IMG/VR virus record: IMGVR_UViG_3300046009_011788
Span: 1-38,739 of that record
DNA: 38,739 nt
Reading direction: 5' to 3' (one strand)
Origin: a virus
Under the pieces are notes generated by a model. That model saw nothing but the letters and a program-made list of their open reading frames with translations. It ran no database searches and was not told the origin of the DNA. A program made the translations under genes and the position numbers. Positions 1-38,739 of this stretch are shown piece by piece. The stretch's first letter is position 1. Each line of letters starts with the position of its first letter.

Positions 1-2
1 AA

Positions 3-185
3 GTTAAATGGGCGCTACAAGATTTTATTAAAGGTGGTAATATGAATCACAAATCTTGTGAAATGATTGCCACGGATATTCTCGAGCAACATCTTATTCC
101 AAAGTATGGTCAACGATTCTATGAGATTGTTGTATCAGAAGATGGAGAATCAGATGGTATCGTAACATACTATCCAGGTGAATAA
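3..185 (+). CDS. 3' end of an unidentified gene (5' end outside window)
   Basis: An open frame enters from the left edge and stops with TAA at 183-185, giving about 60 visible C-terminal residues. The stop shares one base with the ATG of the next gene (TAATG), so the two are probably translationally coupled. The visible part contains the run NHKSCEMIATDILEQHL followed by a short beta-like segment (EIVVSEDGESD). I do not recognise the family. The tail vaguely recalls the C-terminus of 6-pyruvoyl-tetrahydropterin-synthase-type proteins, but that is too weak to name it. An internal ATG at 42-44 could also be a start, so the gene may be as short as 47 residues. Confidence 0.55.
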   Translation, partial: VKWALQDFIKGGNMNHKSCEMIATDILEQHLIPKYGQRFYEIVVSEDGESDGIVTYYPGE

Positions 186-1351
186 TGGGTAAACTATATT
201 ATATGGGCTTGGAGCCCTATGAGGGTCGGTATACTCTGCAGCTTCAGCATTGGAGCGAAGAAGTATTTAAGCGTCGAGGTGTTGAATATGAAGTTATTCA
301 TGGCGAATTACTTGACTCTTCTAAGTCTATTGTGACCGGTCAAGTATTGGATGCACATGGACGCAGCTATTATTCTTTGACACAGATGGCGAAACTTGTG
401 GCGAAGATGAAAGCAGGTGAAATTACTTGGGAAGATACTATTTTCTTTGAGGATATGTTTACTCCTGGTATGGAAGTACTTCCTTATATTATGGACCAGA
501 CTACTCCTGAGTATTGCCCTAACATCTGGGTAAGATGCTTAGCACAAACTATTGATCCTGATGACTTTCTTCATGTATGGCACATGGAAGAATGGATGAG
601 TAAATATGAGCATATGGTGAACGTATTTGTCAAAGGTGTACTGGCATCTAATGAAGAAATGGTCGCTCATATGAAGATTGCAGGTTGGAATGTGCCAATC
701 TATAATATTTCTGGTCTTGCTTTTAGCAAAGAAGAAGTACAATCAAGAGTACCTGTTAGAAAAGACTTTCATGATCGTAAAAGGCGAGTATGTTTTGCTG
801 CAAGATTTGATCAGGAAAAACAACCTAATTTCTATATGGATATGATTGAAAGACTCAAGCCATATCATGATATTGAATTTTGTGTCTTATCAGGCGGACC
901 TTTGCGTAGCAACGATGAATTGATTCTGCAGAGAGCCAGAGAACTAGAACAAAAAGGTATGTTAACTATTCATGAGAATTTAAAGAAGAATGAATATTAT
1001 GAACTTCTAGCAGACTCTCGAGTATTGTTTAATTGTGCTTTACAAGATTGGGTTTCTAACACAGCATCGGAAGCAGATGCACTTGGCACTAATTGTTTAT
1101 ATCCTGCGTATCGTTCTTTCCCTGAGACTTTTGCTAATGATGCAGAATGTTTGTACATTCCCTGGTCTACAGTAGATGCTGATACTAAGCTGATTAAAAT
1201 GCTCAATAAGCCAAGAGAAAATCTTGGTAAATTATCAGATTGGACTAGTGGCACTATTGATAGATGCTTAGACATAATGTTAGACGATTCAAGTCAATGG
1301 TATAGAGGCGGAATAAGGTATCGTAATCATGTCACAGAATCAAAATACTAA
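185..1351 (+). CDS. GT-B glycosyltransferase (GT4-like)
   Basis: A predicted 388-residue cytoplasmic glycosyltransferase that would move a sugar from a nucleotide-sugar to an unknown acceptor. The C-terminal half has the layout of the Glycos_transf_1 (GT4) Rossmann domain: a strand and turn at RRVCFAARFDQEKQP (about residues 199-213), then FCVLSGGPL, then a distal segment NCALQDWVSNTASEADALG in the place where GT4 enzymes carry their donor-binding E-x7-E region. The N-terminal half is unlike common relatives. It starts at the ATG overlapping the preceding stop and overlaps the following epimerase gene by 23 bases. The acceptor could be DNA, a virion protein or a host glycan; nothing here decides between them. 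The fold assignment is good, the specificity unknown. Confidence 0.72.
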   Translation: MGKLYYMGLEPYEGRYTLQLQHWSEEVFKRRGVEYEVIHGELLDSSKSIVTGQVLDAHGRSYYSLTQMAKLVAKMKAGEITWEDTIFFEDMFTPGMEVLPYIMDQTTPEYCPNIWVRCLAQTIDPDDFLHVWHMEEWMSKYEHMVNVFVKGVLASNEEMVAHMKIAGWNVPIYNISGLAFSKEEVQSRVPVRKDFHDRKRRVCFAARFDQEKQPNFYMDMIERLKPYHDIEFCVLSGGPLRSNDELILQRARELEQKGMLTIHENLKKNEYYELLADSRVLFNCALQDWVSNTASEADALGTNCLYPAYRSFPETFANDAECLYIPWSTVDADTKLIKMLNKPRENLGKLSDWTSGTIDRCLDIMLDDSSQWYRGGIRYRNHVTESKY

Positions 1352-2315
1352 TCGTAATATTATAGTTACAGGTGCTGCTGGTTATATTGGCGGCACCATT
1401 TGTATCGAGTTGAAGAAACGAGGATACAAAGTATATGCTATTGATCGTAGAGAAATTGAACATCTAAGAAGATATTATGATGAGTCATTGTGCAATGATT
1501 TTACTGATTATGAAGCAATGAGAATGTATAAACGAGCTAATCCAGCAGCTATTATACATTGTGCTGGTACTAGTCTAGTTGCTCCAAGTATGAAAGCCCC
1601 AGGCATTTATTTTCATAATAATGTTGCAAGGACTAATACTTTATTAAACTATGTTATAAATGAATGCCCACAAACTAAAGTAATTTTTAGTAGTAGTGCT
1701 GCAGTATATGGCAACCCTGTTAGCCTAACATTGGATGAAAATCAACCTACTAAACCAATGTCACCTTATGGTGAATCAAAATTGATGGATGAACAAATGC
1801 TTAAGTGGTTTAATGTAGCATATGGATTAAAGTATATTGCATTTAGATACTTTAATGCTTGTGGTGCTGATCCACACGGTAAGCATGGACAGGAACCTAA
1901 TGCTACTCATATCTTTGCTAAAATTTTTGAAGCAGTTCGTAAAGATTCAATGTTTACTATTAATGGTTCAGATTATCCTACAGAAGACGGAACCTGTATA
2001 CGAGATTATATTCATGTGACTGATTTAGCCGAAGCGCATATAATGGCTATTGAGAATGACGCCGAAGGTGTATATAATTTAGGAACACTAAAGGGTACAT
2101 CTAATCTTGAAGTATACAATGCAGTATGTGATAAATTAGATAAAAAATTGCCCGTGATGTTTGATAAAAAACGTGAAGGTGATCCAGCCATTTTAATTGC
2201 TGACTCTACAAAGTGGCAACAAAAAACAGGTTGGACTCCTAAATATAATATGAGTGATATTGTTGAACATCTTAATATTTGGTATAATACTGGAACATTT
2301 AGGAATTTAAAATAA
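1329..2315 (+). CDS. galE: UDP-glucose 4-epimerase-like SDR enzyme
   Basis: An extended short-chain dehydrogenase of 328 residues, most like GalE, which interconverts UDP-glucose and UDP-galactose using bound NAD. Seen: the NAD-binding GAAGYIG near residues 16-22, SSSAAVYG before the active site, the catalytic YGESK (YxxxK), and the GalE hallmarks FRYFNACGADP and DGTCIRDYIHVTDLA. Length fits the family (about 330-340). The start lies inside the preceding glycosyltransferase gene (23-base overlap), suggesting coupled expression and a shared sugar pathway. The next gene starts directly after the stop. Substrate could also be the N-acetyl sugar or another NDP-hexose; the epimerase call is strong. 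Confidence 0.88.
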   Translation: MSQNQNTNRNIIVTGAAGYIGGTICIELKKRGYKVYAIDRREIEHLRRYYDESLCNDFTDYEAMRMYKRANPAAIIHCAGTSLVAPSMKAPGIYFHNNVARTNTLLNYVINECPQTKVIFSSSAAVYGNPVSLTLDENQPTKPMSPYGESKLMDEQMLKWFNVAYGLKYIAFRYFNACGADPHGKHGQEPNATHIFAKIFEAVRKDSMFTINGSDYPTEDGTCIRDYIHVTDLAEAHIMAIENDAEGVYNLGTLKGTSNLEVYNAVCDKLDKKLPVMFDKKREGDPAILIADSTKWQQKTGWTPKYNMSDIVEHLNIWYNTGTFRNLK

Positions 2316-2780
2316 ATGGGTAAATTTATTAGTACAAAGACTTATGGGCATGAGCGTGGATATGCTGTAGCTTATAGACAATGGCGAGCGGATACTCATT
2401 GTAATCTTATCCATGGGTATGCTTTAGCATTCCACTTTGAATTTGAATGTGATGAGGATAAATTAGATCGTCGTAATTGGTGTGTTGATTTCGGTGGTTA
2501 TAAATCTTTGAAGGAAAAACTCGATGATTGGTTTGACCATACTTTGCTTGTTGCTGAAGATGATCCAGAGTTTGATACATTTAAAATGCTACATGAAAAG
2601 AAACTATGTAAGATGGTTGTAGTAGAACGTACTGGATGTGAAGGTTTATCTAAATGGCTGGCTGATTATATTCAAGAGATCTGGATGGAAGAGAATGGAT
2701 ATAATGATGGTCGAGTAAAACTTCGTATGGTCAAGGTAATGGAAACACCTTCTAACTCTGCGATGTGGATGAATGAATAA
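2316..2780 (+). CDS. queD: QueD/PTPS-family enzyme (6-carboxytetrahydropterin synthase-like)
   Basis: A 154-residue member of the 6-pyruvoyl-tetrahydropterin synthase/QueD family. QueD converts dihydroneopterin triphosphate to 6-carboxytetrahydropterin, the first committed step to 7-deazaguanines (preQ0, queuosine). Seen: a nucleophile region THCNLIHGY around residues 28-36, the family block VDFGGYKSLK, a WFDHTLL segment holding the catalytic His, and an ETPSNSA segment near the C-terminus like the family's conserved Glu region. Odd: the usual HGH zinc pair reads HGY, and the upstream FxAxH His position reads AVAYR, so the metal site is not the textbook one. With the precursor transporter at 28735 it suggests phage interest in deazaguanine supply. 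No dpdA-type DNA-modification gene is seen here. Confidence 0.78.
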   Translation: MGKFISTKTYGHERGYAVAYRQWRADTHCNLIHGYALAFHFEFECDEDKLDRRNWCVDFGGYKSLKEKLDDWFDHTLLVAEDDPEFDTFKMLHEKKLCKMVVVERTGCEGLSKWLADYIQEIWMEENGYNDGRVKLRMVKVMETPSNSAMWMNE

Positions 2781-3831
2781 GATTGTTTTACTTGGTGATA
2801 CCCATTTTGGAGTGAGAAATGATTCTAAAGCTTTTCACAAGTATTACGAAAAGTTTTATCGGGATACTTTATTTCCTTATCTCGATGAGCATAAAATTAA
2901 TACTGTGGTCCAGCTTGGTGATCTTTTTGATCGTCGTAAGTATATTAATTTTCTTTCTCTATCCGAATCCCGTAGGTACTTCTTTGACCCTCTCTACGAA
3001 AGAAATATTGACTTATATGCTTTGATCGGCAATCATGATATATTTTGGAAGGAGAGTCTTTCTATTAATTCGCCAGATTTGTTATTGAAAGATTATTCTA
3101 ATGTAAATTTAATTACTGAGCCTACCACATTAGACATATACGGTTTTGAGTTAGATGCTGTCCCATGGATATGCAAAGAAAATGAGAAAGATGTATACGA
3201 TTTCATCGTTAATAGTACCAGTAAAGTATGTGTAGGTCATTTTGAGATAAAAGGTTTCGAACTATCTAAGGGAGTAGAAAACCATGAAGGTCTCGACAGA
3301 AATATTTTTAAAAGATATAGTGCAGTTTACTCTGGTCATTTTCATACTCGTTCCTCTTCTGGGAATATCACTTATCTTGGGACGCCTTATGAATTGTTTT
3401 GGAATGACTTCCAAGACCCAAAAGGATTCTACGTCTTAGATACAGATACTCTTGACATTGAATTTATAAAAAATCATAATGAGATGTTTGTTAAATACTA
3501 CTACAATGAAGAAAAAGAAGATCCACGTAGTGTAGACAAATCATTTGCTGAAGATAAATTTGTTAAGGTGATTGTAGTAGATAAAAAAGACTTTGGTATG
3601 TTTGATAATTTTATTGACGCAATCTACAAACATAATCCAGTGGAAGTAAAAATTATTGAGGATTTAACAGAGTTTGAATCATCTGCACTTGATGATAATA
3701 TAAATTTAGAAGATACTATGACGCTATTATCTGAGTATGTAGATGGAATAGAAACAGATGCAGATAAAGAAAGACTTAAAGGTATATTAAAAGAACTTTA
3801 TGTTGAGGCGCATGATTACGAGGAAACATGA
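2773..3831 (+). CDS. 47: Recombination endonuclease subunit gp47 (Mre11-like)
   Basis: The nuclease subunit of the T4 gp46/gp47 complex, equivalent to SbcD/Mre11, which resects DNA ends for recombination-dependent replication. It has 352 residues (T4 gp47 is 339). The calcineurin-like phosphoesterase motifs are in order: GDTHFG (about 8-13), GDLFDRR (about 48-54), GNHD (about 84-87), VGHFE and SGHFHTR (about 187-193). Together they form the two-metal site. The start overlaps the upstream gene by 8 bases, and its stop overlaps gene 46 as ATGA, so the two subunits are coupled. The C-terminal region from about residue 240 should contact gp46. Confidence 0.96.
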   Translation: MNKIVLLGDTHFGVRNDSKAFHKYYEKFYRDTLFPYLDEHKINTVVQLGDLFDRRKYINFLSLSESRRYFFDPLYERNIDLYALIGNHDIFWKESLSINSPDLLLKDYSNVNLITEPTTLDIYGFELDAVPWICKENEKDVYDFIVNSTSKVCVGHFEIKGFELSKGVENHEGLDRNIFKRYSAVYSGHFHTRSSSGNITYLGTPYELFWNDFQDPKGFYVLDTDTLDIEFIKNHNEMFVKYYYNEEKEDPRSVDKSFAEDKFVKVIVVDKKDFGMFDNFIDAIYKHNPVEVKIIEDLTEFESSALDDNINLEDTMTLLSEYVDGIETDADKERLKGILKELYVEAHDYEET

Positions 3832-5540
3832 TTCGATTTACAAATATAAAATGGCGAAATTTCCTATCAACTGGCAATCAATTTACTGAGATACAACTTG
3901 ACAAAACACCAAGCACTTTAATTATAGGTGAAAACGGAGCAGGCAAAAGCACAATTCTTGACGCATTGTGCTTTGTTCTATTTGGCAAGGCATTTAGAAA
4001 CATCAATAAACCACAGCTCGTAAATTCTATTAATAATAAAAATACTGAAGTACAAATAGAATTTACTATCGGTAAAAAAGAATACAGAGTCATAAGAGGA
4101 ATGAAACCTGGTATATTTGAAATTTACCAGGATGGCCAATTACTATCTCAAGATGCTGCATCAAAAGACTATCAAAATTATTTTGAGGATAAGATTTTAA
4201 AATTAAACTATAAGTCTTTTACTCAGATTGTTATTCTTGGGTCTGCATCTTTCACTCCTTTTATGCAATTACCGCAAGGGCATAGACGAGAAATTATTGA
4301 GGATATTCTTGATATTCAAATCTTTACAACTATGAACCAGTTACTAAAGAATAGAATGAATGAATTAAAGGAACAATTGAGGGACATAGAAGCCGATATA
4401 GAAGTTGGTAAGCAAAAAGTTAAATTGCAACAAGACTATATAAATCAATTGGAGGAAGATAAAAAGAAAAGGGAAACAGATGTTGAAGCGGACATACAAG
4501 AAGCAACTGCCAAAATACAAAATCAAACCAGTATTCTTGAAGACCTCCAGAATACTTACTACATATTTGAATCCGAAGTTTCGGACGAGTTGGATACAAC
4601 AAACAAACGCACTGAATTCGGAACTCTTCTTAAAAGCTTATCTGATAGAATTAAGAAAGCAAGGAACGAAATACTCTTCTATGAAGAAAACGACAATTGT
4701 CCAACATGCGATCAACACTTACCTGCAAATCTTAAAACACATGCAGTTGAGAAACATTCACACAAGATCGAAGAAGTCAATGCAGCAATTGATACTATCA
4801 ACAGTAAAATCGAAAAGATTGAAAATAGACTTGATGAAATCTCTCGTATCAAAAAAGAGATGGTCAATATCCAACAAAGAATTGTCTCAACAAATAATTC
4901 AATTATTACCGAACAAGGAATTATTAGGAAGCTACAGGAAAATAAGAATTCAAGCTCGCAGGATATTCAAAGCATACAAAATGCCAGAGACAAACTCAAA
5001 GAAATGGCAAAAGCAGTGCTTCAAATTAATGAAAGTAAAAGTAAGCTCAAAGAAAACTCGTATTATTATGAAGCCGCTGCTACATTACTCAAGGACACCG
5101 GGATTAAAACGAAAATTATTCGTCAATATCTTCCCGTGATTAATAAGTTAGTAAATAAATATTTGTCTGCAATGGACTTCTTTGTCTCATTTGAACTTGA
5201 TGAAGCATTCAACGAATCAATTAAATCAAGACACCGAGATGATTTTAGTTATGCATCGTTTAGTGAAGGTGAGAAACAACGTATAGATCTTGCATTATTA
5301 TTTACTTGGCGCACTATTGCTAAGATGAAAAATAGCGCATCTACTAATCTGTTGTTATTAGATGAAGTGTTTGATAGTAGCTTAGATGCAAATGGTACAG
5401 AATTTGTCATGAATCTTCTAAGCACTATAGGCGAAGATACAAACGTATTTGTTATTAGTCACAAGGGTGATCAATTGCAAGATAAGTTCGCATCTGTTTT
5501 TAAATTTGAAAAGCATCAAAATTTCTCGAGGGTAGTATGA
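3828..5540 (+). CDS. 46: Recombination endonuclease subunit gp46 (Rad50/SbcC-like)
   Basis: The ATPase subunit partnering gp47; 570 residues (T4 gp46 is 560). It has Walker A GENGAGKST (about 34-42), a long charged coiled coil from about residue 180, a zinc-hook apex NCPTCDQHL (CxxC, about 289-297), the returning coil, the ABC signature FSEGEKQR (about 478-485) and Walker B LLLLDEVFD (about 507-515). A late His in VISHKGD is the switch residue. The order is that of SMC/Rad50 proteins. ATGA overlap on both sides places it between gene 47 and the deformylase gene. Confidence 0.97.
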   Translation: MIRFTNIKWRNFLSTGNQFTEIQLDKTPSTLIIGENGAGKSTILDALCFVLFGKAFRNINKPQLVNSINNKNTEVQIEFTIGKKEYRVIRGMKPGIFEIYQDGQLLSQDAASKDYQNYFEDKILKLNYKSFTQIVILGSASFTPFMQLPQGHRREIIEDILDIQIFTTMNQLLKNRMNELKEQLRDIEADIEVGKQKVKLQQDYINQLEEDKKKRETDVEADIQEATAKIQNQTSILEDLQNTYYIFESEVSDELDTTNKRTEFGTLLKSLSDRIKKARNEILFYEENDNCPTCDQHLPANLKTHAVEKHSHKIEEVNAAIDTINSKIEKIENRLDEISRIKKEMVNIQQRIVSTNNSIITEQGIIRKLQENKNSSSQDIQSIQNARDKLKEMAKAVLQINESKSKLKENSYYYEAAATLLKDTGIKTKIIRQYLPVINKLVNKYLSAMDFFVSFELDEAFNESIKSRHRDDFSYASFSEGEKQRIDLALLFTWRTIAKMKNSASTNLLLLDEVFDSSLDANGTEFVMNLLSTIGEDTNVFVISHKGDQLQDKFASVFKFEKHQNFSRVV

Positions 5541-6112
5541 TAATTAGAAAAGACCTATTAAAATTAGTCCCGCCTAGCGACAAAATACTACATCTTCCAC
5601 CTGAGCCATATGTATTTTCAGATAAAGAAGAACCTCTGTTTATAACCAACGTTCTTTTTGAAAAGATGCAAGAACTTGGTGGAGTTGGGTTATCTGCTAA
5701 TCAATTAGGTCTTAACTATAAAATATTCGTCATGGGTTTAGACAATATTCGATTCAATGTGTTTAATCCTAAGATCATAGAATATAGTAAAGAAGAATCA
5801 AATTTTAGCGAAGGATGTTTAACTTATCCTGGTATATCTGTAGATATTAGAAGACCAATATGGATTGAAGTAGAGTATCAAAATATCAATAGTGGGACGA
5901 TCAGAGAAAGATTATCAGGATTAACTGCTAGAGTATTTCAACATGAATACGATCATATGATGGGAATAACATTTCAGAAAAGGGTATCTCCTATGAAATG
6001 GGCTATGGCAATAAAGAAGTTCAAGAACAAAAAAGATAAGATTGTCAAGAAATATACCAAAAAAATTCTAGTCGATATAGCCAAAAATTCAGAAAATAGA
6101 CCTGAAGTTTAG
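5537..6112 (+). CDS. def: Peptide deformylase
   Basis: A 191-residue metalloenzyme that removes the N-formyl group from nascent proteins. All three family motifs are visible: GVGLSANQLG (motif 1, usually GxGxAAxQ, with Ser for the first Ala), EGCLTYPG (metal-binding Cys) and QHEYDHMMG (HExxH metal site). The Lys-rich extension after about residue 150 goes beyond the core. Deformylases are a known auxiliary gene of marine T4-like phages. The gene is ATGA-coupled to gene 46 and ends the first operon, since a promoter follows at 6155. It sits in the same genome as a tRNA with an initiator-like acceptor end (34257-34331), so formyl-Met handling may matter to this phage. Confidence 0.94.
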   Translation: MIIRKDLLKLVPPSDKILHLPPEPYVFSDKEEPLFITNVLFEKMQELGGVGLSANQLGLNYKIFVMGLDNIRFNVFNPKIIEYSKEESNFSEGCLTYPGISVDIRRPIWIEVEYQNINSGTIRERLSGLTARVFQHEYDHMMGITFQKRVSPMKWAMAIKKFKNKKDKIVKKYTKKILVDIAKNSENRPEV

Positions 6113-6154
6113 TAAGTCGTTGAAATTCAAATACATTTATTTTTAGCATTTCTC

Positions 6155-6183
6155 TTGACAAAGGTGCCAATACTCTATATAAT
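6155..6183 (+). promoter_or_regulatory. Consensus sigma70-type promoter
   Basis: TTGACA at 6155-6160 and TATAAT at 6178-6183, separated by exactly 17 bases: a perfect match to the bacterial housekeeping promoter. It lies in the 93-base gap before the vWA gene and is followed by a strong ribosome site (AAGGAGG, 6195-6201) four bases before the ATG at 6206. This marks the module as one that unmodified host RNA polymerase can transcribe, so probably early. Confidence 0.93.
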
Positions 6184-6205
6184 ATAGGTATGTTAAGGAG
6201 GCACT

Positions 6206-8395
6206 ATGTTAAATGTCGCAAATAGTAAATCGGTTCTTGCTAAGCTCTTAGCGCAAGAGAATCTTTCGGTACAGCATCGCCGAGTCCAAACAGCATATTT
6301 CGATCCCAAGAATAGAGTACTTGTATTACCTATTTGGAAAGATATGTCCAACGATCTTTATGACCTTTTGGTTGGTCATGAGGTTGGGCATGCTTGGGAA
6401 ACTCCACCTGAGGGTTGGCATCATGCTGTAACCAATCAACCCAAAGGTTTCAGATCATATCTTAATGTTATTGAAGATGCTCGTATTGAGCGTCTTATTA
6501 AGAATCGTTATCCTGGTCTACGTTCCTCATTCTACAAAGCATACAATGATCTGCATCAGCGAGATTTCTTCGGCTTGTCTAAATACAATATCAATAGATT
6601 GCCGCTGATCGACCGAATCAATGTCCATTATAAACTAGGGGCATTTCTCAATACTCCCTTCAAAGATGAAGAAAAAGTATACTTAGATCGCATCAACAAT
6701 ATCACTTCATGGGATGAAGTATTACAGATTGCTCTTGAACTTTACGAGAAACGTAAAGAAGAGACAGAGATCGACATGGGAGATGACCTTCATTACGAAG
6801 AAGGTGATTCAAGCGATTGGGATGATGATGGTGAATATTATGATGAGTTTGAAGATGAATCTGAAGGCATAGATGGTGACTCTGAAAGAGAAGGAGGCGA
6901 GGATGGTAATCCTGACAGTAAAAAGACAAGCCGTCGGGGTGGTGGACGAGGCAGGGATCCTAAATCTTTAACCGATTCTATTTTTAGAAAACGTGAAGCA
7001 TCTCTTATCTCAGATGAAATACGTCCATATGTTTATGCTGATCTAGCTTTACCTGTTAAATGGAAAGAATGCATTGTTCCTCATGAGTTTGTCTATAGAA
7101 AATCCTTGTGGGAAAAAATGGATAATATTCAAGCAGAAGTCAAAAGCTGGGGATTAAACGACGATATTGGGTTCATTTCTGGTACAGAAGTTCTTAACGA
7201 ATATAAACAACGTAATAGTAAATACATTTCATATCTTGTAAAAGAGTTTGAACTTCGTCGTAATGCATCTCAATATGCAAGAGCAAGTGTATCTAAAACT
7301 GGTGAGTTGGATGTAGAACAAGTTTGGTCATATAAGTTTAAAGATGATATTTTCAAACGAGTTACTAAAATACCTAAGGGCAAAAACCATGGGATGGTGA
7401 TGTTCATTGATTGGTCTGGTTCTATGTCCGAAAATTTAGATGATACTATTGAGCAGACTTTGATTCTCGCAGACTTCTGTAAGAAAACTAATATTCCTTT
7501 CGCAGTATATGCGTTTTCAGATCTTCCTCGTAAACGAGTAGAAGCAGAAAGAAATGAGAATTTTTTCCCTAAAGTAAACAATGCAGTAATATTTGATTCG
7601 TATAATTTGAGTTTGCTTGAATTGATGAATAATAGAATGTCAGTTAGTGCTTATAATGAAGCACAGAAAAGACTTTTGCAGGTAGCCAAAATTTATAGAG
7701 TTGGAGATTATGCTACTGGACAGAAAATGAATCTTAGTTATGAACTTAGACGTACATTATTCAATTTGATTCCAAAACATTTGGCTTTAGGTGGAACACC
7801 TTTGAATGAAGCATTAGTAGTTGCGCAAAATCTTGTTCAAGATTTTAAAGTTTCTCATAAGTTAGACATTATTAATTTTATTGTATTGTCTGACGGAGAA
7901 GGTAATGCTACCAATTGTGTTGTTAGAAATACTAATAGAAGTTATTTTGAATATGAGGCAAAATCAAAACGATATCATTTGGTATTGACCGATAAAAAAT
8001 CAGGCATTGTCGGTATTGCTCATCCAGGTGAAACCGTTACTCATGCTTTGCTGAGAATGTTAAAGGAAAGATGTGATGCTAATCTAGTTGGTTTTTATAT
8101 CTTGAATAGATTACATAGAGGCACTATACAAACATTCTTGGAAAGTAATGGTAAAGACCAGTTACCTATTGAGAGTGTGGTTTCTTCAATCAAGAAAGAA
8201 AAGTTTTTTGATCTTTCTGATGTTGGATACAACAAATACTTTCTTGTTAATGCAAAAGATTTAGAAGTTGCTGAGGATAAGATTGAGAGTGATGGTAAGA
8301 ACAAACGAGAATTAATGCGAGCATTTTTGAAAAATCAAAAGCGTAAATTAGTGAACAGAGTATTTTTGAACAAGTTTATTGCAGAAATTGCTTGA
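6206..8395 (+). CDS. vWA-domain protein with HExxH metallopeptidase-like motif (CobT-like)
   Basis: A 729-residue protein with three parts. Residues about 55-100 hold a zinc-peptidase-like HEVGHAW (HExxH) followed by NVIEDARIE, a pattern known from CobT/vWA-associated peptidase-like proteins. Residues about 185-235 are a very acidic, low-complexity linker, followed by an Arg/Gly-rich patch (RRGGGRGRD). The C-terminal half is a von Willebrand A domain with the MIDAS motif DWSGSMS (about 401-407). It directly precedes a MoxR/CobS-like AAA+ gene. Such ATPase/vWA pairs form chaperone or metal-insertion machines; T4-like marine phages carry cobS-like genes. A role in cobalamin synthesis is not supported, as no other cob genes are present. 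It has its own consensus promoter. Confidence 0.85.
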   Translation: MLNVANSKSVLAKLLAQENLSVQHRRVQTAYFDPKNRVLVLPIWKDMSNDLYDLLVGHEVGHAWETPPEGWHHAVTNQPKGFRSYLNVIEDARIERLIKNRYPGLRSSFYKAYNDLHQRDFFGLSKYNINRLPLIDRINVHYKLGAFLNTPFKDEEKVYLDRINNITSWDEVLQIALELYEKRKEETEIDMGDDLHYEEGDSSDWDDDGEYYDEFEDESEGIDGDSEREGGEDGNPDSKKTSRRGGGRGRDPKSLTDSIFRKREASLISDEIRPYVYADLALPVKWKECIVPHEFVYRKSLWEKMDNIQAEVKSWGLNDDIGFISGTEVLNEYKQRNSKYISYLVKEFELRRNASQYARASVSKTGELDVEQVWSYKFKDDIFKRVTKIPKGKNHGMVMFIDWSGSMSENLDDTIEQTLILADFCKKTNIPFAVYAFSDLPRKRVEAERNENFFPKVNNAVIFDSYNLSLLELMNNRMSVSAYNEAQKRLLQVAKIYRVGDYATGQKMNLSYELRRTLFNLIPKHLALGGTPLNEALVVAQNLVQDFKVSHKLDIINFIVLSDGEGNATNCVVRNTNRSYFEYEAKSKRYHLVLTDKKSGIVGIAHPGETVTHALLRMLKERCDANLVGFYILNRLHRGTIQTFLESNGKDQLPIESVVSSIKKEKFFDLSDVGYNKYFLVNAKDLEVAEDKIESDGKNKRELMRAFLKNQKRKLVNRVFLNKFIAEIA

Positions 8396-8420
8396 CCGCT
8401 TGTTCAATACAATATATAAT
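8392..8420 (+). promoter_or_regulatory. Sigma70-type promoter for the AAA+ gene
   Basis: TTGACC at 8392-8397 and TATAAT at 8415-8420 with a 17-base spacer. The -35 box overlaps the stop codon of the vWA gene. The AAA+ gene starts 28 bases after the -10 box, preceded by CCAAGGA as a ribosome site. The same architecture occurs at 6155 and 33801, so these are likely one early-promoter class. Confidence 0.86.
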
Positions 8421-8448
8421 TAGTTATTGATAACCCAAGGACTATATC

Positions 8449-9627
8449 ATGCGTAAAGTTACAGACACACAGAAGAAACAACTTATTTCCGATCTTAGCG
8501 CTAAGTTTGGTAACATCGTAGCGCGCAAAGATATTATTGCTTATGCTAAATCTATTAATATTCCTGTACCTAACTGGTTGATCAATGGCGCAGAGTTTCG
8601 TCATAATCGAGGACAAATTAATTTGAACATTAGTGAAATTGAGTCCAATCCTTCCCCCGTAGCGGTTAAAGCTGAGCCTGTAGAAGCCGTAGCTCTAGCT
8701 GCCGCAGTAGTTCCCCTTCGTCAAAAGAAACTTCTAACAGAAGTAGATAATCTTGTTCCACATAAAGATGAGACTTATGTACCATTTGGTTTCTATAGAG
8801 ACTTAGAATCAATCATCAAGCATGAATCATTCTATCCTATCTTCATTACTGGATTGTCAGGTAATGGTAAGACTACTATGGTCGAACAAATTTGTGCTAA
8901 GCTAAAGCGTGAGTGTATTCGAGTTAACATTAGTATTGAAACAGATGAGGATGACCTTGTAGGTGGTAGCACGTTGATTGACGGCAATGTAACTTTCCGT
9001 GAAGGTCCAGTAATTACGGCAATGCGTCGAGGTGCTATTCTACTGTTGGATGAGATTGACCGAGGTAGTAACAAGTTAATGTGTATTCAAGGTATTCTTG
9101 AAGGCAAAGCATACTTCAATAAAAAGAATGGTGAAGTAATTACTCCTGCTAAGGGTTTCAATATTATTGCAACGGCGAACACTAAAGGTCGAGGCAATGA
9201 GGACGGCAAGTATATTGCAGCACAAATTCTTGACGAGGCATTTCTTGAGCGTTTTCCGATCACTGTTGAACAAGAATATCCTTCAGCAGTTACCGAGCGC
9301 AAGATCATTATCAATAACATGGAACACTTTAAATGTCTTGATGAGGAATTTGCAGATAAGTTAGTATCATGGGCGGAGATTATTCGCAAGACATATGTTG
9401 AAGGTGCTATTGATGAGATTATTTCCACTAGGCGCCTAGTGCATATTGTCAAAGCATATGGAGTGTTCAACGATCAGGAAAAGGCAATTAATCTTTGTAT
9501 CAATCGTTTTGACTCAGACACAAAGAATGCCTTTATGGATTTGTATAAGAAGATGTATGACCCAGCACCAGCAGAGGAAGCACCAGCAGCTGCTCCTCAA
9601 GATTTGAATGAAGAAATACCTTTCTGA
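8449..9627 (+). CDS. cobS: MoxR/CobS-like AAA+ ATPase
   Basis: A 392-residue AAA+ ATPase. Seen: an N-terminal region of about 110 residues ending in an Ala/Val-rich linker, Walker A GLSGNGKTT (about 135-143), Walker B LLLDEIDRG (about 198-206), an ATANTKGRG sensor 1 region, an arginine-finger-like AFLERFP stretch, and an Ala/Pro-rich tail. CobS is the ATPase of the aerobic cobaltochelatase, and homologues are widespread in T4-like marine phages, where they are called cobS. Here the partner is the upstream vWA/HExxH protein, so a phage-specific remodelling role is at least as likely as cobalt insertion. A terminator follows at 9644. Confidence 0.88.
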   Translation: MRKVTDTQKKQLISDLSAKFGNIVARKDIIAYAKSINIPVPNWLINGAEFRHNRGQINLNISEIESNPSPVAVKAEPVEAVALAAAVVPLRQKKLLTEVDNLVPHKDETYVPFGFYRDLESIIKHESFYPIFITGLSGNGKTTMVEQICAKLKRECIRVNISIETDEDDLVGGSTLIDGNVTFREGPVITAMRRGAILLLDEIDRGSNKLMCIQGILEGKAYFNKKNGEVITPAKGFNIIATANTKGRGNEDGKYIAAQILDEAFLERFPITVEQEYPSAVTERKIIINNMEHFKCLDEEFADKLVSWAEIIRKTYVEGAIDEIISTRRLVHIVKAYGVFNDQEKAINLCINRFDSDTKNAFMDLYKKMYDPAPAEEAPAAAPQDLNEEIPF

Positions 9628-9643
9628 TTTATCCTAAAGTAAC

Positions 9644-9666
9644 AAAGGGGCACAGAGTGCCCTTTT
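9644..9666 (+). terminator. Rho-independent terminator after the AAA+ gene
   Basis: A ten-pair hairpin (AAAGGGGCAC at 9644-9653, loop AGA, GTGCCCTTTT at 9657-9666) with one G-T pair; the right arm ends in four T. It closes the vWA/AAA+ transcript 16 bases after the stop codon and insulates it from the late-promoter sugar operon. Confidence 0.86.
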
Positions 9667-9672
9667 GCCTAT

Positions 9673-9680
9673 TATAAATA
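9673..9680 (+). promoter_or_regulatory. T4-type late promoter (TATAAATA)
   Basis: An exact TATAAATA box, the core of T4 late promoters recognised by the gp55/gp33/gp45 apparatus. It lies just after the terminator and 20-27 bases before the first gene of the sugar block. Its placement implies that the sugar operon is transcribed late. Confidence 0.78.
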
Positions 9681-9699
9681 CTACAATATATAGGTGAGT

Positions 9700-10461
9700 A
9701 TGAACAAATTAGATAATTTTATAGTATTAGATTCAATCTATGGTAGATTTATTATACCACGAAACTATACTCCTGGTCCTCCGACCATTGATCCGGCTAC
9801 AGCATTACTTAAAACTGGTCAAACACATATAGAACAAGAGCTAAACAATATCTTTGCAGTCGTTGATACTTTGGAAGATAATTCTATTATTATAGATGGA
9901 GGTGCCAATATTGGTTTCTTTTCTATTCCTGTTGCACAAAGAGTAAAGGAAAAAAATACTAGAATAATTTCTTTTGAACCTCAAAAAGAATTATTCTATG
10001 CTCTTGGTGGTACTATTGCATTAAACGAATTACGTAATGTATTTTTACATAATCTTGGCATAGGCAGTTCTAATTTTGTTGCTCAGATTTCAGATGTAGA
10101 TTATAGTGAAAAAACAGATTATGGTATGGTAACTATTTCTAAAGATAAAGTAAGTTCTGAAGTACCTTACCTAAGATATAGTACTGCTGAAGTTATAACT
10201 ATTGATTCAATGAAACTTCCTAGATTAGATTTTTTAAAATTAGATGTAGAAGGGTTTGAATGTGAGGCATTAAGAGGCGCTATAAAAACTATTAAAAAAT
10301 ATAAACCATGGATTTGGATAGAATATAACATGGCTGGTAAGGAAAATATTGAAAATGAATTAAAAGACCTTACAGAGTATTCTTATCATATTTTAGATTG
10401 GCAAAATATGTTAGTTGCCCCTAAACATAGATTAGACAAAACAGGTTGGAAGCTGCCATGA
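9700..10461 (+). CDS. FkbM-family methyltransferase
   Basis: A SAM-dependent O-methyltransferase of the FkbM family (253 residues from ATG 9700). Seen: SAM motif I IIDGGANIGFFS (about 66-77), SFEPQKE after it, and the family signature LDFLKLDVEGFECEALRG (about 179-196). FkbM enzymes methylate hydroxyls, often on polysaccharides. The frame allows a GTG at 9694, but that has no ribosome site; ATG 9700 has AGGTGA just upstream, which fits the extended anti-Shine-Dalgarno. First gene of the late sugar operon. Substrate unknown; a capping methylation of the glycan is an inference. Confidence 0.86.
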   Translation: MNKLDNFIVLDSIYGRFIIPRNYTPGPPTIDPATALLKTGQTHIEQELNNIFAVVDTLEDNSIIIDGGANIGFFSIPVAQRVKEKNTRIISFEPQKELFYALGGTIALNELRNVFLHNLGIGSSNFVAQISDVDYSEKTDYGMVTISKDKVSSEVPYLRYSTAEVITIDSMKLPRLDFLKLDVEGFECEALRGAIKTIKKYKPWIWIEYNMAGKENIENELKDLTEYSYHILDWQNMLVAPKHRLDKTGWKLP

Positions 10462-11243
10462 AAAAATTATTACTTCACACTCATACCGGATTAGGTGATC
10501 ATATTATAACTAATGGTATGGCGCATGCGTTCACTGAACAATATGATTTAGTTTTAGTTCCTCATATAAAAATGCTTAATACTTCAATAGTTGCTTTATA
10601 TGATAATTTTCCTAAAATTAAACCCGTTATGTTACCTGATATAGACATTACTCGTAATGGTATGCATCTTTTACAGGAAATACGAGAAAAGGAAAATGCT
10701 GAGATGGTAAGTATTGCCGATCCTTATCTTTATTATCCAAGAAGATTACTACAAAATAGTCAGGGTAATTTAGAATATGTAAATGTTCCAACTAATTTTG
10801 ATAGGCAATTTTATGAACTAGCTGGGATGCACTTTTCATATAGATATACAAAATGTAAGTTACCAGGGTCTACTGCTAATTCTAAAAAAATACTTAATGA
10901 ACTAAGTAAAGGCGGTAACTATATATTAGTACATAACACAAGTAGTCAAACATCTACAGGATACCCGTTGCAAATTGAACAAGTTACAAAAAATAAGGGA
11001 TTGCCTGTAATTAATATTGTCCCTGGCATAACAGATAATGTTTTTGAATTTTATGATCTAATAGTAAATGCTTCTGAAATACATGCAGTTGGTAGTTTCT
11101 TTCAATGTCTAGTTGATTCACTTTGGGAAAAAGTAAGTTGTCCAATGTTTTTTCATAACATAATGATTAAGCATGATACGCAAATAAACTGTCGCTGGAA
11201 TGATAATAGATGGATGGTATTAGATTACGATAGGAAATATTAA
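10458..11243 (+). CDS. Unidentified sugar-operon protein, glycosyltransferase-like
   Basis: A 261-residue protein with no clear family. It opens with [20 protein letters not shown], and the [10 protein letters not shown] loop resembles the first nucleotide-binding loop of GT-B heptosyltransferase-like (GT9) enzymes (GxGDxxxxxP/G). Later strands such as [11 protein letters not shown] and [15 protein letters not shown] are also compatible with a GT-B C-terminal domain. The start is ATG 10458, overlapping the methyltransferase stop (ATGA); the frame extends to a TTG but coupling favours the ATG. It shares one base with gmd. A glycosyltransferase role is inferred from motif and context only. Confidence 0.55.
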
Positions 11244-12250
11244 TGAGGACAGCACTTATAACTGGGGTGACGGGCCAAGACGGGTCTTATCTAGCAGAAC
11301 TTCTTTTGAGCAAAGGTTATCTTGTTCATGGTATGATACGAAGAAGTTCATCTATTAATACCAATAGAGTAGACCATCTTTATAATGATCCAAATTTTAA
11401 ATTACATTATGGTGATGTAACTGATTCATTAACCATAATGAATATTATAAAGAAACAAAAACCGACAGAAATTTTTAATCTTGCGGCACAAAGTCATGTT
11501 CAAGTTTCTTTCGAAACTCCTGAATATACTGGGCATGTAGACGCACTCGGAACCCTTAAGATTTTAGAGTCAGTTAGAATGTTGGATATGGCAAATGATG
11601 TAAAAATTTATCAAGCATCCACATCTGAATTATACGGCAAAGTGCAAGCAGTCCCACAAACGGAAGAAACTCCTTTTTATCCAAGATCTCCTTATGGGGT
11701 AGCTAAACTATATGGTTATTGGATCGTAAAAAATTATAGAGAAGCTTACAATATGTTTGCTTGTTCTGGTATTTTATTCAATCATGAATCTCCGAGAAGG
11801 GGACATAATTTTGTTACACAAAAAATAGTTCAAGGCTTGCGTAATATTCATCAAGGTAAAACTAATAACCCTGTTTTATTAGGTAATCTAAATGCCAAAA
11901 GAGATTGGGGACATGCTAAGGATTATGTAGAAGCAATGTGGTTAATGCTTCAACAGAACACTCCACAAGATTATGTTATATCAACAGGTAAAATGTACAG
12001 TGTACGTCAGTTTGCTGAGGCGTGTGCTTCCTACTTTAATATGATTATAGAGTGGGAAGGTGAAGGAACTAACGAAGTCGGTATAGATAAGGTTACAGGT
12101 AAAACTGTTATTGCTGTAGATAAAAGATATTTTAGACCAGCTGAAGTCGAACAACTGTTAGGCGATTCTAGTAAAGCTAGAAAAGAACTCGGGTGGCAAC
12201 CTAGATATGATTTTTATTCTTTAGTTGAGGATATGTGTTTAAATGGATAA
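11243..12250 (+). CDS. gmd: GDP-mannose 4,6-dehydratase
   Basis: Converts GDP-mannose to GDP-4-keto-6-deoxymannose, the precursor of GDP-fucose and other deoxysugars. It has 335 residues, slightly shorter than E. coli Gmd (373). Seen: NADP loop [13 protein letters not shown] (about 7-19), the Gmd-specific [23 protein letters not shown], the catalytic [12 protein letters not shown] (YxxxK) and [10 protein letters not shown], which is diagnostic of Gmd. It is coupled to the preceding gene (TAATG) and overlaps the GDP-fucose synthase gene by 8 bases. Phosphomannose genes are absent, so GDP-mannose must come from the host. Confidence 0.96.
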
Positions 12251-13163
12251 GAATAGTAAAATTTTTGTAGCAGGCCATAATGGATTAGTAGGTTCTGCCA
12301 TAGTTCGTAATTTAAAAAGTAAAGGTTATGGTAACTTACTTACCATAAAAAGCTCTACGCTAGATTTAAGAAATCAAGAATCAGTAAAAGATTTTTTTAA
12401 TTATCATAGACCAGAATATATATTTTTAGCCGCAGCGAAAGTTGGGGGAATATTAGATAATGCAACATACCCTGCAGACTACATCTATGATAACCTAATG
12501 ATACAAAATAATGTTATTAATTTTTCTCACGTATATAAAGTGAAAAAATTATTATTTTTAGGTTCTTCCTGCATTTATCCTAAGTTTGCTCAACAACCGA
12601 TAAAGGAAGAATATCTATTATCTGATTATTTAGAACAATCTAATGAAGCATACGCAATAGCTAAAATTTCTGGCATGAAGATGTGTGAATACTACAATAA
12701 ACAATATGGTAGTAATTTTATTTCATGTATGCCTACTAATTTATATGGGCCTAATGATAATTTTGATTTAAATTCTTCACATGTTATTCCTGCGTTAATT
12801 AATAAGTTTATCAACGCAAAAGATGAAGTAATATGTTGGGGTGATGGATCAGCAAAACGTGAATTTTTATATGTTGATGATATGGCTGAAGGTTGTATAT
12901 TTTTAATGAATGAGTATAACAATAATCAGTTTTTAAATCTAGGAACCGGAGAAGATATTTCTATAAAAGAACTGGTTGAACTAATTGCTAGACTCACTAA
13001 ATTTAAGGGTAAAATTGTTTGGGATACATCTAAACCAAACGGAACTCCTAGAAAGGTTTTAGATGTTTTTAAAATTAATAAATTAGGATGGAAAGCTAGT
13101 ACCACCCTAGAAGAAGGTTTGGTAAAAACATTAAAATGGTATAAGAATAATTCATCACTATGA
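12243..13163 (+). CDS. fcl: GDP-L-fucose synthase
   Basis: Epimerises and reduces GDP-4-keto-6-deoxymannose to GDP-L-fucose (also called WcaG). 306 residues against 321 in E. coli. Seen: NADP loop [10 protein letters not shown] (about 10-19), AAAKVGGI, the active-site GSSCIYPK, the catalytic YAIAK (YxxxK) and the family block [12 protein letters not shown]. It overlaps gmd by 8 bases, so the two steps are made together. Two putative fucosyltransferase genes follow directly, consistent with fucose being used by the phage itself. Confidence 0.95.
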
Positions 13164-14332
13164 TTCAATTTAGTATCTACCAACACCCGTCTGAATCTCA
13201 AGAATTTTGGAATGAGTACATAGCATTTAGAAATGTGCTTCATTCTACTAAAGGGATGATTCAAAAATCAGATGTGGATAAAGCAAAAGAGTTATTTATA
13301 AAATATAAAACATCTCGTATGTTACTTATTCTCTCTAAGTTTTACTTTTGGGGATATATAGATGAACAAAGTTTTTTAAATGTTACTAATACACATTTAA
13401 AAGAAATTTATTCAACACTTAATTATTTGGATACTGAAGAATTATTATCTTGTCTAGGTTATAATCTTAGTAAAACTTATTTAAATATAAATGATAAGGA
13501 ATATAGTTTTAAAACAACTTTAAATACTAAGATAAAAAATCCAGAACTAAGTAATGATGAATATATTGTATATACCCCTAGAGTGTCTGGTTGGTTTTCT
13601 ATTATAGAAAATATTATTTCTGCCGAATTTGCAGGTTATCGTTCGGGTAAAAAGGTTATTATAAATGATCTAGCGAATTGGTGGCCTTATGATTTGTCTT
13701 TTAAAGAAGTGTATTCAAATAACTTTTTATTATTATCAGATTTCAATTTAAATAATCTTCCAATGATAACATTTGATAATGTGCGCACTTACTTATATGA
13801 TTATACTTTTAAAACGTTGGATGAATATAAAAGATTTTCTGCCTATAAAAGAAACAAGTACCTAAGTATATTGAAATCTACTAAACAATTTTTAGCAAAA
13901 AATATAGTTGATCTACCCACAAGTAGTTATGGTGTTATATTTGTTCGAGGTGGGGATAAGTTTGTGCAAGAAAGTATACAAGTACCTTATGATATTATAA
14001 AGCAAGATTTGAAATTAATAAATAACAAGTGTCCTATTTACATTGTTGGTGATGATTTTAATATAGCTGAGACTTTAATAAATAGTCTTAATGATCCTAG
14101 ATTAGTGAATTGTATTCAAAGTACTAAACAGGGTTATTTTTTATTTACCCGAGTATCTAGAGAATTGTGTATTGATATACTTAAAAACTATGTAATATGT
14201 TCTAATTCTATATTAAATATAGGATGTCCTTCAAGCAATTTACTTAATGCATCTAATTGGTCAAACACATTCAACTTCGATTTAGTAAGTAAAATAAAAT
14301 CCAGCCCAAAACTTAAATATTCTTTAATTTAA
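13160..14332 (+). CDS. Possible fucosyltransferase-like protein
   Basis: A 390-residue protein I cannot place firmly. The N-terminal 200 residues show no motif I recognise. Around residues 257-268 the strand-loop GVIFVRGGDKFV resembles the donor-binding HxRRGD loop of GT11/GT23-type and plant-type fucosyltransferases, though the His and one Arg are replaced. Later strands PIYIVGDDF and LFTRVSRELCIDIL fit the next steps of a GT-B domain. Position supports the idea: it is ATGA-coupled to GDP-fucose synthase and precedes a clear GT10 fucosyltransferase. It is richer in A+T than the core phage genes. Confidence 0.5.
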   Translation: MIQFSIYQHPSESQEFWNEYIAFRNVLHSTKGMIQKSDVDKAKELFIKYKTSRMLLILSKFYFWGYIDEQSFLNVTNTHLKEIYSTLNYLDTEELLSCLGYNLSKTYLNINDKEYSFKTTLNTKIKNPELSNDEYIVYTPRVSGWFSIIENIISAEFAGYRSGKKVIINDLANWWPYDLSFKEVYSNNFLLLSDFNLNNLPMITFDNVRTYLYDYTFKTLDEYKRFSAYKRNKYLSILKSTKQFLAKNIVDLPTSSYGVIFVRGGDKFVQESIQVPYDIIKQDLKLINNKCPIYIVGDDFNIAETLINSLNDPRLVNCIQSTKQGYFLFTRVSRELCIDILKNYVICSNSILNIGCPSSNLLNASNWSNTFNFDLVSKIKSSPKLKYSLI

Positions 14333-14336
14333 TAAT

Positions 14337-15206
14337 ATGAAAAAATTGAAAATCGGATTTACTGATACTCATGATCACCTTAAACTATTTTTCGTATCTA
14401 TACTTAGTTCTCTTTATGATGTAGAAATAGACAATGAATCACCTGATTTCTTATTATTTGGTGATGATAACTTTGGAACAAATAATAAAAATTTTTCCAA
14501 AAAGGATTGTATAAAAATATTTTATACTGGTGAAAATAGGCGCCCAGAGAATTTTGATTGTCATTATGCAATTAGCTTCGATCACAACTTTAACAATTGG
14601 CATTATAGATTACCTTTATTTGTCATCTATATGTGGTCATTAGAAAATATTCACAAGACAAAATACAATTATAACTATATCTTTGATCCTGATATAGAAG
14701 ATAAAAACGCTTTTGCTTCTTTTGTAGTAGGTAATCCTAATTGTTCACAACGTAATGATTTTTTTAAACTTTTATCTAAATATAAAAGAGTAGATGCAGG
14801 TGGAAAGCTATTTAAAAATGTAGATATTGATCTACCAACAGAAGCTAGTAAGATAGAATTCTTATCCACAAGAAAATTTAATATTTGTTTTGAAAGTATG
14901 ACGTATCCAGGGTATGTTACTGAAAAAATTCTTCACGCTTTTTATGCTGGTACTATTCCTATCTACTGGGGCAACCCTCTTATAGAAGCAGATTTTAATT
15001 CAAAAGCTTTTATTAATTGCCATAATTATATGTCTTTCGATGAGGTAGTAGATGTAGTAAGCAAATTAGATAATGACGAAGAATTATATAATAATATGCT
15101 TATGCAACCAGCATTTAGTGCAGATGTTGCGCCATCTTACATTTTATTAAATAATTTCTTAAATTGGTTCGATGCAATAGTGTATCAGAAAAGAGACTAC
15201 CGATGA
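14337..15206 (+). CDS. GT10 alpha-1,3-fucosyltransferase
   Basis: A 289-residue enzyme of family GT10, which transfers L-fucose from GDP-fucose in alpha-1,3/1,4 linkage to a sugar acceptor. Diagnostic is the C-terminal block NICFESMTYPGYVTEKI followed by LHAFYAGTIPIYWGNP (about residues 182-218), which is the GDP-fucose site of this family. The N-terminal part has the usual IFYTGENRRP and a YAISFDHNF/RLPLF stretch. The length matches compact bacterial members such as Helicobacter FucT. It sits four bases after the previous gene, in the fucose sub-operon, and uses the product of gmd and fcl. Confidence 0.9.
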   Translation: MKKLKIGFTDTHDHLKLFFVSILSSLYDVEIDNESPDFLLFGDDNFGTNNKNFSKKDCIKIFYTGENRRPENFDCHYAISFDHNFNNWHYRLPLFVIYMWSLENIHKTKYNYNYIFDPDIEDKNAFASFVVGNPNCSQRNDFFKLLSKYKRVDAGGKLFKNVDIDLPTEASKIEFLSTRKFNICFESMTYPGYVTEKILHAFYAGTIPIYWGNPLIEADFNSKAFINCHNYMSFDEVVDVVSKLDNDEELYNNMLMQPAFSADVAPSYILLNNFLNWFDAIVYQKRDYR

Positions 15207-15913
15207 AAATACAAACCTTTATTTTTAATTGGAAAGGCCAACATAATAATACGTTGGATAAAATAAAGCAATTTGAAAAAATTGGAATAGAAACTACAGT
15301 TATTAATAGTGATGATTCTTATACTCACTATGATAATTGGTACCATATTGGTGAGCAAAGTTTCTTTACTTCACAGATGTTAAAAGCTACTGAATTATTT
15401 GATTCTGATTTTCTTTTTCATATACAAGCAGATGTGTCATATGATAATTGGCAGAAGTTAATAGATGATGCTCTAAAATACTACGACAAATATGAATGGG
15501 GTTTGTATGCTCCTAATATAGATTATACATGGTATGATGCATCGAAGACTGATGTAGATAGATTGCAGCTTGAAGATCCAAATCTAAAAATGGTTGCTAG
15601 TACTGATTGTTCTTGTTGGTTTATCAATAAGGATATCATTGACATCTCTAAAGACAGAGAAATAAATTTTGAACCTTATCAAATTGGTTGGAGTTTTGAT
15701 TTAGTGTATTCCGCTATTTCATATCTAAACAAATATCCAGTTATTAGAGACTATAACCATACCGTCAAACATCCTAAAGGTTCAGGATATAATGTTGAAC
15801 AGGCAGAACAGGAAATGATACAATTGTATAATTCATTACCTGAGGATATTCAAAAGGCATTTTATTTTATTAAAATGGACAGAGAAAGATTAGCAGATTA
15901 TTATGGAGTTTAA
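15203..15913 (+). CDS. Predicted GT-A glycosyltransferase-like protein
   Basis: A 236-residue protein starting at ATG 15203, ATGA-coupled to the GT10 gene; the frame is open further upstream but that would overlap GT10 by over 40 bases. The pattern of an N-terminal strand IQTFIFNWKG, a helix SFFTSQMLKATELFDS, then FLFHIQADVSYDNW (a DxD-like metal site on a GT-A strand, about residues 71-84) and a later SCWFINKD resembles small GT-A transferases. No closer family is recognised. As part of the sugar operon it may extend the glycan. Medium-low certainty on function. Confidence 0.55.
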   Translation: MKIQTFIFNWKGQHNNTLDKIKQFEKIGIETTVINSDDSYTHYDNWYHIGEQSFFTSQMLKATELFDSDFLFHIQADVSYDNWQKLIDDALKYYDKYEWGLYAPNIDYTWYDASKTDVDRLQLEDPNLKMVASTDCSCWFINKDIIDISKDREINFEPYQIGWSFDLVYSAISYLNKYPVIRDYNHTVKHPKGSGYNVEQAEQEMIQLYNSLPEDIQKAFYFIKMDRERLADYYGV

Positions 15914-16828
15914 ATGATACTAGATTTTCATGATATAAATTCATTAATAGGGGAAAAAATAGATAAAGGTGATCCTGCATCTATTTTGAGAATGGATAAT
16001 ACTATAGGGTATGTTCTTGATTGTTTTAACAAAAAAGAAATGCCTGTAGCTCAATTTTTTAATCAATTGACCTTTATAGAAGGCGGTATTTATCCTATAG
16101 ATGGTGATTTTTATTATCAAAGAATAGTACCTGAGATGTACAAATCTATGCATGATTCTGACATTTTAGGATTCGTTGATATTTCAGGTGATATTCTAAG
16201 AGGAAATTTTTTAAATAATTTTGATACCAATAAAGTAATTTTTGCTGGTAATAATCATAATTATTTAGTAATGGATCCTGGGGCATTACTAGGTCTATCA
16301 CATTTTGGAAAAGTTGATGATCCTTGGACATCCCATTTGAAAGATAAAAAGGTATTAGTTATATCTACACATTTAGATTCTATAAAACATCAATGGAAAA
16401 AAATTGATAAAGTGTGGGGAAATAATAAAAATTTAATTGCTCCTTTTAAATTAGTAGATGTTATTCACTCTCCGTATCATCCGAACGTTGATAATAGGCA
16501 GTATGGAAAATTTAACGATTGGTTAGAATGTGTAGAACATATTAAAGGAATTATTGACACATATGACTATGATATTTTATTGGCTGGCTGCTCAACATCT
16601 GCTCCGTTATATTGCACACATGCTAAATCAAGAGGCAAAATTGGAATCCAAACAGGCGGTGTACTTCAATTATTTTTTGGTTTAATTGGTAAAAGATGGT
16701 TGAGTGAAGGGCATTATGCTAGATGGAGAGAAATGTTTAATGAACATTGGATTTTCCCTTTATTATCAGATCACGCCCAACAAAAAAATAATTATAATTA
16801 TTTAGAAACTAATCAAGCATATTGGTAA
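15914..16828 (+). CDS. Unidentified sugar-operon protein, possibly GT-D-like glycosyltransferase
   Basis: A 304-residue protein starting right after the preceding stop. The segment ASILRMDNTIGYVL near residues 23-36 recalls the nucleotide-sugar loop of GT-D (DUF1792-type) transferases. The C-terminal part, ILLAGCSTSAPLYCTHAK and then GKIGIQTGGVLQLFFGLIGK, resembles a conserved block seen in capsule-locus proteins of that kind. No signal peptide or membrane segment is seen. The assignment rests on these two blocks and on context. Confidence 0.45.
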   Translation: MILDFHDINSLIGEKIDKGDPASILRMDNTIGYVLDCFNKKEMPVAQFFNQLTFIEGGIYPIDGDFYYQRIVPEMYKSMHDSDILGFVDISGDILRGNFLNNFDTNKVIFAGNNHNYLVMDPGALLGLSHFGKVDDPWTSHLKDKKVLVISTHLDSIKHQWKKIDKVWGNNKNLIAPFKLVDVIHSPYHPNVDNRQYGKFNDWLECVEHIKGIIDTYDYDILLAGCSTSAPLYCTHAKSRGKIGIQTGGVLQLFFGLIGKRWLSEGHYARWREMFNEHWIFPLLSDHAQQKNNYNYLETNQAYW

Positions 16829-16830
16829 AA

Positions 16831-18153
16831 ATGAATAAACAACTTATTTTAAATGATATTGCTAAATATCTCACAGAAAAAAATTCTATTAAACAATGGA
16901 CAGCGGGTAAAGACACAGTATTTTATGCTGGTCCGTTTTTTGATGAAAAAGAAATAGTCTCGGCTGTGGATAGCCTCCTAGGGGGTTGGTTAGCCATGAG
17001 CGATAAATCCCGTGAATTTGAAAAAATATTTCCAAAATATTTCGGGAAAGATTTCGGTGTATTAACTAATTCTGGTTCTAGTGCTAATTTGCTTATGATG
17101 TCAACACTTACATCTAAGAGAGGATATAATTTTCCTAAAGGAACTAAGGTTTTAATGCCGATCGCAGGATTTCCTACGACATTGAATCCTACACTACAGG
17201 TCGGATTTGAACCAGTATTTGTAGATATAGAAATTGATACCTTAAATCTAGATTTAACTAAAGCAGAAGAATTAATTAAGCAACATGATATTAAAGTAAT
17301 TACATTTGCCCATGTACTAGGAAATCCTCCTAATATGAATTGGGTAATGGATCTTGTTAAAAAATACAATATGGTTTTACTTGAAGATTGTTGTGACGCA
17401 TTAGGTAGTACTTTTGAAGGCAGAGAACTTGGGTCATATGGAGATATGGCTTCTTGTTCTTTCTATCCCGCTCATCATATGACTATGGGTGAGGGTGGGT
17501 TCGTCGCTTGTAAAGATTATGACACTGAAGTTATTACAAGATCTTTTAGAGAATGGGGTAGAGGTTGTTATTGTGTAGGCCCTGAAGCAAATAAGTTAAT
17601 TTGTGGGTCATGTGGAAAAAGATTTTCTGAATGGATTCCTTGTATGCAAGGAGAAATTTTTGATCATAAGTATGTATATGATGAAATTGGATATAATCTC
17701 AAACCTATTGAAGCTCAAGCTGCTATGGGTTTAGAACAACTTAAAAAATTAGATACTATTGACAAACTGAGAAAACGTAATTATAATTTATTGTTTAATG
17801 TATATTCGAAATATGAAGAATACTTTCATTTACCTAGGCCTCAACCTGGTAGCGATCCTAGTTGGTTTGCCTTTCCAATAACAATTCGAAAAGGTTCGCC
17901 TTTTAGTAGAACAGATATTGTAGATTATTTAGAACAAAATTTAATTCAGACAAGACCATATTTTGCAGGAAACATTATGCTTCAACCTGCATATAGTCAC
18001 TTAATGAATCCTATGGATGCAAAAAATAATTATCCTATTGCGACCTATGTAATGACAAATACGTATTTTCATGGGACAAGCCCGGTTATCACTGAAGAAC
18101 AAGTAGCATATATAGGTAATATTGTAGATCAATTCATGAGTTTATTTGTATGA
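16831..18153 (+). CDS. rfbH: RfbH-type PLP/Fe-S sugar 3-dehydratase
   Basis: A DegT/DnrJ-fold enzyme of 440 residues, closest to RfbH/E1, which removes the C3 hydroxyl of an NDP-4-keto-6-deoxyhexose to give a 3,6-dideoxy sugar. The usual PLP-binding Lys is replaced by His in SFYPAHHMTMGEGG (about 212-225), the hallmark of the dehydratases. The cysteines in GCYCVG (about 245-250) and CGSCGKRF (about 258-265) correspond to the E1 iron-sulphur ligands, and DHKYVYDEIGYNLKP follows as in RfbH. ColD-type enzymes share the His but not this Cys pattern. Start ATG 16831 is preferred over an upstream in-frame TTG. No E3-type reductase is seen, so the electron donor must be a host protein. Confidence 0.88.
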   Translation: MNKQLILNDIAKYLTEKNSIKQWTAGKDTVFYAGPFFDEKEIVSAVDSLLGGWLAMSDKSREFEKIFPKYFGKDFGVLTNSGSSANLLMMSTLTSKRGYNFPKGTKVLMPIAGFPTTLNPTLQVGFEPVFVDIEIDTLNLDLTKAEELIKQHDIKVITFAHVLGNPPNMNWVMDLVKKYNMVLLEDCCDALGSTFEGRELGSYGDMASCSFYPAHHMTMGEGGFVACKDYDTEVITRSFREWGRGCYCVGPEANKLICGSCGKRFSEWIPCMQGEIFDHKYVYDEIGYNLKPIEAQAAMGLEQLKKLDTIDKLRKRNYNLLFNVYSKYEEYFHLPRPQPGSDPSWFAFPITIRKGSPFSRTDIVDYLEQNLIQTRPYFAGNIMLQPAYSHLMNPMDAKNNYPIATYVMTNTYFHGTSPVITEEQVAYIGNIVDQFMSLFV

Positions 18154-19178
18154 GAGTATGTGATTTTATTGCGGAATATCTTTATGACTATGGTGTAAGG
18201 CAAATCTACGGTTTAATGGGAGGAGGAGCATCTGGTCTTAATGATGGTTTTATTAAAAATGGTAAATTGGAATATGTTTGCTTTCATCATGAGCAAGGAG
18301 CAGGATATGCTGCTTATGCGGAAGCTAAAAGTACTAATAGATTATCAGTAGTAAATCCTACCACCGGATGTGGTGGAACTAATTGTATGACGCCTTTACT
18401 TAATAGTTGGCAAGATTCCACACCAGTATTATTTCTATCAGGCAACGTAAGATTAAAACATACATCTAATTATATAAACAAAACCAAAAACGTAAATATT
18501 AGAAAATATGGCGTACAAGAACATGATATAGTTAATAGTGTTAAGTCGATAACTAAATACGCTGCAGTAATTGAGGATGTTAGTAATGTTAAGTATGAAT
18601 TACAAAAAGCTATAGCTTTAGCAACCACAGGTAGACAAGGTCCAGTATGGTTGGATATACCTAGTGATATACAGGTAGCAACTATGCCTGAAGTATGTGA
18701 AGAATATACTGATAAAATAATTCATAATAGATGCCCGTCAGTATATGAAACTTTCGTTAGTTATTTAGAACAAAGTAATAGACCTATTGTATTAGCAGGA
18801 AATGGAATACATTTAAGTGATACGAGAACGCAATTTAAAAATTTTATAGAATATCATAATATTCCTTATGTATCGTCTTATCTTGGTAGAGATATTCTTC
18901 CTTTCGACCATAGATTAAATTTAGGTGCTATAGGTATTAAGGGAACTAGAGCAGCAAATTTCGCAATGCAACATTGTGATTTTTTATTTATACTAGGATG
19001 TTCATTAAATGCTACTCATTTAGGATATGATGAATCTCAATTTTCACCAAATTCAATCAAAATGATGATAGATATTGATTCTAATGAAACTTTTAAAAAT
19101 ATAATAGAATTAAATAAAGTATATAATTTAGATATTAGGGATTTTTTTAATGAATTCTATATTGAAACGAAGAAATAA
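18150..19178 (+). CDS. ThDP-dependent acetolactate-synthase-like enzyme, N-terminal part
   Basis: The first 342 residues of a thiamine-diphosphate enzyme of the acetolactate synthase/pyruvate decarboxylase type: the PYR domain with the activating Glu in FHHEQGAGYAAYAEA (about residues 45-59) and the central domain (PIVLAGNGIHLS and later FILGCS). It lacks the ThDP-diphosphate-binding domain, which is encoded in the next ORF in the +1 frame; the two overlap by 29 bases. ATGA-coupled to rfbH. YerE, which adds two carbons from pyruvate to a 3,6-dideoxy-4-keto sugar, belongs to this family, and the rfbH neighbour fits that use. Confidence 0.85.
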   Translation: MRVCDFIAEYLYDYGVRQIYGLMGGGASGLNDGFIKNGKLEYVCFHHEQGAGYAAYAEAKSTNRLSVVNPTTGCGGTNCMTPLLNSWQDSTPVLFLSGNVRLKHTSNYINKTKNVNIRKYGVQEHDIVNSVKSITKYAAVIEDVSNVKYELQKAIALATTGRQGPVWLDIPSDIQVATMPEVCEEYTDKIIHNRCPSVYETFVSYLEQSNRPIVLAGNGIHLSDTRTQFKNFIEYHNIPYVSSYLGRDILPFDHRLNLGAIGIKGTRAANFAMQHCDFLFILGCSLNATHLGYDESQFSPNSIKMMIDIDSNETFKNIIELNKVYNLDIRDFFNEFYIETKK

Positions 19179-19935
19179 CTGGGCCGATACCTGTTTATAT
19201 TGGAAAAATAAATGGCCAGTATTCACTGATAATTATAATGATAATGATTATGCCTTAAATATTTACACTTTTATAGAAGCTCTTAGTTCAGTTATGAGTA
19301 ATAATCATATAGTTATAACTGATGCTGGTTCTCCATCATATGCTCTGCCGCAAAATTTAAAATGTAAAGAAGATCAAAGATTTATATTTTCCGCCTCTCA
19401 GGCAGATATGGGATTTTCAGTACCAGGTGCTGTCGGTGTATCTAAATCTAATCCGAATAAACATATAATTGTTGTAACAGGTGATGGTAGTTTCAATTCT
19501 AATTTACAAGAGCTTTCTGTTATTAAACATCATAATTTGCCGATATCTATTTTTGTATTAGATAATAACGGTTATTTAAGTATAAAAAACACACAGAAGA
19601 AATTTTTTGATAATAGAGTATATGGTGTAAGTCCGCAAACAGGTGTAAGATTAGTAGATTTATATCAAACAGCAAATTTATTTAATTTAGAATTTGACAC
19701 AATATCATTAAAAAATACACTAAACGAAAAAATACATACACTGATTAATACATCTTTGCCGAAAATTGTGAAAGTATTATGTCAAGATGATCAAGAAATA
19801 ATACCAACACAAATGTTCAAACAAGTAAATGGAAATAAAGTTCAACCTGGACTAGACGACATGTATCCTTTTATGGATGATTTAGAATACCAAGAAGAGT
19901 TAAATAAAGTATATGAAAATACTAGTATTAGGTAG
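19150..19935 (+). CDS. ThDP-dependent acetolactate-synthase-like enzyme, C-terminal part
   Basis: The C-terminal ThDP-binding (PP) domain missing from the preceding ORF, 261 residues. Seen: the ThDP motif VVTGDGSFNSNLQEL followed by FVLDNNGYLSI (the GDG...NN pattern, about residues 111-142), and MGFSVPGAVG before it. The first residues (NNWADTCLYWKNKW) look like the linker of a one-chain enzyme. The ATG at 19150 has only a weak AGGGA upstream and follows a run of seven T (19142-19148). Losing one T would join both ORFs into a normal-length chain of about 594 residues. It may be a natural two-subunit enzyme, a programmed +1 shift, or a sequence error. Confidence 0.85.
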   Translation: MNSILKRRNNWADTCLYWKNKWPVFTDNYNDNDYALNIYTFIEALSSVMSNNHIVITDAGSPSYALPQNLKCKEDQRFIFSASQADMGFSVPGAVGVSKSNPNKHIIVVTGDGSFNSNLQELSVIKHHNLPISIFVLDNNGYLSIKNTQKKFFDNRVYGVSPQTGVRLVDLYQTANLFNLEFDTISLKNTLNEKIHTLINTSLPKIVKVLCQDDQEIIPTQMFKQVNGNKVQPGLDDMYPFMDDLEYQEELNKVYENTSIR

Positions 19936-20689
19936 TACTGGATTTATTGGTTCTAATATAACTAGTTATTATTTAGATAAACATACTATATTATCCCCGA
20001 AACGAATAGATATATTAGACAGTAATTTCATTTTAAATTTTATTAAAAATGAAACCCCCGATATAGTAATTAATTGTATAAGTTATGGTGGTAAGGAAAA
20101 CGTTAATCTAACTAAGACAGAGGATATTACTAATAACTTAGTTTTATTTAGTAATATTGTAAATGCTTCTAAATATTTTAAAAAATATATAAATTTAGGT
20201 TCCGGAATAGAATTGAATAGTGCACAATCTGTTTGGGAAAATATTCCGTCATCTAGTTCTTATGCTATATCTAAAAATATAATATCTAGATTTTGCGATA
20301 ATTTAGATAAATTTTATACTTTGAGACTATATGGGTGTTTTGGAATAAACGAACCTGAGTTTAGAATTTTTAGTAAGTATAAAAAATCTATTGGGAATGA
20401 ATTACTGGAAATTTCAGATAAATATTTTGATAATTTTTATATCAAAGATTTTTTAAAGGTTTTAGATTATTATATCTACAATAATAATCTAATAAAAGAT
20501 GTACATTGTGTATATAATAAAAAATTAAAATTAAGTGAACAGCTATCATTATTAAGTAAGGTTTTAAATTGCCAAGACAATTATTTAATAAAAGAAATAG
20601 GAAATAACTATATTGGGAATAGTAATACACTTGATAAAATTAATTTAAAATTAATTGGGCTTGAGGAAGGACTATGGTCTTACAAATGA
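19913..20689 (+). CDS. NAD(P)-dependent sugar reductase/epimerase (SDR)
   Basis: An extended SDR of 258 residues: NAD(P) loop LGSTGFIGSNI (about 6-16), a central strand DIVINCISYGG, and the catalytic SYAISKN (YxxxK). It is shorter than typical epimerases (about 300-330) and resembles RmlD/4-ketoreductase-type members in size. It overlaps the ThDP enzyme gene by 23 bases. In a yersiniose-like route this position would be filled by the reductase that acts on the side-chain ketone (YerF role). That is an inference from order, not from a specific motif. Confidence 0.72.
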   Translation: MKILVLGSTGFIGSNITSYYLDKHTILSPKRIDILDSNFILNFIKNETPDIVINCISYGGKENVNLTKTEDITNNLVLFSNIVNASKYFKKYINLGSGIELNSAQSVWENIPSSSSYAISKNIISRFCDNLDKFYTLRLYGCFGINEPEFRIFSKYKKSIGNELLEISDKYFDNFYIKDFLKVLDYYIYNNNLIKDVHCVYNKKLKLSEQLSLLSKVLNCQDNYLIKEIGNNYIGNSNTLDKINLKLIGLEEGLWSYK

Positions 20690-21633
20690 AAAAAGTTGTT
20701 TACGTTACTGGTTGTTTAGGGTTTATTGGATATCATGTAGCGAAAGCATGCCTAGAAAGGGGATGGTATGTCCATGGTATAGATAAATGTACATATGCTG
20801 CCAATTTAAATCTTTTAGATAGCTTAAATAGTTATGGCCAACATTTTAAATTTACAGTTCAAGATATTAATGATTTAACTTCATTATATGACTGCGATTA
20901 TATAATCAATACAGCAGCCGAGACTCATGTAGATAACAGCATAGAAAGTTCAGATGTATTTTTGAAAAGTAATGTAAATGGTGTACATAGATTATTAGAG
21001 CTCATTAAATTAAAACCTAAATCTAGAAGACCTATTCTATTTCATTTTAGTACAGATGAAGTATATGGGGATATTGAAATAGGATTTCATATAGAAAAAG
21101 ATTTATTAAAGCCTAGTAATCCATATGCAGCAACAAAAGCAGCAGCTGACATGCTTGTTCTTGCTTGGGCAAGAACATATGATATTCCATATGTTATAGT
21201 AAGACCAACCAATAACTATGGTATTGGTCAATATGTTGAAAAATTTATACCTAAAGCCTGTAAAAATTTAACCTTAGGAAAACCAATAGTTTTACATGAT
21301 AAAGGACTTCCTAGAAGAACATGGTTATCAGTTGAAGATACTGCAAATGCTATTCTCAAAATAATTGATTCAAAAATTACTAATGAAATTTTTAATATTT
21401 CCGGTAACTATGAAGAACAAAATATTGTTGTAGCAAGGAAAATAATTAATAACTTTTTTGGTCATGTAGACTATGAAAACTATTTAGATAAATCTGAAGT
21501 AAGACCAGGGCAGGATGTACGATATGCGATTGATGACAATAAACTTAGAAATTTAGGATGGCAACCTAATGCGTCGTTTGATAAAGATTTAAAATTAATT
21601 ATAGATTGGTATAAACAAAATTTTATATGGTAA
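20674..21633 (+). CDS. rmlB: NDP-glucose 4,6-dehydratase (RmlB-type)
   Basis: A 319-residue SDR enzyme that oxidises and dehydrates dTDP-glucose (or a related NDP-hexose) to the 4-keto-6-deoxy sugar. Seen: NAD loop TGCLGFIGYH, DKCTYAANL (the RmlB-like DKxTYAGNL), the active-site STDEVYGD, NPYAATKAAAD (YxxxK), RPTNNYGIGQ, and the closing DVRYAIDDNKLRNLGW. A GAGGAAGG ribosome site at 20663-20670 supports ATG 20674. Overlaps the previous SDR by 16 bases. It could feed the 3-dehydratase RfbH with a 4-keto sugar. No glucose-1-phosphate thymidylyltransferase is present, so dTDP-glucose would be taken from the host. Confidence 0.92.
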   Translation: MVLQMKKVVYVTGCLGFIGYHVAKACLERGWYVHGIDKCTYAANLNLLDSLNSYGQHFKFTVQDINDLTSLYDCDYIINTAAETHVDNSIESSDVFLKSNVNGVHRLLELIKLKPKSRRPILFHFSTDEVYGDIEIGFHIEKDLLKPSNPYAATKAAADMLVLAWARTYDIPYVIVRPTNNYGIGQYVEKFIPKACKNLTLGKPIVLHDKGLPRRTWLSVEDTANAILKIIDSKITNEIFNISGNYEEQNIVVARKIINNFFGHVDYENYLDKSEVRPGQDVRYAIDDNKLRNLGWQPNASFDKDLKLIIDWYKQNFIW

Positions 21634-21637
21634 TGTG

Positions 21638-22360
21638 ATGGATCAGCCAATTGTTACTATTATTACCGCAACTACGGGCACAAAATATTTAGAACAAAAT
21701 ATTGCCTCAGTTGCTAGTCAAACATATAAAAATATTCAACATTTAGTTGTAATAGATGGGAAACATCATTACAAAAAAGCTAAAAAATATATTATAGAAG
21801 ATAATGATGTTTTAGTTTTACCATATGCTACAGGTACAGAACAATATAATGGGCATAGAATATATGGAGGATGCACGTATTTTGCTAAGGGAGACTTCAT
21901 TATCTATTTAGATGAAGATAATTGGATTGATACAAATCATGTAGAAAGTCTTATTAATTGTGTAGGTGATGGTTGGGCTTGTGCTTTGAGAAAAATTACT
22001 GATATGAAAGGTAATTATATTTGTAACGATGATTGTGAGAGTCTTGGTAATTGGGAATCGGTACTAGGAGATTATTTTGTAGATGTAAATTGTTTCTTTT
22101 TACCTAAAAAAATAGCATTGCAATTATCTCAGCTTTGGTATAGGCGCGCAAGACATCCAAATGAACAACCTGAAGTAGATAGAATATTGACATATACACT
22201 AAAACATAATAATATATTGTGTACTGTGTCTGGAAATTATACGGTAAATTACCGAGCAGGAAATAGAGAAGATTCTGTTAAACCTGAGTTCTTTATACAT
22301 GGGAATCATATAATGGAACAACGATATAACTATAGTTATCCATGGAGGAAGAGTGCTTAA
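21638..22360 (+). CDS. GT2-family glycosyltransferase
   Basis: A 240-residue GT-A glycosyltransferase. Seen: VTIITATTGTKYLEQNIAS at the start, SQTYKNIQHLVVIDG, and the metal-binding FIIYLDEDNWI (a DxD-type site, about residues 88-98). The pattern is that of GT2. It lacks membrane helices, so it acts in the cytoplasm. ATG 21638 is chosen over GTG 21635. It overlaps the next gene by 8 bases. The acceptor is unknown; it probably adds a sugar to the glycan made by this operon. Confidence 0.84.
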   Translation: MDQPIVTIITATTGTKYLEQNIASVASQTYKNIQHLVVIDGKHHYKKAKKYIIEDNDVLVLPYATGTEQYNGHRIYGGCTYFAKGDFIIYLDEDNWIDTNHVESLINCVGDGWACALRKITDMKGNYICNDDCESLGNWESVLGDYFVDVNCFFLPKKIALQLSQLWYRRARHPNEQPEVDRILTYTLKHNNILCTVSGNYTVNYRAGNREDSVKPEFFIHGNHIMEQRYNYSYPWRKSA

Positions 22361-23165
22361 TTTATTCGGTAACGGGTTTATAGGAAAAGAATATAGTAAA
22401 AGATTTGTCTGCGAAGTAAATGAAAGAAATAATCTTGATCCGATAACTAATAATATTCTATATCTAATTAGTACAGTACATAATTATCATGTATTCGACG
22501 ATACTCTTTTAGATATTAATACTAATTTAGTCACATTAATAAAAGTTCTCGACAATGCGAGAAATAAATTTAATTCGGATTTTACTTTTAATTTTGTAAG
22601 TTCATGGTTCGTGTATGGTAATACAGATATGCCAGCAACTGAAAATAGCATTTGCAATCCTAAAGGATTCTATTCTATTACTAAGAAAACTGCTGAAGAT
22701 TTGCTAATCTCATACTGTGAAACATTTGGTATAAAATATAGAATTATGAGGCTTTGCAATGTTCTTGGAAATACTGATGAAAAAGTATCTGCTAAGAAAA
22801 ATGCTTTACAATTTCTTATACAAAAATTAAAAAATAACGAAGATATTGAACTTTATGATTCTGGTAATTTCTACAGAGACTATATGCATGTCGACGATGT
22901 TGTATCAGCAATAAATTTAGTTATTAATAAAGGCAATACTAACGAAATTTTTAATATTGGGTTTGGAGAACCAGTACTATTTAAATTAATTATTGATTAT
23001 GCTAAAGACAAAATTAATAGTAAATCTAATATTATTGCTATTCCACCTAAAGAATTTCATTCTAAAATACAAGTTAAATCCATGTATATGGATAATTCTA
23101 AAATAAAAAAATTAGGATTTACTGCAACAAAAAATATTTTCGAAACTATAGATACTTTAATTTAA
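22353..23165 (+). CDS. NAD-dependent epimerase/dehydratase (SDR)
   Basis: A 270-residue extended SDR starting at GTG 22353, which is preceded by GGAGG at 22344-22348. The NAD loop is unusually close to the N-terminus (NLFGNGFIGKEYS, residues 3-15). Other motifs: NFVSSWFVYGN, the catalytic FYSITKKTAED (YxxxK), YRIMRLCNVLGN and FYRDYMHVDDV. It overlaps the GT2 gene by 8 bases, and its stop shares one base with the next ATG. The sugar substrate is unknown; this is one of seven SDR-type sugar enzymes in the window. Confidence 0.8.
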   Translation: MLNLFGNGFIGKEYSKRFVCEVNERNNLDPITNNILYLISTVHNYHVFDDTLLDINTNLVTLIKVLDNARNKFNSDFTFNFVSSWFVYGNTDMPATENSICNPKGFYSITKKTAEDLLISYCETFGIKYRIMRLCNVLGNTDEKVSAKKNALQFLIQKLKNNEDIELYDSGNFYRDYMHVDDVVSAINLVINKGNTNEIFNIGFGEPVLFKLIIDYAKDKINSKSNIIAIPPKEFHSKIQVKSMYMDNSKIKKLGFTATKNIFETIDTLI

Positions 23166-24028
23166 TGGCAAAAATAATTATACTATCAGTTGGTGCTATC
23201 AGATATAAATCTGAGGGGCACACATCTCAAACAAGTTTTTTAGATAATGTAATTTTTAATCTGCAAGAATTAAAACAATGTTTTTCCAATCATGATGTAA
23301 CCACAATTATATCAACTTGGGCTCCTAAGATTGAGAATAGTATTTGTTTAGAATCGGGTAGGATTAATAGTTTTGATTATGATCTTGTTGACTTTGATAA
23401 TCAAATAAAAGATAAAATAGATAAGTATTTCGTATTCAATCAACAAGATAATACCAAATACGCATTAGCAAAAAATAACGCATTACCTTTTACTCATTAT
23501 AATTTACTAGAAGCTGTAAAAAAAATTGTAAATGATGGTATAGAATTTGATTTTATTATTAAAACTAGGCATGATAATCTGTTTATTTTAAATAATGTAG
23601 ATAAATATTTAGATGGGGGAACTTATATTCCTCCTCTGTATTGGGGAGATTGGAATAGATTTTGTTTGGGTAAAGATTTCAGAACATCATTGGATATAGT
23701 TCATAGTTTACGAGAGGAAAATAAATGGAATTTAGATTTCCCCCTTGGTGTATATGAGAAGCATCATGATGCATTGAATGACCATCATTTTATAATGAGT
23801 AAAGATACCATTCTAAAATATTTAGATATTTCTGACAATAACTATAGATTATTAATTAACAGTTCAAATAGTTTGGAACAATATAACAAAAAATTTATGG
23901 AATTATCAGGAGAATTTTCATATATAGATAATTCAGATATAGAAGAGTATGTAAATAGAAGAGGATTTATTTTAAATCACACATCTTTCCATTGGCATGG
24001 TAATTATTATCATAGGTATTTTAAATAA
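23165..24028 (+). CDS. WavE-like LPS biosynthesis protein (predicted)
   Basis: A 287-residue protein. Its N-terminal MAKIIILSVGAIRY, the central FDFIIKTRHDNLFI (an R-x-D like the one in WavE-type transferases, about 128-141) and the downstream HHFIMSKD resemble WavE-family proteins of LPS core or capsule loci. Family membership is likely, while enzymatic detail is unknown. It is coupled (TAATG) to the preceding SDR gene. After it come 13 bases and a GTG-started kinase-like gene. Confidence 0.55.
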   Translation: MAKIIILSVGAIRYKSEGHTSQTSFLDNVIFNLQELKQCFSNHDVTTIISTWAPKIENSICLESGRINSFDYDLVDFDNQIKDKIDKYFVFNQQDNTKYALAKNNALPFTHYNLLEAVKKIVNDGIEFDFIIKTRHDNLFILNNVDKYLDGGTYIPPLYWGDWNRFCLGKDFRTSLDIVHSLREENKWNLDFPLGVYEKHHDALNDHHFIMSKDTILKYLDISDNNYRLLINSSNSLEQYNKKFMELSGEFSYIDNSDIEEYVNRRGFILNHTSFHWHGNYYHRYFK

Positions 24029-24041
24029 TACGAGTTAGTTA

Positions 24042-24782
24042 GTGAAAGTTATCCGTAAACTTATAGGTAATTCTTTAAGTATAGTAGAACTTATTGAAAT
24101 AGATAATAAAATATATGTAAGAAAAACAGGGGATGTGTCCAGAAATATAGAAAGAATAAATTCTTTAAAGTGTCTTAATTTACCCCTTCCTGATATAATT
24201 ACTTATAATGACAAACATTATATTATGGAATATATCGAACATCTAGATATGAAAACATATTTAGAGAAAAAAGATGTTTTAAATCTTGTAAAATTTATAG
24301 ACAAGATTATTATATCTCTACAGACTAAAATAGTACTAAAAGATTATTCAAACGTATATTATGAGAAATTAAGTAAAATAAATTTACAAGAATATGACCT
24401 ACCTTTTTCCAAAGTACAATTAATAGATAGGTTGCCAAAAAAGTTACCTTCTTCTGAATATCATGGAGATTTAACATTAGAAAATATTTTGTATCAGCAA
24501 AATAAAGATTTTATGTTGATAGATCCTTTAACCAGCGAGTATGACTCATATGTGTTTGATCTTGCAAAATTAAGACAAGATATTACATGTAAATGGTTTA
24601 TACGTAATGATAACGTATATTTAGATTCAAAATTAAAAATTTTAGTAGATTCACTATCTAAATATGAACATTTTAATAATGATAATATACTTATATTAAT
24701 GTTATTAAGAGTTTTACCGTACACTAAAAATATAATAGATAGAAATTTTTTAACAAGCGAGATAAAAAAATTATGGAAGTGA
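24042..24782 (+). CDS. APH/choline-kinase-fold small-molecule kinase
   Basis: A 246-residue predicted phosphotransferase of the aminoglycoside/choline kinase fold. The catalytic loop YHGDLTLENILY (HGDxxxxN, about residues 139-150) and the metal-binding FMLIDPLT (D-P in place of DFG) are clear. The N-lobe has an IYVRKTG strand in the position of the ATP-binding Lys. The start is GTG 24042, as no ATG lies near. It overlaps the next gene, a nucleotidyltransferase/HAD fusion, by 10 bases. The pairing recalls LicA/LicC (choline kinase and CTP:phosphocholine cytidylyltransferase) or sugar-1-kinase plus NDP-sugar synthase. The substrate is not fixed by the sequence. Confidence 0.75.
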   Translation: MKVIRKLIGNSLSIVELIEIDNKIYVRKTGDVSRNIERINSLKCLNLPLPDIITYNDKHYIMEYIEHLDMKTYLEKKDVLNLVKFIDKIIISLQTKIVLKDYSNVYYEKLSKINLQEYDLPFSKVQLIDRLPKKLPSSEYHGDLTLENILYQQNKDFMLIDPLTSEYDSYVFDLAKLRQDITCKWFIRNDNVYLDSKLKILVDSLSKYEHFNNDNILILMLLRVLPYTKNIIDRNFLTSEIKKLWK

Positions 24783-25792
24783 TTATACCTTGTGCTGGTG
24801 CATCATCTAGATTTCCAGGTGTAAGACCAAAATATCTACTTACTGATTATTCTGCAAAGTTAATGATTGAAAAGGCAGCTGAGCATTATATAGGTAAACA
24901 TAACGTAACTATAGTAATATTAAAAGATCATGAAATAAAATATGGAGTCAGTTCTGAACTTAAAGAAAAGTTTGGAAACAAAATTAATTTAGTTATACTA
25001 GATAATCCGACTTTAGGCCCTGCTGATACAGTATACCAAGCTATAAAAAAAGGAAATATTAATTTACAAGAACAGTTATTAGTAAAAGACTGCGATGGAT
25101 TTTATAAGACAACAGAGATTGAAGGTAATGCTATCTATATTGCTAAACTATCTAAACATCCTAATATAAAGACCGCTGGAGCTAAAAGTTATACTGTATC
25201 AAATAATCAAAATATTATAAATTGTGTTGTAGAAAAAAGTATAGTGAGCAATCATTTTTGTGTCGGCGGATATCAATTTAAAACCGCTCAAAGTTTTTTA
25301 GACGCATTTGATAATTTAAAAGATAATTTAACTAAGGAAATATTTGTTTCCAATATAATTGATTATTTGATTTCGTCAGGCACTGTATTTTTTGAAAGTG
25401 AAGTTGAAGATTTTATTGATGTAGGTACTATAGAAGATTGGTATGAATATAATAATAAACCTACATATTTTTGTGATATAGATGGTACTATATTAGTGTC
25501 TAAAGAAGGGTATAATAATGGATATGAGGCATTAGAAAATAATGTTAAAGTATTACTAAATAAAAAAAGTGAAGGGTGTAAAATTATATTTTGTACTGCT
25601 AGACCTGAAAAATATAGACAAGTTACCAGATCTATGTTAGATGAACTTGGGTTTGTTGATTGTGATTTAATCATGGGTATCCATCATTCTAAAAGAATAA
25701 TAATAAATGATTATGCTAAAACCAACCCATATCCTACTGCTATTGCTATTAACCTGAAAAGAGATGCTGATAATTTAGGGGAAATGATTTGA
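24773..25792 (+). CDS. Sugar nucleotidyltransferase fused to HAD-type phosphatase
   Basis: A 339-residue two-domain protein. Residues 1-220 form a nucleotidyltransferase: the opening IIPCAGASSRF followed by RPKYLL is the NTP-binding loop with its Lys, and VKDCDGF holds the metal Asp pair. From about residue 230, FCDIDGTIL is HAD motif I (DxDGT), followed by IFCTARPEKY (motif II) and a KRIIINDYA segment near motif III/IV. Such NTase-HAD fusions occur in capsule and LPS loci. With the upstream kinase this gives a phosphorylate-then-activate module for an unknown small molecule or sugar. Overlaps the preceding gene by 10 bases. Confidence 0.82.
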   Translation: MEVIIPCAGASSRFPGVRPKYLLTDYSAKLMIEKAAEHYIGKHNVTIVILKDHEIKYGVSSELKEKFGNKINLVILDNPTLGPADTVYQAIKKGNINLQEQLLVKDCDGFYKTTEIEGNAIYIAKLSKHPNIKTAGAKSYTVSNNQNIINCVVEKSIVSNHFCVGGYQFKTAQSFLDAFDNLKDNLTKEIFVSNIIDYLISSGTVFFESEVEDFIDVGTIEDWYEYNNKPTYFCDIDGTILVSKEGYNNGYEALENNVKVLLNKKSEGCKIIFCTARPEKYRQVTRSMLDELGFVDCDLIMGIHHSKRIIINDYAKTNPYPTAIAINLKRDADNLGEMI

Positions 25793-26799
25793 CTATACTA
25801 ATTACAGGAGCAGCAGGAGGAATTGGCTCTACGTTAGCATTACAACTAATAAACAAAAACTATAAAGTTATTGGATTTGATAATTTAAATAATGGTTATC
25901 TATCAAATCTTGAGGAAAATGGTAAAAAATTTTGTGAATTGATTGTTGGTGATATAAGAGATAATGAACTTTTAGTTAAATCTATTGAAAAATATAATGT
26001 AGAAAATATAATACATCTAGCTGCTATATCATCATTACCCGCATGTGAAAGTAATCCAAATGAATGTTTTCAAGTAAATGTTGCAGGCACAGCCTCAGTG
26101 CTAGATGCTGCCAAAAAATGTATGATTAAAAGAGTAATAGTTGCAAGTACATCTGCGATTTATGAGAACAATAATGTTTCAGACGCGCCTTTCAAGGAAA
26201 CAATACAAGTTAATCCTAGATTATTTTATCCATTATCAAAAAAATTGATGGAAGATATAGTTTTGTCATACAATAGCAATTATAATATGGATGTAGTAAC
26301 ATTAAGATTTTTCAATGTGTTTGGACCAAGACAAGATATCCATAGAATAACTCCCCCTTTAATAAATTATATTGTTAAACAACATAAGAATAAAGAAAAA
26401 ATTACATTTTATTCAAACGGTGATCAAGTTAGAGACTATATCCACGCTAATGATGTTACTAAATGTATAGAACAATGCCTTAAAAAAGAAAATATTTCTA
26501 ATGAAATATTTAATGTATGCACCGAAACTTTAACCTCAGTGAAAAATATTATTCAATATGCAGAAAAAGCTTTTAACACTAAGTTGAATTACACATATGA
26601 ACAACCGAAAAATTATTGGAATACTTATCAACAATTGTTTCATGGTTATCCATTGAACAGATCTGTAATAGAAAAAGAAGTCAATAAGTTCGCTCTAGGC
26701 AGTTTAGAAAAATGTAAAAATATTTTAGAATGGATTCCTAATTGTAATATTGAAGAGTTAATGATACAAAGCATGAGAGAAAATTATGAAAGATATTAA
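25789..26799 (+). CDS. NAD-dependent sugar epimerase (GalE/WbpP-like SDR)
   Basis: A 336-residue extended SDR starting at TTG 25789, which overlaps the preceding TGA. No ATG lies nearby, and the NAD loop ILITGAAGGIGS begins at residue 3, so the rare TTG start is credible. Other features: DNLNNGYLSN, HLAAISSLPACE, ASTSAIYE, the catalytic YPLSKKLMED (YxxxK), RFFNVFGPRQD and QVRDYIHANDV. It resembles UDP-sugar 4-epimerases of the WbpP type. It overlaps the following DUF3310-like gene by 14 bases and is the last gene of the sugar block. Confidence 0.85.
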   Translation: MTILITGAAGGIGSTLALQLINKNYKVIGFDNLNNGYLSNLEENGKKFCELIVGDIRDNELLVKSIEKYNVENIIHLAAISSLPACESNPNECFQVNVAGTASVLDAAKKCMIKRVIVASTSAIYENNNVSDAPFKETIQVNPRLFYPLSKKLMEDIVLSYNSNYNMDVVTLRFFNVFGPRQDIHRITPPLINYIVKQHKNKEKITFYSNGDQVRDYIHANDVTKCIEQCLKKENISNEIFNVCTETLTSVKNIIQYAEKAFNTKLNYTYEQPKNYWNTYQQLFHGYPLNRSVIEKEVNKFALGSLEKCKNILEWIPNCNIEELMIQSMRENYERY

Positions 26800-27094
26800 T
26801 TACAAATACAATGAAAAAGAACTTTTAACCCAAATTCAAGAATATGTAGATTCAACTTATAATGAACACTACGCCCAAGGGAAAATTCAAACTACAGAAT
26901 TCATTATTGATTCTGGTCATGGTATTGGTCATACTGTCGGTAACATCATGAAGTATTCCCAAAGATATGGGAAAAAAGAAGGAAGGAATAGGAAGGACAT
27001 ACTAAAGATTATACACTATGCATTAATAATGCTGTATGTACATGATACAGAAACAACTAATAATAACCAAGAAACAGATTTTCATCGAGTATAA
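26786..27094 (+). CDS. DUF3310-like phage protein
   Basis: A 102-residue protein with the pattern of DUF3310 (the phage nucleotide-kinase-like family): YNEHYAQGKIQTTEFI, then GHTVGNIMKYSQRYGKK, and KDILKIIHYALIML. These three blocks correspond to the usual HYxxG/IE, GNAxKYxxRxxxK and DLxKAxwYl signatures. The family is common in phage replication regions, and its activity is not established. It lies between the sugar block and the sliding clamp and overlaps the sugar epimerase gene. Confidence 0.68.
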   Translation: MKDINYKYNEKELLTQIQEYVDSTYNEHYAQGKIQTTEFIIDSGHGIGHTVGNIMKYSQRYGKKEGRNRKDILKIIHYALIMLYVHDTETTNNNQETDFHRV

Positions 27095-27105
27095 AGGAAA
27101 ATGAG

Positions 27106-27762
27106 ATGCAATTTAGTAATGAAACAATTCAAATTCTTAAGAATTTTGCGAGCATCAACAGCAATATTCTTATTCGCAAGGGTAAAATTTTATCAACAAT
27201 TAGTACTGCTAAGAATATTTTTGCCAAGGCATCTGTAGCAGAAGACTTTCCTGTTGAAGTTCCGATCTATGATCTAAATTCATTGTTAGCATTGTTGACT
27301 CTAATGGATCAACAGAATGTAGAGTTTGGTGAAAAGTCTTTGACCATCTCAAAGGATGGAGGTAAGTTTGAGTATTTTTATTCTAATGCTAATGTCATTG
27401 TAGCAGCACCAGACAAGAACATTGAACTTGATAACCATTATCAGTTTAAGTTGACTGCTGAAGATGTTAATATGATTATGAAGGCAGCGGCAATCACAGC
27501 AGCTCCTACTATTTCAGTAAGTTGTAGCAATCAACAAGTTGTTTTAACTGTTGGTGATAAAAAGAATGATACTGCGAATAGTTACAATAAACAGATTGGG
27601 CCCGGCATTGAGGACTTTGAATGTCATATGGCAGTTGAAAACTTCAAGTTGATTCCGGATGCTTATTCTGTTACTATTAGTAAGAAGAAATTCTTCCATT
27701 TTAAACATGAAACAAAGTCAATTGAATACTTTGTTGCTATGGAACCTGATTCAGTAGTATGA
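27106..27762 (+). CDS. 45: DNA polymerase sliding clamp gp45
   Basis: A 218-residue clamp (T4 gp45 is 228), which encircles DNA to give the polymerase processivity and, in T4-like phages, also activates late transcription. The order of T4 genes 45-44-62-regA downstream, the segments ILIRKGKILSTIS and VPIYDLNSLLALLTLM, and the C-terminal SIEYFVAMEPDSVV support it. A good ribosome site (AAGGA) precedes ATG 27106. It overlaps a 54-residue ORF by four bases. In T4 gene 44 follows directly; here a glycosyltransferase and a transporter come between. Confidence 0.9.
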   Translation: MQFSNETIQILKNFASINSNILIRKGKILSTISTAKNIFAKASVAEDFPVEVPIYDLNSLLALLTLMDQQNVEFGEKSLTISKDGGKFEYFYSNANVIVAAPDKNIELDNHYQFKLTAEDVNMIMKAAAITAAPTISVSCSNQQVVLTVGDKKNDTANSYNKQIGPGIEDFECHMAVENFKLIPDAYSVTISKKKFFHFKHETKSIEYFVAMEPDSVV

Positions 27763-27923
27763 TAAAAGGTGAAGAAAATATTCAATATGTTGCTCGCATT
27801 ATAAGTGAACGAGAATGTGGTACTCAAGATCAATGGGAGTATTACATACCTCGCGCATGGGAAATAATTTTGCTTGTAGAGCAATTGGGGTTTCTCAATA
27901 AGAAACGCTTTTGGGGTGAGTAA
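27759..27923 (+). CDS. Small protein of unknown function (54 aa)
   Basis: A short gene whose ATG overlaps the sliding-clamp stop as ATGA; it ends in TAA at 27921-27923. The product is rich in aromatic and charged residues (EYYIPRAWEIILLVEQL) and has no membrane segment or known motif. Tight coupling to gene 45 and coding-like composition argue that it is real. A clamp-related role is only a guess from position. Confidence 0.6.
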   Translation: MIKGEENIQYVARIISERECGTQDQWEYYIPRAWEIILLVEQLGFLNKKRFWGE

Positions 27924-27929
27924 ATAATT

Positions 27930-28709
27930 ATGAAAAAATCTAAAACAACAATTAAACCAAAAGTCATAAAAGAAAAAAGTGTGATGATTGGCACTCCCAT
28001 GTATAATGGACAATGCTTCCATGGATATACATCGAGTATCATTGAGAATGTTCTTGATCTACGGAACAATGGCATAGGAGCATACTGGTATTTTGTTGCT
28101 AATGAAAGTTTAATACCTCGAGGAAGAAACTATATCGTCGACTACTTTATGAAATCATCTTGCACACACCTCATGTTCATTGATGCAGATATTAGTTTTC
28201 CATCTACATCTATTCGAGAATTGGTAAGTGCAGATGAAGATATTGTTTGTGCTGCTTATCCTAAGAAGTTTATTGATTGGAATAGAATTAATTATGTTGG
28301 CTCACAAGTAAGGGGACCATATGTTAATCTAAAAGATTATGCTTCTTCTTATGTTATTAACTTTATGGATAATACTGCAGAACAAAAAGCTAATAATAAG
28401 GGCTTAGTTGAAGCAAGACATTCTGGTACGGGGTTTATGCTTATATCAAGAAATGTATTTGAAAAGATGCAACCTGATTTGCCTCAAGCAAGGGCTTCTA
28501 ATTTTGGGGCAAACAATTCTTGGTATACAGAATATTTCAGAACAGATATTGATGAGGATGGAGTATTTCAATCTGAGGATTGGTTCTTCTGTAATACATG
28601 GAGAGATATTGGAGGAAAAATTTATTTGAATCTAAACATTAAATTAAATCACATTGGAACGTATGTATTTGAAGGTGATATATTGGCAACAGGGGCAAAT
28701 GTCACATAA
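27930..28709 (+). CDS. GT-A glycosyltransferase (phage type)
   Basis: A 259-residue protein with a GT-A-like core: SVMIGTPMYNGQCFHGY (about 17-33), SLIPRGRNYIVDYFM, the metal site HLMFIDADISFP (DxD-like, about 80-91), GTGFMLISRNVFE and a distal SEDWFFCN. This layout is common among T4-like phage glycosyltransferases of unknown acceptor. It lies inside the replication operon, between genes 45 and 44, far from the sugar block. That makes phage DNA or a replication-linked acceptor worth considering, although no base-modification enzyme is seen. A charged, Lys-rich N-terminal tail precedes the domain. Confidence 0.75.
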   Translation: MKKSKTTIKPKVIKEKSVMIGTPMYNGQCFHGYTSSIIENVLDLRNNGIGAYWYFVANESLIPRGRNYIVDYFMKSSCTHLMFIDADISFPSTSIRELVSADEDIVCAAYPKKFIDWNRINYVGSQVRGPYVNLKDYASSYVINFMDNTAEQKANNKGLVEARHSGTGFMLISRNVFEKMQPDLPQARASNFGANNSWYTEYFRTDIDEDGVFQSEDWFFCNTWRDIGGKIYLNLNIKLNHIGTYVFEGDILATGANVT

Positions 28710-28712
28710 ATA
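28705..28712 (+). promoter_or_regulatory. Possible late promoter variant (CATAAATA)
   Basis: CATAAATA overlaps the stop codon of the glycosyltransferase gene and lies 23 bases before the transporter ATG. It differs from the T4 late box TATAAATA only in the first base. It is weaker evidence than the exact boxes at 9673, 32189 and 37041. Confidence 0.4.
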
Positions 28713-28734
28713 CTTATTTCCTTAAGGAGTAAAA

Positions 28735-29352
28735 ATGTTAAACAAAATCTTAGATGGCGTGGATCGTGCACTTGCATATAAATTAATGCTTGCGCATATC
28801 ATTATTATTGCTATCAGCAATTATGTTGTGCAATTTAAGATCGATGTGTTTGGTAGTCCATTAGCTGTAGCAGCATTTACTTTCCCATTAGTTGTTGTTC
28901 TTACAGACTTAACTGTAAGAATGTTGGGTAAGCAAACTGGTAGAGCAGTAATTACACTTGCTTTTATTCCAGCAATTTTAGTTAGTATGGCAGTAGTAAA
29001 ATTAGGTGGTGCGCCAGACTCAGTCGCATTTAGAATTGGTCTAGGTTCAGGAGTAGCATATTTTCTTAGTAATCTTCTTGATGTATACGTGTTTCAATAC
29101 ATCAGAGAAAAGTATCAAACCTGGTGGTTAGCTCCTGCATTGAGTAGTGTTGTTAGTACATTCTTAGATACATATGTGTTTTTCTTCACAGCATTTGCTG
29201 GAGGAGAGAACGAGTTTATGGCTGCTAATTGGCATATTGTAGCAACCAATAATTCTATATCAAAAGTGATTGTTAGTTTATTAGTTATTTTACCAGCATA
29301 TGGTATTTTATTGAATCATTTGCAGAGTAAAATGGCAAAATCTGAGCAGTAA
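28735..29352 (+). CDS. yhhQ: Queuosine precursor transporter (YhhQ/VUT family)
   Basis: A 205-residue inner-membrane protein with about six hydrophobic segments, of the VUT/YhhQ (QPTR) family, which imports the queuosine precursors preQ0/preQ1. Diagnostic are FTFPLVVVLTDLTVRMLGKQTGR (written in part: PLVVVLTDLTVR, about 57-68) and the later SNLLDVYVFQYIREK. A strong AAGGAG ribosome site stands before ATG 28735. Together with the QueD-like enzyme at 2316 it suggests that the phage raises the cell's 7-deazaguanine supply, for tRNA or for DNA. It interrupts the T4-type order of genes 45 and 44. Confidence 0.88.
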   Translation: MLNKILDGVDRALAYKLMLAHIIIIAISNYVVQFKIDVFGSPLAVAAFTFPLVVVLTDLTVRMLGKQTGRAVITLAFIPAILVSMAVVKLGGAPDSVAFRIGLGSGVAYFLSNLLDVYVFQYIREKYQTWWLAPALSSVVSTFLDTYVFFFTAFAGGENEFMAANWHIVATNNSISKVIVSLLVILPAYGILLNHLQSKMAKSEQ

Positions 29353-29369
29353 TATATTATGGAGAAATT

Positions 29370-30311
29370 ATGGAAGTTCGTGATGAGCAGTTTTTGTGGG
29401 TTGAAAGATATCGCCCTCGCACTTTAGATGATTGTATTTTACCGGAAGAACAAAAAAAGTTCTTCCAGGTATTCTTAGATAAAGGCGAGATTCAAAATAT
29501 GTTATTGTGTGGCTCGGCTGGTGTGGGTAAAACTACAGTAGCCCGAGCTCTTTGTGAACAATTAGGTACAGATTATATCATCATTAACGGTTCAGAAGAA
29601 TCTGGTATTGATGTTCTACGTACCAAGATCAAACAGTTTGCTTCAAGTGTATCCTTTACTGGTAAGACGAAGGTTGTAATTTTAGATGAGGCAGACTATC
29701 TAAATCCTAATTCAACACAACCTGCTCTTCGGGCATTTATCGAAGAGTTCTCAGCAAATTGTAGATTCATTTTTACTTGTAACTTTAAGAATAGAATCAT
29801 TGCACCTCTGCATTCAAGATGTGCTGTAGTTGAATTTAAACTTACTAAAGAGGATAAACCAAAGATCGCTTCTCGTTTTATGAAGCGAGTGAAATTTATT
29901 CTTGAGAATGAGAATGTAGAATATAATGAAAAGGTTATTGCTACATTATTGTTGAAGCACTTTCCTGATTATCGTCGTATTCTAAATGAATTGCAGCGAT
30001 ACTCGGTATCGGGTAAGATTGATGAAGGTATTCTGGTAAATATATCCGACGAAAGTTTAAATGCACTAAAGAATGCACTGAGGGATAAAGATTGGAAAGC
30101 AATGCGATCATGGGTAGTAAGTAACTCAGATCAGGAACCGACTGCTATATTTAGAAAGATATATGATCAACTTGTAGATCAAGTGATTCAAGTTCCTCAG
30201 CTCGTTCTTATTCTTGCTGACTATCAATATAAGGCAGCATTTGTCGCAGATCAAGAAATTAATCTTGTGGCATGTCTTACAGAAATCATGGCGGGGGTAG
30301 AGTTTAAATGA
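29370..30311 (+). CDS. 44: Clamp loader large subunit gp44
   Basis: The ATPase subunit of the gp44/gp62 clamp loader, which opens and loads the gp45 clamp. 313 residues (T4 gp44 is 319). Seen: WVERYRPRTLDDCILP at the N-terminus, Walker A GSAGVGKTT (about 48-56), Walker B VILDEADYL (about 104-112), the sensor 1 region FIFTCNFKNRI, and the SRC motif in LHSRCAVVEF (about 150-159), which supplies the arginine finger. Its stop overlaps a 60-residue ORF as ATGA. Confidence 0.97.
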   Translation: MEVRDEQFLWVERYRPRTLDDCILPEEQKKFFQVFLDKGEIQNMLLCGSAGVGKTTVARALCEQLGTDYIIINGSEESGIDVLRTKIKQFASSVSFTGKTKVVILDEADYLNPNSTQPALRAFIEEFSANCRFIFTCNFKNRIIAPLHSRCAVVEFKLTKEDKPKIASRFMKRVKFILENENVEYNEKVIATLLLKHFPDYRRILNELQRYSVSGKIDEGILVNISDESLNALKNALRDKDWKAMRSWVVSNSDQEPTAIFRKIYDQLVDQVIQVPQLVLILADYQYKAAFVADQEINLVACLTEIMAGVEFK

Positions 30312-30490
30312 AATTAGCAGAATATTTTAAAGATACCAGATGTTCTTTTGTAACAGAACGTGGTACGGGATATAGAGTAGTATTCTTAGATTCATATTTT
30401 GAAATTGAACATGAAAGATTCTGCGAGTCATTTACAATGGCTGATTTCTATGCGAAAAGATGGGTAGATTATAATGACGACCCTGTTTAA
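30308..30490 (+). CDS. Small protein of unknown function (60 aa)
   Basis: A 60-residue ORF between genes 44 and 62, ATGA-coupled to gene 44 and overlapping gene 62 by 17 bases. It is rich in aromatic residues (YRVVFLDSYFEIEHERF) and acidic at the end. No family is recognised. The two-sided overlap inside a conserved operon supports a real gene; T4 has no gene here. Confidence 0.6.
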   Translation: MKLAEYFKDTRCSFVTERGTGYRVVFLDSYFEIEHERFCESFTMADFYAKRWVDYNDDPV

Positions 30491-30923
30491 TGAAAAACCG
30501 AAAGAAGAATATGTAGAGCAACCTTATAAAGCACCTGCGATTTCGCCTTTCGATTTTATTAATGCAATACACTATTCTAAAGAAAATCTAATAGTCGATG
30601 ATTGGTCAGAGAAGCAGTATAACGCATATCTGATTAATAGGGGACTGTCTTTTGGTCATGATACAGTAATACAAGCAAACGAGATGAATTCACGTCCTCA
30701 TCTCGACAAAGCATTACAAAATTCATTTCTAATAAATATAATTAGGGCTAAAAAAAGATTCAACAAATGGATCAAGCCTGAGAAGATTGATGCGATGGAA
30801 GTTATCAAAGAATACTATGGCTATAGCACAGAGAAAGCCCGCCAAGTCCTTCCATTGTTTTCAAATGAAAATATTAATGACCTTAAAAGAAAACTAATAA
30901 AAGGTGGACGGAATGGCCGATGA
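30474..30923 (+). CDS. 62: Clamp loader small subunit gp62
   Basis: The non-ATPase subunit of the clamp loader; 149 residues, shorter than T4 gp62 (187). The block SPFDFINAIHYSKENLI followed by YNAYLINRGLSF and VIQANEMNSRP is the family signature. Position between gene 44 and regA is as in T4. It overlaps the preceding small ORF by 17 bases and regA by 11. The truncation is at the C-terminal side, typical of T4-like marine phages. Confidence 0.92.
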   Translation: MTTLFNEKPKEEYVEQPYKAPAISPFDFINAIHYSKENLIVDDWSEKQYNAYLINRGLSFGHDTVIQANEMNSRPHLDKALQNSFLINIIRAKKRFNKWIKPEKIDAMEVIKEYYGYSTEKARQVLPLFSNENINDLKRKLIKGGRNGR

Positions 30924-31341
30924 ATTTTTTAAAATTGACTTCCCAGGATACAGTCCTTTAGAAGTTAATCTGGTTCAACCAGACGATTTTCTTAAAGTAA
31001 GAGAAACACTTACTCGTATTGGTGTAGCATCGAGAAAAGATAGAGTATTATATCAGTCTTGTCATATTCTACATAAGCAAGGCAGATACTTTATTGTTCA
31101 TTTTAAAGAACTATTTGCTTTAGATGGTAAACAAGCAGATCTGACCGATAACGATATCCAAAGACGTAATACGATTGCTAAGTTGCTTGTTGATTGGGGA
31201 TTAGTAAGTGTTATTGATCCTCATCTACATAATGATATAGCACCTTTATCCCAGATAAAAATTATATCATTTAAAGAAAAGAACGATTGGGACTTGCAGA
31301 CAAAGTACAATATAGGTAAAAAGAAACAATTAGTGGATTAA
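30913..31341 (+). CDS. regA: RegA translational repressor
   Basis: An RNA-binding protein that blocks ribosome access to early phage mRNAs, including the clamp-loader genes and its own. 142 residues from ATG 30913 (T4 RegA is 122). The block CHILHKQGRYFIVHFKELF followed by LDG (about residues 45-66) is diagnostic. The frame also allows a GTG at 30904, but the ribosome site AAGGTGG at 30901-30907 fits ATG 30913. As in T4 it follows gene 62; DNA polymerase gene 43 is not the next gene here. Confidence 0.94.
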   Translation: MADEFFKIDFPGYSPLEVNLVQPDDFLKVRETLTRIGVASRKDRVLYQSCHILHKQGRYFIVHFKELFALDGKQADLTDNDIQRRNTIAKLLVDWGLVSVIDPHLHNDIAPLSQIKIISFKEKNDWDLQTKYNIGKKKQLVD

Positions 31342-31342
31342 T

Positions 31343-32185
31343 ATGCAAAAAATTCTTATTATGGGTTTACCGGGTTCGGGCAAAACATACTTTGCAGAAC
31401 GTTTAAAAGTTTATTTAGAAATAAATGGTAACTTTGACCTATCTAAAATAACAAGTGATGTTCCTTATCCAAGAGTTAATACTAAAGTAGATTGGTTCAA
31501 TGCGGATGAAATTCGTAGACGATTCAATGATTGGGATTTTTCCCACGAAGGTAGAATTCGTCAAAGTATTCGAATGTTTGAATTTGCAATGAAATGCACT
31601 GGAGATTATGTTATTTGCGATTTTGTGGCTCCTTTGCCAGAAATGCGACATAATTTCAAAGCCGACTGGACTATCTGGATGGATACTATTGACCAAAGCA
31701 GATATGATGACACAAATAAAATGTTTGTACCTCCAGACATTTATGATTTTCGTATCACAGAACAAAATGCGGATAAATGGGTACAGTATGTAGGTGAAAT
31801 GATTATTGCCAATAAAAGAAGACCTATGTTTGATTGGCGTAAAGAAACTGTACAAATGCTAGGTCGTTGGCAACCTTGGCATGCTGGGCACAGAGCATTA
31901 TTTGAAAGAGCTTTGGCAAAAACAGGTCAAGTATGTATAATGATTAGAGACTGTCAAGGATGGAATGGATCTAATCCCTTTGCTATTAATCAAGTAACTG
32001 ATTACATAAAAAGAGATCTTGACCCATTATATCAGGGCATGTATACAATAATGGTGGTACCTAACATTGTCAATATTACTTATGGTAGAGATGTTGGGTA
32101 TAAAATAGAGCAAGAAGTTTTTGATGATTCTGTCCATAGTATTTCTGCCACAAAGATCAGAAAACAGATGGGATTAGAGTCGTAA
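31343..32185 (+). CDS. Two-domain P-loop kinase and nucleotidylyltransferase (NadR-like layout)
   Basis: A 280-residue fusion. Residues 1-165 form a P-loop kinase: Walker A GLPGSGKT (8-15), then FNADEIRRRFNDWDFS, a pattern like adenylylsulfate kinase. The C-terminal part is a cytidylyltransferase-type nucleotidylyltransferase with GRWQPWHAGHRALF (HxGH, about 173-186) and the closing SISATKIRK (ISxTxxR, about 266-274). NadR and bifunctional NAD-salvage enzymes combine the same activities in the opposite order; APS kinase/ATP sulfurylase fusions are another possibility. It follows regA with one base between, so it is part of that operon. Confidence 0.78.
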   Translation: MQKILIMGLPGSGKTYFAERLKVYLEINGNFDLSKITSDVPYPRVNTKVDWFNADEIRRRFNDWDFSHEGRIRQSIRMFEFAMKCTGDYVICDFVAPLPEMRHNFKADWTIWMDTIDQSRYDDTNKMFVPPDIYDFRITEQNADKWVQYVGEMIIANKRRPMFDWRKETVQMLGRWQPWHAGHRALFERALAKTGQVCIMIRDCQGWNGSNPFAINQVTDYIKRDLDPLYQGMYTIMVVPNIVNITYGRDVGYKIEQEVFDDSVHSISATKIRKQMGLES

Positions 32186-32188
32186 GCA

Positions 32189-32196
32189 TATAAATA
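32189..32196 (+). promoter_or_regulatory. T4-type late promoter (TATAAATA) for hsp20
   Basis: An exact TATAAATA box just after the previous stop codon and 110 bases before the hsp20 start. Transcription would begin near 32202, so the transcript carries the structured leader described next. Confidence 0.78.
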
Positions 32197-32207
32197 ATAT
32201 TATCCCC

Positions 32208-32274
32208 GGGATGGGACTAGCATACCAGCGAAGGCTAGTAAAATATCCACTGGTGCCAACGCCATATGGGTTGG
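32208..32274 (+). ncRNA. Structured pseudoknot leader upstream of hsp20 (manA-motif-like candidate)
   Basis: The about 100-base leader of hsp20 folds well by eye. Stem 1: ACTAGC (32216-32221) with GCTAGT (32234-32239), perfect, 12-base loop. The loop contains ACCAG (32224-32228), complementary to CTGGT (32250-32254), forming a pseudoknot. GGAT (32209-32212) can pair ATCC (32245-32248), enclosing stem 1. Stem 3: CCAAC (32256-32260) with GTTGG (32270-32274). The manA RNA motif, a cis-regulatory candidate found in cyanophages and marine metagenomes and, as I recall, linked to ibpA-type chaperone genes, is the closest known candidate. The ribosome site AGGAG (32294-32298) lies outside the stems. 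Confidence 0.62.
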
Positions 32275-32305
32275 AAACTTTAACTCGCTTAATAGGAGAA
32301 CTACT

Positions 32306-32806
32306 ATGACACTAGTACCACGTAACGTTTTGGATATGTTTAAGGACTTAGATAAGTTCTATGTGGGTTTCGATGATAATTGGAATCGTATGGCTAAGCT
32401 ACACGATGATTTGACCAAAAATATTCCTAACTATCCCCCATACAATATCCGCAAAGTTGAGGATAACAAATACGTCATTGAACTAGCAGTTGCCGGATTT
32501 GGTAAATCAGATATCGAGATTACTCTTGAAAACAACAAGCTTATCATCAGTGGTAATACTGCAGATGATAATGATAATTTCTTGTTTAAGGGTATCGCAA
32601 GTCGCGCTTTTACTCGCACTTTTGCTCTAGATGACCACATCGAGATTGAAAATGCAGAAATGATGAATGGCATGCTTCGTATTGCTCTTGAGAAAATTAT
32701 TCCAGAGCACAAGAAGCCTCGCAAAATTGAAGTAAAAGAAAACGGCGAATCTAAAGCCAAAAAATCCGATAAACAACTACTGGTAGAAAATGACACTAAT
32801 CTCTAA
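32306..32806 (+). CDS. hsp20: Small heat shock protein Hsp20
   Basis: An ATP-independent holding chaperone of 166 residues, IbpA-like. The alpha-crystallin domain spans about residues 45-130: KYVIELAVAGFGKSDIEI, KLIISGNTA, FARAFTRTF-type strand (seen as SRAFTRTFALDD) and GMLRIALEKIIPE, followed by the C-terminal IxI/V-like RKIEV that docks oligomers. Hsp20 genes are a frequent auxiliary gene of T4-like marine phages, presumably guarding late protein folding. Late promoter at 32189 and ribosome site AGGAG seven bases before the ATG. It overlaps the next small gene by 17 bases. Confidence 0.94.
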   Translation: MTLVPRNVLDMFKDLDKFYVGFDDNWNRMAKLHDDLTKNIPNYPPYNIRKVEDNKYVIELAVAGFGKSDIEITLENNKLIISGNTADDNDNFLFKGIASRAFTRTFALDDHIEIENAEMMNGMLRIALEKIIPEHKKPRKIEVKENGESKAKKSDKQLLVENDTNL

Positions 32807-32942
32807 TCTAAGCCTTATTTGGTCATGGTTAGAGAAAAAATTTAAAGTTCCTTCAGTTGCAGAGCTTTATCTCTCTAAAAGTATTGATCGAGCAGATTTC
32901 TCTTATAGAGAAAAAATACTTCAACAAAAAGGACTAATGTAA
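32790..32942 (+). CDS. Small DUF3563-like protein (50 aa)
   Basis: A 50-residue ORF overlapping the end of hsp20 and ending one base into the next ATG. The sequence PSVAELYLSKSIDRADFSYRE resembles DUF3563 proteins (YLAxAxDxxDLExR), small proteins of unknown function in proteobacteria. An amphipathic N-terminus (LSLIWSWLEKKF) could lie on membrane. The two-sided overlap supports it as a real gene. Confidence 0.58.
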   Translation: MTLISNLSLIWSWLEKKFKVPSVAELYLSKSIDRADFSYREKILQQKGLM

Positions 32943-33055
32943 TGGCTATTGCTAAATGTATTTCTACTGTTATCAAATCGATGATTAAAGGTCGCCAAAT
33001 GCGAATTAATAAAGAAGTACAAAAGTATTTGGAACAGCATAGAAAATATAATTAA
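32942..33055 (+). CDS. Small basic protein (37 aa)
   Basis: A 37-residue ORF coupled to the previous one (TAATG) and ending five bases before a perfect terminator hairpin. The product is basic (IKSMIKGRQMRINKEVQKY) with no known family. Coupling and the terminator support a real last cistron of the hsp20 transcript, but its small size leaves doubt. Confidence 0.5.
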   Translation: MAIAKCISTVIKSMIKGRQMRINKEVQKYLEQHRKYN

Positions 33056-33059
33056 AATA

Positions 33060-33083
33060 GTCCCCCGAAAGGGGGACTTTATT
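33060..33083 (+). terminator. Rho-independent terminator of the hsp20 operon
   Basis: A perfect seven-pair stem, GTCCCCC (33060-33066) and GGGGGAC (33071-33077), with a stable GAAA tetraloop and the T-rich tail TTTATT (33078-33083). It sits just ahead of the next gene (ATG 33093), whose ribosome site GGAG directly follows the tail. Confidence 0.92.
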
Positions 33084-33092
33084 GGAGAAATT

Positions 33093-33386
33093 ATGATTAA
33101 AGTTGTTAAGCTTAGCACAGGTGAAGAATTTATTGGTGAGATTGTAGGTGAAGGAGAAACGCTTGATATTAAAAATCCTTGCGCTATGCAACTTATTCCT
33201 TCTCGTAATGATCCTTCCAAAGCATCTATGGGTATGTTCCCTGCAGCACAGCATTTAAAGGGATCCGTGATCGAAATTTCTACAGATCATATCATTTATA
33301 TGGGCGAACCAGTAGAAGAACTTTACAATCAATACAATTCAATTTTCGGTTCAGGCATTCAATTAGCATCTGGCTTCAAAAAGTAA
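33093..33386 (+). CDS. Predicted Sm-like (LSm-fold) phage protein
   Basis: A 97-residue protein opening with MIKVVKLSTGEEFIGEIVGE, the bent-sheet pattern of Sm-like proteins (Sm1: strand, G-x-E-x-x-G), then LDIKNPCAMQ and a later VIEISTDHIIYMGEPVEELY (Sm2-like). Similar proteins of unknown function are common in T4-like aquatic phages. RNA binding is possible but unshown. It comes right after a strong terminator with no clear promoter of its own; either read-through or RNA processing must supply its message. Confidence 0.6.
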   Translation: MIKVVKLSTGEEFIGEIVGEGETLDIKNPCAMQLIPSRNDPSKASMGMFPAAQHLKGSVIEISTDHIIYMGEPVEELYNQYNSIFGSGIQLASGFKK

Positions 33387-33387
33387 T

Positions 33388-33675
33388 ATGGCTAAAAAGC
33401 ACGCACCCAGTCCAGTTGTATATCTTGATCCTGATACTGGTCTACCTACATGCGATCCGAAACAATGTGCGGATAAATTAGTTCAATATTCTGAAGTAAT
33501 TGAAACTAATTATAAATGGGTGGGTGGACCTGTTAAACATAGATTTTATTATTCTCTATGCTCTGAATGTAATAAAAGAACTATTACAAATAAAGATAAG
33601 AATCTTACTAACGAGTCTTATAAAAGAGGTACTGAGAATAAAGGTGTTGATAATGAACTTGAGGAGAAAGTATGA
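33388..33675 (+). CDS. Cys-containing protein of unknown function (95 aa)
   Basis: A 95-residue protein starting one base after the previous stop. It has two Cys pairs, CDPKQC (about 22-27) and CSEC (about 58-61), spaced like a zinc-ribbon, around a strand HRFYYSLCSE. The C-terminal third is Lys/Asn/Glu-rich and probably disordered. No family is recognised; zinc binding is an inference. It overlaps the next small gene by four bases. Confidence 0.6.
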   Translation: MAKKHAPSPVVYLDPDTGLPTCDPKQCADKLVQYSEVIETNYKWVGGPVKHRFYYSLCSECNKRTITNKDKNLTNESYKRGTENKGVDNELEEKV

Positions 33676-33797
33676 GTAAAGACGGTAAGCAACATAATAA
33701 GGTTGAAAAGAAAACTAGACAAAATGGCACTAAGACCGCTACTATGAATAAATCGGTTAAAAGAAGTTTCAAAAAATACAGGGGACAAGGCAAATAA
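33672..33797 (+). CDS. Small, very basic protein (41 aa)
   Basis: A 41-residue ORF with a good ribosome site (GAGGAG) and ATGA overlap with the previous gene. It is rich in Lys, Arg, Asn and Gln (SVKRSFKKYRGQGK at the end) with no acidic cluster, so it could bind nucleic acid. It ends just before the promoter at 33801. No family is recognised. Confidence 0.55.
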   Translation: MSKDGKQHNKVEKKTRQNGTKTATMNKSVKRSFKKYRGQGK

Positions 33798-33800
33798 ATA

Positions 33801-33829
33801 TTGACGAATGAGTCTAACGGCTATATAAT
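33801..33829 (+). promoter_or_regulatory. Sigma70-type promoter for the His-rich protein gene
   Basis: TTGACG at 33801-33806 and TATAAT at 33824-33829 with a 17-base spacer, then a ribosome site GAGGAG at 33841-33846 before ATG 33853. The tRNA genes downstream on the same strand could be transcribed from it too. Confidence 0.87.
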
Positions 33830-33852
33830 TATTCTAAGTCGAGGAGATTCGC

Positions 33853-34158
33853 ATGAAAAAGTTAATTGCCAGTTTAGTTTTATTTGCTAGCACAGCTGTG
33901 TTCGCTGGTCCAGGTCATCATGGTCACGGTCATAGACATCACCATTGGAATCATAGTCATGGTTGGATTGCTCCAGCTTTGATTGGGGGTGTGATAGGAT
34001 ATGCTTTAACAAGGCCAGCCCCAGTAATTGTACAGCAACCAGACTATATAGTAGTGCCTCAGCAACCGGTAATTGTTCAACCTACTCAGTGTTTTATTAC
34101 GGTCAAGAATCCTTATACTGAAAGAGATGAAACTGTAGCAGTTAGTTGTGCCAGATAA
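33853..34158 (+). CDS. Exported His-rich protein
   Basis: A 101-residue protein with a clear Sec signal peptide (MKKLIASLVLFASTAVFA, cut before GPGHH). The mature N-terminus has nine His within twenty residues, likely a metal-binding patch. A glycine-zipper-like hydrophobic stretch (LIGGVIGYAL) and a Pro/Gln/Val-rich spacer follow, and the C-terminus has two Cys that could form a disulfide in the periplasm. It is under its own host-type promoter, and the first tRNA begins two bases after it. Similar proteins occur in beta- and gammaproteobacteria, so a host origin is plausible. Function unknown. Confidence 0.82.
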   Translation: MKKLIASLVLFASTAVFAGPGHHGHGHRHHHWNHSHGWIAPALIGGVIGYALTRPAPVIVQQPDYIVVPQQPVIVQPTQCFITVKNPYTERDETVAVSCAR

Positions 34159-34159
34159 A

Positions 34160-34238
<79 letters not shown>

Positions 34239-34246
34239 TATAAATA
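34239..34246 (+). promoter_or_regulatory. Late promoter box (TATAAATA) between the tRNAs
   Basis: An exact TATAAATA directly after the CCA of the first tRNA and 10 bases before the second. Start of transcription would fall near 34252, about five bases before the second tRNA. It could be fortuitous in AT-rich spacer DNA. Confidence 0.5.
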
Positions 34247-34256
34247 AACAGTCTAT

Positions 34257-34331
34257 TGCGGGGTAGTTCAGAAGTAGAACGCTGGACTCATAATCCAGAG
34301 GCCGTTGGTGCGATTCCAACCCCCGCTTCCA
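34257..34331 (+). tRNA. tRNA with CAT anticodon and mismatched acceptor end (initiator-like Met)
   Basis: Acceptor pairs 2-7 are GCGGGG with CCCCGC (34321-34326), leaving positions 1 and 72 as T and T, a mismatch like the one that marks bacterial initiator tRNA. D stem GTTC/GAAC, anticodon stem CTGGA/TCCAG, loop CTCATAA, T arm GTTGG/CCAAC, encoded CCA at 34329-34331. Odd points: the D loop is short and lacks the GG pair, the T loop reads TGCGATT, the discriminator is T, and the anticodon stem lacks the three G-C pairs of initiators. So initiator identity is open. Confidence 0.85.
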
Positions 34332-35156
34332 TTACCCTCCGCCTGGGGGAGCAACTCTAACATTTGTGCCTAATGTACTATTTACTAATCTTTCAGAACT
34401 AGTTATGGCATTTATAAATGTCTCTCTGTCTGCATCATATTTTTGCACGTCATCAAAAATGTTATCAAATTGGAGTGTAACTCTTCTCGGAGAAAATAGT
34501 ACAGTGTCTGAATCTTCATATCCAAGATAAAATCCCCTTGGATTGGATTGTAATAAATCAATTACTGCTTGTTGTATTACCAACTGTTGTACTATTTGAT
34601 TTGGAGTAGGTCTTTGAATCCATTCTTTCTCCCCGGTAATGGCATCCTCTACCCGAACATACCCACCATCTACTCTTTTTTCTTCAATGTATATTCCTTC
34701 AGATGGAGCATAAGTAGAATCGTTGTATGAAGTATCTTGTAGTAAACCAAGTGTAGCCTTTTGTTCTTCCTCTAATATACTTATTACTAAATCCTTGGCT
34801 TCTGATTTAGTAACTTCTATTGAATTTATAGTATAACTAATTGGGCCTGGTCTAATTTCCTTTTCTGAATTCGCATTTTCAACAAATCCTTCATCATAAC
34901 TAACTACACCTTGGCCAAAAGAATTAACAGGATCGGCAGCATTAAAATTACCTAGGTCTGTACTAATATCTGTACCGTAATCTGTTACTAAAGAAATAGT
35001 GCCAGTATAATCCTCGGGTCCTTTTTCATTTAAAGCTCCTAGGTCAACATAATCATAGGTTATTCCTCCCATTCTCCAGAAATACGCAGAAGGATCGCTA
35101 CCTCCTCCACCTGAATCAGCATAATTCATAAAACCAAAATCTGTTTCTATACCCAT
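34332..35156 (-). CDS. Unidentified protein, possibly a virion component (274 aa)
   Basis: A 274-residue protein on the minus strand, last gene of that block; its stop abuts the second tRNA. It is rich in Gly, Asp, Ser and Tyr at the N-terminus (MNYADSGGGGSDPSAYFWRMGG) and ends in a Pro/Gly tail. A helix around NQIVQQLVIQQAVIDLLQ lies in the centre. There is no signal peptide or membrane segment. The composition resembles fibre or neck-type structural proteins, but no family is recognised. The ribosome site AAGGAA supports the start at 35156. Confidence 0.55.
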   Translation of the reverse strand: MGIETDFGFMNYADSGGGGSDPSAYFWRMGGITYDYVDLGALNEKGPEDYTGTISLVTDYGTDISTDLGNFNAADPVNSFGQGVVSYDEGFVENANSEKEIRPGPISYTINSIEVTKSEAKDLVISILEEEQKATLGLLQDTSYNDSTYAPSEGIYIEEKRVDGGYVRVEDAITGEKEWIQRPTPNQIVQQLVIQQAVIDLLQSNPRGFYLGYEDSDTVLFSPRRVTLQFDNIFDDVQKYDADRETFINAITSSERLVNSTLGTNVRVAPPGGG

Positions 35157-35203
35157 ATTATTCCTTGCAGATATTAGGGGTTGGGGTAGGTATTAACATG
35201 AGA

Positions 35204-35219
35204 GGGGCATAGATGCCCC
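35204..35219 (-). terminator. Hairpin in the gap between two minus-strand genes
   Basis: GGGGCAT (35204-35210) and ATGCCCC (35213-35219) form a stem of six to seven pairs. On the minus strand it follows the stop of the gene at 35255 and is followed by TCTCATGTT, a poor T tail. It may be a weak terminator or processing site between the two genes. Confidence 0.45.
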
Positions 35220-35254
35220 ATAACCATGTTGCTATCCAATAATCAAATATACTA

Positions 35255-35878
35255 TTATACACTTACTGGTCTTATAACGGGTTTCTTAACTACTGGTCCA
35301 CCTGAAGGAGCAGCACTTGGTCCTGGCATTGGGTCTGGCATCATTGGATCATCCATTGGACCTGGCATAGGATCGTCCATCATTCTAGAAGGACCTATTG
35401 GACCTGCCGATACTGCGCCCAATGGTCTTATACCACCAGGTGAGGACAAGTTCTTTTGTCCGTTCATTGCATTTGCCTGAGCCGCTGCACCAGCCATCGC
35501 TGCTTCTTTACCTGATCCAGCTAGCATAATACCAGATAAGGTACCACATAAGAATGTAGCTACCGGAATAATGAGTTCAAAGAACTTTTGATCGATCGGA
35601 CTGATTGCATTAAGAGGTTGGGTAACAAACATAATAGAATAAAGAACGGTAAATACAATTCCAATAAGAGTGAAAGCCAAGCAGCAACCAATAATAAACT
35701 TAAGTCGAACCATGAGTTCATTTTCTGTATACCTTTCACCTGGTCTTGATCTTACTTCAGAATTGTGACTATCTTTCTTTTCAGGTGTAGTTGATTTTTT
35801 AATTGGTGGTGTCATTACTTTCTTTTCCGTTCCCTTGTCTTCAATTCCAGGGTCTTTAAACATCTTTTTAAAATCCAT
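35255..35878 (-). CDS. Membrane protein with two helices and a Pro/Met-rich tail
   Basis: A 207-residue protein. A charged N-terminal 60 residues precede two hydrophobic segments (LKFIIGCCLAFTLIGIVF and about 25 residues later LIIPVATFLCGTLSGIML). Then comes an Ala-rich helix and a low-complexity tail of repeated DDPMPGP/MMPDPMPGP units. The hairpin of two helices recalls small phage holin-like proteins, and the block TFLCGTLSGIML is common in marine myophage proteins of unknown function. It overlaps no gene and sits two bases from the lipoprotein gene. Confidence 0.6.
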   Translation of the reverse strand: MDFKKMFKDPGIEDKGTEKKVMTPPIKKSTTPEKKDSHNSEVRSRPGERYTENELMVRLKFIIGCCLAFTLIGIVFTVLYSIMFVTQPLNAISPIDQKFFELIIPVATFLCGTLSGIMLAGSGKEAAMAGAAAQANAMNGQKNLSSPGGIRPLGAVSAGPIGPSRMMDDPMPGPMDDPMMPDPMPGPSAAPSGGPVVKKPVIRPVSV

Positions 35879-35880
35879 TT

Positions 35881-36102
35881 TTATTTTCCTTTACATTGCT
35901 CGCATTTATTCCCTGGACTTGAAAATGATGCAACACCTTCTTGTCCTTTGAATATATGTTCCGGGCAATCTCTAGATACTTCGCAATAAGGTTTTTTACA
36001 ATAATCTTTATCCCAATTGTCTGGATTTTGACAAGGGTATCTATATCTTGAATCGCAACTCACCAGTAAAAGTATTGCGAATACAGTAATTAAGTGTTTC
36101 AT
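35881..36102 (-). CDS. Cys-rich lipoprotein
   Basis: A 73-residue protein with a lipoprotein signal: MKHLITVFAILLLVSC, where LVSC is the lipobox and the Cys is residue 16. The mature part has eight further-or-fewer Cys spread as CQNP, YCKKPYCEVSRDC and KCEQCKGK, suited to disulfides in the periplasm. It resembles neither classical spanin. Its place among membrane proteins suggests a role at the host envelope (lysis, exclusion or adsorption), which is inference. Confidence 0.68.
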   Translation of the reverse strand: MKHLITVFAILLLVSCDSRYRYPCQNPDNWDKDYCKKPYCEVSRDCPEHIFKGQEGVASFSSPGNKCEQCKGK

Positions 36103-36114
36103 TAGTATGTCCTA

Positions 36115-36645
36115 TTATAAGGGCATCCACATCCAAACAGCTTGACTCACTAATAAAGCACCTACTGCACCAACAATACCACTGATATAGAACATCGACA
36201 TACTGACTGCTAAAATACTTGCAGTTAATAGTACAATTGCTATTTGTAATATGCTACCGCCCCAAGTAAACCATGGTGATTTAAGTTTAGCCGCGTCCCT
36301 TTCAGCTTCAAGGACTTTGGCTTTTTCCATAATCTCTTTCTTATCATCACTCATGCGCTTTGCTTCTGCCAGGAATTTATCTTTATTCTCTGGTTTGTTG
36401 GCTTCTGCAGCACTAATTTCGTATAGTACACCTCTAACATTCTTGGCTTGATACCAAGCCCACATATTATTTGCTTGAATAGTATTGTTTTGAATCTTGC
36501 TACTATTCGAACCACCTAACATAGTATTTATTGCCAAAATAGCAGCTAAAAAGACAATAATAAACCCTGCCTTGTCTTTAATTTTTGCTTCACGTTCTGA
36601 TCTTGTTAGTGGTTTCTTTTCTTCTAGTTTTTTATCTTCCGTCAT
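36115..36645 (-). CDS. DUF4337-like membrane protein
   Basis: A 176-residue membrane protein. The first hydrophobic segment is AGFIIVFLAAILAINTML, followed by NNTIQANNMWAWYQAKNVR, the signature stretch of DUF4337 proteins, a charged helix (about 60 residues, coiled-coil-like) and two C-terminal hydrophobic segments. The frame is open to an ATG at 36705, but ATG 36645 (MTEDKKLE) has GGAGAG just before it and gives only a 14-base overlap with the upstream gene, so that start is preferred. Function of DUF4337 is unknown. Confidence 0.7.
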   Translation of the reverse strand: MTEDKKLEEKKPLTRSEREAKIKDKAGFIIVFLAAILAINTMLGGSNSSKIQNNTIQANNMWAWYQAKNVRGVLYEISAAEANKPENKDKFLAEAKRMSDDKKEIMEKAKVLEAERDAAKLKSPWFTWGGSILQIAIVLLTASILAVSMSMFYISGIVGAVGALLVSQAVWMWMPL

Positions 36646-37021
36646 CTTCTCTCCACTTTGGCTTGTTGTCTGGAGGTTTAATAATGGGTTTAGGTTCATA
36701 TTCATCCTTTTTAGTTAAATACTTATCCAATAAAGCATTTCCTACCCAGGCAGTCATATATCCCATAAAATACCATTCGCTGAATCTTTCTTCCACTATT
36801 AAATATACAAAACCCCAGGTACTTACTATCCAAGCGCCAAATCTGACAAATTTCTTTTCGTCAATTTTGCCTCTTGAACAGATAAGATCCTTTAAATCTA
36901 TGTTGCTTTCGCTATTCCTGTGCCATATCCATAATAGAAGTATTAGAAATATGACTACAAGTATAAGCACAGAGCTCATAGCTATTTGCGTTTTATTGAT
37001 AGAATCCCAGTCTAAGTTCAT
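36632..37021 (-). CDS. Membrane protein, possible holin-like (129 aa)
   Basis: First gene of the minus-strand block. 129 residues with an N-terminal helix (SSVLILVVIFLILLLWIW), a central charged loop and one or two further hydrophobic segments (FGAWIVSTWGFVYLIV and YFMGYMTAWVGNALL), then a Pro/Lys-rich tail. The layout fits a small phage membrane protein such as a holin, but no family is certain. Transcription would start from the minus-strand half of the palindromic late promoter at 37041-37054. Confidence 0.6.
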   Translation of the reverse strand: MNLDWDSINKTQIAMSSVLILVVIFLILLLWIWHRNSESNIDLKDLICSRGKIDEKKFVRFGAWIVSTWGFVYLIVEERFSEWYFMGYMTAWVGNALLDKYLTKKDEYEPKPIIKPPDNKPKWREDDGR

Positions 37022-37040
37022 CTTTTTTAAGTAAGGTTAC

Positions 37041-37054
37041 TATAAATATTTATA
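37041..37054. promoter_or_regulatory. Divergent overlapping late promoters (palindrome TATAAATATTTATA)
   Basis: A perfect 14-base palindrome that contains the T4 late box on both strands: TATAAATA at 37041-37048 (plus) and, read on the minus strand, at 37054-37047. The plus box serves the cyclase gene, the minus box the membrane-protein block whose first ATG is at 37021. In T4 the box spans about -13 to -6, so the plus transcript would start at or next to the A of the cyclase ATG. Confidence 0.75.
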
Positions 37055-38292
37055 TGGAAACTAAACTCGCCACCATTATCTGCAGTGACGTTATCGGTTA
37101 CAGCAGTCTTATGCAACAAGACGAAGAAGGCACCCTACGAAAGTTGGATGCCTGCCGTGCTGTTATCGATCCACTCATAGACTCCAGTAAAGGAAGATTG
37201 TTTAATACTGGAGGTGATAGTGTATTAATTGAATTTGCCAGTGCAGTAGATGCAGTCAAATTCGCTATTGAAATGCAAGCTAGAATTAAGAAACTTAAAA
37301 ATGGAATGCGCTGGCGTATAGGCATGCATGTAGGTGAAGTATGGATATATGGTACTAATCTTATGGGCGATGCTGTAAATCTAGCAGCCAGAACAGAAAG
37401 TCTAGCTGATTACGGCGGCGTAACTATGACCGAGACTGTATATAAATTGATTGTCGGTAAAATGAAAGAATTGAAATTTGTCAGCAGAGGTGTGCAAGAG
37501 TTTAAAAATGTTTCTCCAATGGAAATTTGGAGTATTGAAATAGACGGTGCCGAACCTAATCCTCATTTATCTAAGGCACCTAAAACTCAAGTTTCATCTA
37601 CACCAACTAAATCACATAAAGAACTTATTGCCGCAATAATTAATGATGCTGCTGCAAGAAATAGATCTATTACTGACGCACAAAATTTTAAAAGAGATGA
37701 AAAGTTTGGACCTGCTGTAAGAATATTGATGTGGAGAATCACCAAACAAGATAAAGCAGCAGTTGATGATCTTGTTAGTATGGGTATGAAAGATCTAATA
37801 CCTAAAGAATTAAAACCCTATGTAGATGCAATATTTAAAGAATTTTGTTACAAGCTTGATAGTGAAAGATTGTTAGCTATTGCTGATCTTATGGAGAAAA
37901 TGGGTTATAGATCTTCTGCATTCCAATTTGTTAAGACTGCAGGTAAAATAGATGAAAGAGCACAACAACGATATGCAGTGATGGTGTTCGATGATCCAAA
38001 CAGTAGCCAAAGTGAAATGACTGCTATACTGGAGGATTTGAAAGAAGTTGCTATGAAACGTAATGTTTCAGCAATGATGAAACTTGGTGAGTTCTATTTG
38101 AAATTAAATGATAAAAAGAATGCCTTTAGATGGTTGTATGCAGCCAGAGCCGAACACAACCAACAGGCACAAAAGATGCTAGAGGATTTAAATAAAACTC
38201 TTAGTAAAGCAGACTTCAATAACTATAAAACAGATGCAGATGCACTTGTGGATCAAATAAAATTTATAGACGACAATCGAATGAAACTATAA
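37054..38292 (+). CDS. Class III nucleotidyl cyclase with C-terminal Sel1/TPR-like repeats
   Basis: A 412-residue protein with an N-terminal class III adenylate/guanylate cyclase domain (about 1-170). The two metal-binding Asp are in IICSDVIGYS (Asp12) and TGGDSVLIEF (Asp55); the substrate and transition-state region is GDAVNLAARTE (about 103-113), with Asp, Asn and Arg all present. Thus the domain looks catalytically complete and would make cAMP or another cyclic NMP. The Lys often found before GD is Asn51. The second half holds alpha-helical repeats (AMMKLGEFYLKLNDKKNAFR, then WLYAARAEH), Sel1-like. No membrane segment. The ATG has no ribosome site and sits at the predicted late start point. 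Confidence 0.92.
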   Translation: METKLATIICSDVIGYSSLMQQDEEGTLRKLDACRAVIDPLIDSSKGRLFNTGGDSVLIEFASAVDAVKFAIEMQARIKKLKNGMRWRIGMHVGEVWIYGTNLMGDAVNLAARTESLADYGGVTMTETVYKLIVGKMKELKFVSRGVQEFKNVSPMEIWSIEIDGAEPNPHLSKAPKTQVSSTPTKSHKELIAAIINDAAARNRSITDAQNFKRDEKFGPAVRILMWRITKQDKAAVDDLVSMGMKDLIPKELKPYVDAIFKEFCYKLDSERLLAIADLMEKMGYRSSAFQFVKTAGKIDERAQQRYAVMVFDDPNSSQSEMTAILEDLKEVAMKRNVSAMMKLGEFYLKLNDKKNAFRWLYAARAEHNQQAQKMLEDLNKTLSKADFNNYKTDADALVDQIKFIDDNRMKL

Positions 38293-38466
38293 TTACTTGT
38301 CTCTATTCAATTTATTTACTGCATCCCACAAAGCAGTGATTTGTTTGTCATAGTTTTTTTCCAAATAATCTAATCTCACCTTTAAGGTGACTGCATAAGC
38401 AGCAATCGCAACTACACCTGCACCTAAGAACCACAACTTACCTAACGCATCTGCAAGAGTTTCCAT
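38293..38466 (-). CDS. Small membrane protein with coiled-coil tail (57 aa)
   Basis: A 57-residue minus-strand gene, convergent with the cyclase gene and abutting its stop. It has one hydrophobic helix (LWFLGAGVVAIAAYAVTL, about residues 11-28) followed by a charged amphipathic helix (LDYLEKNYDKQITALWDAV). It begins four bases after the upstream gene's stop, so the two are probably co-translated. No family is recognised; a small membrane-anchored assembly or lysis protein is possible. Confidence 0.62.
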   Translation of the reverse strand: METLADALGKLWFLGAGVVAIAAYAVTLKVRLDYLEKNYDKQITALWDAVNKLNRDK

Positions 38467-38470
38467 GTAA

Positions 38471-38739
38471 TTACCTATTTGCTAATGGATTATCAAGTGC
38501 CTTCTTTAGATCATCATTGATCTTTTTATCTAATGCTTTTAATTTGGCATCTACTTCTTTGTTATTTGCTGCAATTGCTTTACTATTTTCTGCAGCCATA
38601 CGATTCATTTCTTTGGTCGCAGCATTAATAGATGCGTCAGCTTGTTTCTGAATATTACGAACATCTGTTTTTACTTCTGCAACTGTTTTATCTATTTCAC
38701 GCTGTTGTGTTTTATTACCTCGTTCAACATCTTCTACAT
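38471..38739 (-). CDS. Coiled-coil protein, C-terminal part (5' end outside window)
   Basis: About 89 visible C-terminal residues of a minus-strand gene that continues past the window edge and stops at TAA (38471-38473). The sequence is almost wholly helical and heptad-like, rich in Lys, Glu, Ala and Asn (for example DKTVAEVKTDVRNIQKQAD and AIAANNKEVDAKLKALDKK), typical of a long coiled coil. With the small membrane protein that follows it, it could form a fibre-, spanin- or chaperone-type component. Function unknown. Confidence 0.6.
   Translation of the reverse strand, partial: VEDVERGNKTQQREIDKTVAEVKTDVRNIQKQADASINAATKEMNRMAAENSKAIAANNKEVDAKLKALDKKINDDLKKALDNPLANR

Follow-up and report, generated by a model that had tools for sequence, protein, structure and literature searches.

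The cyclase gene and its neighbours

The window, that is, the whole viral record of 38,739 bases analysed here, carries towards its right end a gene for a class III nucleotidyl cyclase that lies among genes for small membrane proteins. The features of this region are as follows.

35255..35878, minus strand: f1, two-TM protein with a Pro/Gly-rich tail, 207 aa (phrog_25359), in 28 of 41 loci
35881..36102, minus strand: f2, small Cys-rich predicted lipoprotein, 73 aa, in 27 of 41 loci
36115..36705, minus strand: f6, DUF4337 membrane protein, 196 aa (PF14235, E 3e-30)
36632..37021, minus strand: 129-aa membrane protein (phrog_1322), divergent from the cyclase and served by the same promoter palindrome
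37041..37054, both strands: palindrome TATAAATATTTATA, a T4-late-promoter-like octamer read both ways, facing the cyclase on the plus strand and the membrane block on the minus strand
37054..38292, plus strand: class III nucleotidyl cyclase, 412 aa, with a catalytic domain (about residues 1-165), a linker (166-186) and a Sel1/TPR-like helical repeat (187-412)
38293..38466, minus strand: f3, single-TM coiled-coil protein, 57 aa, convergent with the cyclase and abutting its stop codon
38471..38737, minus strand: f5, long coiled-coil protein that runs off the contig (217 aa in relatives, with one predicted TM)

The cyclase reading frame has exactly the coordinates given by a first-pass annotation made from the DNA letters. 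That annotation had also recognised the head-to-head block of minus-strand membrane-protein genes, which we find to encode 129, 196, 73 and 207 aa from 37021 down to 35255. However, it overlooked a closer link, namely f3, which converges on the cyclase stop codon and elsewhere belongs to lysis cassettes. A plus-strand open reading frame at 36585-37034 is antisense to two real genes and was taken as spurious. Two tandem tRNA-Met genes (34160-34331) lie just ahead of the membrane block. Further away, a stretch of about 17 kb (9694-26799) devoted to sugars and surface glycans, with genes for a GDP-mannose dehydratase, a family-10 fucosyltransferase, an aminotransferase, a TPP enzyme and epimerases, separates a CobS-like ATPase from the sliding clamp.

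The phage protein is a class III cyclase

Cyclase residues 6-161 match PF00211 with an E of 1.1e-10 and 41.9 bits, against a Pfam cut-off of 21.9, and the best PDB sequence match is 3mr7 (E 2e-22), Rv1900c being found at E 3e-10. In an AlphaFold model built on 25 relatives, the catalytic domain superposes on Rv1900c (1ybt) and on 3mr7 with a Z of 24 and an rmsd of 1.6 over 161 residues, and these nearest folds are both purine cyclases. The key catalytic residues, announced as present from the translation, are indeed in place: Asp12 and Asp55, for the metals, and Asn109 and Arg113, for the transition state, are invariant in 25 of 25 full-length members, the last two lying within the GDAVNLAAR motif at residues 105-113. 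By domain cut-off, fold and catalytic residues, the phage protein is a class III cyclase. Pairwise dN/dS among the phage cyclases is 0.04-0.06 and low in both domains (0.03-0.07 in the catalytic one), so both are under selection.

The base-selecting positions are less usual. Lys with Asp/Thr (for ATP) and Glu with Cys (for GTP) are the canonical selectors, common in class III although not obligatory. The phage cyclase differs from them, with Asn51 and Asn102, invariant in 25 members, in place of Lys and Asp/Thr, and because of these selectors the substrate cannot be read from the sequence. Since the Burkholderiaceae relative L197 and many marine alphaproteobacterial cyclases have this Asn/Asn pair too, the phage seems to have inherited it and not to have reached it by decay; in the sequence alignment, Rv1900c also has Asn at the first (Lys) position. 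We read Asn51/Asn102 as a variant subtype, a difference that should bear on the substrate and not on class III membership.

The C-terminal residues 187-412 fold as a helical repeat, with a pLDDT of 91 when the domain is folded alone in AlphaFold. The best fold match is the Sel1 protein LpnE (Z 13.7, rmsd 7.0 over 199 residues), followed by other Sel1/TPR proteins, this Z barely exceeding the level that helical repeats attain through their common arrangement. Of the Sel1-like repeats first proposed for this end of the protein, the helical repeat stands; no Pfam Sel1 profile matches the cyclase at E<=1. Foldseek returned zero matches below 1e-3 for the domain. Judged by the model, the Sel1-like label is plausible.

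A phage family with Burkholderiaceae relatives

The window carries T4-like genes for SbcCD-type 46/47, gp45 (the sliding clamp), gp44 and gp62 (the clamp loader), regA and Hsp20, and the named phages nearest to it in gp44, which share only 60% identity, have Methylophilales hosts. Cyclase relatives, 63-99% identical, are present on about 50 other IMG/VR contigs, records of 183 and 400 kb among them; the count comprises 52 contig names and 49 distinct sequences, fragments included. In several independent contigs the T4-like gene order near the cyclase is repeated. With the neighbourhood shared by independent contigs, contamination or a chimera, which would have left the gene absent from relatives, is unlikely, and the cyclase belongs to the phage.

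Outside this family such genes are as rare in phages as the first-pass annotation supposed. Among 50,697 GenBank phage records there were zero cyclase relatives at E 1e-5, and a relaxed search gave weak matches to the cyclase domain only in MT838110 and LR745206, with two more at chance level. A scan with a generic cyclase DNA motif gave mostly noise, L103 and L124 being the only clear members among the matches listed, and BFVD holds a few other cyclase-domain proteins from uncultured Caudovirales.

Where does the phage cyclase come from? A genome scan gave a single full-length cellular relative, L197 (CANJBQ010000020.1), and three more (L233, L234 and L265) then came from the same Burkholderiaceae genus, in which the C-terminal domain was found in 4 of 186 genomes. 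A search for this domain in order and phylum samples gave only L197 and weak matches to part of the repeat region. In the tree, from which pelagiphage sequences were left out, the phage proteins form one clade (100/99) that is sister to L197 (93/81) and then to L233/L234 (84/98), the support of these two outer forks being moderate, and the alphaproteobacterial cyclase group stands apart. The C-terminal domain is common only to the phage cyclases and these Burkholderiaceae genomes, in agreement with the tree. We infer a transfer from bacterium to phage, because the catalytic domain is widely distributed in bacteria. Immediately ahead of the relative, L233 and L234 encode a further cyclase, with an apparent PAS-type sensor domain.

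In L197, the gene directly downstream of the cyclase encodes a PF00027 cyclic-nucleotide-binding protein (E 1e-19), which argues that the product of this type of cyclase is a 3',5'-cyclic mononucleotide sensed by a protein with such a domain (CNBD). The preceding genes we take, from their proteins, to be those for FlgL, MotA, MotB, FlhB and RpoN.

Three gene arrangements and a putative late promoter

Over 41 cyclase loci the recurring families are f1, f2, f3, f5 and f6, all membrane or secreted proteins, and f4, which is Asn/Thr-rich and secreted. In type A, the arrangement of the window, f1, f2 and f6 diverge from the cyclase, f3 converges on it, and f5 and f4 come after. Type B runs in one direction through spanin-like genes, a GH19 endolysin, f4, f5, f2, f1, a PhoH-like f8, f3 and the cyclase. 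Type C consists of f34 or f27, the cyclase, f7, f15 and a DnaB-like helicase. Besides abutting f3 convergently, the cyclase overlaps an upstream f3 or f27 by 11 nt and a downstream f7 by 1 or 4 nt, and hydropathy marks f3, f7 and f27 as small membrane proteins. A search of GenBank for relatives of f3 and of the DUF4337 protein found none.

Some loci show further peculiarities. The f4 pair (L134:9073-13058 and relatives) consists of two secreted proteins of about 500-840 aa, usually adjoining f5, one of them with long Asn/Thr repeats and a conserved C terminus; neither has a Pfam match, and only one has a PHROG match, a weak one. In place of f4/f5, L152 (4457-5173) and also L151, L185 and L186 encode a protein of 239-245 aa in which two TM helices flank a domain that resembles, by eye, a chemoreceptor sensor domain. 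At L370:927-2364, the type C neighbours (f34, an f27-like gene, f7 and f15) stand without a cyclase, apparently a natural absence.

Within the palindrome of the window, TATAAATA is a T4 late octamer ending five bases before the cyclase ATG, a position from which the transcript would have almost no leader. Of the 15 unit-initial cyclase copies, meaning those that open a unit or are not overlapped by a gene upstream, 11 have this octamer or the variant CTAAATA within 45 bases, often at -13, as compared with 0 of the 16 copies coupled to an upstream gene; these counts include the near-identical loci L131, L132 and L164, and shuffling predicts 0.35 in the unit-initial set and about 0.3 in each set. 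Because of this difference, the phage cyclase gene is probably expressed late.

f3 and the lysis cassettes

A scan for f3 gave 54 contigs, 31 with the cyclase and 23 without. In all 23 cyclase-free contigs f3 adjoins a 160-aa holin-like membrane protein, a label that comes from a weak match of one member (phrog_3427, E 0.002), and in 20 a GH24 endolysin follows, while in the remaining three the contig ends first. The set of 23 consists largely of near-copies of a single phage, from which L338, L339, L359/L360 and L363 differ. This company makes f3 a lysis-cassette protein by association. A GH19 endolysin lies within 9 kb in 11 of the loci with both f3 and the cyclase. The cyclase is thus found next to a lysis or late-membrane module, but not in all arrangements. 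Literature searches for a phage cyclase linked to lysis found no relevant paper. In L339, the f3 lysis cassette is immediately preceded (5949-8613) by a gene for a lectin-like target protein and then one for a reverse transcriptase, which apparently make up a diversity-generating retroelement.

What might the cyclase do for the phage?

From the domain, residues, conservation, kinship and neighbourhood of the cyclase, all of them features of the sequences, we infer its activity, substrate, docking, receptor and benefit. Our preferred reading, tentatively held at a probability of about 45%, is that of a late, membrane-associated, homodimeric cyclase whose cyclic nucleotide, most likely cAMP, acts via a host receptor. 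The protein, with its presumed common descent with the Burkholderiaceae chromosomal cyclase, is predicted to be catalytically competent as a homodimer. Its gene would be expressed late, driven by a promoter of the T4 late type or cotranscribed with genes for small membrane proteins, and, to judge by gene order, the C-terminal domain would probably attach the enzyme to one of the small membrane proteins f3, f7 and f27. The product would be a 3',5'-cyclic nucleotide, with cAMP favoured because of the kinship with purine cyclases. It might act through a cyclic-nucleotide-binding protein of the host, which we propose because no receptor is encoded nearby: the CNBD family PF00027 is absent from 20 phage records with the cyclase, many of them fragments. 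The likely payoff would be a late control of the infected cell, possibly of its membrane or motility state or of the timing of lysis. A redirection of host metabolism, raised in the first-pass annotation, is possible. The occurrence of f3 without the cyclase, and of f7 without it in L370, counts against this reading. Taken together, the data suggest second-messenger signalling by these phages in the late stage of infection.

It is rather unlikely that cyclase and f3 form part of the lysis machinery, the state or product of the cyclase being sensed at the membrane and timing f3 or a holin. In most loci f3 abuts the cyclase or is within one gene of it, GH19 endolysin and Rz-like spanins share the block in many cyclase phages, and both the late-promoter motif and the f3 cassettes of the cyclase-free contigs fit such a role. 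But f3 (57-62 aa) is too small for a known nucleotide-binding domain, the holin match and the near-copies among those contigs weaken the association, and the type C loci L138, L139, L141, L142 and L158 have f7 as partner and no f3. A narrower version, in which the repeat domain tethers the cyclase to f3/f7-type proteins and the nucleotide signal sets lysis timing through membrane state or holin triggering, we consider distinctly unlikely; to our knowledge, no second-messenger-linked phage lysis system has been described. Equally doubtful is a non-catalytic scaffold, which would retain the cyclase fold so as to dimerise or to act as a late structural protein. The unusual Asn/Asn pair, the likely late expression and neighbours that may be structural would suit it, but neither the two metal Asp residues nor the Asn and Arg for the transition state vary across about 35% divergence, and the dN/dS of the catalytic domain is low.

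The product might instead saturate or misdirect a host immune sensor that reads cyclic nucleotides. Such immunity is known (PMC11224242, PMC12657218), and a strongly conserved cyclase without a receptor in the phage records would suit a decoy; however, counter-measures against immunity are usually expected early whereas this cyclase looks late, its neighbours match no known defence-system model, and the Burkholderiaceae relatives lie in flagellar or housekeeping surroundings, all of which makes this a poor prospect. Still further down we place a Pycsar-like pair, a cCMP/cUMP cyclase with a neighbouring membrane effector directed at competing phages, which is very improbable. Several membrane proteins adjoin the cyclase and the PycC profile matches it weakly (E 4.6e-5), yet the likeness noticed in the first-pass annotation did not survive closer inspection. 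In a PADLOC scan of eight proteins, none of the neighbours covered matched a Pycsar effector (PycTM, PycTIR) or other known defence model, no CNBD was found, and the cyclase is structurally nearest to purine cyclases. Two residues ahead of the first metal Asp, PycC has an aromatic residue (F100 in EaPycC, F60 in AnPycC; PMC11224242), where 25 of 25 aligned phage members have Cys10. PycC chains are not among the 50 structure matches listed, an absence that excludes nothing.

That phages degrade or sequester cyclic-nucleotide signals is known. Few examples exist of phages that would make a cyclic mononucleotide, and our literature search gave one, the curli-linked cyclase of pelagiphages (PMC9599517). 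A phage cyclase as such is thus already known, while this family, its architecture, kinship and surroundings appear undescribed in the literature searched. With a strongly conserved family in about 50 phage contigs, probable late expression and a link to a lysis-cassette protein, it can be tested whether late in infection a phage increases the level of a host second messenger, and whether that signal touches lysis.

Comparison with known systems

With PycC the phage cyclase shares the class III fold and a weak profile match, but it lacks the aromatic pyrimidine-pocket residue and a known effector, is phage-borne and is probably late. Pelagiphages carry an adenylate cyclase of alphaproteobacterial kinship in a curli (T8SS) module (PMC9599517). 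That cyclase is likewise carried by phages, Myoviridae included, and adjoins surface genes, whereas its module has CsgG, CsgF and FecR (PMC9599517) and the cyclase described here groups with Burkholderiaceae (93/81, 84/98). CsgG was found in 0 of 20 phage records with the cyclase, control genomes being positive, and this result and the Burkholderiaceae kinship speak against a curli link.

Rv1900c of M. tuberculosis and 3mr7 of Silicibacter pomeroyi have the same catalytic fold (Z 24) at 30% identity. Rv1900c bears an alpha/beta-hydrolase domain and has Asp at the second selector site, where the phage cyclase has Asn, and the latter ends in a helical repeat. The closest counterpart is the Burkholderiaceae chromosomal cyclase, with the same two domains end to end at about 34-38% identity and, in L197, the same Asn/Asn selectors and the NLMGD.VNLAAR motif. 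The L197 gene belongs to a flagellar cluster and is followed by one for a CNBD protein; in the phages, by contrast, no CNBD is nearby and the cyclase is accompanied by small membrane partners and a putative late promoter.
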